NCBI RefSeq assembly: GCF_014280435.1
Contig: NZ_CP060388.1
Location: 2,617,501-2,681,500, forward strand
DNA: 64,000 nucleotides
Source: Sphingobium sp. KCTC 72723
Lineage (GTDB): Bacteria; Pseudomonadota; Alphaproteobacteria; Sphingomonadales; Sphingomonadaceae
Direction of reading: 5' to 3'
Below the pieces are notes generated by a model, which saw nothing but the letters and a program-made list of their open reading frames with translations, was not told where the DNA came from and searched no databases. The position numbers and the translations under genes were made by a program. Each line of letters starts with the position of its first letter. Positions within the stretch are counted from its first letter, which is position 1. Positions 1-64,000 of the stretch are shown here, in pieces.

Positions 1-1655
<1,655 letters not shown>

Positions 1656-1823
1656 GGTCCCCTACAAAAGTATTACTTTTGCAGGAACCTAGAGTCCCAC
1701 CATCAATGACAGCCCTGGAAACAGGCCGTCAGAACATGGTCGGTTGTTAAGCCAGCTAGATGAATTACAAAAACACCGTGCACGGTATCGATTAAAACCC
1801 CCTTATATGCGCCTGCTTCATTG

Positions 1824-1938
1824 CTTGGTGACCATAGCGTCTGTGACCCACCCGATCCCATCCCGAACTCGGCCGTGAAACCTGACTGCGCCGATGGTAC
1901 TATTGCTCAAGCACTGGAAGAGTAGGGCGTCGCCAGGC
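1824..1938 (+). rRNA. rrf: 5S ribosomal RNA
   Basis: The conserved 5S core CCCGATCCCATCCCGAACTC is present at about 1851-1870, and the two ends pair (CTTGGTG near 1824 with CGCCAGG near 1931). It follows 23S by about 170 bases, the normal order in an rrn operon. The flanks TGCTTCA (about 1814-1820) and TGAAGCA (about 1941-1947) extend the terminal pairing and probably form the processing stem. Ends are accurate to a few bases. Confidence 0.93.
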
Positions 1939-1986
1939 ATTGAAGCACGCGCATATCAGGACACAAAAACCCATTCACTTGTTCTT

Positions 1987-2015
1987 AAAAGGGCGACCCA
2001 AAAGGTCGCCCTTTT
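1987..2015 (+). terminator. Perfect 12-bp hairpin between 5S and tRNA-fMet
   Basis: AAAAGGGCGACC (1987-1998) and GGTCGCCCTTTT (2004-2015) are perfect inverted repeats around the loop CAAAA. The A-run before and T-run after make it look like a bidirectional intrinsic terminator. It ends only 11 bases before the tRNA-fMet gene, so either rrn transcription stops here and the tRNA has its own promoter, or antitermination reads through and the hairpin acts in processing. Confidence 0.75.
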
Positions 2016-2026
2016 ACCGTTGGTAT

Positions 2027-3736
<1,710 letters not shown>

Positions 3737-3754
3737 GGAACGGAACTCCTCGTC

Positions 3755-3940
3755 TCAGGAGCGGGTCGTGCGGCGCTCCTCCAGCATCTCCAGATACGCC
3801 TTCCGCGCGGCACGACGGGCAAGCAGGCGAACCAGCTTGACCAGACGCGGATCGGGGCCGCTGTCGCAGGAGGCAAGGTTGAGCACCGACTCATCAGGCC
3901 GAGGGAACTTCTGTCGCTGCTGACGGCTACCGGTTGCCAT
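3755..3940 (-). CDS. Small protein upstream of recombinase
   Basis: A 61-aa basic protein starting MATGSRQQRQKF and ending LEMLEERRTTRS, stopping 18 bases before the recombinase start, so probably co-transcribed with it. No domain is recognised. Its C-terminal half is Arg/Lys-rich and helical. Position and size would suit an excisionase-like accessory factor or a translational leader for the recombinase, but that is inference. The frame extends upstream to 3967 with less typical sequence; the internal ATG at 3940 is preferred. Confidence 0.55.
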   Translation of the reverse strand: MATGSRQQRQKFPRPDESVLNLASCDSGPDPRLVKLVRLLARRAARKAYLEMLEERRTTRS

Positions 3941-4333
3941 CGTGAATCCGATTACAGCAGATTGCAAGATAGGTTGGGCTCAGTTCGTCGCGGATCGAGG
4001 AGTTTTTGCCTCGCGGCTCGACGTCTGCCGAACTCGCAATTAAAACAGACAAGGGCCGTCGGGGTTCGACGGGAAAAGGCACTTGGTTCACTTGGCACAC
4101 CCACAAAAGGGCCTGCCCGCCACGCTTCAGATCATGCCTTGGAATGCGGCGTTCTGCAACAGCCTCAGTTTTGCAAATTGTTGCTGGCACCGAGGTTGCC
4201 GAAATTATAGCTAAGCCTAGAATCGTGATCGAAAAGTGCAACTGCCGACCCTTCCCGGGCATTCAAGGATCCCACCTCCACATTCCGAAGGCAGACACTA
4301 GTTTGTCGAAAACGGGCTGCTGCCAGGCGTGCA
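3941..4333. other. Intergenic region without a convincing gene
   Basis: About 390 bases between the recombinase unit and the TfoX-like gene. Several overlapping open frames exist on both strands but none has recognisable composition, a good ribosome-binding site or a family match. Nothing else was seen. Confidence 0.5.
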
Positions 4334-4669
4334 TCAACCGGATTTGCGCTTGGTCCTGACCTTGGGAGCAGGCAATTCCTGAGATGTGATACGAACGATC
4401 TCGGCAAGCCACTCACGGTCATCCCACTTTTCCGCGTCGATCAGGAGACAAGGCTTAGCACCGGGATATGGAGGGGCTTCTTCCGAACCGGCAGCGAAGG
4501 CCCACCCTCCAACCGTGGGCTTTACGAATAGGTGGTCGTCGCAGACCAATGCGACCATTTTCCCATCGCAATAAATGCCGAATTCGCCAAACATCGCCTT
4601 GGCTGAAACGGTGCCGCCGCCTGCCATTTGCTCAACAAGGAATTCAACGGTTCTACGATCGGACGCCAT
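4334..4669 (-). CDS. TfoX/Sxy N-terminal domain protein
   Basis: A 111-aa protein beginning MASDRRTVEFLVEQM with the typical TfoX N-domain pattern: SAKAMFGEFGIYCDGKMVAL followed by DDHLFVKPT and a PPYPGAKP segment. TfoX/Sxy proteins act in competence regulation in gammaproteobacteria. In alphaproteobacteria such single-domain proteins are common, of unknown role, and often sit on mobile DNA. The C-terminus is short and basic (KVRTKRKSG). The frame is open further upstream, but sequence before 4669 does not look like TfoX. It lies alone between the recombinase and the IS110 transposase. Confidence 0.85.
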   Translation of the reverse strand: MASDRRTVEFLVEQMAGGGTVSAKAMFGEFGIYCDGKMVALVCDDHLFVKPTVGGWAFAAGSEEAPPYPGAKPCLLIDAEKWDDREWLAEIVRITSQELPAPKVRTKRKSG

Positions 4670-4891
4670 AAGGCGATATCGCCGGTCCTGATGAAAAGGT
4701 CGAGGGTCAATCGACCCTTCTTTGCCATTCACGGGTAAATTTTCGATACCCAGGTCCGGACGGTCCTCTGTGGATGGCTCCCGCGTTGCAAGCATAAAGT
4801 GATGATCTGACGTTCCGTCGGGTGCAGTCGTCTGTCCGGCCTGTTGATGCAGTCGGTGTAGACTGCTGGCCCTGATGGGGTTCGCGAACAA

Positions 4892-4968
4892 GGTCCGATC
4901 GGCTTTGCAGGCTATTACGCCTAGGACCGTCCTTGGGTTGTCCTTGTTCCCGGTCCGACCGGTTTTGC
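4892..4968. repeat. Imperfect 17-bp direct repeats, 60-bp period, beside IS110
   Basis: GGTCCGATCGGCTTTGC at 4892-4908 recurs as GGTCCGACCGGTTTTGC at 4952-4968, with two differences. The pair lies just outside the 3' side of the IS110 transposase gene, so it could belong to that element's end or be a small duplication. It could also be chance. Confidence 0.4.
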
Positions 4969-5027
4969 CATCACATCCTTCGCTCTCACAACCTCGTGAA
5001 GCTGATCTCCTCAGCTAAGCTTTTGAT

Positions 5028-6068
5028 CTATGCTGCCGCCAGCATAGGCGCATGCCCGCGTTCGAAGACGCCGCCGCGCGCCATAACTGCCCATGCGATC
5101 CGCGCCATCTTGTTAGCGATGGCGACCGAGGCGACACGCGCGGGCTTTCTGGCAAGCAGAGCGACAAAGCGCGGATCGACCGTGCTGGGTTTCTGCTTGG
5201 CGTATCGGACGAGCGCGGTTGCGCCGACAACCAGGAGCTGCCGCAGATATCGGTCGCCCATCTTGGTAATGCGCCCCAAGCGTTCCTTGCCGCCACTCGA
5301 ACTCTGTCGCGGGGTCAGCCCTAGCCAGGCGGCGAATTGGCGCCCTGACGAGAACTGGCTTGGATCGGTCACCGACGCGGCGAGTGCGGTCGCGCCGATC
5401 GGCCCGATACCAGGGATCGTCGCCAGACGCCGGGCCCGCTCGTCGCTCCGCTGCAGAGCGGCGAGACGCAGGTCGAGCTTGCGTAACTGGGCGTGAAGCT
5501 GGAGCAGTTGCCCTGCCAGCACTGTGACGACGTTCGCCGCTTCGGTTGGCAGATCGAGCTCAGACTCTCCGTCGACGATTTCCCGCGCCATCTGCAGTGC
5601 CTTCACGATCCCGACCGGGATGGCGACGCCCAGTTCTGCGAGCACGCTGCGCATCATGTTCACCAGCTGCGTGCGCTGTTTGATCAACAGCTGGCGCACG
5701 CGGTGCAGCGACAACGCCGCCTGCTGCTCGCGCGACTTGATGGGCACGAACCGCATCGTCTGACGTGTAACTGCCTCGCAGATCGCCTCGGCATCGGCGG
5801 CGTCGTTTTTGCCCCGCTTTACGTAAGGCTTCACGTAAGCCGCCGGCATCAGCCGCACCTCATGACCCAGCTTGGTCAGTTCGCGCGCCCAGTGATGCGA
5901 CGTCCCGCAAGCCTCGGCGCCTACCAGGCACGGCGGCAGCTTCTCGAAGAACGGTAGCATCTGCGATCGTCGCAGCGCCTTGCGAATGACGACCTCACCG
6001 GTCGCGCTGATACCGTGAACCTGAAAAACGTTCTTGGCCAAATCGAGGCCGATCGTGCTAATCTCCAT
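5028..6068 (-). CDS. IS110-family transposase
   Basis: A 346-aa transposase of the IS110 family, with a DEDD (RuvC-like) N-terminal domain and a C-terminal transposase_20 domain. Visible motifs are GLDLAKNVFQVHG at the start, KRGKNDAADAEAICEA (about 85-100), LATIPGIGPIGATALAA (about 215) and SGGKERLGRITKMGDRYLR around 260-280, which carries the C-terminal serine region used for recombination. The start is ATG at 6068, preceded by AAGGAG; the frame is open further upstream. IS110 elements lack classical terminal inverted repeats and encode a guide RNA in a flanking noncoding end, so the exact ends cannot be set by eye. The frame is intact, so the copy may be active. Confidence 0.93.
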   Translation of the reverse strand: MEISTIGLDLAKNVFQVHGISATGEVVIRKALRRSQMLPFFEKLPPCLVGAEACGTSHHWARELTKLGHEVRLMPAAYVKPYVKRGKNDAADAEAICEAVTRQTMRFVPIKSREQQAALSLHRVRQLLIKQRTQLVNMMRSVLAELGVAIPVGIVKALQMAREIVDGESELDLPTEAANVVTVLAGQLLQLHAQLRKLDLRLAALQRSDERARRLATIPGIGPIGATALAASVTDPSQFSSGRQFAAWLGLTPRQSSSGGKERLGRITKMGDRYLRQLLVVGATALVRYAKQKPSTVDPRFVALLARKPARVASVAIANKMARIAWAVMARGGVFERGHAPMLAAA

Positions 6069-6496
6069 GGCGGGTGGCTCCTTCTCGGGTTGCATGACAG
6101 CAACCCATCTTGGCACTTAGATGCCGTGAGCGGGAGCCATCCACCGCATCCGCTACTTGAATGGCTACGCCCAAGAAGCGCCGATTGCGGATCGTCAGCT
6201 TCTAGCAGCAGAAAGGCGGAACCTGCCGTTCGTGGCGTTCACTCAAATTCTAGACCTACTTGGCGCCGGAATTTTATTGACCGACCAGTCATCCGCGACC
6301 GGTCCGCTTAGAGTGCTATGTTCGTATGCCCTTATGTCGATGTGCAGGTTAACCGGCTGTCCTGTTTCATCGGACGTAGGCGACCTGTCAGGACCAGACG
6401 CTGATGTCCATGCGCGATCGGACATAGAAGTCCACTCGGCTGCCATTGCAAGTAGCCAGAAATCGCCACATATTGCGTTCAACGAGGTAACGCAAC
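6069..6496. other. Noncoding stretch between IS110 transposase and HTH gene
   Basis: About 430 bases with no convincing gene. Since the transposase is on the minus strand, this is its upstream flank, where IS110-group elements can carry a long noncoding end. No terminal repeats or clear promoter were identified. The last bases (GAGGTAACGCAAC) give the ribosome-binding site of the next gene. Confidence 0.45.
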
Positions 6497-6994
6497 ATGG
6501 TCAAAATCGTCTCATCTATCGAGCCTACCAAAGTCTTGCCGATCAAACCAAAGGCCGACACCCGCAAGGCGTCGGAGAAGAAATACGGCAAGCCGGTCAT
6601 GGACCTGGGTTTCTGTATCGTACCATCGCTGCTGATGCAGGCGCAGGCACGCCTTGGCATTAACCCGGTGCAGTTCAACATAATTATGCATCTGGCCGAC
6701 ATCTGGTGGGACGTCGCGCAACGGCCTTGGCCGAAAAAGCAGCTGCTGGCTGAGCGCATGGGTATGAGCGAGCGGCAGGTGCAGCGTCAGATAGCCGAGC
6801 TGGAAAGTGCCGGCCTTGTTCAGCGTATCGAGCGCACCCGGCCTGGGCGCGGCAAAACCAGCAACGAATACGACCTGTCCGGTCTGGTGAAGCGATTGAA
6901 AGAACTGGAGCCAGAGTTCACTGAAATGAAGCAGGAGAACCAGAAGCGCCGCAAGGCGGTTTCCCTGCCCAAGCATCGCCGGGTCTCGGCGTAA
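6497..6994 (+). CDS. Winged-helix/HTH DNA-binding protein
   Basis: A 165-aa basic protein with a helix-turn-helix core at about residues 55-125. LGINPVQFNIIMHLADIWWD is followed by KKQLLAERMGMSERQVQRQI and a wing-like GLVQRIERTRPGRGKTSNEYDL, a pattern like MarR/replication-initiator winged helices. The C-terminus is Lys/Arg-rich. GAGGTAAC precedes the start. It could regulate the TIR cassette downstream (the next gene starts 257 bases later) or be a plasmid-type replication or maintenance factor. No replication origin was seen nearby. The function is not certain. Confidence 0.75.
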   Translation: MVKIVSSIEPTKVLPIKPKADTRKASEKKYGKPVMDLGFCIVPSLLMQAQARLGINPVQFNIIMHLADIWWDVAQRPWPKKQLLAERMGMSERQVQRQIAELESAGLVQRIERTRPGRGKTSNEYDLSGLVKRLKELEPEFTEMKQENQKRRKAVSLPKHRRVSA

Positions 6995-7251
6995 GGTTTA
7001 AAGGTCGCGGTCCACCGCAGACTTTCAGGACATAGGACATGGCGCTTCGACCAGAAGCATCGGCCCCTTCCATAAGGGCAGGATGACTCCGCCACGTCCT
7101 ATGTTCAATTATGTAGTGCTGTGCGCGGGATTCGCGAGAGTTTCTTACCGTAGCAGTCCGTCCAAGATTCCGTGTCGCAGGGGCACTCTGACATATTCGT
7201 TCGCCCGGCCATAGGCGTAGGATAGGCTAAAGGTTCATCTAAGGGGTACCC

Positions 7252-7539
7252 ATGGTCAAGATTTCCGGTCTCAATAAACTGACCCGCACACTCAACGACG
7301 CCCAGAAGGCCATCGCCGCGATCGACGGCGAACTGGGAGCCGTCAATTTCAATCCCAACGATCCGGGTAGCATCGAGGCGGCTATCGCCCAGATGGAAGC
7401 AATGATCGACGAGCGCCTCGGAGGCTACGCTTCCAATCCCATTGTCGCGCCGATGATGGAAGGGATGAAGGAGCGCTATCGTGACGCAATTATTGAACGC
7501 GCCGCGCAGGCCCGTGTGGAAGGCGATAGCGACCAATGA
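7252..7539 (+). CDS. Small helical protein coupled to TIR-like effector
   Basis: A 95-aa, mainly helical, acidic protein (MVKISGLNKLTRTLNDAQKA...). AAGGGG lies just upstream of the ATG. The stop overlaps the next start as ATGA (7536-7539), so the two are translationally coupled. Not recognised as a known family. The pairing with a TIR-like effector suggests a regulator, sensor or immunity partner, which is inference. Confidence 0.75.
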   Translation: MVKISGLNKLTRTLNDAQKAIAAIDGELGAVNFNPNDPGSIEAAIAQMEAMIDERLGGYASNPIVAPMMEGMKERYRDAIIERAAQARVEGDSDQ

Positions 7540-8438
7540 GCCACAGTCCTGATCTGTTTGAACAAATCAATAATGCGGTGCTCGATCTTCAGAGCGCCCA
7601 ATATCAGAGTTACGATCGTCCGCTGAAGACGCTGGCGCATTTGCTGAAGAACCCGGATTTGGCGCCCTACAACGTGCAACTGACCGATGGGCTGGACCTC
7701 GATGCCTTCTTAGCTGAAAATGAATCGCGTGGTGGCATGGTTGGTGGTGACAAGCTGGCCTGGCCGGTCGAACCAGAGAAAGTGTTAGGTCTAACTCTGC
7801 TACTCATTCAGCGATTCGCGGAAAAGCCGCACGACATGGCGAGTTTCGGACACACCTACTATTACACTGGCCGTAAGATCATCGGCGATGTTCGCGCCGT
7901 TACATCCCAGGTCATCATCCCCTTCGCACGAGATTATAAAGCCTATGTCATGAGCCACGGCAGCTCTGCCCCAGCACTGGCGCGCCCTTCGTCACACAAT
8001 ACCAAAGTGTTCATCGTCCACGGGCATGACGGCGAGGCGCGCGAGACGGTTGCCCGCTATCTGGAAAAAATCGGGTTTGCCCCGATCATTCTGCATGAGC
8101 AGGCCAATCGCGGCCGCACCGTCATCGAAAAGGTGGAGGCCAATAGCGATGTGGGTTTTGCCGTCGTTTTGCTGACCCCGGATGACGAAGGCTGTAAAAA
8201 GGGAGATTCCCCAGAACCGCGTGCCAGACAGAATGTGCTTCTTGAACTGGGCTACTTTATCGGGAAGCTGGGCCGCGACCGCGTGTGCGCTTTCCAGCGC
8301 GGTACGGTGAATATTCCGAGTGACTTCGCCGGAGTGGTTTGGACCATGATGGATGAGAGCAATGGCTGGAAGCAGGAGCTGGCGCGCGAACTTTCGGCTG
8401 CCGGTTATGCGATTGACTGGAATACTGTCATGAAGTGA
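7536..8438 (+). CDS. TIR-like nucleotide-binding protein (PF10137 type), probable NADase effector
   Basis: A 300-aa protein. Residues 157-300 form the TIR-like domain described as predicted nucleotide-binding protein (PF10137): KVFIVHGHDGEARETVARYL, then HEQANRGRTVIEKVE, FAVVLLTPDDEG, and ARQNVLLELGYFIGKLGRDRV. Glu237 in LLELGYFIG is at the position of the catalytic Glu in TIR NADases. The same domain type serves as effector in cyclic-nucleotide defence systems such as CBASS and Pycsar. Residues 1-145 form a helical region that I do not recognise and no STING or cyclase is adjacent, so the trigger is unknown. It is coupled to the 95-aa gene upstream. A role in abortive infection by NAD+ depletion is inferred. 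Confidence 0.85.
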   Translation: MSHSPDLFEQINNAVLDLQSAQYQSYDRPLKTLAHLLKNPDLAPYNVQLTDGLDLDAFLAENESRGGMVGGDKLAWPVEPEKVLGLTLLLIQRFAEKPHDMASFGHTYYYTGRKIIGDVRAVTSQVIIPFARDYKAYVMSHGSSAPALARPSSHNTKVFIVHGHDGEARETVARYLEKIGFAPIILHEQANRGRTVIEKVEANSDVGFAVVLLTPDDEGCKKGDSPEPRARQNVLLELGYFIGKLGRDRVCAFQRGTVNIPSDFAGVVWTMMDESNGWKQELARELSAAGYAIDWNTVMK

Positions 8439-8530
8439 CCAAATGCTTGCACACGTCGAGGCGGGCGTTGAGCCGCGGCGACTATCTCTCGCTGATGCGC
8501 AAGGAGGGTTTGCTGATCGAGGTGCTGTGA
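8435..8530 (+). CDS. 31-codon ORF overlapping the TIR gene (small gene or remnant)
   Basis: GTG at 8435 overlaps the TIR stop (GTGA) and opens a frame encoding 31 residues, ending RGDYLSLMRKEGLLIEVL and stopping at 8528-8530. The tail looks like a genuine protein C-terminus, so this may be the truncated end of an older gene rather than a functional peptide. No family is recognised. Confidence 0.3.
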   Translation: MTKCLHTSRRALSRGDYLSLMRKEGLLIEVL

Positions 8531-8552
8531 CCGCCGACCGTCTGGTTGGACA

Positions 8553-11531
8553 TCATTCCTCGTTCCAGTGGCGCCGTCGTTGGGCCACGTCGCGCGCCGC
8601 CCTTCGCTGTTCCCACGCCATATGCTGGGCAAGCTCGCGCGCCCGGTCCCTCGCATAAGCCCGCACGCGCGGCCTTGCATCGTCGCGATAACGCTCGATC
8701 AACTCCTTGCGCCGGGCATGCGCCTCGACGAAGCCGAACTCACCGGTCACGACACCGGTCGCGCCCAGCATATCCGAGACCCGGTTGAGGAGCTTGTCGC
8801 CCGGCTCGAGGCGATCGACCACCTCCATCGCGACGGGATACAGCTGTTCGTCCCCCTCATAGGGTGCGAGGCTCTTGAGGATGAACTTCAGATCTCGCTC
8901 ATCGCCTCGCCGGGCGAGGTCGGTGAGCTGTTCCGAGACCGCATCGGTCAGCTTGGGAAAAGTGTGCTTGAGAAGCCGGCCGCCGCGATATTCGTGGAAG
9001 CTCGGCTCCTCGTCATACCATTGACGCACCGCCGGCAGGAGGAGGTCCGCATGGGGTGACAGCACCTTCGCCAGATCATGCGGTTCGAACGGAACCGGGT
9101 CGAAGCGATCGCGGGATTCGCCGCGCTCTCTCCCCAAGCGGGTGCCGAAAAAATCTATGATCAGCTGCGGATGCCGGCTCCCGACATCAACCAGCAGCCG
9201 CACAGCCCGATAGTCGAGCATTGGGATGTCAATGAACGAGGTCAGCAGCACATCGGCTTGTTCCGGGGTCAGGTCCCGGAGAATTTGCCCATAGCCGTGC
9301 GCGTGGAAGCTGCCGATCCAGTGGGGCAGCCGATGGTCGGACGCGTAGCGGGCGACCGGTATCAGCACGAGCTCGATTAGAGCCGGATCGGCCGCGCCAT
9401 TATACCATTTCGCTGCGATCGTTGCCGTGCTCACCACCGAGACCTGTTCGTCCCGCTCGATTGCCTTCGACACATAGGCGGTCAGCCGCTCTATGTCAGG
9501 AGCCGGCTTGCGGTTGAGATAGTCGCCGATCGCCGAAAGGTAGTGCCCGTCCGCAAGCCAGCGATCGATCAACGCCAGGGCCGCATCCAGGCGCCCCGCG
9601 CGCTCAAGCCCAGCGAGAATGTCGGAGAGAAAATAGGAGCCCTGCTCGCTGACACCCTCTGCCATCAGCAACCCGACCTCGGGCTTCTGTTCGGCCAGAA
9701 GGCCAAGGAAGGTACGCATCGGCATGAAATGTCCGCCATCGAAGCCGACGGCATCGCTATAACGGTCGATGCGCGCCTTCCATTCCGGAACAGTTTGAGC
9801 TGTCACCTCGGCGATGATTGCTGGGTAGCAGTCACGCCGCCACTCGTCTGTCGCCTCATAGTCGAAATGGTCGCCGTCCCAGGCCCCGGGATGGACGCTG
9901 TCGTGCCCGATCAGTGTCTTATAGAGCATGAAGTCGGGATCGGCGGCGAGCTGATCGCGCAGGCCGAGCAAAGCGTCGATCAACGCCCTCTGCGCTTCGA
10001 CGAGTTCGGGCTTCTCCGCCAGGGTCGGCGGCAGGACATGGTAGCGATAATGGGTTTGGAGCGCGTCCACCTCACGGCCGCGACGCAATTCCAGTCCCCA
10101 GTGCGGCGCGCGATCGAGAATGAGGCGCGCGACGCGAGCGCCGTCCTCAAGCAGCATCAGCATGAGCTCATCCCCGCCCTGCATGGGCATGGAGTCAGCC
10201 TTGCCAAGCGCCTGCAGGATCGGCAGCCGCTCGGCATCGCTGGCCGCGGCATCAAGCCACTGTTCCAGCTCGGCGATCGACCTGTTCCGCAGGGCGCGTA
10301 GGACGTCCGACGGCCGAACCGCACCCTGGTGGATCATCACGCTGTCGGAGCGCCACGTCGCGCCGCCGACTTCGGCCGAAAGGACATGCGCCAGCATCGC
10401 CACAAGCAGCGGGCGCGCCTCGACGATCGCGTCGCCGTCGAGCCGATCCAGCTCGTCCAGGATTACCTGCTGTGCTTCCGGACCATATTGCTTCCAGACA
10501 GCAAGATTATGCTTTGCGAGTTCCTCGCCGGCCTCGATCCAGAGCCGTCGCTCATCCTCTTTGCGCGCGCCTTGGTAAAGCCGAACCAGCGCATGGAAGG
10601 TGCGGTCGGGCTCGAAATAGCGGTGCGAGCGGATCAACTGGGCGACCCGCCACGCGACATCGTGACCGGACTTCCCGGGAAGTTCACCATGCTCCCATCG
10701 AATGGGAATGACCGGATAGTCGCGCGATCGCTCGACCGCATCTATTAGAGCCTCGAGCCGGACTGAAAACTCTGCATCGGGCTCGTCGAAATGTGGCAGG
10801 ACGAGATCGGTATAGGTCTCGAGCGCATCCTCGAGTTCGTTGTTATTGTCTGCGTACTCGATCGTCGCGATCATCGCTTCCGAAGCGCCATCGGCCCGTA
10901 GCAGCCGGCCGAAGTCGCCCGCGATCTTGTCGAAATCATGCCCGGCCGGAATCAGGTGATCCTGCATGACCTTGTTCATGCGTTCGCCGATCGCTGCCAT
11001 CCGCGCCTTGCCGACATGAGTGAGCTTGGGCTTCTTGTAGATGGTGTCGTGCCCCATCTCGGCCCAGGCATGATTGAGGAGCGTTTGAATCTGGATTTCG
11101 GCGCTGAGGCCCTCGAATTGGCGATATTCCGTGAGCGCCAACCGCTCCGGCTTCAGCCGGACCAGGTAATTGGTGCTGTCAAACAGCTTCGTCTCGGTAT
11201 CAGTGCCCGGCACCGGGTGATGGACGTTAACGCTCAGCACCTCGAAATTCTCGTGGAGTGCGCGGGTGTTATTGAAGGCGTCGACCTGGGAATTGGTCAG
11301 GAACACGACCCGACATCCTGCCAGATCCTTGATCTCGTCCATCGGCTGATCGAGCCCGATTTCGCGATCCCCTAGCTTTTTACGAAGTGAAGCAAACTCC
11401 TTCGCTCGGCCGGTCAGCCCGTGCGCGACCATCTCATGCTGGGCGAGCGCATGCCGAAGAATGTTTTGCACGGCGTCAACGAGCGCGAGATAGCGCCCGC
11501 GCCCGCCCTGCTGATAATCCTCGAATGTCAT
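8553..11531 (-). CDS. RelA/SpoT-domain protein with very long helical C-terminus
   Basis: A 992-aa protein. Residues about 30-170 form a RelA_SpoT nucleotidyltransferase domain: GRAKEFASLRKKL (41-53), MDEIKDLAGCRVVF (64-77), and AEIQIQTLLNHAWAEMGHD (144-162), matching the conserved ExQxRT and HAWAE signatures of (p)ppGpp synthetases, with Gln in place of the usual Arg of ExQxRT. There is no hydrolase domain and no TGS/ACT region. Instead about 800 residues of helical, repeat-like sequence follow, rich in LLP, DAL and ERL patterns, suggesting HEAT/TPR-like solenoids. Toxic small alarmone synthetases and CapRel show that this fold can serve phage defence by pyrophosphorylating nucleotides or tRNA; the solenoid could be a sensor. 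It diverges from the next gene with a 56-base gap. Confidence 0.85.
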   Translation of the reverse strand: MTFEDYQQGGRGRYLALVDAVQNILRHALAQHEMVAHGLTGRAKEFASLRKKLGDREIGLDQPMDEIKDLAGCRVVFLTNSQVDAFNNTRALHENFEVLSVNVHHPVPGTDTETKLFDSTNYLVRLKPERLALTEYRQFEGLSAEIQIQTLLNHAWAEMGHDTIYKKPKLTHVGKARMAAIGERMNKVMQDHLIPAGHDFDKIAGDFGRLLRADGASEAMIATIEYADNNNELEDALETYTDLVLPHFDEPDAEFSVRLEALIDAVERSRDYPVIPIRWEHGELPGKSGHDVAWRVAQLIRSHRYFEPDRTFHALVRLYQGARKEDERRLWIEAGEELAKHNLAVWKQYGPEAQQVILDELDRLDGDAIVEARPLLVAMLAHVLSAEVGGATWRSDSVMIHQGAVRPSDVLRALRNRSIAELEQWLDAAASDAERLPILQALGKADSMPMQGGDELMLMLLEDGARVARLILDRAPHWGLELRRGREVDALQTHYRYHVLPPTLAEKPELVEAQRALIDALLGLRDQLAADPDFMLYKTLIGHDSVHPGAWDGDHFDYEATDEWRRDCYPAIIAEVTAQTVPEWKARIDRYSDAVGFDGGHFMPMRTFLGLLAEQKPEVGLLMAEGVSEQGSYFLSDILAGLERAGRLDAALALIDRWLADGHYLSAIGDYLNRKPAPDIERLTAYVSKAIERDEQVSVVSTATIAAKWYNGAADPALIELVLIPVARYASDHRLPHWIGSFHAHGYGQILRDLTPEQADVLLTSFIDIPMLDYRAVRLLVDVGSRHPQLIIDFFGTRLGRERGESRDRFDPVPFEPHDLAKVLSPHADLLLPAVRQWYDEEPSFHEYRGGRLLKHTFPKLTDAVSEQLTDLARRGDERDLKFILKSLAPYEGDEQLYPVAMEVVDRLEPGDKLLNRVSDMLGATGVVTGEFGFVEAHARRKELIERYRDDARPRVRAYARDRARELAQHMAWEQRRAARDVAQRRRHWNEE

Positions 11532-11587
11532 TCGCCCCCCATCTACTGTGCCAGACCGTCCCGTTACTCACACGATTGGCTAATAGC

Positions 11588-12862
11588 ATGCGTCTCACAG
11601 TCCTCTACCCCGAAGTGATGCCGCACATTGTCGAGTTTGCCGCGGGGTTGATGCCTGTTCGTCTGGGCGATGATGAGCGGCTTTCCCTCGTCGTGAAAAC
11701 GCAGAAGGAAGCGATCCTTGCTGCCCAGATGCACGGACTGTTCGCCTTCTACCTGCCGGCGCTGCCCGCGTCCTCGGGCACAACCACCTCGCTCATCACC
11801 GCGTTTTTCGATGACGATGACGAGCCGCTCGCCATTCGCACGCCCTTGTTCGGCGATGATGCCTTCTCGCAGGGCATCATCGAGATCCTGAAATATGACG
11901 AGGTCGACGTCTATTTCTTCGACGAGCACAATTACGAGTGGATGAGCTATCGAACGGCTCTGGAGGATAATGGAAGCTGCCTCATTGGCGACGAGAATAT
12001 CTGCCTGCTCGGCTACCATCCTGAAACGGTGAAGAGCATCCACGCCGTGTTGAACGACTGGTTCGGTGCGCGCACGGCCGAGGATGACGAGCGCACGATC
12101 CAGGCCGTGTTCAAGGAGGCGCTATCGCCGGGCGATCTTTTCGTCCTCGACATGACGCCGGAAATGAACGGCTATCAAGGCGGCACCGGCTTCCGCCACG
12201 ACACGTTGACGAGAACCGATCCCGGTTATCATCAGGAGCGGGACATTTCGGCATGCCTGCTGCGAGCCTTTGAGCCCGGCCAAATCATCATGAACCCCAG
12301 GCGCAAGGATAATTGCAAGGAAATCCTCGATCATCTGGTCCTGACCGACGAGCTGGCGATCCTCGTCCAGGCAAAGGACAGTCCAACGACGGAAGCCGGG
12401 ATAACCCGAACGCTCCAGCGCAAGCGACTGGCAACCCATAACCAGATCGACGCGGCGATACGGCAGATCAACGGAGCCGCCCGTTACCTGGATCGCGACG
12501 GCGCTGCGAAGCTGGTCGTTGTCGGACAGGATATCGATGTCGACCTCGGCGATCGGCGCGTCATCGGTCTCGCGATTGTCAAGGAGATGTTCGACGATGA
12601 AGGCACCGCCTATGCGGCAGCATGCGCGAAGATGGCGGGCCTTTCCGGGGGCGGCATGGTGATGGACTATAATTCCTTCCATGCCTTCACCCATCGCTTC
12701 GCGTCGCACGATGCCTTCGTGGAGGCGCTTGAGAAGCTCATAGCCCATGTGCGGATTAAAGGATGGATTCGGGTAAAAGACGAAGTGTTTGACGGTATTC
12801 TGGATTGGATAGAGCGTTACCGCGCCAACGGATCGGAAGGCAGCGACACCCCCAGCCTGTGA
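11588..12862 (+). CDS. Putative PD-(D/E)XK nuclease-like protein, divergent from RelA/SpoT protein
   Basis: A 424-aa protein from ATG 11588; an in-frame ATG at 11525 would add 21 residues and overlap the divergent gene's start. Residues 1-180 are acidic and not recognised. At residues 235-265 the pattern NPRRKDNCKEILDHL followed by DELAILVQAKDS resembles the E...D...(Q)xK active site of restriction-like nucleases (Glu245, Asp248, Lys263). It is followed by an RxTLQRKRLATHNQIDAAIRQINGAARYL-like helix, seen here in two parts, as in that superfamily. The motif is suggestive, not proof. The tight head-to-head arrangement with a RelA/SpoT-domain gene suggests a shared system, perhaps with shared regulation in the 56-base gap. 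Confidence 0.6.
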   Translation: MRLTVLYPEVMPHIVEFAAGLMPVRLGDDERLSLVVKTQKEAILAAQMHGLFAFYLPALPASSGTTTSLITAFFDDDDEPLAIRTPLFGDDAFSQGIIEILKYDEVDVYFFDEHNYEWMSYRTALEDNGSCLIGDENICLLGYHPETVKSIHAVLNDWFGARTAEDDERTIQAVFKEALSPGDLFVLDMTPEMNGYQGGTGFRHDTLTRTDPGYHQERDISACLLRAFEPGQIIMNPRRKDNCKEILDHLVLTDELAILVQAKDSPTTEAGITRTLQRKRLATHNQIDAAIRQINGAARYLDRDGAAKLVVVGQDIDVDLGDRRVIGLAIVKEMFDDEGTAYAAACAKMAGLSGGGMVMDYNSFHAFTHRFASHDAFVEALEKLIAHVRIKGWIRVKDEVFDGILDWIERYRANGSEGSDTPSL

Positions 12863-12893
12863 GAAGGCATGCGCGAAGTTGTAGGCGCGCCGA

Positions 12894-13187
12894 TTAACTC
12901 CGTGGGGCGATGGCCAGCTGCGCGAGCGGGACGCACTTTTCCCTCGTCACAAAATCAGTGTGGCGCGCTTCGGAGGGCTGCATGTAGAGAATGTGGAGCG
13001 GCAGGCACTCGCCTGCTGCCTGCATCTCCCGTTTGAGTTGGGACAGAGCGTCGCCGCCGAGGCCGACGATCAGGATGTCGATATCCTCGCCGATCCCGCG
13101 CAGGGTCGAACCGAACATGTATGACTCAAACTGCCCCAGCGATCCGCAACAGCTCAACAGATGGGCGGCAACCTCACCGGCGGTCAT
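12894..13187 (-). CDS. Minimal nucleotidyltransferase (MNT-like)
   Basis: A 97-aa protein starting MTAGEVAAHLL, with the nucleotidyltransferase motif FGSTLRGIGEDIDILIVG (GS followed by DxD). It is short, like the MNT partners of HEPN/MNT pairs and other NTase-fold modules. The start at 13187 overlaps the upstream stop by one base (TGATG), which strongly indicates coupled translation; the frame continues upstream to 13238. It is the third gene of the HNH operon. The role could be AMPylation-type silencing of a partner or nucleotide signalling; neither is proven. Confidence 0.75.
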   Translation of the reverse strand: MTAGEVAAHLLSCCGSLGQFESYMFGSTLRGIGEDIDILIVGLGGDALSQLKREMQAAGECLPLHILYMQPSEARHTDFVTREKCVPLAQLAIAPRS

Positions 13188-13825
13188 CAGGCCGTTCTCA
13201 GATATTCCCTCAGTTCGTCCCATTTCATCACCTCGCACCCAAGCTCATGCCCAGCGTTAATCGCGTCGGGCGAAGGATTTCCGTTAGGATTGATGTTCCA
13301 AACGGTGTCGACGGGCCCGAAGTCGTCCCAAAGGCTGCGAACGGCCTCGGCGGTGGGTTCATAATCTGCAATCATGCCGATCCTGACACTGGTCCCGCTT
13401 TTGAGCGAAACCCGGTGGATACGATCATATTCCCGGATCACCTCCTGCACCTGACCATATTGACGAAGGAGCCTGTCAGCGAATTTGTACACCTTGTGGG
13501 ACGCGCTATTAGCATTTCCATCGAGCGCGGCCGAGCCGAGGGTTCCGAGGCTTCCCCAGCCGATGCCGGCGTCTTCGAGATACTGGATGGCTTCACCGTA
13601 CCAGACGCAGGTTTTCCGATAGCCACACAGAAAATCCAGTTCGGGATACTTCTCCCTGTAACTCGCCGCCGTCGCCGCACCGATCTCGTTTGCGGCCGAT
13701 ATCGCAGCCGATACGTCCGGCTGATCCGGCGTCGCGATCCGGATCAGCTCGCCCTCCACATGCTCCGCGGTTGACCGCGTCTCCTTGGCAATATTGGCGA
13801 GCGCGTATTTGACCTGCCAGTTCAA
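13187..13825 (-). CDS. Unknown middle protein of HNH/NTase operon
   Basis: A 212-aa protein, not recognised. The N-terminal half is helical (MNWQVKYALANIAKETRS...). The C-terminal third (about 145-212) alternates hydrophobic strands and helices: SVRIGMIADYEPTAEAVRSL, then VDTVWNINPNGNPSPDAINA and GCEVMKWDELREYL, resembling a small Rossmann-like or nucleotide-binding domain. ATGA joins it to the HNH gene and TGATG to the NTase gene, so the three proteins are probably made together, perhaps as a complex. Confidence 0.75.
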   Translation of the reverse strand: MNWQVKYALANIAKETRSTAEHVEGELIRIATPDQPDVSAAISAANEIGAATAASYREKYPELDFLCGYRKTCVWYGEAIQYLEDAGIGWGSLGTLGSAALDGNANSASHKVYKFADRLLRQYGQVQEVIREYDRIHRVSLKSGTSVRIGMIADYEPTAEAVRSLWDDFGPVDTVWNINPNGNPSPDAINAGHELGCEVMKWDELREYLRTA

Positions 13826-14517
13826 GAAAAAATGCCTTCCATCGTTTCGGGGAAACGGATTGCGCGGCCGGCGACGCCGCAGACGTGGCGTTCCGACAGA
13901 CCACGAACATGTTCCTGATATTCTGCAAATGTCCGGCGTTCGTCGTCAGTGGCAAGCCCCAGGTTCGCCTTGATAATCGCCTGAGCGTGATAGTGGTTGG
14001 GGAGGATGACGCTCCTCATCCGCTGCCTCCAGGCTTGGGAGGCTTCGGACTCCGGATCATACTCGAATTCGGAGCCATGCTCGGGGGCGAACTTGTCCCA
14101 GATTGCTTTGTTCTCGGCCATCACCCCGACGACGGCAGCTCTTACCTGAGCGCGATCTTCATAAGCCCTGATCCCTTGCTGTGAGGCCAGGTTAGCGAGG
14201 TGGTTCTGCTTCCACTCCAGGAGGATGGTGCGCGGGAAACCATCGGGATCCTTATCGATCTTCGTATGGCACGTCGGGCACAGCAAGATCAGGTTTTCAA
14301 AGGCGTCGGGGTCGAAATCGCCAGCCGGTCTATCTCCATGACGCGGTCCGGCCTCGCCATGCGGAATGACATGCGCCATTTCAGCAATGTGCTTGTCCCC
14401 GCCCAGTTCGACCGGGAAAAGAGCATCGAGGCATTCCGGCTTCTGACAATAACCTGCTGCTTCGGAAAACAACCGAAGTCGTGTAGCCACCGGTAATGCC
14501 TTTCGGTCTGCCATCAA
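13822..14517 (-). CDS. HNH endonuclease
   Basis: A 231-aa protein with an HNH domain near the N-terminus (about residues 20-95): zinc-binding CQKPEC, then AEMAHVIPHGEAGPRH, and FENLILLCPTCHTKID, where AH, N and the second Cys-X2-Cys/His give the complete HNH signature. The C-terminal region is helical and unassigned. First gene of a three-gene coupled operon (HNH, unknown, nucleotidyltransferase). Two adjacent ATGs (14517, 14514) could start it. The context suggests a conflict or defence nuclease. Confidence 0.85.
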   Translation of the reverse strand: MMADRKALPVATRLRLFSEAAGYCQKPECLDALFPVELGGDKHIAEMAHVIPHGEAGPRHGDRPAGDFDPDAFENLILLCPTCHTKIDKDPDGFPRTILLEWKQNHLANLASQQGIRAYEDRAQVRAAVVGVMAENKAIWDKFAPEHGSEFEYDPESEASQAWRQRMRSVILPNHYHAQAIIKANLGLATDDERRTFAEYQEHVRGLSERHVCGVAGRAIRFPETMEGIFS

Positions 14518-14809
14518 GAAACCTCATCTTTTTGCTCACGGCCAACATAGGAATGGCCGCATGATCGTCAGCAGTCCAGCTTCCTTCGGTTGAAAGAATG
14601 GCGAGCGTATTTTGGCCTCCGATCAGCGCGGCAAGCCAGATGAACGTACGGCAGGTTCCAAGATCAGGAATTTAGGTGCTGAAAGGCCAGAAGAGGGCGC
14701 GAAGCGGCAACGCCGCACCACGCCGAAAATGTCCGCTATCCTATTGGATTTGCTCTGAAGCGGACCGGGCATAAAGTCCCAATGCAAGCCATTGAGGTAA
14801 GCGTAGCAA

Positions 14810-16180
14810 TCAGCCTGCGTTCCAGATTTGTTGCCATACAGCAAATTCCGACGGACGAACCAGGTATCGCGCGAAATTGCCCTCGTGCAAGCCCAGCAAC
14901 TCCGTTTCTGCGACCTCGGCAAACTGGTCCTGATCGGCCGTTGGGATGAATTCACGGGACGTCGTGACCAGATGCGCGCGTGTCGCCTGTCGGCTCATGG
15001 CACCGAGCACAACATCCCGAACGACATCGCGCAACTGTTCCCGATAGCGCAGGCGGAAGGGGTCTGGCTCACCCATTGATTGACGAACGGCGGCGTAGCG
15101 CGCTGCGGATCGCTGATAGGCCCAAAGGAATACGTCGCGCAGCAATGTTATGTCGTTGCGTTCATAGACGCCAAGCGTGGCGCGCGTGTAAAGGTCGCCT
15201 GGAACCTCGGTGAACGACAATGGCGCAAGGTTCGCCCGGATCATGGGAATATTGGCGGCGAGGCGTGATACGCGCTTATTCACATCGTCAAAGGGCTGAA
15301 GATAAGGAAGCTGCACCATTATGAAAAAGGCCTGCTCGAATGGATCGTCGATGGCCGCCGCTGTGGCAAGGATTTGATCGAAGCACTCCTCGATGAGACC
15401 CGGACCTTCCAGTGGATGAAAAGTTGAACCGTCTATCCCTACGATGATGTGGCGCAGTCGCCCCACCGCCGTCGGGTCAGCTAACAGATTGTTCGCCAAT
15501 AACGCATGCAGGTTGAGTATCGTATAGCGATTGAACCCGACATCGTTGGCGTTGGCGACGAGAAACTCGATCGCATCCTTATGATTGAGGATCATCTGCG
15601 CTTCGCGCGGTCCGCGCCCCTCTGCGGCTTCCCCGAAATCCAGCAGCCGCCGCGTATCGAGCAGCGAATATGTGTTGCCTTCGAGACGGCTGGAATTCCA
15701 TGCAAGGTCGATAAGCAGCCTGTTCAATATCTGCTTCGCGTAGGTGCCTGCCGCTGCGGCCTCAATCTGCGGCTTGCCGATTGTAGCCAGATGATCGCGC
15801 TGCTGCTGGGTCAGATAGAAGGTTTCGTTGGGCCGGTAACGATCCAGGAAGCTGCGTTCATAGCCGACCGGTTGTCGCACCGCGACGGGCTGGCGCACAT
15901 AGGCAAGGACAGCGCTGCCTTCAGGTGATATCGGGACGATGTCGGCTGGGCCAGGCTGGGCGATGATCTCATCACCATGGTGATATCGGGCTGCACGCCC
16001 TTCGCCGATAAGGCGTAGCCGACCCGCGTCAACCAAGGCGCGAAGACGATATTGGAGGGTACGACGGGCACCAGGTTCCGCGAGCGCGCCAGTGATCTGC
16101 GCTGCTGACGCACCATCCGGGAATTGGGCCACAGCGGCCTCGATCGCTTGTAGGTCAGCTTCAGGTATTAGTCGTGCCAC
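14810..16180 (-). CDS. Fic-domain protein with degenerate catalytic motif and winged-helix N-terminus
   Basis: A 456-aa protein. Residues 20-70 resemble a winged helix (SAAQITGALAEPGARRTLQY, then LVDAGRLRLIGEGRAARYH). The Fic core follows. The inhibitory motif (S/T)xxxE(G/N) is present upstream of it as SSRLEGN (163-169), as in class II Fic proteins. The expected catalytic loop HxFx(D/E)GNxR reads LQPFDDVNKRVSRL (294-307), so the catalytic His is Gln295 and the first Gly of GN is Val. The enzyme may therefore be inactive for AMP transfer or use another chemistry. The start is GTG at 16180 with AAGGAAG upstream. It lies behind a strong promoter flanked by repeated operators, consistent with autoregulation. 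Confidence 0.88.
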   Translation of the reverse strand: MARLIPEADLQAIEAAVAQFPDGASAAQITGALAEPGARRTLQYRLRALVDAGRLRLIGEGRAARYHHGDEIIAQPGPADIVPISPEGSAVLAYVRQPVAVRQPVGYERSFLDRYRPNETFYLTQQQRDHLATIGKPQIEAAAAGTYAKQILNRLLIDLAWNSSRLEGNTYSLLDTRRLLDFGEAAEGRGPREAQMILNHKDAIEFLVANANDVGFNRYTILNLHALLANNLLADPTAVGRLRHIIVGIDGSTFHPLEGPGLIEECFDQILATAAAIDDPFEQAFFIMVQLPYLQPFDDVNKRVSRLAANIPMIRANLAPLSFTEVPGDLYTRATLGVYERNDITLLRDVFLWAYQRSAARYAAVRQSMGEPDPFRLRYREQLRDVVRDVVLGAMSRQATRAHLVTTSREFIPTADQDQFAEVAETELLGLHEGNFARYLVRPSEFAVWQQIWNAG

Positions 16181-16190
16181 ATAACTTCCT

Positions 16191-16257
16191 TAGTTGCGCA
16201 AAAGATAAATCGCGCAACTATAAGAGTCAATGCGCAACTAATCGCGGTTATGCGCAA
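16191..16257 (-). promoter_or_regulatory. Promoter of the Fic gene with four GCGCAA(CTA) operator repeats
   Basis: Read on the minus strand, TTGACT (16230-16225) and TATCTT (16207-16202) form -35 and -10 boxes with a 17-base spacer. On the plus strand GCGCAACTA occurs at 16212-16220 and 16232-16240, GCGCAA at 16252-16257, and the inverted copy TAGTTGCGC at 16191-16199. The three direct copies are exactly 20 bp apart. They overlap the -35, the spacer and the region before the ribosome-binding site, so a repressor binding them would block transcription. The winged-helix part of the Fic protein is the obvious candidate. Confidence 0.65.
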
Positions 16258-16516
16258 TTTCGCGGGAATTCGCGCAAGCTCGCGAGCGGGGGCCGTGTTC
16301 GGCTTGAAAGGCAGAGAAGGCGGGTCCTGGAATTGGCCGTTTTTTTTGTCTTGTTGCTCTCATGCGCTTTGCGAAGATTAAAGAAAGGGTACTTTCCGAC
16401 CAACCTTTCAGCGATTCCAAGGGGAGGAGAGGGGGAGGTTGAATGCTCTCATTTTGGGAGTGATTTTTTATCTGCGGAACCCCGGGCGTGATAGTATCGA
16501 CGAGAAGGAGCATTGC

Positions 16517-16960
16517 ATGAGCGGAACGGATGACAAACCCATTCCACGTGAGCCGCCGCAGACCCCCGATCTGGCAAAGCCAAAAGCGGCACATTGGCTC
16601 TGGCGGCCATGGTATGCCAAGTCATGGTGGACAGCAGCTGCAATATTCTGGCTGATTGCGTTTTTCGCGCCCTATCTCTCTCTCAATGCAGACCATATTA
16701 CCCCCATCATCCTGCTTTTCCATCCATTCTTGATCGTGCCAGTGATGGGTTTTGGTTTTTTCCGCGCGTGGATACGCTATCATTTTCTTATTGAGGCTGG
16801 CTGGATAAATGCCCGAGGCTCTATTGATCCTTTTGGCGCAGATGGAGATATGTTCCGAAGAATGGATCCCACTAATCCCGCAGACTCTCGCTATTATTGG
16901 CACCCCGGCAATCCCGGCAGTGAAGCTTGGCGCAACGAACATGTGCGTGGACTGCGTTAG
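16517..16960 (+). CDS. Small membrane protein of unknown function
   Basis: A 147-aa protein from ATG 16517, preceded by GAAGGAG. A Pro-rich N-terminus is followed by two membrane segments (about residues 35-55 and 62-85: SWWTAAAIFWLIAFFAPYLS, then PIILLFHPFLIVPVMGFGFF), and a soluble C-terminus rich in Trp, Arg and Gly. Not recognised. It ends tail-to-tail with traG, overlapping by about four bases, so it may belong to the transfer region or to the Fic side. It is probably an inner-membrane protein. Confidence 0.65.
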   Translation: MSGTDDKPIPREPPQTPDLAKPKAAHWLWRPWYAKSWWTAAAIFWLIAFFAPYLSLNADHITPIILLFHPFLIVPVMGFGFFRAWIRYHFLIEAGWINARGSIDPFGADGDMFRRMDPTNPADSRYYWHPGNPGSEAWRNEHVRGLR

Positions 16961-19900
16961 CGTTTTTTGTATTCAGATGTTCCGTCACCGAGCCCTGTAT
17001 CACGATCACCACTGAAACGGCCGCTCTCCAAAATACGATGTTGTTCAAAAGACGTGAGTGGCGCCATCATATCAACAGTTCCCCGACTGGCATCGGCCTG
17101 ACCAAGATAGCGATTGCGTAGCCCATTCTCTCCCAGAACTTGCCGATCGAGTTCGCGCGTGAATGTTTCAGCGGGTTGTGTCGAGCGCGACGCCGAGCGC
17201 TCTGCCTCTGCAATGGCGTTACGCACGTCGTAGTTGACGATGTCGGTGCTGGCACGTGCGTCTGTCACCCCCATGCCGACATCACTTGTCTCAAAGCCAA
17301 CCTGTCCTCCGGCGCGGCCATGTGTCCGACCCTTGCCACCAGAGCGCTCTCCTCCGCTCTCGACCGAACCACCTGTATTGATGTTGACGGACGAGCTATT
17401 CGATACCTGGTGGCTCGCACTGCGCGAGAGCGACCGCGTCCATCCCGTCTGCGTCATGATTGCCTGGACATCACGCTGAAGCGTATCGGCAACCTGCGGT
17501 TTCAATCGCCATTCGCCCTTGCGATCCATCTCGAATCCGCCGCGCAGCCAGTTAGCCATCATGGCATGGCCTTCCGCCCCGCCGCCCAGGAAGTGCTCGA
17601 CCGTATCTGGCCCAGCCTGTTTGCCTGCCTCAAACCGAGTACTGCTGTCCGAGCGCGCCGACTGGCTGAATCCGGTGCTGCTCGATACCAATAGGTCGTT
17701 GTGGGCAAAACTCAGCCGCGCCCGCCCACCCTTTGCAATCGCGCCGAGCTGGCTTTCGTTGATAAGGCCCGCCTGCCACATCTGCGCAGCGGTCTGCGGC
17801 GTAAGATTGAGGTTGAGGTCGCCATTCTGGTCCATTGCAATCTGCCTTTTGGTAAGGTTGACACCATTGTCGCGCAGCAATCCTTGCATCCGGGTCAGCC
17901 TCTCATTCTCGACGATGCGGCCAAGCCGTTCGTTGCGCGCCCGATCGGCGATGCCCGCCGCGCCGCCCTCGGCCATGTCGACCTGGTTCCCGGCGGTACG
18001 GCTGAGCGCCTGGATGAAGCTGTCGAGCCGCGCGGCCTCGCGCACCGAAGTCCCTGCCGCTGCCGCTCCTTGCGCAAACCCAAAATTCTCGCTCTGCCGC
18101 CGCTGTTCGCCAATGCGCGCGGCCGAGCGCGTTCCGTCCGGGCCAACTTCGCGCTGCGAGTCGAGCTTTCCCGACCGCTCGGCAAAATCATAGCCCGCCG
18201 CTTCCCGCGTCCGTCCATAGACGCTCGTGCCTTCACGCGCAGCCTCCGCAGTCGCACCATCGGCTGTTCCCACCTGGGCTGCGGCATTATAGCTTTCCAG
18301 TGCATGCATAACCTGCGCCTCATTGCGCCCGGTCGCACGCGAAAGCTGAGTGATGGCACTCGAGCGTGCTTCTCCAGTCAGCGCGTTGATGAAGGATACA
18401 CGCCGCCCTGTTTCGTCGATCGACAGGCCGAGCATGGAGGCTGCTTCTCTTTGCCCCGCATTGCTGCCCGTCCGCCAGCCCTGCTCGGTTGCCACATTGC
18501 CACGCTCCACCTGGGTGACATGGTCCCCGGCATAGTCACGGCGACCTTCCATCGCGCCGACCGTCACCTGCGCTGCGGTCAGGTCATTGCGCAACATCTG
18601 CTCCTGATCGAAAGCATTGGCGCTGAGCTTGGCGAAAGTCGGATCAGCAGCAGCCTGCCCGATCAGGGTCGAAGCCTTGAGCGCTGCGTCCTTCGTATCA
18701 TAGCCGTTGCGCTCAAAATGGCGCTGGGTGCCAGACAACATCATGTCATAGGCGCGATTGTCGCCGAAGGCCTTCCACTGCACCATATTCTGGGCAAACG
18801 CCGCAAACGCCCGCTCGCCCGATTGCCCTTCGCCAAAATAGCTGGTGCCAAGCGCCCGCAACGCATCCTTCTGGGCAAAGTCATGAATAGCGCCGGTCGT
18901 GGCGCTGGCGCGAACCGCTTGTGCCGTCGCGGGATCGGCAAGGTTGCGCCCGCCAAGCGCTGGCGACAGCCCGCCCAACTCTCGCGCCGCATCAATGCCG
19001 CCCAGCGCCATCGCGCTGTTTCCAGCGAGCCCACTGCCATGATCGCCGATCACGCTGCCCGCTGAACCAAAGGCGCGGTTGCCGCCAAAGGTTGAGCGCT
19101 CACCAAAGTCCCCGAAGCTCGATGCTGCACCGCGCCGGGCCATCGTCCCGCTAGCCGATGCCTGCGATTCCAGCGCCGAGGCAAACCCTTCCCGCGTCAT
19201 AAGGGGTGCGGCCGCCGCGCTACCCTGGCCCTGTGCCTGCAACGCGCCACCGGTGAAGGAAGAGAAGACATTGCCCGAAAAGCGGAACACCGTGAACACG
19301 AATGCGCCTGCAAGGCCAGCGGCAGCCGTGCGAAACGTCCCGAATATCGCCAGCGCCTTCATCGCCGAAGAGGGGGCGAGCATCCAGGCATTGACGGCTA
19401 CATGGTTGGACCGCATTTCGGCAAGCACCCCCATCGCCCGCCCCAGGGTGAGCTGATAAATGCCCGCATCGATCACGCCCCACATGGCGACGAATACGAA
19501 CAGTCCGAGCGCAAAACTGGCTACCCGAAGATTGATGGGGGTAAGGATGAACAGCAGCGCAATCGGCATCATGAACAGCATGATGCCAAAGACCGTCGCG
19601 CGAATGGTTGGCATCCATTGATTGGCGACCGACATGGTCGAAAGCCCGCTTGAAACGACTGCCCGGTTCGCCATGATCCGCGCGGCAGTCGCTGGACTAT
19701 CCTCGTACAGCACCTCGCCCACGCTGTTGCCCAGCAATATGTCACTCATGAACGCCTGGAGCGTGAGCGGCGTCCCCATCATCACCTCGCCCATTTGTCC
19801 AAGACGGGTGCGACAGCGCGCGAGCTGACTGGCGTCTGCCACATCATAGCCTGTGCTCTGGCACACTTGGCGGGAATACTCCTCAAACAGCGTCGAGTCA

Positions 19901-20667
19901 TTGAGACGCGACTGAATATGATCCCATGCCTCCTGGCAGGACATGGTCGTGCCGCCCTTGTCGGCCGAGGTGAACACTGTGCTGAACGTCGCTGGTCCCG
20001 CCATGGCGGCGAAGGCAGCGGGAAGGTCGGTCGTGCCGCGGAACAACTGGTCGTCATCCACGCCGTAGGCAGGCGATATGCGAGCCACCGGATAGCATTG
20101 CCGGACATAATCCTTGATCGTGGCATCGAGAAAGCTGTCGGTCATCGGCCCGCGCGGTGACACTGCGTTCAAGAACAGGTCGAAGGAATGACCGCCTGCG
20201 CCAAATTCCAGCTTGGCATTGGGATCAAGACTATTGTCATCGATGGTTTCCGCGAGCGCCCGTTCCATCAAGTTGGTGACGCCTGCGACCAGGACGATCA
20301 GGTTGGGCACGTCGCCGACCGCCTGATAGGCATTGCGCACCCGGTCATAGACATGGACGGTACCGGTCGTGGCGATCAGCCCGACAAAGAGGCCAACACC
20401 CATCAGCATCTGGAAGCCGAACCCGACAAGGCCCATACCCTGGCCACGAATGGAGGCCAGCACGACGCCCAGCGCTAATCCTACGACCGCGCAGATCAGG
20501 ACCAGCGTTTCATAGCGTGGGTCGCCAAAGATCATCGAGACCAGGCGGAACGCATCGACCGTTTCGGCAAAGCCATCATAGGTATGGAAACTCGATTCCA
20601 GCGCAAAGGCCTGCGTGGAGCCAAGTAGAAGGGGGAGCGCGGACAGGGCGCGAACAAGGCGACGCAT
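16957..20667 (-). CDS. traG: Conjugal transfer protein TraG (mating-pair stabilisation, F-type)
   Basis: A 1236-aa protein from ATG 20667 with a signal-like start MRRLVRALSALPLLLGSTQA. It has the TraG N-terminal plan: membrane segments at about residues 45-120 (VLICAVVGLALGVVLASI) and again around 350-450, including LFMMPIALLFILTPINLRV, then a long Gly/Ala/Gln/Arg-rich hydrophilic domain. In F, TraG's N-terminus works in pilus assembly and mating-pair stabilisation, and its C-terminus in entry exclusion. It is the last gene of the operon, 22 bases after traH. The length is slightly above F TraG (938 aa), mostly in the low-complexity C-terminal part. Confidence 0.92.
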   Translation of the reverse strand: MRRLVRALSALPLLLGSTQAFALESSFHTYDGFAETVDAFRLVSMIFGDPRYETLVLICAVVGLALGVVLASIRGQGMGLVGFGFQMLMGVGLFVGLIATTGTVHVYDRVRNAYQAVGDVPNLIVLVAGVTNLMERALAETIDDNSLDPNAKLEFGAGGHSFDLFLNAVSPRGPMTDSFLDATIKDYVRQCYPVARISPAYGVDDDQLFRGTTDLPAAFAAMAGPATFSTVFTSADKGGTTMSCQEAWDHIQSRLNDSTLFEEYSRQVCQSTGYDVADASQLARCRTRLGQMGEVMMGTPLTLQAFMSDILLGNSVGEVLYEDSPATAARIMANRAVVSSGLSTMSVANQWMPTIRATVFGIMLFMMPIALLFILTPINLRVASFALGLFVFVAMWGVIDAGIYQLTLGRAMGVLAEMRSNHVAVNAWMLAPSSAMKALAIFGTFRTAAAGLAGAFVFTVFRFSGNVFSSFTGGALQAQGQGSAAAAPLMTREGFASALESQASASGTMARRGAASSFGDFGERSTFGGNRAFGSAGSVIGDHGSGLAGNSAMALGGIDAARELGGLSPALGGRNLADPATAQAVRASATTGAIHDFAQKDALRALGTSYFGEGQSGERAFAAFAQNMVQWKAFGDNRAYDMMLSGTQRHFERNGYDTKDAALKASTLIGQAAADPTFAKLSANAFDQEQMLRNDLTAAQVTVGAMEGRRDYAGDHVTQVERGNVATEQGWRTGSNAGQREAASMLGLSIDETGRRVSFINALTGEARSSAITQLSRATGRNEAQVMHALESYNAAAQVGTADGATAEAAREGTSVYGRTREAAGYDFAERSGKLDSQREVGPDGTRSAARIGEQRRQSENFGFAQGAAAAGTSVREAARLDSFIQALSRTAGNQVDMAEGGAAGIADRARNERLGRIVENERLTRMQGLLRDNGVNLTKRQIAMDQNGDLNLNLTPQTAAQMWQAGLINESQLGAIAKGGRARLSFAHNDLLVSSSTGFSQSARSDSSTRFEAGKQAGPDTVEHFLGGGAEGHAMMANWLRGGFEMDRKGEWRLKPQVADTLQRDVQAIMTQTGWTRSLSRSASHQVSNSSSVNINTGGSVESGGERSGGKGRTHGRAGGQVGFETSDVGMGVTDARASTDIVNYDVRNAIAEAERSASRSTQPAETFTRELDRQVLGENGLRNRYLGQADASRGTVDMMAPLTSFEQHRILESGRFSGDRDTGLGDGTSEYKKR

Positions 20668-20689
20668 CGGTGGAGCCTTTCTGGGATGT

Positions 20690-22111
20690 TCAGCGATTAG
20701 TGCCGGAAACGGTGCCGGTCGCCTCGCGCGCGTCGCGATCGCGGGTGCGGAGCAGGCTCGCATAATTGGCCGAGAGATTGGCCTGGGCGAGCGCTGCCAT
20801 ATAGCTTTGCCGCATCTGCGCGCGCTGGCGCAGCACTTCGTCGCGCAGGTCGCGCAGCTGCTCCATGCCCTTGGTTAGGATGCGGGTCTGACAGATATTG
20901 GCATTCGCGCCATCGGCTGCGCCTGCAACGTTCGCCCCCCGCTCCGCATTCGACACCGCGAAGTCGATCGAGCGGGTGAGATCGTTGAGCATCTGATAGG
21001 CAAGCGTCAGCGCAACAAGTTCGTCCGTGTCGGCAATGACACTGTCGGACACGCCCTGGCGCACCCCCCATTCGAGCAGGCGATAGACCGGCAAGGTGCG
21101 CACATTGGCGACAAATTGTCGTTCCTCGGCGGACAGGGCGGCGCGTGTGCGGATTTTCGTGGCGATCGAGTTCATGCGCGCCTGCGCCAGTTCGAGCGCA
21201 CCCTTGCCGCCGTCTGCGGCGCAGTCTGTGGCGGTGGGCGGTATGGCGAGCGCCCGGCTCTGGACTTTGCCGGCCAGAAAATCCTGCGAACTCTCGCTGT
21301 CCTGATGCGGGCAGGCCGGGATGGCGGAGAAGATCGGCACCTTGTCGGTCGCGTCCCAGCGCATATAGACGTCGCCGACCCGCGCGCGCATGACGCCTGC
21401 CCAGTCGCCTGCACCCACGCGGGTTGCGGCATGCGACAGCAGCGAACCGGTGCGGAAGATGTCGGTCACCTCGGCCGGACAATTGGCCAGAGCGTCCTTC
21501 AAATCCTCGGTTGGATTATTCTGGTTTGCCTGGATCTTCTCGCGGCTTTGCTGATAGCTTTTGGCAAAGCCCTGTTTCACCGATTTATAGCCAGTCATTT
21601 CCTCGATGATGCCCGACATATTCTCATCGCCTTTGGCGATCTGGACCATGCGATTGGCGAGGCGGCAGTCATTGACCTGGATGGAATTGAGGAAATTGGT
21701 CGCAGCCTCCATCTTCGAGATGATATTTCCCATTTTTTCGTCGAGCGTTTCGAGCAGATATTGGAAAGCGACGGCGGGCGCGGCCTGGAGAATGCTTTCC
21801 AGCTTCTGCACCAGATAGTCGGGGTCAAGGAAGGACATGCCGCCCAGAAACATGTCGATGCCGCCACAGCCTGCCTTCACCTTGGGCAGGGTCAGCGACA
21901 TAAGATAATCGTCATGGACATCGACGCGCCCGGACATGCCGCCAGCGGTCACATAGCCGCGCGTCTGGTCCTCAAAGGAGCCAGGCGCGGTGTAGGTCAC
22001 ATTGTCGAACCAGCTTTCCGCCCAGCCCTGGGCATAGGCAGGAGTGGTCGCGCCGCAGGTGGCGAGAAGCGCGCAGACCGTCAGTGAAAGGCGTTGGGAA
22101 AATGAACGCAT
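20690..22111 (-). CDS. traH: Conjugal transfer protein TraH
   Basis: A 473-aa periplasmic/outer-membrane-associated protein with signal peptide (LTVCALLATCGATTPAYAQ). The TraH pattern is clear: VKAGCGGIDMFLGGMSFLDP (about residues 80-100), then NDCRLANRMVQIAKGD and later repeated NxxxxNICQTRIL-like Cys segments. It helps F-pilus extension and retraction together with TraF, TraW and TraU. The length matches the family (about 450). It is flanked by traG and a thioredoxin-like gene, as in F-type operons. Confidence 0.95.
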   Translation of the reverse strand: MRSFSQRLSLTVCALLATCGATTPAYAQGWAESWFDNVTYTAPGSFEDQTRGYVTAGGMSGRVDVHDDYLMSLTLPKVKAGCGGIDMFLGGMSFLDPDYLVQKLESILQAAPAVAFQYLLETLDEKMGNIISKMEAATNFLNSIQVNDCRLANRMVQIAKGDENMSGIIEEMTGYKSVKQGFAKSYQQSREKIQANQNNPTEDLKDALANCPAEVTDIFRTGSLLSHAATRVGAGDWAGVMRARVGDVYMRWDATDKVPIFSAIPACPHQDSESSQDFLAGKVQSRALAIPPTATDCAADGGKGALELAQARMNSIATKIRTRAALSAEERQFVANVRTLPVYRLLEWGVRQGVSDSVIADTDELVALTLAYQMLNDLTRSIDFAVSNAERGANVAGAADGANANICQTRILTKGMEQLRDLRDEVLRQRAQMRQSYMAALAQANLSANYASLLRTRDRDAREATGTVSGTNR

Positions 22112-22202
22112 GGCGGGCTTCCTTGAGAGTGAGCAGACAAGGAGGCGTCCGCCCGCCAGCGGGACGCCTTTGCGAGATTGAGATAAATATGGTTGGGGCC
22201 AC

Positions 22203-22784
22203 TCAACGCGATGACCCCGACTGCGCGGGTGGAGCGCCTACGATTCCAGTAAATTTCGCCATGGCGCGCAGGCCCACGGCCGGGCGAACGCCGGTCAGCA
22301 TTTTGGCGGCGAGATAGGCGTTGCGCGCGAGATTTTGCGGCTGGTCGGTGCCGATCGCTATCGGGATGATGCGATTGGGGTCGCTGAGCGGTCGGACCCA
22401 GGCGACCGGGTGGCCGACCCATGGAAGCCCAAGGCGACCCGATCGCAGCAGGGCTTCCTGATCGCTGATGGTACGGACCTGCCAACGATAGGTGCGTGAG
22501 AAGCGGCCAAGCTTGGCCCAGAGATCGTCGCAGGGGAGACAGGCTGGGGTGGTGGTCATCTCGATGATGTAAAGTGGGGCTTGTTGTCCCAGCGTTGCTG
22601 CAAAATCGGCGGGGAAATCCCGCGTCACCGGCACGCGTGCCAGCCATGACTGCATGGCAGCGCTGGTAGCAACTGGATGGATGGCGGCGCGCATGGCGTC
22701 GTCGCGCGAAGGCGAACGGGCTTGCGCCAATGTCCATGGCGCGATGATCGCCGCCAGGACAAACAGGAAGCGCTGCCACTTCAT
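22203..22784 (-). CDS. Periplasmic thioredoxin-like protein of the transfer operon
   Basis: A 193-aa protein with signal peptide (FLFVLAAIIAPWTLAQA). Residues about 70-90 read APLYIIEMTTTPACLPCDDL, a beta strand followed by a CxxC motif (CLPC) typical of thioredoxin-fold oxidoreductases. Overlaps the traF stop by ATGA. Its place between traF and traH is that of trbB in F, and the role is probably disulfide-bond handling of the Cys-rich Tra proteins. Sequence similarity to TrbB itself is not certain. Confidence 0.75.
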   Translation of the reverse strand: MKWQRFLFVLAAIIAPWTLAQARSPSRDDAMRAAIHPVATSAAMQSWLARVPVTRDFPADFAATLGQQAPLYIIEMTTTPACLPCDDLWAKLGRFSRTYRWQVRTISDQEALLRSGRLGLPWVGHPVAWVRPLSDPNRIIPIAIGTDQPQNLARNAYLAAKMLTGVRPAVGLRAMAKFTGIVGAPPAQSGSSR

Positions 22785-23689
22785 GGCTCAAGCATCCCAC
22801 CGGTCGCCGAAACTTGTCCCTCGACGCTGCTCGTTGAAACTGGCCCATTGGCAAGCGCATCGAAAAAGCCGTCTTCTTCACCGGCACCGGTGAGAAACTG
22901 CTCTGGCCGAATATCGCCCGACAGCAGGCGCACAGCCTGATAGGCGGTCTGGATGAGATTGGGATAGGCTTCGACCCCGGTGGCGATCACCATGCGCTGC
23001 GCGCTGCCGCGCCGGATGACCATGGTGGTCGGCGTTACCTCGACCCCATAGCGCTGGGTAATCTCTGGCCGCCGGTCGAGATCCTGGAGCGTGACCTGCC
23101 AGCCCATCTCGTCCTGGAACCGCTGGACCACAGGCCATTGCACCCGGCAATAGCCACAACTGGCGCGCGAGAACATGACGAGGGCAAAGTCCCGGGCCTG
23201 CGCGCGCAGATAGGCGCGGCGCACAGCATCCTTTTGCGCCAACATCTGGTCGCGCGCATCGCTCACCATCGGATTGGCGGATTTGGCGTTCAGTTCAGGA
23301 TGCTGGAGCATGGCGATCTGGGTGACGCCGGCGAAGGCGCGCGCCTTGCGCCGGGCAAAATCTTGCAAGCGCCAGAAATCGGACACGGCTTCAACGCTCA
23401 GCACGGTCGCGGCATAGTCGCGCTGTTCCTCGATCAGCTTGCGTATTTTGGGCGGGGTCCAGCGCGCCAGTTCTGTCATCGGCGGGATGACGGGCTTATT
23501 CAAGACGTCGGGTTCGGCCTTGTCGTCGCTTGCTTTTAGCGCTGGCGCATACCACCAATAGCCCTGCTTCATGGCCGGGACGGATGGCGTTGCTGTTACA
23601 GGCGTCGATGTACCGCGGGAGAGCTGTGCATATACAGGTTGGGGCAGCAAAAGAGCGGCCCACAAGGCGGCCGTGACAGGGCGCATCAT
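22781..23689 (-). CDS. traF: Conjugal transfer protein TraF (thioredoxin fold)
   Basis: A 302-aa periplasmic protein with signal peptide (LWAALLLPQPVYA). The N-terminal region carries the TraF hallmark GYWWYAPA near residue 45. The C-terminal thioredoxin domain has a strand and CxxC, FALVMFSRASCGYCRVQWP, and the cis-Pro region VEVTPTTMVI. In most F TraF proteins the Cys pair is lost, so a retained CGYC suggests redox activity. It acts in pilus assembly. ATGA overlaps at both ends show that it is part of the coupled chain. Confidence 0.93.
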   Translation of the reverse strand: MMRPVTAALWAALLLPQPVYAQLSRGTSTPVTATPSVPAMKQGYWWYAPALKASDDKAEPDVLNKPVIPPMTELARWTPPKIRKLIEEQRDYAATVLSVEAVSDFWRLQDFARRKARAFAGVTQIAMLQHPELNAKSANPMVSDARDQMLAQKDAVRRAYLRAQARDFALVMFSRASCGYCRVQWPVVQRFQDEMGWQVTLQDLDRRPEITQRYGVEVTPTTMVIRRGSAQRMVIATGVEAYPNLIQTAYQAVRLLSGDIRPEQFLTGAGEEDGFFDALANGPVSTSSVEGQVSATGGMLEP

Positions 23690-24282
23690 AGCAGCTTCTC
23701 CATTCGGATAAGGCGCGAGATGGCTACCGGACCATAATAACGGCTGTCGAACCCGCTCGCATGGGCTGAACCGACATAGATATGCCCTGCAGCGATGCGC
23801 TGCGCGTCCGGTGTCCAGTGGCTAAGCCGCTGGCCATCATGCCCCACCGCCTTGCTGATGCCGAGCAGATGTCCATTGCAATAATAGCGGCCATCCCATG
23901 CGCCCGGCGTTATTGAAGACGTCTCGACGATCTCTATCCGGTCACCGGGAAAACAGAGTGCATATTTGGTGACATCGACCGGCGCGGGTCCGGCCAGCGG
24001 ATGGACGAGTTTGAACGAAACCAGATCGCCGCGGTGGATAGGCCCCGGCGCTTTGCGCACCACCCAGGCGTCGATCGAAGGCGACATGATGAGCGTTAGG
24101 TGCGGGAGCCCCCATGCGGTGACGGCCGCAATCGGGAGAATGATCGCGCAAGCTTTGACCAGCTGGAGGGGGCGGCCCGGTTCATCAGATCGCGCCGCTC
24201 CCAGCGCTAGCGCGGCCTCCTTTGGCAGCGCGCGCAGCCGTGGCGCGATACCTCTAGCGGTGTTCCAGGCGAGCCTGAACAT
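23686..24282 (-). CDS. S26-family signal peptidase of the transfer operon (TraF/TrhF type)
   Basis: A 198-aa protein from ATG 24282 (MFRLAWNTARGIAP). One membrane segment (about residues 50-70: ACAIILPIAAVTAWGLP) is followed by the S26 pattern MSPSIDAWVV (catalytic Ser in the SPS region), then RGDLVSFKL, PGDRIEI and, at the C-terminus, GHIYVGSAHASGFDSRYYGPV. In IncP plasmids the TraF peptidase matures and cyclises the pilin; in F-type systems the TrhF group is similar. It may process the TraA pilin encoded in this operon. It overlaps the end of trbC by 29 bases. Confidence 0.9.
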   Translation of the reverse strand: MFRLAWNTARGIAPRLRALPKEAALALGAARSDEPGRPLQLVKACAIILPIAAVTAWGLPHLTLIMSPSIDAWVVRKAPGPIHRGDLVSFKLVHPLAGPAPVDVTKYALCFPGDRIEIVETSSITPGAWDGRYYCNGHLLGISKAVGHDGQRLSHWTPDAQRIAAGHIYVGSAHASGFDSRYYGPVAISRLIRMEKLL

Positions 24283-25126
24283 CGGCGACCTCCCTGGCTC
24301 CGCCCAGACGGGCATATTCTTCCAGCAATCCCGACAGTGCCGCATCGCCATAGATGATGTGCTGGCTTTGCGGGCTGCTCTCCTCGCGTTCACAATAGGG
24401 CTGGGTCGGATCGGCAGGGATCAGACCCAGCGCGGGTACGCGTACGATCCCGTGCTGGCGGAACACCAACGGATCGACGATGATCTGCACATTGCGCATC
24501 GCGCAGGCCGGGCCTTGGCAGCCCGGGTCGATCCGTAATATCTGCGCGCTCAGCTTTGCCATCGGCGCGACCTGCGACAGTCCGCCGGGCATGCCGCGAA
24601 AGGCGATCACACCGCCGACGCGCTCAAGCTGGGCAGCATAGGAACGTAATATCGCAACAGGCATGGAGGATGAGGCAAAAAGCAGCGCAGTCCTGCCTGA
24701 TTGTGCGGGCGGCGCTATGACAGCTCCTACCGCCTGCATGTCCGGCGCTTCGAGGCCCAAGGCCTGTGCCAGGCGTTTTGCGGCAATTTCGCGTTCGGCA
24801 GCTAAGCCTGTCTTGCCTTTGTCGAGAGCCGCGCGCGCCCGTGCATCCATGACCGGCGATGCGCCATGTTTTCGTAACCCCTCAAATGCCCGCCGCCGCT
24901 GTTCATCGGGAAGTGCGGGAAGTTGTGTCGGCCCGGCGGTGGTATCGGGCTTGCGTCTGGCGATACTCTCCTTCAGCCGGTCCATGGCAACAGCGCCTTG
25001 CGCTTGCGCCTGGTCGCGCGCGTTTGGCGTGGATGGTAAATCCTGCCCGATAGCGGGCATAGCGATCAGCATCAGTCCCGCCGCGCTCCAGGCGCGTTCA
25101 GGGATTGACCGTCTGCAGATACGCAT
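24254..25126 (-). CDS. trbC: Type-F conjugative transfer pilin-assembly protein TrbC
   Basis: A 290-aa protein from ATG 25126 (MRICRRSIPERAW), signal peptide ending near MPAIGQ. The C-terminal TrbC domain includes GRTALLFASSSMPVAILRSY, GGVIAFRGMPGG, and IIVDPLVFRQHGIVRVPAL, the pattern of the trbC_Ftype family (periplasmic, thioredoxin-like fold without cysteines). Required for F-pilus assembly. The first 98 codons of the longer frame are not typical and overlap traN, so the internal start is chosen. It overlaps the traN C-part by 29 bases. Confidence 0.9.
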   Translation of the reverse strand: MRICRRSIPERAWSAAGLMLIAMPAIGQDLPSTPNARDQAQAQGAVAMDRLKESIARRKPDTTAGPTQLPALPDEQRRRAFEGLRKHGASPVMDARARAALDKGKTGLAAEREIAAKRLAQALGLEAPDMQAVGAVIAPPAQSGRTALLFASSSMPVAILRSYAAQLERVGGVIAFRGMPGGLSQVAPMAKLSAQILRIDPGCQGPACAMRNVQIIVDPLVFRQHGIVRVPALGLIPADPTQPYCEREESSPQSQHIIYGDAALSGLLEEYARLGGAREVADVQARLEHR

Positions 25127-26204
25127 CGATCCTGTCCTCCATATCGATCTGAATATCGCTCTGTGCGCGCGCCTCGATGTCGGCATAATAGTCCGACAGA
25201 TCCATCCGCGAGAAATCGAGCGCCTGAAATTCCTGGGGGGTAAAGCCCCGGCAATAGGGTTGTTTTGCGGTTCCCCAGCCCAGCGCATTAAAGCTTTTAA
25301 GCTGAGGTCGGCCCTGTTCCTGAATGATCCGGCCAAGCTTGCTGTTGAAGCAGCAATGCCCTTTGGCCTTCTGCACGCAGACGCCAAGGATGCTGGAGGC
25401 GCAATAGGTGCCGACCTCATGGCACATGCCTGAGCCCCTTAGCATGCCCACTTCCATATCCTGTTGGTCACAGCCCGAGAGCAGGAAATCCATCATGACA
25501 TTGATGGCAAGGCTGATCGCGATCGAGGTGGGATCAATGCCGATGATGATTGCATTGGCCCCGGCGCTGGCCGCCTGACTGGCTGACGCCCCTGCCTTGA
25601 ACGCGGTATAGGCCGCTTTCATGCCGGTCCAGACGCCTTTGGCGACGGCGATCTTGGTGCCGATCGAAGAGAGGGACGATCCCATGCCGTCCTTGACGAT
25701 CTTACCCTGATCTTTGCAGCAATTGGAAAAGCTGGTGTTGAGGCCGGCGGGACGGCAGCGCACAGCACGGCCCGAAAATATCTCGATCGTACCCATGCAA
25801 TTGCCGTGGGCATCGACAACACCGTCATTTGACGCGCCAGGATCATCGACCAGCGGCTCCTCAACCACCACCGCTCCGCCGACAACGGGCGTGCAGGCAT
25901 GGGGCGAACAGGCGGGCGTTCCGCCATTGACCGGCGTGCGGCAGGCATATTGGTTTCCCAGCGGACAGCTATAGGTGCCGCCGGCATCCTCGACACAGCT
26001 TGCCTGCTGAATGGGGCATAGCGCGCCACTACCCGTCGCTTCGTCGCATATTGCGGTTTCACCCGGATCAGCGGCATCGCCATTGCCATTGCGGTCGGCC
26101 GCGCAAAGCTGTTGGGCAGTCGCCGCGGACGGAGTAGCAAACAGGCTGGCGGTCATCACCCATGCGGCGATAGCGAGCCCGGCAGGAAGAGTGACGCGCA
26201 TCAC
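25098..26204 (-). CDS. traN: TraN, C-terminal part (mating-pair stabilisation), separate cistron
   Basis: A 368-aa Cys-rich protein with its own signal peptide (AIAAWVMTASLFATPSAATA). The C-terminal half is typical TraN: NCCKDQGKI, CHEVGTYCASSILGVCVQKA, then GHCCFNSKLGRIIQEQGRPQ and CRGFTPQEFQALDFSRMD. TraN is an outer-membrane adhesin contacting the recipient. In F and SXT-type systems this domain is the end of one long protein. Here it is a second gene beginning with ATGA on the stop of the first, with a signal sequence, so the split is organised rather than a frameshift. Confidence 0.9.
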   Translation of the reverse strand: MMRVTLPAGLAIAAWVMTASLFATPSAATAQQLCAADRNGNGDAADPGETAICDEATGSGALCPIQQASCVEDAGGTYSCPLGNQYACRTPVNGGTPACSPHACTPVVGGAVVVEEPLVDDPGASNDGVVDAHGNCMGTIEIFSGRAVRCRPAGLNTSFSNCCKDQGKIVKDGMGSSLSSIGTKIAVAKGVWTGMKAAYTAFKAGASASQAASAGANAIIIGIDPTSIAISLAINVMMDFLLSGCDQQDMEVGMLRGSGMCHEVGTYCASSILGVCVQKAKGHCCFNSKLGRIIQEQGRPQLKSFNALGWGTAKQPYCRGFTPQEFQALDFSRMDLSDYYADIEARAQSDIQIDMEDRIDAYLQTVNP

Positions 26205-28132
26205 CGGGCTTCCGCTCTGCAGACAAGGTCGGCACCAGACAGACGAACCGTCTGCATCATGACGACGGCCTCGGGAAAATCATCGAGGCAGCCACAGGCC
26301 GAGATCAGTTCTTCGCCTTCGCCCAGCGGACAGGCGTTGTTAGTTGTGCAACTATGAAAATAGATGTCCCACCCGGCCGGATCATTCTGTCGGGCGCCCA
26401 CGATCCCGTCGACTGCGACATCGCTATTGGCTTTGGGCGCGCGGGTCTTGCAGATGGGTTCGCACGTAGCGACCGATCCCCGGTCGGGCATGGTGAAGGG
26501 CCGGGTCGATGTGGCGACCGTCCCATCAGCGGCAATCGTGCGATCGGCGAGCAGAGTCTCGGTGGAATGGTCGAGGATATAGGCGCCACGGGTGAGATCG
26601 GGCTGCGTCGCGCTGCCCAAATCGACCGTGCAGGCATAGCGTCGGCTGCGCTCGAAAAAGTCGCGCATATATTGGACGCTGCAGGCACCGGTACCAAACA
26701 GCCTGGTTGAGGGCAGGGGTTTAAGACCGGTGTTGACGCCGTTGCGCAAGGTCGTGACGCCATCGACCGTCTCGCTGGCAAGATAGCATGCCGGATCGGC
26801 GGCATAGCCTGAGCACAGGTCCACCAACCTTTCGCTGATCTCGCAGGCAGTATCCACCTGAACTTCGAGCGTGACATAGCCCCAATTGCCCTCGCCGCCG
26901 CCGCGCACGCGTGCGCCCACGATCATGGCCCCTGCCTTAAGCTGAGCGGTCACATCGATGGTGGTATGCTCAACCCAGGGATCGTCGCTGATCCGGCAGT
27001 CGCCGGACGGCAGCGCCTCGCCCGGCCAGGGTCGCTTACCGGCAGAACCGATAATCTGGCCATTGACCCGCGCCTGCACCCAGTCGTCCGCGCCCATTTC
27101 GACGATGCGCGCCGACAGGATCCGGTCAGGCGCGATGGGGTCGAAGGTGGCGCTATGGATGGGCGGAATATTGCCGCAATTTCCCGGTCCCCGGATCTGG
27201 TAGCGGCGGCATCCCACGCCGCAACTGGTCACCGACGCAATCGAGCCGCCAACGCCCATAATGTCGTCATAGTCCCAGGACTTGACCGCAATGTCGCGGG
27301 TGATCGTGCAGACGCGGATTTCCTGGGCCTTGCCGCTGCCGATCGCGGAACCGGCAAGCGCCTGAAACAGGCTGCTGGCTTTTGCTGTATTATAGGCGTC
27401 GCCCTGTATCGCGGCAGGATCGCTCCGATAGGCGGTGGCGGTGACCGACGGATTGGCGGTGCAGGCGGTCATCTGCGCGCCGGTATATCGGATGACCGGG
27501 CCGTCGATTTGTGCCTGGGCGATGCCTATGCGCGGATCGGCGGTGGTGAGCGCGCCTACCACCCCGCCGCCCAGATCCTTCAGGACCGAAGCCATATTGC
27601 CCCAGACCAGATTGTCGCCGCAGCTATTATTGACGCAATAGCAGCCTGCCAGTGCGGTGAGCTCGACCTGGGCCAGCCTGATCTCGCCAGCGCCGCCAAC
27701 GGTCCACTGGAAATTGCGACACTGGTCCCAGCTTGCCTGATTGCAGGCAATGACGCCGTTGGCGCAGATGCCTGAAATCGGCACGGGCACATTGAGCGTC
27801 TCGTCAAACGTACCGTCCAGATCCTTGTCGCGCGCCAGGCGCAGGGTCGTGATATCGCCACCGGGTCCAGGCTGTGCCAATATTTCCAGCGCCGTTGCCG
27901 ATTTCTGGCAGGCAAGATTGGATGTGAACTGCTGGCTATTGTCGATGGTGGCGATCGGCTGTCCACCAATGCCTGGGGTCAGATAGTGGTTCTGCAACGC
28001 ATCGCTGTCGCTGCTCTTGTTGCGGGAGGCTTGCGCGGCGGTGCGTGCCCGCTCCTCCATCGTCTGTGCCAGAACATTGCTGGTAAGGCAGGCTAGAGCA
28101 CAACCGCCAGCGAGGATCAGGCCCCGCTTCAT
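26201..28132 (-). CDS. TraN-like Cys-rich protein, N-terminal part
   Basis: A 643-aa protein from ATG 28132 (MKRGLILAGGCALACLTSNV, a signal peptide). It is rich in Cys (about 35), with GCYCVNNSCGDNLVWGN, CGVGCRRYQIRG and ADDWVQARVNGQIIGS segments that resemble the N-terminal and central regions of long TraN proteins of SXT/R391-type elements. Probably secreted to the outer membrane with the C-terminal TraN cistron downstream, to which it is joined by ATGA. The abundant cysteines explain the several thioredoxin-like genes in the operon. Assignment as the N-half of TraN is by position and composition, hence a moderate confidence. Confidence 0.75.
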   Translation of the reverse strand: MKRGLILAGGCALACLTSNVLAQTMEERARTAAQASRNKSSDSDALQNHYLTPGIGGQPIATIDNSQQFTSNLACQKSATALEILAQPGPGGDITTLRLARDKDLDGTFDETLNVPVPISGICANGVIACNQASWDQCRNFQWTVGGAGEIRLAQVELTALAGCYCVNNSCGDNLVWGNMASVLKDLGGGVVGALTTADPRIGIAQAQIDGPVIRYTGAQMTACTANPSVTATAYRSDPAAIQGDAYNTAKASSLFQALAGSAIGSGKAQEIRVCTITRDIAVKSWDYDDIMGVGGSIASVTSCGVGCRRYQIRGPGNCGNIPPIHSATFDPIAPDRILSARIVEMGADDWVQARVNGQIIGSAGKRPWPGEALPSGDCRISDDPWVEHTTIDVTAQLKAGAMIVGARVRGGGEGNWGYVTLEVQVDTACEISERLVDLCSGYAADPACYLASETVDGVTTLRNGVNTGLKPLPSTRLFGTGACSVQYMRDFFERSRRYACTVDLGSATQPDLTRGAYILDHSTETLLADRTIAADGTVATSTRPFTMPDRGSVATCEPICKTRAPKANSDVAVDGIVGARQNDPAGWDIYFHSCTTNNACPLGEGEELISACGCLDDFPEAVVMMQTVRLSGADLVCRAEAR

Positions 28133-28383
28133 GGGCACACCTTTAAGCAGGCCCAAATAAGGTGGGTGGTCAGCACGGTCGCTGCGACGACAGGACGGAG
28201 AGGGGCATTGTCTTTTATCGCATGGGGTTTTGCGGCCGTGCTGACCATAGGTGGAGCGACAACGTCGGGGCACGACGCCATCGCTCCGTCCTCGCACCGT
28301 GCGGGACCGCAACCACGGCTGTGGCGGGCAGGCGCGGAACAAGCCCGCACCGGTGCGAGGGAGGGAAATAGAAGACTGCTCAT
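28129..28383 (-). CDS. Small ORF between traU and traN, coupled at both ends
   Basis: An 84-aa frame starting at 28383 with ATGA on the traU stop and ending with ATGA on the traN start. That double overlap argues it is translated. The sequence is unremarkable except for a hydrophobic C-terminal stretch (PVVAATVLTTHLIWACLKVC) that could be a membrane anchor. Not recognised. It could be a real small Tra protein or merely a coupling device that carries ribosomes to traN. Confidence 0.5.
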   Translation of the reverse strand: MSSLLFPSLAPVRACSAPARHSRGCGPARCEDGAMASCPDVVAPPMVSTAAKPHAIKDNAPLRPVVAATVLTTHLIWACLKVCP

Positions 28384-29396
28384 GGGGTCGAGATCCCGGC
28401 GCAGCAGATGATCTTCTCAAACAGCATGAACTGGGCATTGTCTTTACCCGGCGCATGTTTGGCGCTCGACCAGAGCGCGCCGGGACGCCCGATGTTGACG
28501 CATTTGCCGCCCTTGACCGGCTCCATCAGCTGCAGCTTGTAGCGGCTCTTGGTCCAGATCGGCTGCGGTTTGAACGAACAGCCATCAGGCGACGAGATGG
28601 TCAGCGCGCCAAGCCGCCCCATCATGAAGGTACCGCGTGCGGCTAATCCCGCCCAGGCCTCGACACTGTCATCGAAATGGATGTCGCCTGCGATCGGATA
28701 GGTCGCGCCCCAGCTTCCCATGCACCAGAAGAGCGGATCGATGACCTTGCCCGCTGCCGCCGCGGCGCTGTCGGCCATGCAGGCAAGGCCCGCTGCGGGG
28801 TTGCCGAACAAGATGCCTTCAGGTTGAATGATCGCGCCAAGCGTGCCTGACTGCCAGGTTGGCAGGACCTCGGTAATCATCGCGACGTCGAACCCGTCAT
28901 CTTCGATGCAGGGCAGGTCGGTGAACATGTTGAGCATCTTCCAGACCGGCGCGATATAATAGTGCATCTGCGCGAACATCTTGCGACTATTGGTGCCGTC
29001 GGCGATTGAGGACTGGCTGCCCTGGAGCTTGCCACCGGTCGGCATGAGATCGGCACCCAGCGCCATCATGCAGCCTGGTTCGGTCACGACATCGACCATG
29101 CGATTGGGAGACCAGAAGCTGACCTTCACCCCAAACCAGAAGCTGGCCCCCTTTCGGCAGGCGCATAAAGGTTTGGAGGCCGACTGGGCATCGAGTGCTT
29201 TGTCAAGTTTGTCAAAACTGCCGACCCGGACGCCGCCGATGGTCATCGGGAAGATGCAGTTCCAGCGAACCTTGGTTACGGGATTGAAGATCGTGCCTGC
29301 CTCGCATTTGGAGGCGAGGGCCGGTGTCGTTGGCGAAATCAGGGCAATCGTCATGCCGATCGCGGCCGAACGCAAAAGGGTGCGGGCGCGGATCAT
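28380..29396 (-). CDS. traU: Conjugal transfer protein TraU
   Basis: A 338-aa periplasmic protein with signal peptide (MTIALISPTTPALA). The TraU signature is clear: CNCIFPMTIGG-like start (here VRWNCIFPMTIGGVRVG), then CACRKGASFWFGVKVSFWSP and VVTEPGCMMALG, MHYYIAPVWKMLNMFTDLPC and the C-terminal CVNIGRP. It works in pilus assembly and DNA transfer with TraW and TrbC. Length matches F TraU (330). Overlaps traW and the small ORF by ATGA. Confidence 0.96.
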   Translation of the reverse strand: MIRARTLLRSAAIGMTIALISPTTPALASKCEAGTIFNPVTKVRWNCIFPMTIGGVRVGSFDKLDKALDAQSASKPLCACRKGASFWFGVKVSFWSPNRMVDVVTEPGCMMALGADLMPTGGKLQGSQSSIADGTNSRKMFAQMHYYIAPVWKMLNMFTDLPCIEDDGFDVAMITEVLPTWQSGTLGAIIQPEGILFGNPAAGLACMADSAAAAAGKVIDPLFWCMGSWGATYPIAGDIHFDDSVEAWAGLAARGTFMMGRLGALTISSPDGCSFKPQPIWTKSRYKLQLMEPVKGGKCVNIGRPGALWSSAKHAPGKDNAQFMLFEKIICCAGISTP

Positions 29397-30043
29397 CGGC
29401 TTGCCTTTGCGCCAGCACGAGGATCAACCCGCACTTCCCGCAGTTCAAGGCGCTGCCCCATCTGGCGCACAATGACCGGCGCGTGGGTGATGCCGAGCCG
29501 CTCTTTCACCCGATCCTCCAGGATGAACAGCGCGCGGCCATGCCGCTCCCCCAGCTTAATCGCGTCCGCATCGCCAGCACTGCCCGACGCGAGCAGGATG
29601 AAATCGGTCAGCGCGGCATGATCGAGGGCCCATGGAAGGTCGCGCGGGGTGACGATCACCAGTCTTTGGGGCAGCGACACATAGGTCAGCGGGTTGAAGG
29701 TGAACCCTTTGGGATAGAGTAATCTGCCATCGGGAAGGCGGATCTCCCGATCGAGAGTGTAGAAGGGCACGACGAAGCGCGTACGATCCTGGGTCGTCTG
29801 AGCCAGAGAGGCGGACTGCATCGCCGACCAACCGGAACGCGGCCCGAAGCTGGCTGCCATATTGGCAGGCTGGCGCGCGGCCCGGGCTTCAATTTCCGCA
29901 AGTGCATCAGCCTCGGCGATAGGCCAGGTCCGTCCGATCGTAGCGCTATTGGCCAGTGCCGCGGCAGGGACAGCCGTTGCAAGTAGCATGGTCGTCGCCC
30001 GGCAGCGCGCTCGGCCAGCGGAATCAGACATTATGCGCTTCAT
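29393..30043 (-). CDS. traW: Conjugal transfer protein TraW
   Basis: A 216-aa periplasmic protein with an N-terminal signal (TTMLLATAVPAAALA). Family features are GRTWPIAEADALAEIEARA near the mature N-terminus and, in the C-terminal half, YPKGFTFNPL, LPQRLVIVTPRDLPWA, LILEDRVKERLGI-like (here LFILEDRVKERLGITHAPVI) and a final RQMGQRLELREVRVD. Part of the pilus-assembly complex with TrbC. The start ATG at 30043 overlaps the upstream stop as ATGA. Confidence 0.94.
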   Translation of the reverse strand: MKRIMSDSAGRARCRATTMLLATAVPAAALANSATIGRTWPIAEADALAEIEARAARQPANMAASFGPRSGWSAMQSASLAQTTQDRTRFVVPFYTLDREIRLPDGRLLYPKGFTFNPLTYVSLPQRLVIVTPRDLPWALDHAALTDFILLASGSAGDADAIKLGERHGRALFILEDRVKERLGITHAPVIVRQMGQRLELREVRVDPRAGAKASR

Positions 30044-30306
30044 CGCCCTGCCTCCCGCATGGCGGCGGTGGCGTGGCCGCGCCGGGGTCGCCAGACCTCT
30101 CCATCACCACCGCTTCCACCATGAACAGCGCTTGCAAAAGCGACCAGGGCAAGCATCGCGGTGCCGCCCAAGATAAGCCGGAGCGGCATATCGATGATGC
30201 TTGTCGACCAAGCGAGGAGCCCTGCCTCAATGATGAGCAGCAAATGCGCGCCGATCATCAACCGGATCGCGGTCTGGCAGGGCCGGGGCGAGAATATCCC
30301 GTTCAT
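30040..30306 (-). CDS. Small membrane protein in the transfer operon (TrbI position)
   Basis: An 88-aa protein, MNGIFSPRPCQTAIRLMIGA, with two membrane helices (about residues 15-35 and 42-62). The start at 30306 overlaps the upstream stop as ATGA and its end overlaps traW the same way, which fixes the frame. Lying between traC and traW it occupies the place of trbI in F, but similarity is not visible. Probably an inner-membrane accessory factor. Confidence 0.65.
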   Translation of the reverse strand: MNGIFSPRPCQTAIRLMIGAHLLLIIEAGLLAWSTSIIDMPLRLILGGTAMLALVAFASAVHGGSGGDGEVWRPRRGHATAAMREAGR

Positions 30307-30662
30307 GGCCGCCGCCATGGGAGGATCGCATCGCTGCGCCGTGACCGCCATTGGCGGGTCCTGGACAAAAGCTTGCCCATTAAGCCGGTCAGCAAAATGA
30401 GCAGGATGCCCGTACTCAGGCACGTCGCACCAATCAAAAGCGCGCCGCGCGCAATGATCGCGGTGGGCTGGTGGAGAACCAGCCCGGTGACGATCACCAT
30501 CGTGGTGAGAAGCACGGTTTCCACGATCATCAGCCGGAACCGCCAGCGTACCGCCTCAGCCTCGGCGCGGATCGCAACCCGCGCCTCGATCATGCGCTCG
30601 ATCTCGGCATCCTTGCCAAATCCGAGCGGCAATTGGTCTGGATGGGGGGCTGTCCGGCGCAT
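30303..30662 (-). CDS. Small two-helix membrane protein in the transfer operon
   Basis: A 119-aa protein from ATG 30662 (MRRTAPHPDQLPLGFG). A charged N-terminal helix with many Glu/Arg (ERMIEARVAIRAEAEAVRW) is followed by two membrane helices (about 48-70 and 76-97) and a basic tail. Overlaps traC and the next gene by ATGA. Not recognised. The topology resembles small inner-membrane assembly factors of F-type systems. Confidence 0.65.
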   Translation of the reverse strand: MRRTAPHPDQLPLGFGKDAEIERMIEARVAIRAEAEAVRWRFRLMIVETVLLTTMVIVTGLVLHQPTAIIARGALLIGATCLSTGILLILLTGLMGKLLSRTRQWRSRRSDAILPWRRP

Positions 30663-33181
30663 CAGACAATCTCCTCGCCGGATCGGGAAGGCAATATCTG
30701 CGCCGGATCGACGCCTGCCAGTTCGCACACGGCTTCCAACGGACTGCGCCCCGCCCGGATCAATGCGTCGAATGCGGCCACCTCATTGGGGGCTGACGTA
30801 TTGATCCAGTAGGAGAAGGGATCGACCACGAGGCGGGCCACGCCAAGGCCCAGCGGGGAGTCGATGAAGACCTCGCTATAATGGGGCTTGTTGTTGCGGA
30901 CCGACTTCAACAGATCGAGCACGAACTCGGAATAATCGAGTATCTTATTCTCTACCGCCTGGGCATAGGTCGATCCCTGCAGCAGGAAACGGGTGGCGGC
31001 ATTTTCCAGGATCACCTGGCCCGTGCCACCAAAGAGCAGCAGGTCATTGAGCGACTGGAGCACCACTCCGAAACTGCCCTGATATTTGCGCGCTCGCCTG
31101 TAGCCCTGGCCGAACGCTTCGGCGAGCCGGGAGAGATCCTGGCCTTCGCTCCGCGTCATGAACTGGGCGGCTTCATCGCACAGGACAAAGCGGGGCCGGT
31201 CGCGTGCCGAAAGGTAGAGCTCCTGCGTGACTGCATTCACCACCACCATCACGATGACGTTGAACAGGTCCGGCATGGATTTGAGCCGTTCGAGCTCCAG
31301 CACGACAAATTCGTCGTGGCTGATGTCGAAGGTGGACGGCCCGTTGAAAAAATGGCCGTACGCGCCTTCGCTGCCAAAATCGCGCAGATTGAAGGCAAGC
31401 TCGCGCGCTACGGGAACCAGATGATCGACCCGGTCGAGATCGGAAGTCGCAAATTGCGGATAGGCGCCAAGCCATGCGCGGACCGCATCAATGCCTTCCT
31501 CGGCATGGCCTTCATCAATCGTCCACTGGACCGCAGATTTGAGCAGATTCCATTCCGAGGTCGAGACGCCCTTGCGGGTAGCGGCATTGGCCATTTCTGC
31601 GACGATGGCGACCGCCATGGAAATGGCCGACTGGCGGTCGTCGCCATCGAGCGCAAACCCCATGTCGAAGGGATTGAGAACCAGGCGCTCCTCGCCAATG
31701 TCGATATAGCGTCCTGAGCAGAGCGTGCAGAGTTTGCGATAGCTCCCGCCGATATCGATGATGCGGATGAGCGCGCCTTGGGCATAATATTGCTGGCACA
31801 GATTATTAAGCAGGAAGCTCTTGCCCGCGCCGCTTTCGGCCGAAACGATGAAATTATAATTGTTGATGCGCGGATCGAACAGGTCGAGCGTGATAAGCTG
31901 GCCCTTGCGCCCCGTGTAGAGCAGCGCCGGGCGCCCGCCACCGCGAAAGTCACTCTGCACCGGGGCCAGGAGCACCGCGGCTTTGACCGGCATGCGAAAG
32001 TCGCGTTCCAGCAGGCGCATCATGCGTTTCTCCGGATAAAGCCCAAAGGGCAGGCTCATCGGCAGCAGGACCGGATTGAGATAGCTCTCCTCCTGCATCA
32101 TCCAGGGAAGCGGTTCGCTCTCCCACAGGCGCTTGGCGCGTGCCGCCATTTCGCGCGCCTGGGCGCTGTCGCGACCAAACACCCAGACCATCGGGATGAC
32201 CGAGAGGAAGCGACTATTACCTGCTTCGTCCAGCACCCAGCCAATTTCCTCGATCTGCTTGCCGACCTCGACCGCGAAACTGCCTGCGGCCTTTTGTGCA
32301 GACAAAATCTGGGCGCGTTTGTGAATTTCAAACTGGCTATGATCAAAGAGGATGTTGAGCGTGATGAGGAAGGGACCACCAATCTGATCGCTATCTTCGG
32401 CAGCTCCGCGCATGCCGCCCAGGAGCCGGTTGGCGCGCTCTGCGGTGATACGTCGCGCGGGGGCCCGCGGCGTCAGGCAGCGCGCGACCTGGCGCCCCAG
32501 AAAGACCTCCGACCCGTCGAACAGCAGATCGGGTCCGGCATCGATGATCTGCTTGCGGATAGGTGGAGCGGGATGACCATTGCTGCCATCGGCAAATATG
32601 CCAGGTGCAGTCGCGAAGAGACCGTTGAATATCCTGCGATAGAAGCGCACCAGTTCTTCTGGCGGCAACCTGCGGATGCCAAGCTTGGACAGCTGCTCTT
32701 CGACCTGCCGTCGCAGATCCGAGCCCAGTTTCACCCGCGTCTTGATCGAGAGAAATAGCTGAAAATTACGGACGGGAATGCCATGCAGCGCGTCCAACCC
32801 CTGGGTACCGGCGCGCATATAATCGGCGGTGCGCTGCGCTGAGGCCTGGATCAGGGGATCGGGCCGGGTCTTCAGGTCCAGAAATGCGTCAAGCGCGTCA
32901 TCGATCAGCGGATCGGCAAAGCCGTGGAGCTGAAGAACCGTGCCATCGGGAAAATGGACGTTGAGCAAACCCAGCAGCGCCTGATGGACATGGGCAAACA
33001 TATAGGCCGATGGCACAAGTTCCCAGGCGTGGCCCCAGCCATCATCGATGCACAGGAATGCTTCTTCCTGCGCGTCCCAGGCGACCATCGGCAGAAAGTC
33101 GGAATAGGCGTCGCGCGCAACCGCGCGGTGCAACGCCGAGATGGTGAGGCCGCCGCCATGGCGCGCATCAAGCGGGCTCAT
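30662..33181 (-). CDS. traC: Conjugal transfer ATPase TraC (VirB4 family)
   Basis: An 839-aa protein. The Walker A motif SAESGAGKS lies at residues 447-455, the Walker B region is LVLCDEAAQF-like (here RFVLCDEAAQFMTRSEGQD, about 670-690), and the TraC_F_IV N-terminal domain precedes it. The length matches F TraC (875). TraC energises pilus assembly at the inner membrane. The start at 33181 overlaps traV as ATGA. Confidence 0.97.
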   Translation of the reverse strand: MSPLDARHGGGLTISALHRAVARDAYSDFLPMVAWDAQEEAFLCIDDGWGHAWELVPSAYMFAHVHQALLGLLNVHFPDGTVLQLHGFADPLIDDALDAFLDLKTRPDPLIQASAQRTADYMRAGTQGLDALHGIPVRNFQLFLSIKTRVKLGSDLRRQVEEQLSKLGIRRLPPEELVRFYRRIFNGLFATAPGIFADGSNGHPAPPIRKQIIDAGPDLLFDGSEVFLGRQVARCLTPRAPARRITAERANRLLGGMRGAAEDSDQIGGPFLITLNILFDHSQFEIHKRAQILSAQKAAGSFAVEVGKQIEEIGWVLDEAGNSRFLSVIPMVWVFGRDSAQAREMAARAKRLWESEPLPWMMQEESYLNPVLLPMSLPFGLYPEKRMMRLLERDFRMPVKAAVLLAPVQSDFRGGGRPALLYTGRKGQLITLDLFDPRINNYNFIVSAESGAGKSFLLNNLCQQYYAQGALIRIIDIGGSYRKLCTLCSGRYIDIGEERLVLNPFDMGFALDGDDRQSAISMAVAIVAEMANAATRKGVSTSEWNLLKSAVQWTIDEGHAEEGIDAVRAWLGAYPQFATSDLDRVDHLVPVARELAFNLRDFGSEGAYGHFFNGPSTFDISHDEFVVLELERLKSMPDLFNVIVMVVVNAVTQELYLSARDRPRFVLCDEAAQFMTRSEGQDLSRLAEAFGQGYRRARKYQGSFGVVLQSLNDLLLFGGTGQVILENAATRFLLQGSTYAQAVENKILDYSEFVLDLLKSVRNNKPHYSEVFIDSPLGLGVARLVVDPFSYWINTSAPNEVAAFDALIRAGRSPLEAVCELAGVDPAQILPSRSGEEIV

Positions 33182-33843
33182 TGCTGTGTCTCCACAGGCA
33201 AAGCAGGCACGGCGGCAGGTTCGCCTTGGCTGGCGCGATCAACTGAAGGCCGCTCGCGTATCTGTTCTAATATGGGGACGCGGGCTGCAGGCTGGACGGG
33301 ATTGACGAGATAATCGCCGACCACCCATTGGGGTCGTTCGAGAATGGCATAGACATAGCGCGGCATGTAGAGCCGGTCGGGCCGCTCGCGGTCGGCATAG
33401 GGCAGGATCAACGTGCGGACCGTGCGCCCTGGCCGGAGCATCGGCGTAACTGGCGCGTCGACCAGACCCTGGAGCTCTCGATACACGCTGTCGCGATAGC
33501 CGTAGAAGGGAGCAGGGCCGCTGTTTCTGCGCTTGCCCGCACCGCTGTTGGCAGGACTATAGGCTTTGTCACGCAGCAGTGCCTTGTCGTTGGTCACTGC
33601 CGGGTCGGAGCGCGACGGCACATCGGCGACCGCGTCGGCATAGGCTTTGTCCGGGTGGATGCATTGGCCATGGTCGCTATTCTTGCAGCTGAACTTTTCG
33701 CTATAGGGCGACATTAGCGAGCCGACAGTTGTGCAGGCGGGCAGCAGCAACACTGCGCCAGCCAGGAGGATGCTGCGTCCGCGGTATCCCGACGCAAAAG
33801 GCAGTGGCGGCGTGGTCCTCTTATTTTCGCTAAGGATCGACAT
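33178..33843 (-). CDS. traV: Conjugal transfer lipoprotein TraV
   Basis: A 221-aa outer-membrane lipoprotein. A hydrophobic signal ends in the lipobox LLPAC (Cys near residue 37), followed by the TraV pattern TTVGSLMSPYSEKFSCKNSD, with the second and third cysteines in CKNSDHGQC. A Pro/Arg-containing C-terminal region has LRPGRTVRTLILPYAD and MPRYVYAILERPQWVVGDYL, as in TraV relatives. It joins TraK and TraB in the core channel. Overlaps traB by TGATG and traC by ATGA. Confidence 0.93.
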   Translation of the reverse strand: MSILSENKRTTPPLPFASGYRGRSILLAGAVLLLPACTTVGSLMSPYSEKFSCKNSDHGQCIHPDKAYADAVADVPSRSDPAVTNDKALLRDKAYSPANSGAGKRRNSGPAPFYGYRDSVYRELQGLVDAPVTPMLRPGRTVRTLILPYADRERPDRLYMPRYVYAILERPQWVVGDYLVNPVQPAARVPILEQIRERPSVDRASQGEPAAVPALPVETQQ

Positions 33844-35192
33844 CAGAATTTGCTCCCCGCTGTGGGTTTGATTTCGAGGGTCACGCCCTCCTGGATGACG
33901 ACCACCACATCCTTGGCTGCGCCGACCTCGACGATGGGGCCGGCCTGGCGGGCGAGATCGAGATAGAAGTCGGTGAGCTTATCGGAGGATTTGGAGAGGC
34001 CGCCTGCCAGCCCGCTTTTGGCGGCATCGCCCGCATCGAGCGATCGCACCGATCCGAGCGCCGAGGTCGAGAGATCGCCAAAGCTGGTCTCGACCGAACT
34101 GGCAAAGCCGCTGACGGTGCCGGCGATGAAGGTTCGCGCCAGCGCAGCGCCGGCGCGTGTCACGACTTTGCCTGACAGGCCCTTCTTGCCATCGGTATCG
34201 ACGAAAAAGCCTTTGACGGGCATGTCGACCACCGAATGTTCGTCGAAATCGACGCAGGACAGCGAGACCAGCTGAACCTCGACCCGTTCCTTAGCGAGGC
34301 TGCCCGTCGCATTGCCGATGACGAAGCAGCCGGCCAGATTAGCTTTGACATCATTGGGCAGGACCGCGGGGGCCTGGACGCGGGCGATCAGCGGTTCCGG
34401 ATTGGATGTCGCGTCGCGGCTCGCCAGCGCGTCGATACCGGTGAGCAGTCGCGCCTTCATGAAACCAGGCGGCAAATAAATCGTCCGGGTCTTTTTTCGC
34501 GATGCCGACGGCGTCCCCTCCTTTCCCGCTACGGCCGAAAGGGTGGCGGTCGCCGCGCCGATCGCGCCGACGGTCTTTTCCACCGGTGGCGCTGGAGGTG
34601 CCGGCGGTGCGATCGGTGGGGCAGGAGGCGGAATATCGCCCAGCGCGCTGTTCAGTTCGGCATTGTCCGGAGGGTCTGGAAAAGCGGGTGCGCTGCCTGG
34701 CAAGGCGGAGGGGAGGTCTTCGCCGTCCGACAAAGAGCCCGGTGGCTTGCTGCCGGGCATGACCTTGCCCTCTTCAATCGCGGTGATGCGATCGCCAAGC
34801 AATGTCTGGCCGTCGAGGATCTTGCGGACATCGCCGCGCAGCTTGGTTTCGAGGCTGTCTCCGCGCAGGCCTGCACCCATATCAAGCTTGGAGGCAGCAG
34901 GGATGACCGGCTGATCAGCCGATGAACTGCCAGAAGCGGTGTATAGGCCATAGCCGAGCACCGCGACAGTGGCGGCAAGGCCTGCCTGTTTGGCCCGCAG
35001 CTTCTGGCTCGCTGACATGGCGGCCCAATGGATCTTGAGGTCGAGCAGGGCTGGACCGCGAGAGATAGACGGGCCAGGTTCGGGGGGTGCGATCTGGGAG
35101 GCGTCTGTTTCGTAAGGCTTGTCGACTTCGCTGGCCTGCGGTTTGAATGGGGCAGCGCGGCTGCGGCTGCGCGGCGGAACTTTCTCGCTCAC
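33843..35192 (-). CDS. traB: Conjugal transfer protein TraB (VirB10-like)
   Basis: A 449-aa protein with cytoplasmic N-terminus, one membrane helix (about residues 65-82: AGLAATVAVLGYGLYTAS), a Pro-rich periplasmic linker (PPPAPPIAPPAPPAPPVEK near 190) and a C-terminal VirB10/TraB domain: YLPPGFMKARLLTGIDALAS, CFVIGNATGSLAKERVEVQL, VVDMPVKGFFVDTDGKKGL. It spans both membranes to gate the channel. ATGA joins it to traK and TGATG to traV. Confidence 0.96.
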   Translation of the reverse strand: MSEKVPPRSRSRAAPFKPQASEVDKPYETDASQIAPPEPGPSISRGPALLDLKIHWAAMSASQKLRAKQAGLAATVAVLGYGLYTASGSSSADQPVIPAASKLDMGAGLRGDSLETKLRGDVRKILDGQTLLGDRITAIEEGKVMPGSKPPGSLSDGEDLPSALPGSAPAFPDPPDNAELNSALGDIPPPAPPIAPPAPPAPPVEKTVGAIGAATATLSAVAGKEGTPSASRKKTRTIYLPPGFMKARLLTGIDALASRDATSNPEPLIARVQAPAVLPNDVKANLAGCFVIGNATGSLAKERVEVQLVSLSCVDFDEHSVVDMPVKGFFVDTDGKKGLSGKVVTRAGAALARTFIAGTVSGFASSVETSFGDLSTSALGSVRSLDAGDAAKSGLAGGLSKSSDKLTDFYLDLARQAGPIVEVGAAKDVVVVIQEGVTLEIKPTAGSKF

Positions 35193-35986
35193 AGCCCCTC
35201 TCCCCGACGCACGATGATGACCCGCGCTGTTTCACCAGCCTTAAGATCCAGTCTGTCGGCGGTAACCGAGAATATCCGTGCGCCCAGTGCTGAATCGAGG
35301 AACAGCCGTTCATCCAGCAGAGTCTCTGTCGGCACCTCGACTCTATATTCCGATGCGGAAAGACCAGAGCCCTCGACCGCGACACGGCGTATTTCGTTGA
35401 TGCGGGCGTCAGGCAGGGTGGCGACATGGATAGGACCGGCACGCGGCGCAACGGCGGAGAAGCTCGCCGGGATACGGTCCTGAAGCATGGCCAGCGTGAT
35501 CGAGACGGTACGCTCTTCCTCGACCAGCGGCGCCAACAGCTCATCATTGGCGCGAGCCCGCTGGGCGCTGCCTGGCACGAGCGTGACGGTCTGGGCGGGT
35601 ATATCCGATGGCTCGGCATAGAGCGGATAGATGGCGCCATTGCAGGTGACGAAGAATTCCGACGCCGTTGTCACGAAGCTACGCGTGACGGCGCCTGCGT
35701 CGTCGACCTCCTTTACCAGAAATTTGATCCAGGCGTCCGAACCGCCTTTCTCGACACTGATCGCTTTCTCCGCCGAGAATTTGACATCCTCGATTTCGCC
35801 GCCAACGCAGACCAGATGATTGACGTCGCGGTTGGAGAGGCGGATTGTGCTGGTCTGATCGGGCAGGGCGGTGATCGACTGTCCGAAGGCAGGCATAGCC
35901 ATGACAAGAGCAAGGCAGCAGAGTGGCTTGCGAGGGAGCAGCGCGCAGGAGAGCGGCGCACGTAAGCCTTTACCCAAGTTCGGCAT
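35189..35986 (-). CDS. traK: Conjugal transfer protein TraK (VirB9-like)
   Basis: A 265-aa periplasmic protein from ATG 35986 (MPNLGKGLRAPL), preceded by a good AGGAGAA site inside the end of traE. A signal peptide ends near AMPAFGQ. Then come TraK features: ISVRLSNRDVNHLVCVGGEI-like sequence (here IRLSNRDVNHLVCVGGEIE), SEFFVTCNGAIYPLYAEPSD and a C-terminal beta-rich domain. It forms the outer-membrane core with TraV and TraB. The longer frame upstream lies within traE and is not used. Confidence 0.93.
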   Translation of the reverse strand: MPNLGKGLRAPLSCALLPRKPLCCLALVMAMPAFGQSITALPDQTSTIRLSNRDVNHLVCVGGEIEDVKFSAEKAISVEKGGSDAWIKFLVKEVDDAGAVTRSFVTTASEFFVTCNGAIYPLYAEPSDIPAQTVTLVPGSAQRARANDELLAPLVEEERTVSITLAMLQDRIPASFSAVAPRAGPIHVATLPDARINEIRRVAVEGSGLSASEYRVEVPTETLLDERLFLDSALGARIFSVTADRLDLKAGETARVIIVRRGEGL

Positions 35987-36608
35987 CGAATTTCTCCTCG
36001 GACAGGCGGGTGAGCCAGAAGCGGCCATTTTCGATGGCGTAGCCAATGCGCAGCGTGCCGCGGAATTTGCGGATGACGCCGCCGATGACACGAACCTTTT
36101 CGACCGGAACCATGATCTGGTTGTCGGTCCAGCTGACGGGCTGATCGGGCCGGATATAGGTGGCGATCGACAGGGTCGGATTGGTCGAGAGTTCGTCGAG
36201 CACCCCGTTCAGCGTGTCACGCATGCTTTCATAGGCGGAAGGGTGCACGATCGAGAGCAGTTCCTGGAACTGGCGATCAGCGGAGTAGGCCGAATAGGTG
36301 CCCGACAGAGTGACGATGTTACGCGTCATCGCGCGCAGATAGCCGCTCGATGGCGTGGAACCGGTCACATAGAGATCGCCGCTGGCGCCGAAGGGTACGA
36401 CGACCGTGCGCCGGTTCTGGTCGCTGGAATAGACAACTGCGCCCAATACCGCGGTGATACCGAACAAGCCGACAATCGCAAATTTGAGCAGGCGGTTTTC
36501 TTCAAAGAGGTTCGAGGAACCCTGTAGATAGCGGTGAATGCCAAAGCTGGCAGACTTGCCGATCAGCGGATCGGGCGGAACACCGGCCTTGCGGGTAAAG
36601 AGCGACAT
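35970..36608 (-). CDS. traE: Conjugal transfer protein TraE (VirB5/TraE family)
   Basis: A 212-aa inner-membrane-anchored protein. One membrane helix at about residues 42-60 (FAIVGLFGITAVLGAVVYS) is followed by the TraE periplasmic domain: RTVVVPFGASGDLYVTGSTP, YLRAMTRNIVTLSGTYSA and a C-terminal YAIENGRFWLTRLSE. Length near F TraE (188). It acts in pilus assembly. Confidence 0.95.
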   Translation of the reverse strand: MSLFTRKAGVPPDPLIGKSASFGIHRYLQGSSNLFEENRLLKFAIVGLFGITAVLGAVVYSSDQNRRTVVVPFGASGDLYVTGSTPSSGYLRAMTRNIVTLSGTYSAYSADRQFQELLSIVHPSAYESMRDTLNGVLDELSTNPTLSIATYIRPDQPVSWTDNQIMVPVEKVRVIGGVIRKFRGTLRIGYAIENGRFWLTRLSEEKFDAELG

Positions 36609-36620
36609 TTGCCTTCTCCC

Positions 36621-36887
36621 TCACTCGTAGAAGCGGGTCTGGGTGGGCCCTGGATAATGGGGAAAGGCCAGCAGTCCCCAGCGCCAGGCGAGATGCGGCA
36701 GGAAACCGCGGGGTTTGGAGCGCTTCCAGGGGATGAAAAGGAGAAGGGCACCAACGAGCGACCAGCCGATCAGTCCGCCAACGATTAGTCCGACGAAGAT
36801 GGTCGACAGGACCAGTATGAACTCGTCCGACCCGAACCAGAGAATCTGGACAGGCCGATGCAGATACTGGGGTAGACGTTCGTCCAT
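36621..36887 (-). CDS. traL: Conjugal transfer protein TraL
   Basis: An 88-aa inner-membrane protein with the family start LPQYLHRPVQILWFGSDEF and two membrane helices (about residues 22-58: ILVLSTIFVGLIVGGLIGW, then VGALLLFIPW). The C-terminal LPHLAWRWGLLAFPHYPGP is typical. It lies between pilin and traE, as in F-type operons. Confidence 0.95.
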   Translation of the reverse strand: MDERLPQYLHRPVQILWFGSDEFILVLSTIFVGLIVGGLIGWSLVGALLLFIPWKRSKPRGFLPHLAWRWGLLAFPHYPGPTQTRFYE

Positions 36888-36973
36888 GATACCCTTCTCC
36901 TCAGGCTTCGCTACCCGCTCGGCGGGGCGTTCTGAAAAGCCACCATTGGCTTTCCAGCTCGGAAGGCATGGCG

Positions 36974-36991
36974 TTCGGGCGAACGCCCGAA
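36974..36991 (-). promoter_or_regulatory. Hairpin between pilin gene and traL
   Basis: TTCGGGCG (36974-36981) and CGCCCGAA (36984-36991) are perfect inverted repeats separated by two bases, and an alternative pairing GGCGTTC/GAACGCC overlaps it. It follows the pilin stop by about 17 bases. There is no T-run, so it is more likely an RNA stabiliser or partial block that keeps pilin mRNA in excess over downstream genes. Confidence 0.5.
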
Positions 36992-37007
36992 ACCCGTGCC
37001 AATCAGG

Positions 37008-37325
37008 TCAGATGGTCATCCCGAAGGACTGGAGGATGCTGTCGGCCTTGATGAGGCAGACCGCCGCCACGATGGTCGGGATACCGATCATGATATTGGA
37101 AAACAGGCGCGATACGCCAAACAGGAATGCCGCAACGCCGCCGACAAAGCCCAGCGGTCCCTTGACGCCCTGGTTCACCACGATGTCGTAAATATCGTAG
37201 CCAAGGTCGCCGGCGGCGGGCGCGGAAAAAGCATGGGCGATACCGGTCATGGCGAGCAGCGCCACAAGGCCAGTCGCGCCATGGTCGGCAAGGGCAAGCG
37301 CGCGGTTGCGCGATAGGGTCATCAT
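37008..37325 (-). CDS. traA: Conjugative pilin TraA
   Basis: A 105-aa protein with ATGATG at 37325-37320 and GGAG about ten bases upstream. After a signal-like segment ending near AHAF lie the pilin features: a short Gly/Asp stretch (GDLGYDIYDIV) and two hydrophobic helices (GPLGFVGGVAAFLFGVSRLF and MIGIPTIVAAVCLIKADSIL) ending with the short tail QSFGMTI. Such small, two-helix products are the major pilins of F-type systems. The S26 peptidase in the same operon may trim it. First structural gene of the operon proper, before traL. Confidence 0.85.
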   Translation of the reverse strand: MMTLSRNRALALADHGATGLVALLAMTGIAHAFSAPAAGDLGYDIYDIVVNQGVKGPLGFVGGVAAFLFGVSRLFSNIMIGIPTIVAAVCLIKADSILQSFGMTI

Positions 37326-37499
37326 CTTGGGTCTCCATCGAAAAGGGAGCCGTCCGCAGCTACGCCTCGCCGGCGAATGATCTCGCTGGCATGCCAAAGG
37401 TCGCATGGGACAGCTCCATGAGCGCGCGACCGCCGGCATTCCGGTCCGCCTGTTCCCCCATGGGCGGGAGACAAGTGAGCCATGGCAGGATGAGAGGCA

Positions 37500-38300
37500 T
37501 CACCGTTTTGCATCGGACGATGCCTTCGAAGGGGTTTTTCCTCGTGGCGTACCTTGTGGCGTATCGAGAAACGCCTCCAGCTGCGCCTGCTGGAACCCTG
37601 AAATGATCATGCCACTGGCGATCAGGGTGGGGGTCCCGCTCACGCCGATCTTGCGGACCAGCGCAGCGTCAGCCTCGACCTTGGCGCGTCCTTTGGCACA
37701 GGTCTCCAGCTTTGCAGGTTTCGCGCCATCATATATGGCTTTGAACGCAGCTGCCGGTTCAGGCGAGCAAAGGATATGCTCGGCCTTTGATGCGGCGTCC
37801 GGGTGAATGCCCGACACGAAGAAGATGAGGCGGCGCACCGGCTTCCCGTCGGCAGCCTTCGTCGCCCAGAAGCGGTCGAGCGCGCGGCAATAGGGACAGT
37901 CGGGATCGGTAAACTCGATGATTATGGGCGCAGTCTTCGGGCCAATCGCCAGCGCCTGCGCCGGATCGATCGCGGATAATTGCTTGCGCGCCCGGTTTTC
38001 CTGATCCAGCGCAGTGAGGTTGAGGCCATTGCGATCATAGATGGTCGCAAAGAGGATATGCTCGCTTTGCGGAGCATAATAGATAAGCCGACCACCCGCA
38101 CTTGCCTGATAAATCGGCCCTGCGACCGGCGATGGCCCAAAATCCTCGAACTGGAGATTGGTGAAGGTCTGGCGCAGCTGTTTCTCAGCGGCTTTTGCAA
38201 CAATGGCAAGGCTGGGTTCCGACGTCGCGTCCTGGGCCTGGCTGGGACCGGCAAGCGCGAAAATGGAGGCGAGGGCGGTGAGCGCAGGGGCGTATCTCAT
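37500..38300 (-). CDS. DsbC-like periplasmic thiol-disulfide protein of the transfer operon
   Basis: A 266-aa protein with signal peptide (ALTALASIFALAGPSQAQ). A DsbC-type dimerisation-like N-domain is followed by a thioredoxin fold with IIIEFTDPDCPYCRALDRFW (CPYC) and the cis-Pro loop VSGTPTLIA. SXT/R391 elements and F-type plasmids carry dsbC-like genes in their tra operons to fold Cys-rich TraN, TraU and TraV. It lies upstream of traA and overlaps the first gene of the operon by ATGA. Confidence 0.88.
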   Translation of the reverse strand: MRYAPALTALASIFALAGPSQAQDATSEPSLAIVAKAAEKQLRQTFTNLQFEDFGPSPVAGPIYQASAGGRLIYYAPQSEHILFATIYDRNGLNLTALDQENRARKQLSAIDPAQALAIGPKTAPIIIEFTDPDCPYCRALDRFWATKAADGKPVRRLIFFVSGIHPDAASKAEHILCSPEPAAAFKAIYDGAKPAKLETCAKGRAKVEADAALVRKIGVSGTPTLIASGMIISGFQQAQLEAFLDTPQGTPRGKTPSKASSDAKR

Positions 38301-38572
38301 CGGGCCAGTTCCCCGTAACGCTGGGCCTGGGCCCGAAGGAGGCGTGCATCGATCCTGATCGATGCGCCGATCGGCAGAAGATCAGACGAGGTCGGGGATG
38401 CAGCCGGTTTGGGACGGATCACAAATTGCCCGTTCGCCTCTCCGATATCGAGATGCGCCAGGGGCGTAAGGGCCACCGGCATTTTCGCCGGGCGTGACCA
38501 TCCGATTGATGGTGCCAGCAAGGCAGCCGATACCATCCCTGCCGCAACGGCAGGCCCAATTGCCAGTCTCAT
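38297..38572 (-). CDS. Small exported protein, first gene of the transfer operon
   Basis: A 91-aa protein with an N-terminal signal (VAAGMVSAALLAPSIGW) and a short mature part with no recognised domain (ALTPLAHLDIGEANGQFVIR...). Overlaps the DsbC-like gene as ATGA. It is nearest to the 20-bp repeats at 38726-38779, so the operon promoter probably lies just upstream. Confidence 0.7.
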   Translation of the reverse strand: MRLAIGPAVAAGMVSAALLAPSIGWSRPAKMPVALTPLAHLDIGEANGQFVIRPKPAASPTSSDLLPIGASIRIDARLLRAQAQRYGELAR

Positions 38573-38725
38573 ATAGGTCTCCTGTTGCGAAGGCTTTCAG
38601 CCCTTCGGTGCGACGCAAGATGACGGTCAGGCTTGGGCATTTCTCTGCCGCAGCAGCCTGAAATTCGTCGTCCGCATCGCGATGGCCATCAGTTGCGTCA
38701 GCTTTTTAAGGGTCGCAATGGGGAG

Positions 38726-38779
38726 GGCACTGAGATGCCGAAAGCGGCACTGAAGTGCCGAAATCGGCATCTCAGTGCC
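38726..38779. promoter_or_regulatory. Three palindromes at exact 20-bp spacing upstream of the transfer operon
   Basis: GGCACTGAGATGCC (38726), GGCACTGAAGTGCC (38746) and GGCATCTCAGTGCC (38766) are each GGCA-N6-TGCC palindromes starting exactly 20 bases apart. Copies one and three are also a perfect 16-bp inverted repeat. A two-turn periodic array like this suits cooperative binding of a dimeric repressor. It sits between divergent genes (the first transfer gene starts at 38572, the plus-strand gene at 38886). It could also be an iteron or part of oriT. Confidence 0.6.
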
Positions 38780-38885
38780 GCTTTTTGGGCAACCTTGAGA
38801 AAAAATTGGAGGTGAGCGACTTCAAATTCATGCTCGGTCGTCTTGATCAGGGGGTCATCCACCCGAATCGCAAAGGGCTTGAGGC

Positions 38886-39305
38886 ATGACAGGGCATCGT
38901 TCGCGGACGTACCGGCTGCGCTTGTCGGAAGAGGGGACAGACCTTTTCCTTGCCCAGCACCACCGTCTCGCCCGGATCGCCAGGAGCTTCATTCCCTATG
39001 GCGCAACCCTGGGCGTTGCTGTGATGCTCATGGAAAAGGTGGAAACCGACGCGCTCGTAGCAGAGCTGGCAATGCCATCGCTCAAGCGTCTGGCAGGCAA
39101 ATGCGAGCACTTCGTCGGGACAACGGCTGCGATCAATGACGCGACGGGCGCCATTCTCAATCGGCTCGAGGAATCGGATTTGATCGGTGTCCGTCTCTCT
39201 GCAGGGGCATTGCACAATCTGGCGATCGCGCTGATGGAAAGCTGCGAAGATCATGAGCTTGCCAATGCCTGGCAGCGCGTGCAGGCGCGCATCGAAAAGA
39301 AATAG
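38886..39305 (+). CDS. Unknown protein divergent from the transfer operon
   Basis: A 139-aa mostly helical protein (MTGHRSRTYRLRLSEEGTDL...), starting at ATG 38886 with GAGG just upstream. No family recognised. Helical content and position beside the palindromes hint at a regulatory or transfer-accessory role. The first 20 residues are basic and could bind nucleic acid, which is inference. Confidence 0.65.
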   Translation: MTGHRSRTYRLRLSEEGTDLFLAQHHRLARIARSFIPYGATLGVAVMLMEKVETDALVAELAMPSLKRLAGKCEHFVGTTAAINDATGAILNRLEESDLIGVRLSAGALHNLAIALMESCEDHELANAWQRVQARIEKK

Positions 39306-39515
39306 CAGGGTCGACCGACAGCGAGAAATCTGATCCGATCAGGACAATTGCGGCACTGGACCGCCATGTCTGCCTATCCCGAGCGCGACGGTGCTATGGG
39401 GGAACCGATAGTCTCAAAATGGAAACGAATATATTTGACGCATTGCGTCATCCACGCGAATCTGTGGCCGTTGGAACGTGCATGGACGCTTTGAGACGCG
39501 ATCAGGGAGGACCTG

Positions 39516-39938
39516 ATGATCTCATCTCAAGGTGGCGCCTTTGAAGAGGGGGCGTCGATACTGGCCGAGGTCAAGTCGATCTCTGGTCGCCGCATTGAAG
39601 AACGGCGCAGGCGCCATCGTATAACCCAACAGCAACTTGCCGCCGATGTCGGGATCGGCGTGCGCTGGCTGCGCGAAATCGAGGCGGGCAACCCGAAGTC
39701 CCGTTTCGACGATCATGTCGCCTGCACGCACGCCCTTGGCCTTTCGGCGGCGCATCTCCTCATTCCCATGCTGTTTCTGGAGCATCATATGCACTTTCCA
39801 CGCCATTTTTTCCTCGATGACATGTATGAGCTCGAAGCCCGCTGCATAGAATTCATATCTGGCCTGAGCCTGAGGACCTTTCTCCGCCCGACGGGTGGTG
39901 GGCAAAATGGTCCGCTAGACTCAGGCTCTGCAGCATAG
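39516..39938 (+). CDS. XRE-family HTH regulator
   Basis: A 140-aa protein with an XRE helix-turn-helix at residues 24-75: RRIEERRRRHRITQQQLAAD, then VGIGVRWLREIEAGNPKSRF. The C-terminal half is helical and unassigned. GGGAGG precedes the ATG. Eight bases later the GntR gene starts, so the two are probably co-transcribed. It may control the transfer operon, the lasso cluster or both. Confidence 0.85.
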   Translation: MISSQGGAFEEGASILAEVKSISGRRIEERRRRHRITQQQLAADVGIGVRWLREIEAGNPKSRFDDHVACTHALGLSAAHLLIPMLFLEHHMHFPRHFFLDDMYELEARCIEFISGLSLRTFLRPTGGGQNGPLDSGSAA

Positions 39939-39946
39939 GTGGCGCC

Positions 39947-40576
39947 ATGGCGCCTGACGCCTATACGGCCGCCCGGGTTCACAGGGAGATTAAGCAGCTG
40001 ATCATGGCAGGCAAGTTTCAGCCGGGCCTGCCATTGGTCGCCCACACCCTTGCCGAGAGGTTCGGGACCAGTATTTCCCCAGTCCGCGATGCTTTGAACC
40101 GGCTGGTCGGCGAGCGACTTGTCGACATGCAGGGCGGTGGGGGCTTCGCGATTCCGATGCTTAGCAGGCGCAGCGCCTTCCATCTCTATAGTTGGCATGC
40201 CGACATCGTTCGCCTGATCGTGAAGGTGATGATCCGTTTCGAGGAAATTGGCGCTCCGCCGGTTGCCCTTGTCAGCAAGAGCGCCGATGGTGCTGCCATC
40301 GCCGACGCTGCGGCCGAGTTCTTCGCGTTGCTGGCAGGCTGTTCACCCAATGGCGAGCATCTCGACGCCATCATCCAGGCGGGAGAGCGACTCGCCATCT
40401 TGCGGCTCCATGAGGGGGGGATCGGGCGGCAGGGTGAAGAACTCGCGACCCTCTGGAATGTCACCCGTTCGGGCAACAGAAATGCGACGCGTGTCGCGAT
40501 GTGGCAATATCACCGTCGACGTCTGTTACACGCTGATGAGATTTCATTGGCTGCCACCAGAGGAGTGAGGATTTAG
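39947..40576 (+). CDS. GntR-family transcriptional regulator
   Basis: A 209-aa protein with an N-terminal GntR winged helix (residues 5-70): AARVHREIKQLIMAGKFQPG, LAERFGTSISPVRDALNRLV. The C-terminal region (about 80-200) is helical, shorter than usual FadR-type FCD domains, and its ligand site is not recognisable. It lies directly upstream of the lasso-peptide genes, whose leader carries a 12-bp palindrome, so local regulation of that locus is plausible. Confidence 0.85.
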   Translation: MAPDAYTAARVHREIKQLIMAGKFQPGLPLVAHTLAERFGTSISPVRDALNRLVGERLVDMQGGGGFAIPMLSRRSAFHLYSWHADIVRLIVKVMIRFEEIGAPPVALVSKSADGAAIADAAAEFFALLAGCSPNGEHLDAIIQAGERLAILRLHEGGIGRQGEELATLWNVTRSGNRNATRVAMWQYHRRRLLHADEISLAATRGVRI

Positions 40577-40631
40577 CAACAGCGCTAGATGAACGGCTTA
40601 ACAAGCCGGAGACTAAACGACTGTGAGTCGA

Positions 40632-40729
40632 TTGACGGATCAAGCTTATAAGCTCTCAGAATGGGAGCATATAAGATCGGATATATGTCATCTGCCGCCT
40701 ACCATTATGGACGCCGCAAATAGTGCGGC
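40632..40729 (+). promoter_or_regulatory. Lasso-cluster leader: possible promoter, 12-bp palindrome and 5' hairpin
   Basis: TTGACG (40632-40637) is a good -35, although no equally clear -10 follows at standard spacing. AGCTTATAAGCT (40643-40654) is a perfect palindrome that could be an operator. Just before the ribosome-binding site, GCCGCA (40713-40718) and TGCGGC (40724-40729) form a short hairpin in the transcript. The role of each part is inferred. Confidence 0.4.
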
Positions 40730-40747
40730 TTTGTGATGGAGATGAAC

Positions 40748-40882
40748 ATGACGAACATCATCGAACATGACGAACTGGTCGTCGATCTGGGCGCTGCCTC
40801 GGTGGAGACAAAGGGTGCCGGCGTCGGCAACGCCGACAGTCTGGGCACCGAAATCCGGCAAATGGGCATTGCCGACGACTGA
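40748..40882 (+). CDS. Lasso-peptide precursor
   Basis: A 44-aa precursor from ATG 40748, preceded by GGAG at 40738-40741. In-frame ATGs at 40736 and 40742 are less well placed. The leader is 22 residues and ends VETK, with Thr at position -2, the key recognition residue of lasso precursors. The predicted core is 22 residues, starting GAGVGNAD and ending MGIADD. Gly1 would be joined to Asp8 to give an eight-residue ring, with Ser9 onwards forming loop and tail. Bulky plugs could be Ile or Gln/Arg in the segment GTEIRQ. The ending in DD is like other sphingomonad lasso peptides. B, C and an isopeptidase follow, so the assignment is strong; ring position is inferred from Asp8. Confidence 0.9.
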   Translation: MTNIIEHDELVVDLGAASVETKGAGVGNADSLGTEIRQMGIADD

Positions 40883-40888
40883 TCGTGG

Positions 40889-40920
40889 AAAGGCGCGCAT
40901 CCCTGGCGATGCGCGCCTTT
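40889..40920 (+). terminator. Hairpin between lasso precursor and B gene (attenuator)
   Basis: AAAGGCGCGCATC (40889-40901) and GATGCGCGCCTTT (40908-40920) are perfect 13-base inverted repeats with a six-base loop, followed by CTTCTC rather than a clean T-run. It starts six bases after the precursor stop. Such A-B intergenic hairpins in lasso clusters stabilise precursor mRNA and reduce read-through, giving far more substrate than enzyme. Confidence 0.8.
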
Positions 40921-40949
40921 CTTCTCGCCACTCAGCAATAGGTGCGAGC

Positions 40950-41594
40950 ATGGCTTACAGGCTTCGCGACGGTCTTCATTTTTGCGTGTCCGACGGCCGC
41001 ACGATATTCTTCGATGTGCCCGGCGACCGCTATTTCGCGCTCAAACCGGAATGGGACAGCGCCTTTCAAAAATTCTCGCAGGATGAAAAGCCGGTGCCCG
41101 AACTCGCGGAGCTGGAGCGCGCGCGCATTCTCATCCGCTGCGATGGCACCTGCGCGCCAATCCGCCCGGCTGCTATCGATAGGGCAACCAGGGATATCTG
41201 TTTCAAACCGTCATCGCTCTTTGTCCGCTATGCGATGAGAAGTATCCTCTGCCAGCTTCGTGCAATTGTGTGGCTGCGCCTGTCCAGTTTCGAGGTGATT
41301 ATCAACCGACTTGGGACGCGCAGTCCGGCCACTACCGCCAACCGCGCGGAGGATTTCATTGCTTTGAGCCAGGCATTTGCTGCGACTGCGCCATTGCGCC
41401 CCCGGCATCGCCATTGCCTCTCAAGCTCGATCGCCTATGTCGATATGGTCCGTGCATCTGGCATGGCCGCGACATTGGTGATGGGCGTAAGTGCCCAACC
41501 TTTCTCTGCGCATTGCTGGGTGCAGTCCGGCGATACCGTCCTCAATGACCGACTTGAGAATATCCGACCCTTCCAGCCAATTTTTTGCGTCTGA
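40950..41594 (+). CDS. Lasso-peptide B protein (leader peptidase with RRE domain)
   Basis: A 214-aa protein combining a PqqD/RRE-like N-domain (about residues 1-80: VSDGRTIFFDVPGDRYFALK) that binds the leader with a transglutaminase-like protease domain. The catalytic residues are visible: Cys156 in RHRHCLSSSIAY, His188 in FSAHCWVQSGD and an Asp nearby (Asp200, in VLND). It removes the leader before cyclisation. This fused B form is usual in proteobacteria. Coupled to the C gene by TGATG. The start at 40950 gives MAYRLRDG. Confidence 0.92.
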   Translation: MAYRLRDGLHFCVSDGRTIFFDVPGDRYFALKPEWDSAFQKFSQDEKPVPELAELERARILIRCDGTCAPIRPAAIDRATRDICFKPSSLFVRYAMRSILCQLRAIVWLRLSSFEVIINRLGTRSPATTANRAEDFIALSQAFAATAPLRPRHRHCLSSSIAYVDMVRASGMAATLVMGVSAQPFSAHCWVQSGDTVLNDRLENIRPFQPIFCV

Positions 41595-43342
41595 TGCTGC
41601 GTCAGTTTCTCATATTTTCGAGTTCGGCGCAGGTTGCGCTCGACGGGCTGATCCAGCGAGCGCGGAGCGCGACCGGCCTGCGTCACGCCATCCAGCAACA
41701 AGGGCTCGCGATCCTTGTCCGGTCGATCGAGGATGTTCTGATCGTCCCGGGTGGCAGGGGATATATCCTTGGCACCCTGTTTGCAAAATATGGGCCTGCC
41801 CGCAGAATAGCGCCTGATGATCCACCATGGATCGAGCCTTTGGCGCAATCTGATCCTATAGGTTCGCTGCGTGACCGCTGCTGGGGTGGATATGTCGCCC
41901 TGCTTGCCGATGGCGGCAGTTTCACAATGATGCGGGATCCCTCCGGCGCGATGCCCTGCTATATTATCCCGCTATCGGGTGGCTGGGCAGCGGCGTCCGA
42001 CATATCTCTCCTCGTGTCCGCCGGTCTTTTGAAGCCGACAATCGCGTGGGATGAAATACCGCGTTATCTCGCTGCAAAAGATTTGCCTGCTGCTACGACG
42101 GCGATCCAACATGTTCGGGAAATTTTGCCGGGAACCTGTGAGCGTCTTGCGGACGGGCGGAACAGTGTAACGAGCTTCTGGTCACCTTGGGACCATATAT
42201 CGCCGGTAGAGCGGCCTGGCGCGGCGGCGATGGAGGAGCGCCTAAAGCGGACTGTGGATCATTGCGTTGCATCATGGGCGTCAACGACAGGCTCTGCGCT
42301 TTTGACCCTGTCGGGTGGCCTTGATTCCTCAATTGTCGCTTCGGCTTTGGGAACGAGCAAACGGCCCTTCAGCTGTGTCACGATCAGCACCGGCGATGGG
42401 CTTGGGAATGAACGGGACTATGCCCATGCTATGGCCAGCGCTGTCGGTGCTTCGCTGATAGAGGAGGACTATGATCTGGCTGACATCGATCTGTCCATTT
42501 CGACTGCGAGACATTTTCCCAAGCCGATTGGCCTGATCCATGAAACCGCTTTTCACGCCGCGGCGATGCGTGTGGCAGGGGTGGCGGAAGCCGATGCGAT
42601 CTACACCGGCAGTGGTGGAGACAATGTCTTTTACAACAGCAATTCGCTGCGCCCGCTGCTGGATTGCATAAGAGCACGAGGCCTTGGTGCCGACGCCTTG
42701 CGAACATTGTATGATATTGCCGGAAAATTGGAGATATCGGCATGGACGGTCTTGTGGCAGGCCGTGCGTCAATATCGACAGCTAAAACGCCCCTATGCCT
42801 GGCAGTATAATCTTCAATTCATGACGCGTGAGGCCCGGCAAGATATAATGTCCCGGCCCCTATCCCATCCGTGGCTTGAAGAGCAGGATGGCGCGCGCGC
42901 AGGCAAGGTAGGGCATGTCGCTTTTCTGCTGCGCATCCAGAATCACATCGAGGGCTATCTGCGCGCCTTCGACATGCCGCTCATAAATCCGCTCATCTCC
43001 CAGCCCATTGTTGAACTGGCGCTTGCAATACCAGGCTGGCACATGGTCGAGGGCGGCCGTGACCGCGCCGTCGCACGCAAGGCCTATCATGATGAATTGC
43101 CGCCGATCATCCGGGACCGGCGGCGCAAGGGCAGCCCAAGCAGTTTTGCAATCGCTCTTCTCCGCAGCAAAAGGAAGGAAGTCCGCGACCGCCTGATGGA
43201 CGGCGAGCTGGTCGCGCGGGGCATGGTTGATGCCGACACTCTAGCCGCAGCATTGGTATCCGATTCCGGCTTAGAGCTGAGCTATATGCGCCTATCGGCT
43301 CTGCTCGACATGGAAGCCTGGATCGAACATTGGCGCGGATGA
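41594..43342 (+). CDS. Lasso-peptide C protein (asparagine-synthetase-like macrolactam cyclase)
   Basis: A 582-aa protein from ATG 41594 (MLRQFLIFSSS). The N-terminal glutaminase-like domain is inactive, as in lasso cyclases, and the C-terminal PP-loop domain has LTLSGGLDSSIVAS (SGGLDSS near residues 240-246). It adenylates the Asp8 side chain and closes the ring with the Gly1 amine. The start overlaps the B stop by one base. It ends 34 bases before the convergent isopeptidase gene. Confidence 0.95.
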   Translation: MLRQFLIFSSSAQVALDGLIQRARSATGLRHAIQQQGLAILVRSIEDVLIVPGGRGYILGTLFAKYGPARRIAPDDPPWIEPLAQSDPIGSLRDRCWGGYVALLADGGSFTMMRDPSGAMPCYIIPLSGGWAAASDISLLVSAGLLKPTIAWDEIPRYLAAKDLPAATTAIQHVREILPGTCERLADGRNSVTSFWSPWDHISPVERPGAAAMEERLKRTVDHCVASWASTTGSALLTLSGGLDSSIVASALGTSKRPFSCVTISTGDGLGNERDYAHAMASAVGASLIEEDYDLADIDLSISTARHFPKPIGLIHETAFHAAAMRVAGVAEADAIYTGSGGDNVFYNSNSLRPLLDCIRARGLGADALRTLYDIAGKLEISAWTVLWQAVRQYRQLKRPYAWQYNLQFMTREARQDIMSRPLSHPWLEEQDGARAGKVGHVAFLLRIQNHIEGYLRAFDMPLINPLISQPIVELALAIPGWHMVEGGRDRAVARKAYHDELPPIIRDRRRKGSPSSFAIALLRSKRKEVRDRLMDGELVARGMVDADTLAAALVSDSGLELSYMRLSALLDMEAWIEHWRG

Positions 43343-43376
43343 TGTAGCGGCTATGTAGCGCGCTGAGCATCTAATC

Positions 43377-45440
43377 CTATGTCGGCAAATCTATCGCGCC
43401 TTGTTTCCAATCTCTCCTCATCTGTGCCCAGCGCGACGCTTCCTCACGCTCGATGCCATCGGCGGGCGTCTTGTCCATCAGCCAGAAATCGAACCATCGT
43501 AGATTGCGGCGATAGATGTTCAGACGGTGGCTGGGCTGGCGCTTGATATGGAGTTCGTCCGGGAAGATATAGACATCAACCGGACTATTGGCAGCGCGCA
43601 GCGCGCGTACGGCTTCCAGCGTGGGGTAAAGCTCACCATCAGCCACTTGCATGAGAATGGGGAAAGCAACGCGGCTGGCATTGCGGGAAAGCGACATTTG
43701 TGACCAGATGGCTGAACCGGCTTCTGGCGAAGCGGGCCAGCCTATGCTTTGATAATGTTGCTGGATGGCGGCACCCAGAAGCCAGGTCTGGGAGGGCTCC
43801 CAGCAGCAGCCGCTAATCGATGCAGCCTTGAACATTTGGCTGTGCAGCGCCGCAAATTGCGTCGTTGTCGAGCCGTCACTCAGCCCAGTGATCCCGATCC
43901 TGTCCGGATCGACCAGGCCTGCGTCTATCAGTTCCAAGACCTTGGTCTCTATGGTCGACAGAATATTGCGTCGTGCGAAAAAGTCGGCATTTTCGCGCCT
44001 CTGCCGTTCAAGTGGGGCAAGATGCTTGGCGGAGACGGGCGATTGGGGGCGCTCGATGTTGAGGACCAGATAGCCTGCCTTTGCGAAAAGCTGGATGGGG
44101 AATTCATCGCCCGTGCCCCCGCGCAGAAAACCCCTACTTTCATATTGGGTGATAATCAGCGGATAGCGGCGGCCCGGCTGGAATGTCGGTGGATAGACGA
44201 GGTCGCCAAAGCTGGGGATTCCCATCGCGTTGATCCATTGCAGCCGCTCAACTCTACCGCGGATGATCTTTGCATGATCGGGATTGGGCTCGAAGATGGG
44301 CCTGCTCTTGCCGTCCTGCAGACTGATCCTGTCTATATATCGGGGCCGGGTCGCGTTTTCGCGCACGCACAGGACATCATCGTCGATGGGTACGCATCCC
44401 ATGAGCAGGTCGCTCGTCTGGAAAAGGCGGGCAGGATCGGTGTCGCCGCCCTTCCATTCGTAAATGGCAGTGAGGCTTCGGCCCCATCCTTCTCGCCTCA
44501 CGAACCGGATATGTCCGGCCTGCGTGACCCATGGCTGACCTTCGATGTCGGTGCAGCTGGCGCTGCGACAAAACTGCTCCGCCGTCCCGATCAGCATATG
44601 GATCCGGCTCATGCCCTCGGCATCCGCCTTGACATCGACCATTATCGCGCCGTTGCGCAGAGCCGCGGATCGATCGTTGGCGAAGGCGGCGATCTCCGCC
44701 TCACTTGCTGGCCCGCGAGCGCTGCCGTCCAGATCCACTCTATAAAAACGATAGGCAGCACCACCGCGCGGAAAGGGCGCGCGCGACGCGAATGGAAAGA
44801 AGCGCTCATCGAGCCGGTAGCCCCGCAGCGCTTCCTGGTTCAACTCTTCCGTCGGCGGACCATCCGCGCGCTGCTTGTACACAAGGCTTTTGCCGTCGGC
44901 CCCGAAGCGAAAATCGACAATGTCATCTTCTGGCGCTGCGACGGGGCGACTATGGCCCCCCACATCCCAACGCCACAATTGCAACCGATCCTTGACGAGC
45001 TTCAGGAAAGCCAGATTTTCTCCGTTTGAAGACCAAAGAGGCGTGATGACCTTGGTGACGCCAGTAGGAAATCCTCGTGTGCCAAAGAAATTATCATAGC
45101 GCCAGAAGGCGACGCCGGGTCCCGCGTCGATCAGCGATGCTTGCCCATCCTGGCTGACGATATAGATGCCCGAGCAATAGCTGTTGGACCTCCCGTCGGC
45201 CCTTCGCACGGCCACAGCGAGGCGTGATCGATCGGGCGAAAGGGTAAAAACAGGATCGCTTTCCATCCCGCCATTGGAGCCGATATCCAGGGTCTCGATG
45301 AGATCGGTGGCCTCTATTGGGCGAGGGGCTCCCGCCGGCCGGCGAACCTCTAACATCTTCGCGCAATCCAGATCCGCAGCTACGACCGGCAGGGCGGCCG
45401 TAGCTGCGCCAGCAAGGCTCATCGCGAGGGAGATGAGCAT
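43377..45440 (-). CDS. Lasso-peptide isopeptidase
   Basis: A 687-aa exported enzyme with signal peptide (SLAGAATAALPVVA). The N-terminal part (about 50-400) is beta-propeller-like, and the C-terminal part is a prolyl-oligopeptidase hydrolase. The nucleophile is Ser521 in GITGLSDGSTTTQFAA, the Asp is probably Asp601 in MQVADGELYP, and the His probably His631 in FPDELHIKRQPSHRL. Homologues of AtxE2 cut the isopeptide bond of the cognate lasso peptide and turn it linear. The gene overlaps the receptor stop by TAATG, so peptide uptake and opening are coupled. Confidence 0.93.
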   Translation of the reverse strand: MLISLAMSLAGAATAALPVVAADLDCAKMLEVRRPAGAPRPIEATDLIETLDIGSNGGMESDPVFTLSPDRSRLAVAVRRADGRSNSYCSGIYIVSQDGQASLIDAGPGVAFWRYDNFFGTRGFPTGVTKVITPLWSSNGENLAFLKLVKDRLQLWRWDVGGHSRPVAAPEDDIVDFRFGADGKSLVYKQRADGPPTEELNQEALRGYRLDERFFPFASRAPFPRGGAAYRFYRVDLDGSARGPASEAEIAAFANDRSAALRNGAIMVDVKADAEGMSRIHMLIGTAEQFCRSASCTDIEGQPWVTQAGHIRFVRREGWGRSLTAIYEWKGGDTDPARLFQTSDLLMGCVPIDDDVLCVRENATRPRYIDRISLQDGKSRPIFEPNPDHAKIIRGRVERLQWINAMGIPSFGDLVYPPTFQPGRRYPLIITQYESRGFLRGGTGDEFPIQLFAKAGYLVLNIERPQSPVSAKHLAPLERQRRENADFFARRNILSTIETKVLELIDAGLVDPDRIGITGLSDGSTTTQFAALHSQMFKAASISGCCWEPSQTWLLGAAIQQHYQSIGWPASPEAGSAIWSQMSLSRNASRVAFPILMQVADGELYPTLEAVRALRAANSPVDVYIFPDELHIKRQPSHRLNIYRRNLRWFDFWLMDKTPADGIEREEASRWAQMRRDWKQGAIDLPT

Positions 45441-48013
45441 TACCAGGCCTTGGAAAGGGTAAGACTGATGGTGCGCCCGATCGCGGGATAATTTGTCGCA
45501 TCATAATTGGGCAGGGCGACGCTTGTCGTGCGAATAAGCGACGGCTTCCGATTCAAGATGTTCTGGCTCGCAAGTAGGAATGACCAACCAGCCCAGAGGC
45601 CGCTACCTTGAGGCTTCCAACCAATGGTGGCGTCAGCCGAATGAAAGGCTTTGACCCGGTAGGTCGTGCTGGTTCGGCTGTCTTTGGTGCCGCCAAGATA
45701 ATTATAGGCGATCGCTATGCTTATCTCGCCGCGCTTCCAGCTGGCGCTCGCGCTCCCGCGCCAGTGCGGTGGTCGGAATATGGTGCCGGCCTGTTCGAAG
45801 ACGGGTTGTCCCGCGCTTAGCTGCTGATCGCTTTTGAGGTAGCTGGCATTGGCTTCAAGCTTGAAATCGCTGCTGCCGGAAAAGAAGGCATAGGCGATCG
45901 AACTATCCACCCCCTGAATATGTTGACGGGCGACATTCTGATATCCGGTGTAGACGATCGCAGCAAGGTTTGCAGGATCATAAGCGGTGCCACTTAGATT
46001 TTGAACGCCGAGCGGCAGGCTGGCAGTTGCCGCCAATACCTGATCGAGGGTCGGATTGAGAATGATGAGGTCGGCATATTCGTCCCTGAATGCCTGCGAA
46101 CTGGACGCTATGGGATAGGTTACGCGGTTTTTGTAGCGGACGTCGAAGAAACTGGCCTCGAGTTTCAGACCCGCTATCGATGAAGGCTCCAACTGGACGG
46201 TGAATGTAAGGGTCCTGGCCTTTTCAGCCTCCAGCGCCTTTCGACTTCCGTCGATCTGCAGAACATTTTCGTTGGTTGGGGGCGCTGGCAGGTATCGGCT
46301 TGAAGCGTACAGCGTCGCCTGCGGAGCAATATTCAATTGGCTGAGCGTCGGCGCCTTGAACGATTTCCCCCACGCGGCCTTGAGCGTCAGATCGGCGATC
46401 GGCTGATAGGCAATGCCAAGCTTGGGTGTCGCAAGGCTGCCCATCTTGTCATAGCGTTCATATCGCAACGCGCCGGTGATCTGTAGCGCGTGAATGAGTG
46501 GCAATGCATTTGCGCCAGCGATAAGCGGTAGAAACATCTCGCCATAAGCGAATAGAGCGGTCTGCGAGTCTGTATAATTTTGGATGGCAAAGGTTACAGC
46601 GGACGTCGTTCTGAAGATCGAGCCATCCAGGCCATTGGCACGCAGTCCGGCCCCCAGCGCGACACGTGCGTCGCCACCTGGTAAGGAAATGAGAGGGCCT
46701 TCACTGCTGAACTCTGCTGACCAAAGATCATTCTGGTAGCGCACATCGTTGACGAACAACCGGCTGTTGCCTGAGAAGACTTCCGCCTTGACCCCGCTAT
46801 CGCTGATAGCGCGCGTGAAGCGGGCGGTCATTTCCCAGTCGGCAGGCAGGTGGAAGGTGAGGGACGGGCTGATGGACCAGCTCTCGACATCCGGGGAGGC
46901 GGTGGCGCCGGACTGAATATTGGTGCCGCTGCCATTGGGCAGTGAGAAACTGGATTTACGGCGGATATAATGGGCATCGAGCCCGAACTCCATAACGTCG
47001 CCCAAGGATTGATGGCCTGCAACTACAGCGCTCAATTGCTTGTTTGACGGAAATATGGTCATTTCAGGGTTCACGGCGCCATGTGTGTAGGAACGCTGGC
47101 CGGCAGAGACGTCGGTCGCCTTGGCGAAATCACCGGCGATCATGATGCCGCCGCTATTCCATCGGCGACCGGTCACCCCGCTATATTGCTGCTGAAACGC
47201 CCCGCCATCGGTAGCGCCGCCAATTCTCGCGCTGGTTTCCAGGCCGTCGAAATCGCGGCGGAGGATGATGTTGGCGACGCCGCCGACCGCATCGGAACCA
47301 TAAAGTGCCGATGCGCCGTCAGCGACAATTTCGACCCGCTCGACTGCGGCCAGCGGGATAGCCGATATGTCGATGCCCTGGCTCACCGCGTCATAGGCAA
47401 GCCGATGTCCGTTGAGCAAAGTGAGCGTAGCGTCTGCGCCCAGTCCTCTGAGGTTAAGGGCGGACGACGATGTGACATTTTCCGAACCATTCTGCCGAGC
47501 GGACACCACGCCGGGGTTCTGGCCGCCATTATAATTTTGCGGGATGCTCCGTGCGAATGATCCAAGGTCGCTATGGCCGAGCTCGACGATTCTTTCGCGG
47601 CTGGCCGATATTACCGGAGATGTTGGCTTCGCGCCGCGAATGCGGGATCCGGTGACCGACAGTTCGATGTCCGTCGCGCTGGTTACCGCCTCGCGCGACG
47701 GCGCTTCTCGCCCCCGCAGGGTGATGGTGCGCTCCCTGATGTCAGCGGTGAGGCCCGAAGGCGCGAGGAGGGCGGCTACAGCGTCTTCGAGCGTGTAGGT
47801 CCCGGCGAGAGACGGGGCGCGACGACCCTTGAGCGACCGGCCGTCGGCAACGAGTTGATAATCGCTCATCCTGGCTATGGCGCGCAGCGCATCGCCAAGA
47901 TCCTGCTCAGGCAGATCGTAGCTTTTGGGTGCTTCCTGGGCATGGATCTGGGGAACCAGAATGCACATGGAAAGTGCAACGCCGCTGAGAAGCCCAATTT
48001 TACCGATACGCAT
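45440..48013 (-). CDS. TonB-dependent receptor with N-terminal signalling domain
   Basis: An 857-aa outer-membrane receptor. After a signal peptide comes a secretin/TonB short N-terminal (STN) domain (YDLPEQDLGDALRAIARMSD), then the plug (TGSRIRG; ESASARYGSDAVGGVAN-like, here GASALYGSDAVGGVANIILR) and a 22-strand barrel ending in aromatic SLTLSKAW. The STN domain indicates transenvelope signalling to FecR. Next to the lasso isopeptidase it is the probable importer of the lasso peptide, or of another ligand whose signal induces the cluster. Confidence 0.94.
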   Translation of the reverse strand: MRIGKIGLLSGVALSMCILVPQIHAQEAPKSYDLPEQDLGDALRAIARMSDYQLVADGRSLKGRRAPSLAGTYTLEDAVAALLAPSGLTADIRERTITLRGREAPSREAVTSATDIELSVTGSRIRGAKPTSPVISASRERIVELGHSDLGSFARSIPQNYNGGQNPGVVSARQNGSENVTSSSALNLRGLGADATLTLLNGHRLAYDAVSQGIDISAIPLAAVERVEIVADGASALYGSDAVGGVANIILRRDFDGLETSARIGGATDGGAFQQQYSGVTGRRWNSGGIMIAGDFAKATDVSAGQRSYTHGAVNPEMTIFPSNKQLSAVVAGHQSLGDVMEFGLDAHYIRRKSSFSLPNGSGTNIQSGATASPDVESWSISPSLTFHLPADWEMTARFTRAISDSGVKAEVFSGNSRLFVNDVRYQNDLWSAEFSSEGPLISLPGGDARVALGAGLRANGLDGSIFRTTSAVTFAIQNYTDSQTALFAYGEMFLPLIAGANALPLIHALQITGALRYERYDKMGSLATPKLGIAYQPIADLTLKAAWGKSFKAPTLSQLNIAPQATLYASSRYLPAPPTNENVLQIDGSRKALEAEKARTLTFTVQLEPSSIAGLKLEASFFDVRYKNRVTYPIASSSQAFRDEYADLIILNPTLDQVLAATASLPLGVQNLSGTAYDPANLAAIVYTGYQNVARQHIQGVDSSIAYAFFSGSSDFKLEANASYLKSDQQLSAGQPVFEQAGTIFRPPHWRGSASASWKRGEISIAIAYNYLGGTKDSRTSTTYRVKAFHSADATIGWKPQGSGLWAGWSFLLASQNILNRKPSLIRTTSVALPNYDATNYPAIGRTISLTLSKAW

Positions 48014-48100
48014 GAAACTTGCCCCCTTGTTCCGCAGGGCCTCTTATTGAGGCTCAGAACGGAAGACGGGCGCGTGCCTATCTAAAGCTGCAATGCGTCA

Positions 48101-49147
48101 TTATTTTTCGGCGGTGAGCAGCAATATGTCTTTCTGGGTTCGTTCGATCTTGAGGTTGAGAAAGCCGCTCAAGGCTTGGGCAACGCGCTCAATATTGCGG
48201 ATTTCGATGTCAGCGAAAATCTCGCGCGCGCCCAGGGTCGGCTGGGCCAGAAAGATCTTGGTCTCGCTATAGCTGTTTGCTTCGGCGATGACGTCGCTGA
48301 TCGGGACATAATCATAGCTCTTCACGCCGCTCACCCATTGCTGCTCTGACGGTTTGGCAGAATTGACGGAAAAATTCGGGATTTGTCCAGCCTTGAGCGT
48401 CAATAGCTGGCCGGAATGCAATGTAAGGGCTTTGGGCCGCTCGCGAGAGAAAGTGCGGGGTAGTGTGACATTGACCTCGCCTTCGATGGCATGAACGCGC
48501 GTGCCCTCACGGATCGTCATGTCGAACTGGCCGACGCCTGCCGTCACCTCAATGCCGCGCCCATGTACCATAAAGGGCCTTGCCGTCTGGCTGGCAACGG
48601 TGAAGCGGGCACGTCCACGCTTGAGTTCGATCGTGCGGCGCTCAGCAGTATATCCGATCAGAACCAACGTGTCGGTATCCAATAAGATAGAGCTGCCATC
48701 TTCAAGGCGCTCCGTGCGCACCTCGCCGACCCGTGTCTCCAGCGGCGTGCGCGCCTCGCTCTGCCCGATCAGCGAGGGAGGCCCATCGGTTGAACGCCAA
48801 AGCAGAGCCGTTGCCGCAATAAAGCAAAGTGCGATTGACGCGGCGAGGAGACGCTGCGGTTGGCGGCTGTCCACTTTTCGCGTCTGGCGCAGGAGAGGCC
48901 TGTGCAAATGCGTTTGGGCCGCGGCTTGGCTTGCCTGCTGCACGGTGTCTACCACGCGCAGATAGGCGAGCTTACCGGAAGGGTTTTCGGCGATCCACAC
49001 GTCAAACGCACGCTGATGTGGACCTAGCCTGTCGAGATTCCTGGGATCTGGCACATCGTCCGCGTCGGCCATGATCAGCATGGCCCATTCATGGGCATCG
49101 CGCGATCCTTCGTGGGGATCATGATCGGCAGGCAGGTCAGTCATCAT
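48101..49147 (-). CDS. FecR-family anti-sigma/sensor protein
   Basis: A 348-aa inner-membrane protein (start ATG 49147, with a second ATG immediately following). It has a cytoplasmic N-domain binding the sigma factor, one membrane helix near residues 100-118 (LLAASIALCFIAATALLW), the FecR periplasmic domain (TRVGEVRTERLEDGSSILLD, then RRTIELKRGRARFTVA) and a C-terminal STN-like DUF4974 region (ADIEIRNIERVAQALSG). It receives the signal from the receptor and releases FecI. It overlaps fecI by 11 bases. Confidence 0.93.
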   Translation of the reverse strand: MMTDLPADHDPHEGSRDAHEWAMLIMADADDVPDPRNLDRLGPHQRAFDVWIAENPSGKLAYLRVVDTVQQASQAAAQTHLHRPLLRQTRKVDSRQPQRLLAASIALCFIAATALLWRSTDGPPSLIGQSEARTPLETRVGEVRTERLEDGSSILLDTDTLVLIGYTAERRTIELKRGRARFTVASQTARPFMVHGRGIEVTAGVGQFDMTIREGTRVHAIEGEVNVTLPRTFSRERPKALTLHSGQLLTLKAGQIPNFSVNSAKPSEQQWVSGVKSYDYVPISDVIAEANSYSETKIFLAQPTLGAREIFADIEIRNIERVAQALSGFLNLKIERTQKDILLLTAEK

Positions 49148-49706
49148 TCGCCTCGCGATAGGCGGTAACATGGCGAATGGCTTTGACCATCTGTTTCTGC
49201 ACGACCCAGAGCGGAAGATCGAGCTCTGCTGCAATCGCGACATAGGTCTGCCCTTCGACCCGATTGCGCAGGAAGATATCTAGCGTTTGTGGCGGAAGTT
49301 GGTTGAGGATCAGCTTCCAGCGCGCCAGATCCTGCTTTGCCTGCAACTCGCGATGGGTGTCGGATGGGGCAATTGCATACAGGCCATCGTCGAGCGGCTT
49401 GGTGCGTTTCGACAACAGGGTGGATCCGCGCTCGACGAAATCGCGCAGCAGGTTCGTCGCGATGCGCGTGAGATAAGCCTGTGGGCTGGCAAGCGCTTGT
49501 GCGGGCGCTGCGCGCACGAAACGAGTGAAGCTCTCCTGGGCAAGTTCGTCGGCATCGGCCTGATTGCCAAGCTGGCGCGTGAAGAAGCGCATGAGGCGGG
49601 GCTTCTCCCTTGTGTAGAATTCCGGGAAGCTGAACCTGCCGGAATCTCTGATTATGACCGGATCGCGCAGGCGATCCTCGCTTCTGCCCTGGCTCATTCG
49701 TCGCAC
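49137..49706 (-). CDS. FecI-type ECF sigma factor
   Basis: A 189-aa sigma factor. Region 2 is at about residues 28-95 (FFTRQLGNQADADELAQESF, then SPQAYLTRIATNLLRDFVER) and region 4 at about 125-180 (LNQLPPQTLDIFLRNRVEGQ, then TYVAIAAELDLPLWVVQKQM). With FecR and the receptor it forms a signalling trio that should activate the receptor and isopeptidase genes, and perhaps the lasso biosynthetic genes. Its own promoter was not located. Confidence 0.94.
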   Translation of the reverse strand: MRRMSQGRSEDRLRDPVIIRDSGRFSFPEFYTREKPRLMRFFTRQLGNQADADELAQESFTRFVRAAPAQALASPQAYLTRIATNLLRDFVERGSTLLSKRTKPLDDGLYAIAPSDTHRELQAKQDLARWKLILNQLPPQTLDIFLRNRVEGQTYVAIAAELDLPLWVVQKQMVKAIRHVTAYREANDD

Positions 49707-50247
49707 CTATGTCCACTCGGGGCGACGGCCAAAGCCGGATGTTGGAAACCTGTCTTGCGGCAGGCGCATGCGCCTTTACCGTTGCCGGCTGGACATGCGC
49801 GCATGCCACCCGGCCCCAGTGAAACTGTGACCGAGCTGCAAGAAAGAGGTTTCCACGCCCCGCTTCCGCGCTTTCAGCGGAAGCGAGGCTACCTTGCCGG
49901 ATTGGCGGGGCAGCGCAACCCCCTAAGAAGCCCATTATGACGTTTTTACGAAGCGGATTAGCAGCTGAAGGAAGGGGTGGGCGACTGCCCGCTGCGCGGG
50001 CATCGCGCTCTTGTCGGCACGGCGTGCCGCCGCGCCGACCGGGCTCGGCTGCGCCGATCCCGGCCCTACGGGCGGTGATCGCTGTCGCAGCGGTGAGGGC
50101 AAGGTTTGAAGCGGGGAAGTGCCGAGGGGGAAAGGGGTAGGTAGAACGCGCTGATCCCTCGCGCACGAGAAACAGTATTTTCGCGGGTCCTTGGGAGGGA
50201 AGGGGGAACGGGTTGGGGACTGAACCCGATATGCGGAGTGTCCTGCT
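49707..50247. other. Intergenic region with 9-bp inverted repeat
   Basis: About 540 bases with no convincing gene. CGCTTCCGC (49861-49869) and GCGGAAGCG (49877-49885) are perfect inverted repeats around a seven-base loop. There is no T-run, so it is not an obvious terminator. The fecI promoter must lie in the left part but was not identified. Confidence 0.5.
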
Positions 50248-50604
50248 GTGACCTTGCTACCTGTCCTGCGCCACGCATTGGCGAAATTGATTTTGTGCGT
50301 TCAAAACTTGGCGGACGATGACCGTTGCTGCGCCCGGATCGACCGCTATCTCGATACTGTTGACCTGCAGATGATGGCTGGGCCGATCGGCGTGGGCGGC
50401 GGCGAGGAAGCTGCGCGGATCAGGCAAGTCGTCGCCAAAATGGAGCCGCTGACCCGTCGTATACTCATTCTAGTCGTCGGGCGAAAAATGAGCGTGGCGG
50501 AAGTATCACTGCGTTTTGGGATGCGCGAGGAGCGGGTATGTCGACATTACCGGGCAGCCGTGGGCGAGGTCGCGGCGCGATGCGGCGCGGACGGTGCGAG
50601 GTAA
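50248..50604 (+). CDS. Sigma-70 region-4-like HTH protein
   Basis: A 118-aa protein from GTG 50248. The C-terminal part (residues 60-110) resembles sigma region 4: KMEPLTRRILILVVGRKMSV, then AEVSLRFGMREERVCRHYRA. No region 2 is present, so it is either a truncated ECF factor or a free-standing DNA-binding protein. Flanked by unrelated genes. Function unknown. Confidence 0.6.
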   Translation: MTLLPVLRHALAKLILCVQNLADDDRCCARIDRYLDTVDLQMMAGPIGVGGGEEAARIRQVVAKMEPLTRRILILVVGRKMSVAEVSLRFGMREERVCRHYRAAVGEVAARCGADGAR

Positions 50605-50620
50605 ATCGTTGGCCCGCCTG

Positions 50621-50812
50621 CTAAGCACCTCGACGGCGAGGATTGGGACATTCGCGTCTGTCCGCTTCAAATTGAGAATTTAAGGAAGCGGACGTTACCA
50701 GCATATGGCTGGCCAACCGTCTCTTGATCGAAATGCGCCTCACGCCGATCATCAACGTAATGATGGTAATAAACAGCTGGGCAGATCCTATCACAAAATC
50801 GACATCAAACAT
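50621..50812 (-). CDS. Small putative membrane protein
   Basis: A 63-aa frame starting MFDVDFVIGSAQLFITIITL, with one membrane helix and a basic tail (RRISIKRRLAS). Plausible topology but no recognised homologue, and weak translation signals. It could be spurious. It lies divergent from the next large gene. Confidence 0.3.
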   Translation of the reverse strand: MFDVDFVIGSAQLFITIITLMIGVRRISIKRRLASHMLVTSASLNSQFEADRRECPNPRRRGA

Positions 50813-50957
50813 GGCGGCCACTTGCCGACCTGCGTGAGGGTACAGCTCTATTTTCCGGCAGATCGTGGTTGAGTGGGCTGGCGCGCGGTGGCCATCCAGA
50901 ATGCATATCCGGCGAAAGATATGGCTGCTCCGCGCGCTGTGATGCTACGCCTCCAAT

Positions 50958-52580
50958 ATGACATTAGACGGCTTCATCACCTTTCTTGGCCTCATCGCTG
51001 CGGCGCTGGCAATCGTATCTCCGGTGACGCGGCTGCAATTGTCGATGGCCCGGACCACACTGATCCTGTGGTCGACGATATTCACCCTATCGGTTCTGTA
51101 TTTCGAGTTTTTCGACCTCATGGCAATGCCTTGCCCGAAATGGACATCACTCTATTGTCCGACCCTTTCGAAGGATGGCCCGGTCACGCCACAGCAAGCA
51201 GCCTTTTTGGTTGTATTCCTCTGGCTCGGAGTTCTGGCTTATGCTTGGTTGCGACCGCGACCGAAAGTCGGGTCGCTCCCGGCATTGAGGAGTTTGATCG
51301 ACCGATTTGCAGAAACAGGGCGCTATGGCGACATCGTCGATCTCGCCAACGATTCGGTCGGACTGGCGGATGACTGTGCGGCGGGTGAGCTCCCCTATCA
51401 GGTTCGACGTGCCCGCCTCACAGGTGCCAAGCAGCGGCCGCCGCTCGACCCCGTCCTGATCGGTCTGGAAGAGGAGCAACCGCGAGATCGGCCGCCCCTT
51501 TTCTCCGAACTCAGGAACAAAACCGGACGCGCGTTCGCGCGGCTACTTCCGTCGGATGAGAAGATGCGCGAAGCGGCGGATGGCATCCTTCAGACCCTTC
51601 TCTCCCGGCGCGCCTTCGTGGACTGGGTCGCGGAGCATCGTCCGCGATTCGGCGCCCGGCTCCTCGGCCTGCGCTCATACAAGGTCGGTGACTATTCAAC
51701 GCGATTGCTGGGCTGGCTGATTTCCCATCCGGGAAGTGCGCTCTACGACGAGATCCGCAGCAATCAGAATCTCGACCGATGCGGCTACGTGATCCCCGAG
51801 CGCAACTGGTTCCTTCATGCGCTGCTGTCTGATGCGCGCGTCGCCGAGAATCTCGAGGCCTACCAGCCGATCGGAGAGCATATGATCGCAGTCCTGCGAG
51901 TGGACAATGCGCCTGATTATGTCGAGACGCTCAACCGAGCCTTCGACCATCATTGGGACGACGAAGGACGGTGGCGCGATCCGGTATTCGTCGGGTTGCG
52001 CTTCTTCGACATCATGGTGCAGGCCGCCGCCTGTCAGAATGTCCCTTGGCACATGTGGCTCTTCTATACGCACCATGTCGTGGAGCGGCTGGAGGAGATC
52101 TACGAGGATGAGGCGGGGAGCGAGGTCTTCGGGGAGTATCCCACTCGCGCCGCGCGGCTTCTGTATATCGCCATGGACAATCTGGCGGACTGGATAGCGC
52201 TTGCGGCGGTAGTCGATCCGCAGGGCCATCATCATACGCCGAAATTGGCAACCCTCGTCCATGAGAATGACAATATTCCCAAGTCCGCCGCTCTGGCGGT
52301 CGGCATCTGTATGCGGAAGGTGGTCCTTTCCGATCGTCTCGGCGAACCGTTCAAGAGCACACTTCTTGAAGTCGCCATACGCCCATTACGCGACTCGCGC
52401 ATGCGCAAGGGACACGACATCCTGCGGGCAGTGCTGGTCAAATCGATTGTGGAAGGCGGCATTCTAAGCGGTGGCCCGGACTATCTCGCTCGGTTGCGTC
52501 ACCTTTACGCCGAAATTGACAAGCCCTGGCATAACGATGTCGAGGACTTTCGTGAGGCGCTGGAGGCTGCTCGCGCCTGA
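50958..52580 (+). CDS. Membrane-anchored protein of unknown function (540 aa)
   Basis: A 540-aa protein with three N-terminal membrane segments (about residues 5-24, 31-53, 83-100: FITFLGLIAAALAIVSPVTR; TLILWSTIFTLSVLYFEFF; AAFLVVFLWLGVLAYAWLRP), then about 430 soluble, mostly helical residues with many Asp, Glu, Trp and His. Not recognised. It lies upstream of a further unknown gene and an AAA/subtilase pair, on the same strand, so it may be the sensor or effector of that module; the 379-base gap after it leaves this uncertain. Confidence 0.7.
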   Translation: MTLDGFITFLGLIAAALAIVSPVTRLQLSMARTTLILWSTIFTLSVLYFEFFDLMAMPCPKWTSLYCPTLSKDGPVTPQQAAFLVVFLWLGVLAYAWLRPRPKVGSLPALRSLIDRFAETGRYGDIVDLANDSVGLADDCAAGELPYQVRRARLTGAKQRPPLDPVLIGLEEEQPRDRPPLFSELRNKTGRAFARLLPSDEKMREAADGILQTLLSRRAFVDWVAEHRPRFGARLLGLRSYKVGDYSTRLLGWLISHPGSALYDEIRSNQNLDRCGYVIPERNWFLHALLSDARVAENLEAYQPIGEHMIAVLRVDNAPDYVETLNRAFDHHWDDEGRWRDPVFVGLRFFDIMVQAAACQNVPWHMWLFYTHHVVERLEEIYEDEAGSEVFGEYPTRAARLLYIAMDNLADWIALAAVVDPQGHHHTPKLATLVHENDNIPKSAALAVGICMRKVVLSDRLGEPFKSTLLEVAIRPLRDSRMRKGHDILRAVLVKSIVEGGILSGGPDYLARLRHLYAEIDKPWHNDVEDFREALEAARA

Positions 52581-52959
52581 AAGCCGGATCGACTGTTGGG
52601 TGCTTCTGCGCGCTGCTGATATGGTGAGCCGTTTTCGTCCTTCCGACGGTAGAATGCCGATTAAAAGACCACCATGTCAGCTGCGTAGAATTGCCGCAGT
52701 GGAAGATTTTTGGGGCTTGTGCCGTTACTGGTCCCCGTCCCCCGGTCTTATGTCCGGAACGAGTCTCGTCGCGTCACAGATGTTCAATCATCACGGTTTA
52801 CCTGTGAGATATCTGGCGAATGTGAAGTTTTTCGGAATCCGCCCGTAATAGGAGGATAACAGAAGAGGAGCCGGCGGGCGGAGCGACCGACCTTATCCTG
52901 ATTGTCATTTCGGTGGCGAACCGTCAGACATAGCGTTTGACATCGAAAGGGGACGATGG
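52581..52959. other. Intergenic region, probable promoter zone of the AAA/subtilase module
   Basis: About 380 bases with no convincing gene. The right end supplies GAAAGGGGA before the GTG start of the next gene. No clear promoter or repeat was identified. Confidence 0.4.
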
Positions 52960-53739
52960 GTGGCGCTGATCGCATTGGAAGAGGCTCGGAAGCAGCCCGG
53001 CTTGCTGATCGAGATCCGTGGAACAATAAGCGCAAACATCGCCGCCGATCTGTTGAAAGCTCACAACAAGGCGTTCAGGGCGTGGTGTCGCGCAAACGGT
53101 GAACAGCCCCGCGATCTGGTAATTGTCGATAGTGGCACCGGCAGCTACTGGGCAAGGCTGAAGGATGCCGTCGAGGTTGCTGGATTGCTGCAACTGGGGT
53201 CGGATGTTCTGCCTGGCTTCATGACGAACTTGGCCTCGATCGTTCATCTGGGGTTCGCCAGCGACCCCTCCGAATTCCATAGTCTTTTCACTGATCTGCT
53301 TAAGGCCTATCGCCGGGCAATCACGCACAAAGCGGTTGAGGCGGTTGTCATCAGCGGCCTTGCGATCGAGTCCATCACGATCACGAGCGTCAAGCAGATT
53401 GACCAGATCATCGCGAAGGCCACGCTCCAGCGAATTCCCAAGGTCCCGGCGCCATCGGTCGGTCAGCAGGTTGCGCACGCCGAACTTGACTGGAAATTCC
53501 CCACAGGACTGCGTGGTCATGGCTTCAAGCGTCACGGGACGGTGAGACTGTTCGACGGCACTGTCTATGTCAGATTAGAAGGGATGCAGGGTACGATGCT
53601 GCCTGCGCATGGTCGGCAGGTGCATGAGCTGGGAGACGGGCTCAGCTACGCTTTTGAGGGGCACACGCTTACGAACGACGCCAAAGAGACCATTGGTTAT
53701 GTGATTGAACTCGCTGAACCTGCCTCGCTATGGGGATAG
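52960..53739 (+). CDS. Unknown protein upstream of AAA/subtilase pair (259 aa)
   Basis: A 259-aa protein from GTG 52960 with a purine-rich site upstream. Residues 1-150 form a mixed alpha/beta domain with short strands (VVISGLAIESITITSVKQID), and residues 170-259 look beta-rich (GTVRLFDGTVYVRLEGMQGT, YAFEGHTLTNDAKETIGYVI). Not recognised. It ends 153 bases before the AAA start and probably belongs with it. Confidence 0.65.
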   Translation: MALIALEEARKQPGLLIEIRGTISANIAADLLKAHNKAFRAWCRANGEQPRDLVIVDSGTGSYWARLKDAVEVAGLLQLGSDVLPGFMTNLASIVHLGFASDPSEFHSLFTDLLKAYRRAITHKAVEAVVISGLAIESITITSVKQIDQIIAKATLQRIPKVPAPSVGQQVAHAELDWKFPTGLRGHGFKRHGTVRLFDGTVYVRLEGMQGTMLPAHGRQVHELGDGLSYAFEGHTLTNDAKETIGYVIELAEPASLWG

Positions 53740-53892
53740 AATACCGATCGTGAGGCGCTTCCTTCTCCCTGACCGCGACGATTAGCGTGCTCAGCCTGAC
53801 GAAAAATGCTTCGCTGCCTTCGCGAACAGGTGGCAAAATCTGCCGATCCCGCTATCGTACTTCTACGGGACCGATTTGCTGGCAAGGATAAC

Positions 53893-54879
53893 ATGGCGCG
53901 CGGCGAGCTGATGAAAAGATTGCTGGCGAGTTACGGCCGGGACGAGGAGTTCCGGGCGGTCGCCGAGCAAATCATCACGGAAGAAGAAGCGAAGAACAAC
54001 AAGGTGCTTGCGCGTTCGCTCCGGCGCTCGCTTGAGGTTGCCCCTCCCAAGGCCAGCCGACCGAAGGCGCTTGCCTCGCTCATTCCGTTTCCGGACGCCG
54101 CTGGCGATTTCATCGAGCTGGTCGAGCCGAGCCACAACAAGCAGGACATCGTTCTCTCAGCGGAGAATACCCGCATCTTCCTGGGGCTAATGGATGAGTT
54201 TCGGCGTGGCGAGGAAATTCGCCGACGGGGCCTTTCCGTTCGGTCCAAGATGCTGTTCTGCGGCCCGCCAGGCTGCGGGAAAACGCTCTGCGCAGAGATT
54301 TTTGCAGCCGAACTGGGCTTGCCCCTATATGTGGTCAAGCTCGATCGCCTGATCTCGTCCTACCTTGGTGAGACAGCGACAAATGTCCGCAAAATATTCG
54401 AATTTGCGCGCAAGCAGCCCTCGGTTCTGTTTTTCGATGAGTTCGATGCGATCGCCCGCGCGCGCGACGAGGGTGGCGAGCACAACGAACTGCGGCGCGT
54501 CGTCAACAGTCTGCTGATCTTCATCGATCGGATACAGCCGAAAGGCTATCTCGTCGCGGCGACCAATCTCGATCATTCGCTCGACGCAGCGATATGGCGT
54601 CGGTTCGACGAAGTTATCTGGTTCGACCGGCCCGATGCGCGCATGATTGCGCGCTTCCTCAAGATGAAGTTCAAGAATGTGGCAATTGCCTTCGATCCCG
54701 AGGATCATCTCTCGGAGCTTGAAGGCTATTCCTATGCGGAGCTGAACCGGATCTGTGTTCAGTCCATGAAGAGCGCGATTATCGATCGCCGGAAGCAGGT
54801 CGGGGAATCCGATTTCAAAGTTGCGGTCGCCGATGAACAGCGGCGGAAGCGTCGAACCAGACGCATGGCGGCGGACTGA
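53893..54879 (+). CDS. AAA+ ATPase (partner of subtilase)
   Basis: A 328-aa AAA+ protein. Start at 53893 (MARGELMKRLLASYGRDEEF) is chosen because it is preceded by AAGGA and its N-terminus is typical of this family; the frame is also open from 53806. Walker A is GPPGCGKT (124-131), Walker B FFDEFD (180-185), sensor 1 AATN (222-225) and arginine residues RR (236-237) follow. The nearest relatives are FtsH/CDC48-like AAA modules. The subtilisin-like protease starts 10 bases after its stop, so it likely feeds or gates that protease. Such AAA/S8 pairs occur in many bacterial accessory regions; a defence role is inferred. Confidence 0.92.
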   Translation: MARGELMKRLLASYGRDEEFRAVAEQIITEEEAKNNKVLARSLRRSLEVAPPKASRPKALASLIPFPDAAGDFIELVEPSHNKQDIVLSAENTRIFLGLMDEFRRGEEIRRRGLSVRSKMLFCGPPGCGKTLCAEIFAAELGLPLYVVKLDRLISSYLGETATNVRKIFEFARKQPSVLFFDEFDAIARARDEGGEHNELRRVVNSLLIFIDRIQPKGYLVAATNLDHSLDAAIWRRFDEVIWFDRPDARMIARFLKMKFKNVAIAFDPEDHLSELEGYSYAELNRICVQSMKSAIIDRRKQVGESDFKVAVADEQRRKRRTRRMAAD

Positions 54880-54889
54880 CCTCTACTAA

Positions 54890-57229
54890 ATGGCCCGCTA
54901 TGATCATTTGCAGCTGGTACGGCTGCCTGAGCGACTGCCGCGTCGAAAGACAGGCGGCGGCGGACCTCCGCCCCAGCGAGAGCCTGGTGGCCACAGCCGC
55001 AGACTCGGTGAAGAACTCGACCAAGCCGTGGAAGTCCAACGGCAGCGTCGACGCCCGGATGCGGTCAACCCTGCGCTGATCCTTCGCGTCAGTATGAGCG
55101 GGCCATTGCTGGAGGAGGAGTGGGCCAAGGTCGGATTGACCGTGCTTTCGAGCGACGAAGATCGGTCACTCATCCTGTTCGCCTCCAATGATGAACTGAC
55201 TGATTTCCGGCGCAAGATGACAGCTTATGGTCAAGGCGTGCGTGGCGACCAAATCAATCCGTCCTATGCGGGCTTCATCGCCAACGTCGAAGGGATCGCC
55301 GCAGTAGCGCCGCGCGATCGCATTGGCCTTCGCGCACGCGAAGCAGCCCTCGTTGAGACAGAAGATTTCCAGCCTGGCACACAGTATATCGTCGATCTCG
55401 AACTCTGGGATCTCGGGCGGCGTGAGCTGCGGGAGCGAAAGCTGGACGAGATCGTCGCCTATGCTGAAGCGCTTGGTGCCGAAGAGCTGGATCGGCATAT
55501 CGGCCCGAACATCACGATGGTTCGTCTGAGCGGTGATGGTCGAATGGTGCGTCCACTTCTTGCAATCGAAGAAATTGCTGAAATCGACTTCCCGCCCGAA
55601 CCGGATTTTATGGAGCGCGACACGGGCGATCTGGCGATTGGAGAACTGCCTCCCGTCGAAGAATTGGCCGCCGATGCCCCGCTGATCGGCATCATCGACA
55701 GTGGCGTGAACGACCATCCGTTGATCGAGGACATCATCGCCGGTGCTATCGGAGTGCCGGCGACGCTTGGGACGGCCGACGATTGGGGACATGGTACGTT
55801 CGTTGGAGGCATTGCAACCTTTGGCGATCTTCGGGCGCAGCTCGGCAATGAAGCACTTGTACGAAATGCGCGGCTCTGTTCCGCCAAGGTCGTGGATGAG
55901 CGCGGGCGTTTTCCCAACAGCCGATTGGTCCCGCGCCTTATGCGTGAGGCCATAACCAGACTAAATGACGAGTTTGGGTGCCGCATTTTCGTGATCTCCT
56001 TGGGCGACCGCACCAAACTGATCGAGGGGACGAAAGTCGGCGTGTGGGCTCAAACGCTCGATGAACTGGTGCGTGAACTCGATGTAGTCATCATCGTTTC
56101 GGCCGGGAATCGGCATCCGCGCAGCCATTTGCGGGTTGAGGAGGCTGTGACCGAATATCCTTCCTACCTGTCCGAGCCTGCCAACCGACTCTGCGAACCC
56201 GCCGGCGGCATGAACATTGTGACGGTCGGCGCACTCGCCCACGGAAATGGTCTTCCAGCCGCAGCTGCGGGGACGGTCGGAATTCGGCCCATCACCGAGC
56301 GGCTCGAACCGTCCCCCTTCTCGCGCGCGGGGCCAGGCGCAAGAGGCGCCATCAAACCTGATTTTACGGATATCGGTGGAACACTGATTTACGACGGTAC
56401 GACAAACCTCCTTCAGGGTGGTGAGGTCCGCCCGGAAGCCGGTGTCCTCTCGCTTCACCATCGCCCGGTGGATCGTCTTTTCGCAACCCGGTCCGGTACG
56501 TCGCACGCCGCGCCGCTGGTTGCCTATAAAGCCAGCCAGATACTGGGAAGATTCCCCGATGCCTCGGCTAACCTTGTACGCGCGCTTCTTGCCAGCAGCG
56601 CAACAGTGCCATCTGAGGCTGCACATCGTCTTGCCTTGTTAGGCGAGGTGCCGACCCGCGCGCAGTGCGGCTACGGAATGGTCGATGCCGAGCTTGCCTC
56701 CTATTCCGATGACAATCGTGTTGTCCTTTACGCGGAGGACGAACTCACGATCGACCATTTTGCGGTCTATCAGATACCGATTCCGCGACCATTCCAGACA
56801 GAACGTGGTCGTCGAACGATCCGCGTAAGCCTGGCCTACGATCCACCTGTGCGCCACAGCCGGCTCGACTATAATGGTGTCTCGATGAGCTTCCGGCTCG
56901 TTCGTGGGTGCGAGCCGGAAACGATTTTCGAGCATTACCGGCAACGCACGCAGGCCGAGGGACCGATCCCGGAAATGGCCAACCGCAACAATTGCACCTT
57001 ATCTCCGTCATCTACAGCGCGCGAAAAATCGAGCCTTCAAAGCGCGTCCGTTACCTTCTCACGAGACGTCAGCAGTTACGGTGACGCCTACTATCTGGTC
57101 GTGCGCTGCGCGGGAGGATGGTCAGGGGATGTCGGCCAGCAAGGCTTCGCTATTGTTGTCGAAATCTCGCACGAGGCGGAATTAACTTTGTATGAGCGCC
57201 TGCGGCAGCAATTGCGGGTTCGCGCCTGA
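54890..57229 (+). CDS. Subtilisin-like serine protease (S8 family)
   Basis: A 779-aa protease without a signal peptide, so cytoplasmic. It starts MARYDHLQLVRLPERLPRRK. The catalytic triad is visible: Asp270 in GIIDSGVNDHP, His301 in WGHGTFVGG and Ser538 in SGTSHAAPLV, with the oxyanion Asn407 in SAGNRH. A long N-terminal domain (1-260) and a C-terminal beta-rich domain (590-779) flank it. The two-gene pairing with an AAA+ ATPase suggests regulated proteolysis, for example of a phage- or stress-triggered target. It is the last clearly accessory gene before the housekeeping-type block. Confidence 0.93.
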   Translation: MARYDHLQLVRLPERLPRRKTGGGGPPPQREPGGHSRRLGEELDQAVEVQRQRRRPDAVNPALILRVSMSGPLLEEEWAKVGLTVLSSDEDRSLILFASNDELTDFRRKMTAYGQGVRGDQINPSYAGFIANVEGIAAVAPRDRIGLRAREAALVETEDFQPGTQYIVDLELWDLGRRELRERKLDEIVAYAEALGAEELDRHIGPNITMVRLSGDGRMVRPLLAIEEIAEIDFPPEPDFMERDTGDLAIGELPPVEELAADAPLIGIIDSGVNDHPLIEDIIAGAIGVPATLGTADDWGHGTFVGGIATFGDLRAQLGNEALVRNARLCSAKVVDERGRFPNSRLVPRLMREAITRLNDEFGCRIFVISLGDRTKLIEGTKVGVWAQTLDELVRELDVVIIVSAGNRHPRSHLRVEEAVTEYPSYLSEPANRLCEPAGGMNIVTVGALAHGNGLPAAAAGTVGIRPITERLEPSPFSRAGPGARGAIKPDFTDIGGTLIYDGTTNLLQGGEVRPEAGVLSLHHRPVDRLFATRSGTSHAAPLVAYKASQILGRFPDASANLVRALLASSATVPSEAAHRLALLGEVPTRAQCGYGMVDAELASYSDDNRVVLYAEDELTIDHFAVYQIPIPRPFQTERGRRTIRVSLAYDPPVRHSRLDYNGVSMSFRLVRGCEPETIFEHYRQRTQAEGPIPEMANRNNCTLSPSSTAREKSSLQSASVTFSRDVSSYGDAYYLVVRCAGGWSGDVGQQGFAIVVEISHEAELTLYERLRQQLRVRA

Positions 57230-57758
57230 TCGACTTCTGACTGGAACAACGTCAGGACGGCCCTCGCAGAGGCATATAGCAATCGTGCCGTGACCGAGGC
57301 GGCCCATCGATATGTTTGTGGGATCGATGACGGCGCGCCGGATTTTGTCCGCCGGCATTCTGGACGGGCCAGTGCGGGACACTTCTACGGCAGATAGTTG
57401 AAAATATTGCCACCGAGCGAGGTCACTCACGCGCGCGACGTTAAGGGGCTGAATTTTGAAAAGCCGCCCGTCCGCACCTGAGGATCGAAAATCAGCGGCT
57501 GAACGGCTATGAAGGGTCGGTAGGCGGCAGCTGCCACTTTTCTGCCGTTCTCGACAACTACGACATCCGACAGCTCTCGCCAGTTTCCGACGTTCGTGGG
57601 CCACCAGTGTCGCGCCTTTTGGCGGAGGATGCCGCCCCCCTATGTGTAAGGGACTAAAAGCGGACTTGCGGAAGCGAACGCGGCTGGGCTGGCAAAACGG
57701 ATAATTGATCTCTTATACCGCGGCTTCCGGGGTTGGCATGAAAGGGCGGATTAGACCG
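57230..57758. other. Intergenic region between accessory and core-like genes
   Basis: About 530 bases with no convincing gene. A minus-strand frame to 57604 lacks recognisable composition. This gap is the likely place of an island boundary, but no repeat matching tRNA-fMet was seen. Confidence 0.4.
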
Positions 57759-58127
57759 TTATTCCATCGGCGAAAAACATGCGGCCATTGCAGCCTTGTC
57801 GGACGAAGGCTTGGCGCAGGGATTGAGATCCTCCAGATAGCCGACGATTTCGGTTATTTCCTGAGGTGTGAGTTTGAATCGGGGCATATTGCGATGCCCC
57901 ACCTGTAAGCCCTTCAAGAATGATTCCCGCAGGGCATCGACAGGATAGCGGCGATATAAGGAACGAAATGTCGGCGCGTCGGGGTTGGTGCTGACGCCAT
58001 CCGGTCCTGTTGCGTGGCAGCCTGAGCATTGCTGGTCGACAAGCTGACGACCTCCATGGGCAGGGGCCGCACCTGCCCAAGCGAGCACCCCGCTCATGAG
58101 GCCCAGGCATTGGGTTCGAAATCTCAT
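57759..58127 (-). CDS. Small c-type cytochrome
   Basis: A 122-aa protein from ATG 58127 (MRFRTQCLGLMSGVLAWAGA, a signal peptide). The haem motif is CSGCH, and the distal Met is probably in NMPRF or a later Met. GYLEDL follows at the C-terminal helix, as in class I cytochromes. It probably carries electrons in the periplasm. Partner oxidase or dehydrogenase is not adjacent. Confidence 0.9.
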   Translation of the reverse strand: MRFRTQCLGLMSGVLAWAGAAPAHGGRQLVDQQCSGCHATGPDGVSTNPDAPTFRSLYRRYPVDALRESFLKGLQVGHRNMPRFKLTPQEITEIVGYLEDLNPCAKPSSDKAAMAACFSPME

Positions 58128-58211
58128 TCGATGGTGTCCTTGCATGCTATGTCGGTGAGTTTTTGCTGGGCTAGCGGTCCCCGCGGCCGCCGGTCGAACC
58201 GCGTCTGCCTA

Positions 58212-58733
58212 TCATCGGCGCCCAAGTGTGCGGCTGACCAACATCAGCGTGGAATCGCCGGGATACTCAGTGGCGATAAAGCCTTGGTCGCATTCGACCT
58301 CGATAGCGGCATGGTTGTCCCGACTCTCGATTGCTTCCAGCGTCCGCAACCCGATTGTCTCAGCGTAGCGCGCAATATGGGCCAACAACGCCCAGCCTAT
58401 GCCTTGGCCCTTATAATCGGCGCGGATTGCAATCGCCACCTCGCCCTGCTCCAAGTCGGCGCCGTAAGCCAGCATTGCAGTCGCAACCATCCGGGACTGG
58501 TCCTGTGTGAACACAAGAAAGCTGTCGCTATTGGGTAGTGGGCATTCAAGCATCGTAATCTGCGCCTGGCTCACTTCCCTGATCCCGCTGAGAAATCGAA
58601 ACCTAAGATCCACGGGGGTGACGTGGGCAAAGAAAGCCTTGATCGTCGGGCCATCACCGACGTGTGCGCGCCGGACATGAAAATGGGCGCCGGATCGGGT
58701 CGTGATCGGTGAGACATTTTCCGATTGCGTCAT
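58212..58733 (-). CDS. GNAT N-acetyltransferase
   Basis: A 173-aa GNAT protein. Visible are the motif-A region AIAIRADYKGQGIGWALLAH (acetyl-CoA loop QGIGWA) and the C-terminal NHAAIEVECDQGF-like segment. The N-terminal VRRAHVGDGPTIKAFFAHVT is typical of stand-alone relatives of the Pat C-domain. It overlaps the response-regulator gene by ATGA, so the two are co-expressed. Confidence 0.9.
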   Translation of the reverse strand: MTQSENVSPITTRSGAHFHVRRAHVGDGPTIKAFFAHVTPVDLRFRFLSGIREVSQAQITMLECPLPNSDSFLVFTQDQSRMVATAMLAYGADLEQGEVAIAIRADYKGQGIGWALLAHIARYAETIGLRTLEAIESRDNHAAIEVECDQGFIATEYPGDSTLMLVSRTLGRR

Positions 58734-59218
58734 ATCGTTTCCTCCGAGATTTGGCGGCTGCCCGTCTTCAGCGAGATGGCGCTGTCCAGCGCCACCGGCT
58801 TGGATGTTCGGCGGACGACAGGGGGAATGGCAGCGCGTACTCTGGCTGCGACCGAGGACAGCGCATCGATAAGCTGCGCTGGCCTAAATGGCTTGATCAC
58901 CAGTTCGCTCATGGGCACGCCATAAGCCATCCATTCAGCCGCGGTCGACGAACTGGTATAGACGATCGGCATAGTGGATGCGTGCAGCCGAGCGCGGCGA
59001 CCGATATTCCAGCCCGTCGAGCCGCGGCCGAGGCGCACATCTGTGACGACGCAATCAATATGCCCGTCGTCCGTCGCGATGCAGTTGAGGGCTTCCACGC
59101 CGTTATTTGCCAGCAGGATGTCAAAGCCTGCATGCTTGAGCATCTCGGCAACCGGTGTCCGCACGGACTTTTCATCCTCTACGTAGAGTAGGAGCTGATG
59201 TTTGGGATCGACCGCCAT
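58730..59218 (-). CDS. Response regulator (receiver-only)
   Basis: A 162-aa protein with a complete receiver domain: acidic pair in YVEDEKSVR, phospho-acceptor Asp in CVVTDVRLGRG, Thr/Ser in VYTSSST and Lys in VIKPFRPAQ. There is no output domain; the last 35 residues are unassigned. Coupled to the GNAT gene by ATGA. A histidine kinase lies about 1.5 kb away on the other strand; whether they work together is unknown. Confidence 0.93.
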   Translation of the reverse strand: MAVDPKHQLLLYVEDEKSVRTPVAEMLKHAGFDILLANNGVEALNCIATDDGHIDCVVTDVRLGRGSTGWNIGRRARLHASTMPIVYTSSSTAAEWMAYGVPMSELVIKPFRPAQLIDALSSVAARVRAAIPPVVRRTSKPVALDSAISLKTGSRQISEETI

Positions 59219-59243
59219 GGAACATTGCCTTTCGAGCGTCGGG

Positions 59244-60257
59244 TTACTCAGATGTCGTACGGCTTCTCGCTTCGTCGCGGAGCCAGGCTACTTCGTTCGA
59301 TTGCGGCAGCCCGGCCTCCCGGACCTGAGCCTCCACCACGCCCTGGATCGTTAACGAGGACGATCGGAACGCTGCAGCCTCGTCAGCGTTGAGGAGCGGC
59401 GCTAGAACCTGCTCCACACCGTTTGCGCCAATGATGCAGGGCATGCTGATCGCAATTTCGTCAGCACCAGCGATTCCGTGCATGAGGGTCGAAATCGGTA
59501 AAACCGCGCGCTCGTTGCGGATTATTGCCTCGCAAATCCGAACGATGGCTGTCGCAATGCCGAAGGAGGTATACCCCTTGCCAGACACGATCGAATAGGC
59601 CGATTCACGCACAGCTTTCGCGACAGCGACGGTGTCAAGTATCGGGCGATCGGTCTGAAACTCCTGCAAGGGAATCCCGCCGATACGGACCGCAGAAAAA
59701 ATCGCCACTTCGCTATCGCCATGCTCGCCCAGCACAACGGCATCCACAGCGGACGCTGCGACATTGAAGTGTGCGGCAAGCATTTGCCGCAGCCGGTTTG
59801 AATCGAGCAGCGTGCCGGTCCCGAGGACCTGGCTGGCGGGGAGGCTGCCAGAGTTGAACGCTATGGCTGTCATCACATCGACGGGGTTGGCCGCGATCAG
59901 TAAAATGCCATCAAACCCAGCAGCGTCGAGAGCATTGACACAGTCCCTCACGATTTGCGCGCTACGCGCAGCCACGGACAGACGGTTTTCAGCGCCATGG
60001 GTCGCCGCGCCTGCGGTGATGACGGCCACCTTCGCGCTCGCAGCGTCGTCATATGTGCCGGCCCAGATACGCGACGGTCTTGCCAAGGCGTTGGCATCCG
60101 ACAAATCTGCGGCTTCGGCAGACGCCAATGCATGGTTGTCGTCGATGAGCACGATCTCGGGAAAGATGCCCCGGAGCATCATTGCGTAGGCAGCCGTTGC
60201 CCCGACATGCCCCGCACCGATTATTACTATCCGGTCCGTCGATTCCCTTAGCGTCAT
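59244..60257 (-). CDS. ldh: L-lactate dehydrogenase
   Basis: A 337-aa NAD-dependent dehydrogenase from ATG 60257 (MTLRESTDRIVIIGAGHVGA). The nucleotide-binding IGAGHVGATAAYAM, the IAANPVDVMT loop and the active-site VLGEHGDSEVAIFSA (with catalytic His in GEHGDSE) are diagnostic of LDH rather than malate dehydrogenase. The second substrate residue region LDSNRLRQMLA is conserved. The frame is open upstream, but the internal start fits the family. Confidence 0.93.
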   Translation of the reverse strand: MTLRESTDRIVIIGAGHVGATAAYAMMLRGIFPEIVLIDDNHALASAEAADLSDANALARPSRIWAGTYDDAASAKVAVITAGAATHGAENRLSVAARSAQIVRDCVNALDAAGFDGILLIAANPVDVMTAIAFNSGSLPASQVLGTGTLLDSNRLRQMLAAHFNVAASAVDAVVLGEHGDSEVAIFSAVRIGGIPLQEFQTDRPILDTVAVAKAVRESAYSIVSGKGYTSFGIATAIVRICEAIIRNERAVLPISTLMHGIAGADEIAISMPCIIGANGVEQVLAPLLNADEAAAFRSSSLTIQGVVEAQVREAGLPQSNEVAWLRDEARSRTTSE

Positions 60258-60665
60258 TGGCCGGCACCCGGTGGAACTGCCCGCCATGTCGTTCCGGGCG
60301 GCTTGACCATCGCGCAGCCGCACGTGCGGCATCTGCCAACGAACAGTCCGGCTTCCCAGTGCGTGCCCCGCGGATCGACCGAATGACGGCCGACCAATGT
60401 GTGGAGGCTCATAGCGGCATTCTGAATCTGGTCATGGCATTGCTCCGCCTTCAGGCGAGAGCGCTACCGTCCCTCGGTCACAGGATGCCTGCATCAGATC
60501 GGGTGATGCGCCATATATACCATGGCAAGGTCGGATGACCTAACGACACCTCCAATGAATTAGGCGGACCGCTCAATCAGGTGTAGAAGGATGTCACCAC
60601 CGGTCCTCCTGGCTCGTCGGTGGCTGAGAGTCTCACGCTCCCGCCCGACGGAGCGAAAATCTCAC
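60258..60665. other. Divergent intergenic region between LDH and histidine kinase
   Basis: About 400 bases with no convincing gene, holding the promoters of the two divergent transcripts. No sigma-factor consensus could be assigned with confidence. Confidence 0.4.
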
Positions 60666-61736
60666 ATGAAACAGTTCGAGAACCTCGAAGACGCCCAGAC
60701 CCTCGCCCTCGCGATCGTGGATACGATCCCAGAGCCGTTCCTCGTGCTGGACGACAGCTTCTCGGTCATGGCGGCAAGCCGGTCCTTTTATGAATGTTTC
60801 AAAGTCGACGCAGCCCAAACTCGCGGGCGATCCCTATTCGCTCTTGGCGACGGACAATGGGACATTCCGGCGCTGCGCCATTTGATAGCAACGATCATTC
60901 CGGGACAGCCTGCGATGGAAGGCTTCGAGGTCGAGCACGACTTCCCAGCAATCGGGCGCAAGGTCATGCTGCTGAACGCTCGGACTGTGACCTATGCAGG
61001 CAAGGACACCGCCAATATCCTGCTGGCGTTTCAGGATGTGACCCTCCGGCGCCAGATCGAGCAAGAGAAGGCTGCGCTCAATGCGCAGACCGAACATCTC
61101 CTCGCCCAGCAGCGCATCTTGTTCCAGGAAATGCAGCATCGGGTCGCCAACAGTCTGCAGATCATCGCCAGCATTCTCACGCTCAAGGCGGGATCCGTGA
61201 CTTCCGAGGAGACGCGCCATCATCTGGAGGATGCCCGCGAGCGGGTCATGTCTGTGGCCGCAGTGCAGACGCACCTCAATGCATCCGAAGGTATCGACCG
61301 CATCGAAGTGGGTGCCTATTTGGTGAAACTCGGCAGCGGCCTTTCGGCATCCATGATTGGTGAGGGAAGACCGATTGTGCTCGATGTCGTCACAGACGAA
61401 AGCATCATTGCCTCGGCCGATGCCATCAGCCTGGGGTTGATCGTCACAGAGCTCGTCATCAATGCGATCAAATATGCCTTTCCGACTCCCCGACCCGACG
61501 CCCGCATTTTAGTTCAGTATGAAGTGCAAGGCAGTGACTGGTCACTGACGGTTTCGGATAATGGCGTAGGCAAGACCAGTGATGTGCCGCCAAGCAAAGG
61601 CGGCCTGGGCACTGCCATCGTCAAGGCCCTCGCAAAGCAGCTCGACGCTCGGATAAGCAGCACATCGACCCCTGCTGGGCTATCGGTCGCGATCACCCGC
61701 GCGACGTTTGTTGCACGCCTTCCGCAAGCGGCATGA
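60666..61736 (+). CDS. PAS-domain histidine kinase (HisKA_2/HWE type)
   Basis: A 356-aa kinase from ATG 60666 (MKQFENLEDAQTL). A PAS domain (residues 20-130: LVLDDSFSVMAASRSFYECF) is followed by HisKA_2 with the phosphorylated His in FQEMQHRVANSLQIIASIL, then an HATPase domain with ELVINAIKYAFP and the G-box VSDNGVGK plus GLGTAIVKALA. No membrane segment is visible, so it is cytoplasmic. The last codons overlap the next gene by ATGA. This kinase type often acts in general stress or light/redox sensing. Confidence 0.93.
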   Translation: MKQFENLEDAQTLALAIVDTIPEPFLVLDDSFSVMAASRSFYECFKVDAAQTRGRSLFALGDGQWDIPALRHLIATIIPGQPAMEGFEVEHDFPAIGRKVMLLNARTVTYAGKDTANILLAFQDVTLRRQIEQEKAALNAQTEHLLAQQRILFQEMQHRVANSLQIIASILTLKAGSVTSEETRHHLEDARERVMSVAAVQTHLNASEGIDRIEVGAYLVKLGSGLSASMIGEGRPIVLDVVTDESIIASADAISLGLIVTELVINAIKYAFPTPRPDARILVQYEVQGSDWSLTVSDNGVGKTSDVPPSKGGLGTAIVKALAKQLDARISSTSTPAGLSVAITRATFVARLPQAA

Positions 61737-62788
61737 TCGCGCTGGCAGGTCGTCTTCCCAGCAATCATGCATACTTTGCAGCAGGCGTCGGCCACTACCG
61801 CCGCAAAGCTATAATATGGGCGCTCGGAGCATTCCTCATCAGCTCGGCCTATGCCGCAGCGAACGCTCAGGCGCCTATCCCCGTTGACGGACCGATTGAG
61901 CATCTAAAGGCCGGAGAATATATCTGGGCGCCCGAGATTGCGCCGGATGGACCGGTCACCATCATCGTCAGCCTCCAAACCCAGCGCGCCTACGCTTACC
62001 GGAACGGGGTGCCGATTGGCGTATCGACCGTGTCGACGGGCAAAGCAGGCTACGACACGCCAACCGGAATATTCACGATCCTGCAGAAGGAGGTCGATCA
62101 CAAATCGAACCTCTATGCCAACGCTCCCATGCCGTTCATGCAGCGCCTGACCTGGACGGGCATAGCGATGCACGCGGGCAACCTGCCCGGCTATCCTGCC
62201 TCCCACGGCTGCGTCAGGTTGCCACTCGCGTTTGCCAAGCTGCTGTTTGAGGTCACCAAGCTAGGTCTCACCGTGGTCATCACCAATGATCCGCTGGCAC
62301 CGGAGGTGGTCGGGACCCCGCCAATTCTCACGCCGCCGGGCGCAGAGCAAACTCCTGCACGAACGGCCTACCGCTGGCAGCCCGAGCGTTCCCCCACCGG
62401 GCCGCTATCGATCGTAGTTAGTGGCCGCGATCGCCGCATCGTCGTAATGCGGCGCGGCGTCGAGATTGGCTCGAGTGGCATTGACATAGACGGGGCGGTT
62501 GTCACGACTGAAGCCTTCACCTTCGCAGGCCTCGATGGGACACGCCTTCGCTGGCTGCGCCTTCCTTTGCCCGGGCAGGCCAATGAGACGAGCGAAATGA
62601 CTGTTTCCGAGAGGGCGCGGGGGCATATGCCCGAAGCCTTTCGGCTCCTTCTTGCCGGGGCACTCGTTCCCGGTTCCACTTTGCTTGTAACACGCGAGTC
62701 CCTTCGCAGTGGGGGCACTGGCAAGGAGCTCACGCTGTTCACAGCTGAGGGCTCTGGCACCGGGACTACTAGCGATCCCAAGAAGTGA
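61733..62788 (+). CDS. L,D-transpeptidase (YkuD domain)
   Basis: A 351-aa exported protein with membrane/signal segment (AIIWALGAFLISSAYAAANA). The YkuD domain (about residues 70-185) shows HAGNLPGYPASHGCVRLP, with the catalytic His and Cys of the SHGCxRL motif. The C-terminal half is unassigned, with a repeat of a beta-rich pattern (IVVSGRDRRIVVMRRGVEIG). It crosslinks peptidoglycan or attaches lipoproteins. Coupled to the kinase upstream and to the permease downstream by ATGA and GTGA overlaps. Confidence 0.92.
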   Translation: MIALAGRLPSNHAYFAAGVGHYRRKAIIWALGAFLISSAYAAANAQAPIPVDGPIEHLKAGEYIWAPEIAPDGPVTIIVSLQTQRAYAYRNGVPIGVSTVSTGKAGYDTPTGIFTILQKEVDHKSNLYANAPMPFMQRLTWTGIAMHAGNLPGYPASHGCVRLPLAFAKLLFEVTKLGLTVVITNDPLAPEVVGTPPILTPPGAEQTPARTAYRWQPERSPTGPLSIVVSGRDRRIVVMRRGVEIGSSGIDIDGAVVTTEAFTFAGLDGTRLRWLRLPLPGQANETSEMTVSERARGHMPEAFRLLLAGALVPGSTLLVTRESLRSGGTGKELTLFTAEGSGTGTTSDPKK

Positions 62789-64000
62789 CTGAGCTTAGGC
62801 GTACCATCGGTGGCGGACAGCTTCTGCTCTATGGTTTAGGCTCCATGCTGGGCACAGGCATCTATGGTCTCATCGGCAAGGCGGCCGGGACCATGGGTAG
62901 CGCCGTGTGGATGGCATTCCTCGTCGCCATGGTCGCCGCTCTGCTTACCGGCATCAGCTATGCGTCGATTGCATCGCGCTACCCCAAAGCCGGGGGTGCT
63001 GCTTATGCGACGCAGCGCGCATACGGTGCGCCATGGCTGAGCTACCTGGTCGGACTGACCGTCCTTAGTTCTGGCCTCGCCTCAATCGCGACCCAGGCCA
63101 AGGTCGTGGCAGAGAACTTGAATACGCTCGTCGGGTTCGACTTCGGGTTCACCGTTTTATCCAGCCCGACAGAGATAGTGCTGATCGGCGTCGTGTTCCT
63201 CCTGCTTTTAGACGGGATCGTGTTTCGGGGCATCACGACATCGGTCTGGGTGAACACAGCTTTCACGGTGGTTTCCGCACTCGGGTTGTTGCTTGTCATC
63301 GCGGTGGGCGCCCGTTTCTGGGGCCAGGCCGATCTTTTCGAAGTCCCTAAAATACCTGGGAATGCTCATGGCGATCTCACGCTCGGGCTGCTCCTACAGG
63401 GATCGATCCTGACGTTCTTCTCATTCCTTGGGTTCGAAGACATGCTCAACGTCGCGGAAGAGGTAGAGCGTCCCGAGCGCAACATGCCGATCGGCATCAT
63501 TGGCGCGATGCTCACCGCATCGGTGATATACATGGCTGTCGCGATCACAGCGGTCTCCGTCGTGCCGTGGGCTGAACTTGCCAGCGCGCCGGGCCCGCTA
63601 AAACTCGTTGTTGAACGAGCCGCTCCTTGGTTTCCAGCAGTTGGATTCACCGTCATCACGATTGCGGCCGTTTCGAACACGGCCCTGGTGAACTACGTGA
63701 TGGGCTCGCGGCTGCTCTACGGAATGGCTCAGCAGGGACTGATCCCGGCCGTTCTGGGCACGGTCCATATCACGCGCCGCACGCCGCACATCGCCATCGG
63801 GGCGCTGCTGGTCGTCGTTGTCGCGATGCAGTTCGTTGGGGACATAGCTCAGTTGGCAAGCGCCACGGTGCTGCTGCTGCTAGTCGTGTTCGCGTTGGTC
63901 AACGCTGCGCTGATCGTCCTCAAGCTGAGGGAAGGCGATATCCCTGGCTGCTTCAATGCGCCAATCGTCGTTCCGGTGCTAGGCGTCCTGATCTGCCTCG
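62785..64000 (+). CDS. Amino-acid permease of the APC family (partial at window end)
   Basis: Starts with GTG 62785, overlapping the transpeptidase stop as GTGA, and runs off the window. About 405 residues are visible. The N-terminal helix LLLYGLGSMLGTGIYGLIGK has the GTG(I)YG motif of the APC substrate site. At least ten membrane segments follow, including FFSFLGFEDMLNVAEEVERP, typical of amino-acid/polyamine transporters. The overlap suggests one operon with the histidine kinase and transpeptidase. Confidence 0.9.
   Translation, partial: MTELRRTIGGGQLLLYGLGSMLGTGIYGLIGKAAGTMGSAVWMAFLVAMVAALLTGISYASIASRYPKAGGAAYATQRAYGAPWLSYLVGLTVLSSGLASIATQAKVVAENLNTLVGFDFGFTVLSSPTEIVLIGVVFLLLLDGIVFRGITTSVWVNTAFTVVSALGLLLVIAVGARFWGQADLFEVPKIPGNAHGDLTLGLLLQGSILTFFSFLGFEDMLNVAEEVERPERNMPIGIIGAMLTASVIYMAVAITAVSVVPWAELASAPGPLKLVVERAAPWFPAVGFTVITIAAVSNTALVNYVMGSRLLYGMAQQGLIPAVLGTVHITRRTPHIAIGALLVVVVAMQFVGDIAQLASATVLLLLVVFALVNAALIVLKLREGDIPGCFNAPIVVPVLGVLICL

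Follow-up and report, generated by a model that had tools for sequence, protein, structure and literature searches.

Two facing genes and their layout

The window analysed here is a stretch of 64,000 nt from Sphingobium sp. KCTC 72723 (NZ_CP060388.1, positions 2,617,501-2,681,500, forward strand). On its minus strand a single gene with an ATG start (8553..11531) encodes a RelA-solenoid protein of 992 aa, in which an alarmone-synthetase-type domain at residues about 1-210 (10902..11531) is followed by an alpha-solenoid at residues about 211-992 (8556..10901). A plus-strand gene with an ATG start (11588..12862), encoding a predicted PD-(D/E)XK nuclease of 424 aa, lies head to head with it across a divergent intergenic region of 56 bp (11532..11587). 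On the other side, a CAP12/Pycsar-type TIR protein gene (7536..8438, plus strand; PF10137, PADLOC PDC-S35) is tail to tail with the RelA-solenoid gene.

Both facing genes belong to an 8.6-kb block (6149..14781) which displays 99.5% identity to a contig (L005) of Sphingobium psychrophilum AR-3-1. Three minus-strand ORFs follow the nuclease gene: a small nucleotidyltransferase-like ORF (12894..13238; NTP_transf_2 E 0.017, below cut-off), a 212-aa ORF without Pfam family at E<=0.01 (13187..13825) and an HNH endonuclease of 231 aa whose N-terminal part is like SAVED-HNH effectors (13822..14517; Pfam and PADLOC). This trio (12894-14517) may be a separate small system. Just beyond the block, also on the minus strand, are found a Fic/DOC family gene (14810..16180; Pfam and PADLOC) and conjugative-transfer genes for TraG_N and TraH (16957..22111; Pfam). 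Towards the other end, a minus-strand serine recombinase gene (2060..3736), CcrB/XisF-like but below the equivalog cut-offs, overlaps a tRNA-Met (2027-2103), and this overlap (2027-3736) is possibly the attachment end of an element. Window positions 4246-4769 match L005 at 95% and directly adjoin the 8.6-kb block there, hence the stretch with an IS110 gene (5028-6116) is missing from L005. Together with the Fic, TraG and TraH surroundings, the shared block points to the cargo of a conjugative element.

In the RelA-solenoid protein, Pfam places PF04607 (RelA_SpoT) on residues 41-167 (E 1e-10, 42.3 bits for a curated cut-off of 27) and matches no other family at E<=0.1, so that the HD hydrolase, TGS and ACT domains expected of the long RSH proteins RelA, SpoT and Rel are all unmatched. 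The AlphaFold2 model (pLDDT 90.0, pTM 0.76) shows an alpha/beta domain until about residue 165 and nearly only helices thereafter, up to residue 988; it is helical after about residue 175, the solenoid sets in at about residue 211-216, and structure matches of the model (VIA-align 2) are of the HEAT/ARM type. The protein has 168 homologues at E<=1e-3 and, among the matches listed, 118 of 120 cover at least 92% of its length, the window's own protein counted in. The active-site residues R42, K44, K52, D69, R74, E145 and Q147, to which we presumably can assign the catalytic roles of R/K, D and E/Q, are each kept in 88-90 of 90 aligned members, and the G-loop-aligned residue (F117) is aromatic throughout. 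The domain is probably an enzyme able to stop cell growth.

For the facing gene, the program's ORF list begins at a GTG further upstream (11387, 491 aa); the homologues, however, agree with ATG 11588 and thus with the 424-aa version. Among 359 homologues found, 120 were listed, of which 94 were aligned with the window protein, and E217, E245, D248, Q261 and K263 are invariant in all 95. The E, D and (D/E/Q)-x-K residues are placed on a PD-(D/E)XK core fold in the predicted structure, as expected for such a nuclease. No Pfam or PADLOC model matches it at E<=0.1, its single NCBIfam match (E 0.027) lies far under the cut-off of that model, and sequence searches of the PDB returned nothing credible; the nearest known PD-(D/E)XK nucleases are R.BspD6I, Can2, FokI and SduA, and no sequence-family match of the 424-aa protein rises above cut-off. 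Given the many homologues and the invariant residues, both facing ORFs are genuine genes.

The original prediction had described a 992-aa protein with an N-terminal synthetase domain, a helical solenoid and an active site to be found conserved, and no hydrolase, TGS or ACT parts, facing at 56 bases a 424-aa protein with a nuclease pattern. Both protein identities and the layout hold. It had also proposed that the two form a defence pair, for which co-occurrence in unrelated genomes would be the supporting sign, and this part is not supported. Besides the head-to-head arrangement, joint action could be argued from the retention of both genes in a block common to another species and from a RelA-solenoid homologue (P0002) and a nuclease homologue (P0125) whose longest contig is the same, which is probably one more close co-occurrence. 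However, when genome contigs were scanned with the RelA-solenoid alignment, 80 of 83 confirmed loci were obtained with flanks reaching at most 10 kb to either side, and an HMM of the nuclease family found the nuclease at only one of these 80 (L005). In the reverse direction, the RelA-solenoid gene is present at 0 of 16 nuclease loci, these being plasmid and viral-contig search returns of 235,318 bases in total. Nor did tblastn detect the nuclease at 15 more RelA or solenoid loci, seven of them with flanks not exceeding about 1.5 kb. Furthermore, the single comparable piece of the transfer region (1.3 kb in traH) is only 80% identical between L005 and the window while the block is 99.5% identical, so the L005 co-occurrence is one transferred block and no independent case. 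A recurrent partner is seen for neither family. Co-occurrence in both directions thus leaves the nuclease rejected as a partner and the pair reading unsupported; joint action of the two proteins is very improbable, the nuclease gene, real as it is, looks like an unrelated neighbour, and a two-gene experiment would have been misdirected.

The nuclease family has settings of its own. Among 289 genomes of the class it is found in two, namely the window's genome and one with a partial match. Elsewhere it adjoins a type I restriction operon (L092) or a TIR gene (L093), and in two viral-collection contigs (L105:6709-11182 and L107:5781-10258) it lies directly behind an AAA ATPase and UvrD-type helicase pair, tested by domain search in L105 and judged alike from sequence in L107, an arrangement which we take to resemble Gabija. 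In two other viral-collection contigs (L106, L109) the gene, judged by eye, sits beside similar phage-like genes like prophage cargo.

The solenoid in other proteins

On tblastn against plasmids, some matches to the RelA-solenoid protein begin only behind the synthetase domain. On plasmids of Legionella adelaidensis and Pseudanabaena the solenoid is a separate protein of about 805 residues (806 or 802 aa), and in both a PIN_12 gene ends 2 nt before the solenoid gene; the PIN_12 proteins have 332 and 346 aa and match the family at E 4.3e-25 and 4.4e-14. Besides these two PIN-linked solenoids, eleven further solenoid-only proteins were found, and the synthetase domain is present in 0 of the 13. 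With hhalign, the profile of the solenoid-only proteins and that of the RelA family can be aligned across 751 columns (E 2e-113). None of the solenoid-only relatives was confirmed in viral contigs, and one PIN-linked solenoid (P0242) has zero match in phage records.

Additional domains occur at either end. In Rhizobium rhizogenes, a poly-gamma-glutamate hydrolase domain (E 8.6e-45) is appended to the C-terminus of the RelA-solenoid protein (L088:6653-10585), and a Dsr2 gene lies at a distance of about 2 kb. Two other loci, L045 and L071, have ORFs of 1287 and 1290 aa which may be of the same hydrolase-extended type. On a plasmid of the cyanobacterium Aulosira laxa, a protein of 1206 aa (P0258; L158:3682-7302) shows an EAD10-like start, a P-loop NTPase and a C-terminal solenoid. 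Its Walker A motif reads GPGGIGKT, the best NTPase model being AAA_16 (E 1.9e-6, 28.9 bits for a cut-off of 32.6), with nSTAND models scoring lower. Since the Walker A motif is seen yet the STAND and EAD10 matches are all below the Pfam cut-offs, we call this protein only STAND-like. Its C-terminus aligns with the RelA-solenoid over 695 columns (hhalign probability 99.8, E 2.4e-30) and is matched by hmmsearch at E 1.8e-47, while none of the hmmsearch controls gave a match, neither the reversed P0258 sequence nor 50 shuffled versions, nor a single DSR2 or OloA protein. Among 292 cyanobacterial genomes matches occur in two, the seed genome (RelA type) and one with a 51-residue piece, hence no further PIN or STAND copy was obtained there.

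As judged from these alignments, the solenoid is modular: it is fused to RelA, fused to RelA and a hydrolase, placed beside PIN_12 (two plasmid loci) and placed behind a STAND-like NTPase (one protein). The C-terminal repeats of STAND proteins usually bind the trigger, and since the STAND-like protein ends in this solenoid, a sensing role for the solenoid is supported. A curved domain recurring with unrelated domains suggests a reusable virus detector. Furthermore, there is about an even chance that it founds a new defence-sensor family, traded among effectors and serving both NLR-like and non-NLR immunity, a reading which covers its position behind an alarmone synthetase, its association with a PIN nuclease and with a poly-gamma-glutamate hydrolase, and its use for ligand binding at the end of a STAND-like protein. 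If so, a trigger identified once for this sensor family could be tried on several effector types, and a single recognition module common to a synthetase fusion, a PIN pair and a STAND-like protein would directly show that immune architectures exchange sensors.

Distribution, setting and possible mode of action

The 80 loci span Sphingomonadales, Rhizobiales, Burkholderiales, Nitrospira, a cyanobacterium and others. Within the window's family the RelA-solenoid gene is found in 6 of 249 genomes, its own included and two of the six holding pieces only, and within the phylum in 2 of 398, again with its own. One copy is carried on a conjugative plasmid and others are found in viral-collection contigs, in two of which, judged by eye, an integrase-like gene lies about 85 nt away. 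The family is sparse, patchy and on mobile elements. The genome of a filamentous Vibrio phage contains a gene for a RelA/SpoT-domain protein of 336 aa (L091:6571-7581; PF04607 E 8.5e-23, PDC-S33 E 1.3e-17).

Of the 64 loci that are flanked by genes to the left and right (own gene calling, one plasmid type counted once instead of three times), 50 lack a same-strand neighbour within 50 nt and 14 do show a close one, so that the gene is usually solitary. Among the neighbour clusters of the 80 loci, named by eye or from annotation, no other recurrent partner stood out: the top ones are integrase-like (8/80) and RND efflux (7/80), the others reach 5 at most, and several of the smaller ones come from one plasmid type seen three times. 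Within 10 kb, a UmuC cluster is present at 4 of the 80 loci (L018, L025, L031, L060) and an ImuB/DnaE2 cluster at 5 (L008, L009, L021, L019, L020), three of which are one plasmid type, and IMS polymerase domains rank with the most frequent Pfam domains in neighbouring proteins (3 of 150). SOS polymerase genes thus occur near the RelA-solenoid gene in several lineages; a hotspot and co-regulation are both conceivable.

The association with defence genes was assessed by comparing proteins of up to 1,400 aa with PADLOC at E<=1e-10, counting families and not proteins, as one protein can match several. Near the gene (at most two genes away, a set which includes the L005 nuclease), a sample of 150 of 259 proteins matched 127 families; the 25 listed include Argonaute-associated, Dsr1, AbiEi, PifA, DrmMII and RT families. 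At more than 6.5 kb, 150 of 315 proteins matched 51 families, with type I restriction, Druantia, Mza and Qat among the 25 listed. The control, 17 stretches from genomes carrying the gene or a piece of it and from fewer genomes than the test sets, gave 5 families for 139 of 243 proteins, mostly mads or generic models. The islands are therefore defence-rich as a whole, and adjacency to defence genes by itself proves little.

We consider it likely that the 992-aa protein works alone as an abortive-infection sensor-effector, a reading which draws on the domain make-up, the conserved active site, the predicted fold, the re-use of the solenoid, the usually solitary gene, its patchy spread and its mobile, defence-rich setting. 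The C-terminal HEAT/ARM-like solenoid would act as the sensor and keep the RelA/SpoT-type synthetase at the N-terminus switched off. Once the solenoid binds a component of the invader, a phage protein or similar, it would free the synthetase, which would then move pyrophosphate from ATP either onto a nucleotide, making a growth-stopping alarmone, or onto tRNA 3' ends, and the cell would be halted before the phage matures. Sensing, autoinhibition, toxicity and defence itself are thus put forward, as is the substrate, by analogy, trigger sensing and synthetase release following what is described for CapRel (PMC9712102) and DSR2 (PMC11087589). Sequence and fold do not decide between the two substrates; we slightly favour nucleotides, on the weak ground that the domain, in its scores, resembles small alarmone synthetases more than CapRel.

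Long RelA/SpoT proteins act as stress regulators unrelated to phages. The present protein could do the same, its solenoid sensing starvation or DNA damage and its synthetase setting the growth rate, with the mobile location being carriage only, and the UmuC, DnaE2 and IMS polymerase neighbours would fit such a role. However, the patchy distribution, the lack of a Pfam match to hydrolase, TGS or ACT domains, the neighbourhood rich in defence genes and a solenoid common to STAND-like and PIN-linked proteins all speak against it, and we regard it as unlikely. A factor of competition between mobile elements, blocking incoming plasmids or conjugative elements and not phages, is less likely still: the window gene beside tra genes and the copy on a conjugative plasmid speak for it, but they fit phage defence too, the gene is also in viral-collection contigs, and no element-specific partner was seen among the neighbours.

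Comparison with known systems

Under the abortive-infection reading, several known systems can be compared. The synthetase domain is known already, as the PADLOC defence candidate PDC-S33, the only one matching the 992-aa protein. This model matches 26 of 26 RelA-solenoid members scanned, but the match is restricted to the synthetase part (residues 13-157, profile 43-175 of 349). Among the literature matches listed, which cover open-licence PMC text and make for a weak negative, PDC-S33 has zero mentions and neither the RelA-solenoid protein nor the shared solenoid is described; RelA-SpoT does appear in a table of Tn7 cargo (PMC8649781).

Small alarmone synthetases of the SAS1/RelQ and SAS2/RelP types are chains of 209-255 aa without solenoid, unlike the 992-aa protein. 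For a toxSAS module, an antitoxin neighbour in the same operon is expected, whereas the window gene has one divergent and one tail-to-tail neighbour and most members (the 50 of 64 above) have no close same-strand neighbour. For toxSAS, both nucleotide and tRNA pyrophosphorylation are reported outcomes (PMC11782079, PMC11559606). The signs of kinship with Olokun OloA are mixed: one PIN-linked solenoid (P0244) matches it at E 3.1e-7, but the other (P0242) does not and the profile comparison is weak (probability 4.7, E 0.0084). The OloA model also matches 1 of 26 RelA-type members (E 0.0076) and fires in 2 of 14 control genomes.

DSR2 and the present protein both have an N-terminal effector and a C-terminal helical solenoid, and the DSR2 solenoid contributes to the binding of the phage tube protein (PMC11087589). 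The effector differs, being SIR2 in DSR2 and a synthetase here, with no SIR2 match in Pfam or PADLOC. A Dsr2 gene does lie near the R. rhizogenes copy. Sequence similarity to DSR2 was not found (solenoid against solenoid, hhalign E 0.14 and no hmmsearch match), and DSR2 is not among the 50 structure matches listed for the 992-aa model, which says nothing against a kinship of the folds. In CapRel the C-terminal region blocks the synthetase until a phage protein binds, and the G-loop Y155 is required (PMC9712102). This region is a pseudo-zinc-finger antitoxin domain in CapRel, in contrast to the modelled alpha-solenoid of about 780 residues here, and the residue aligned with the G-loop is F in 78 and Y in 12 of 90 members. 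Hence, the RelA-solenoid protein may work like CapRel or DSR2 while being assigned to neither. If this is true, the defence effectors of the RelA/SpoT type, so far known from CapRel, gain a large, usually solitary class that carries its own sensor.
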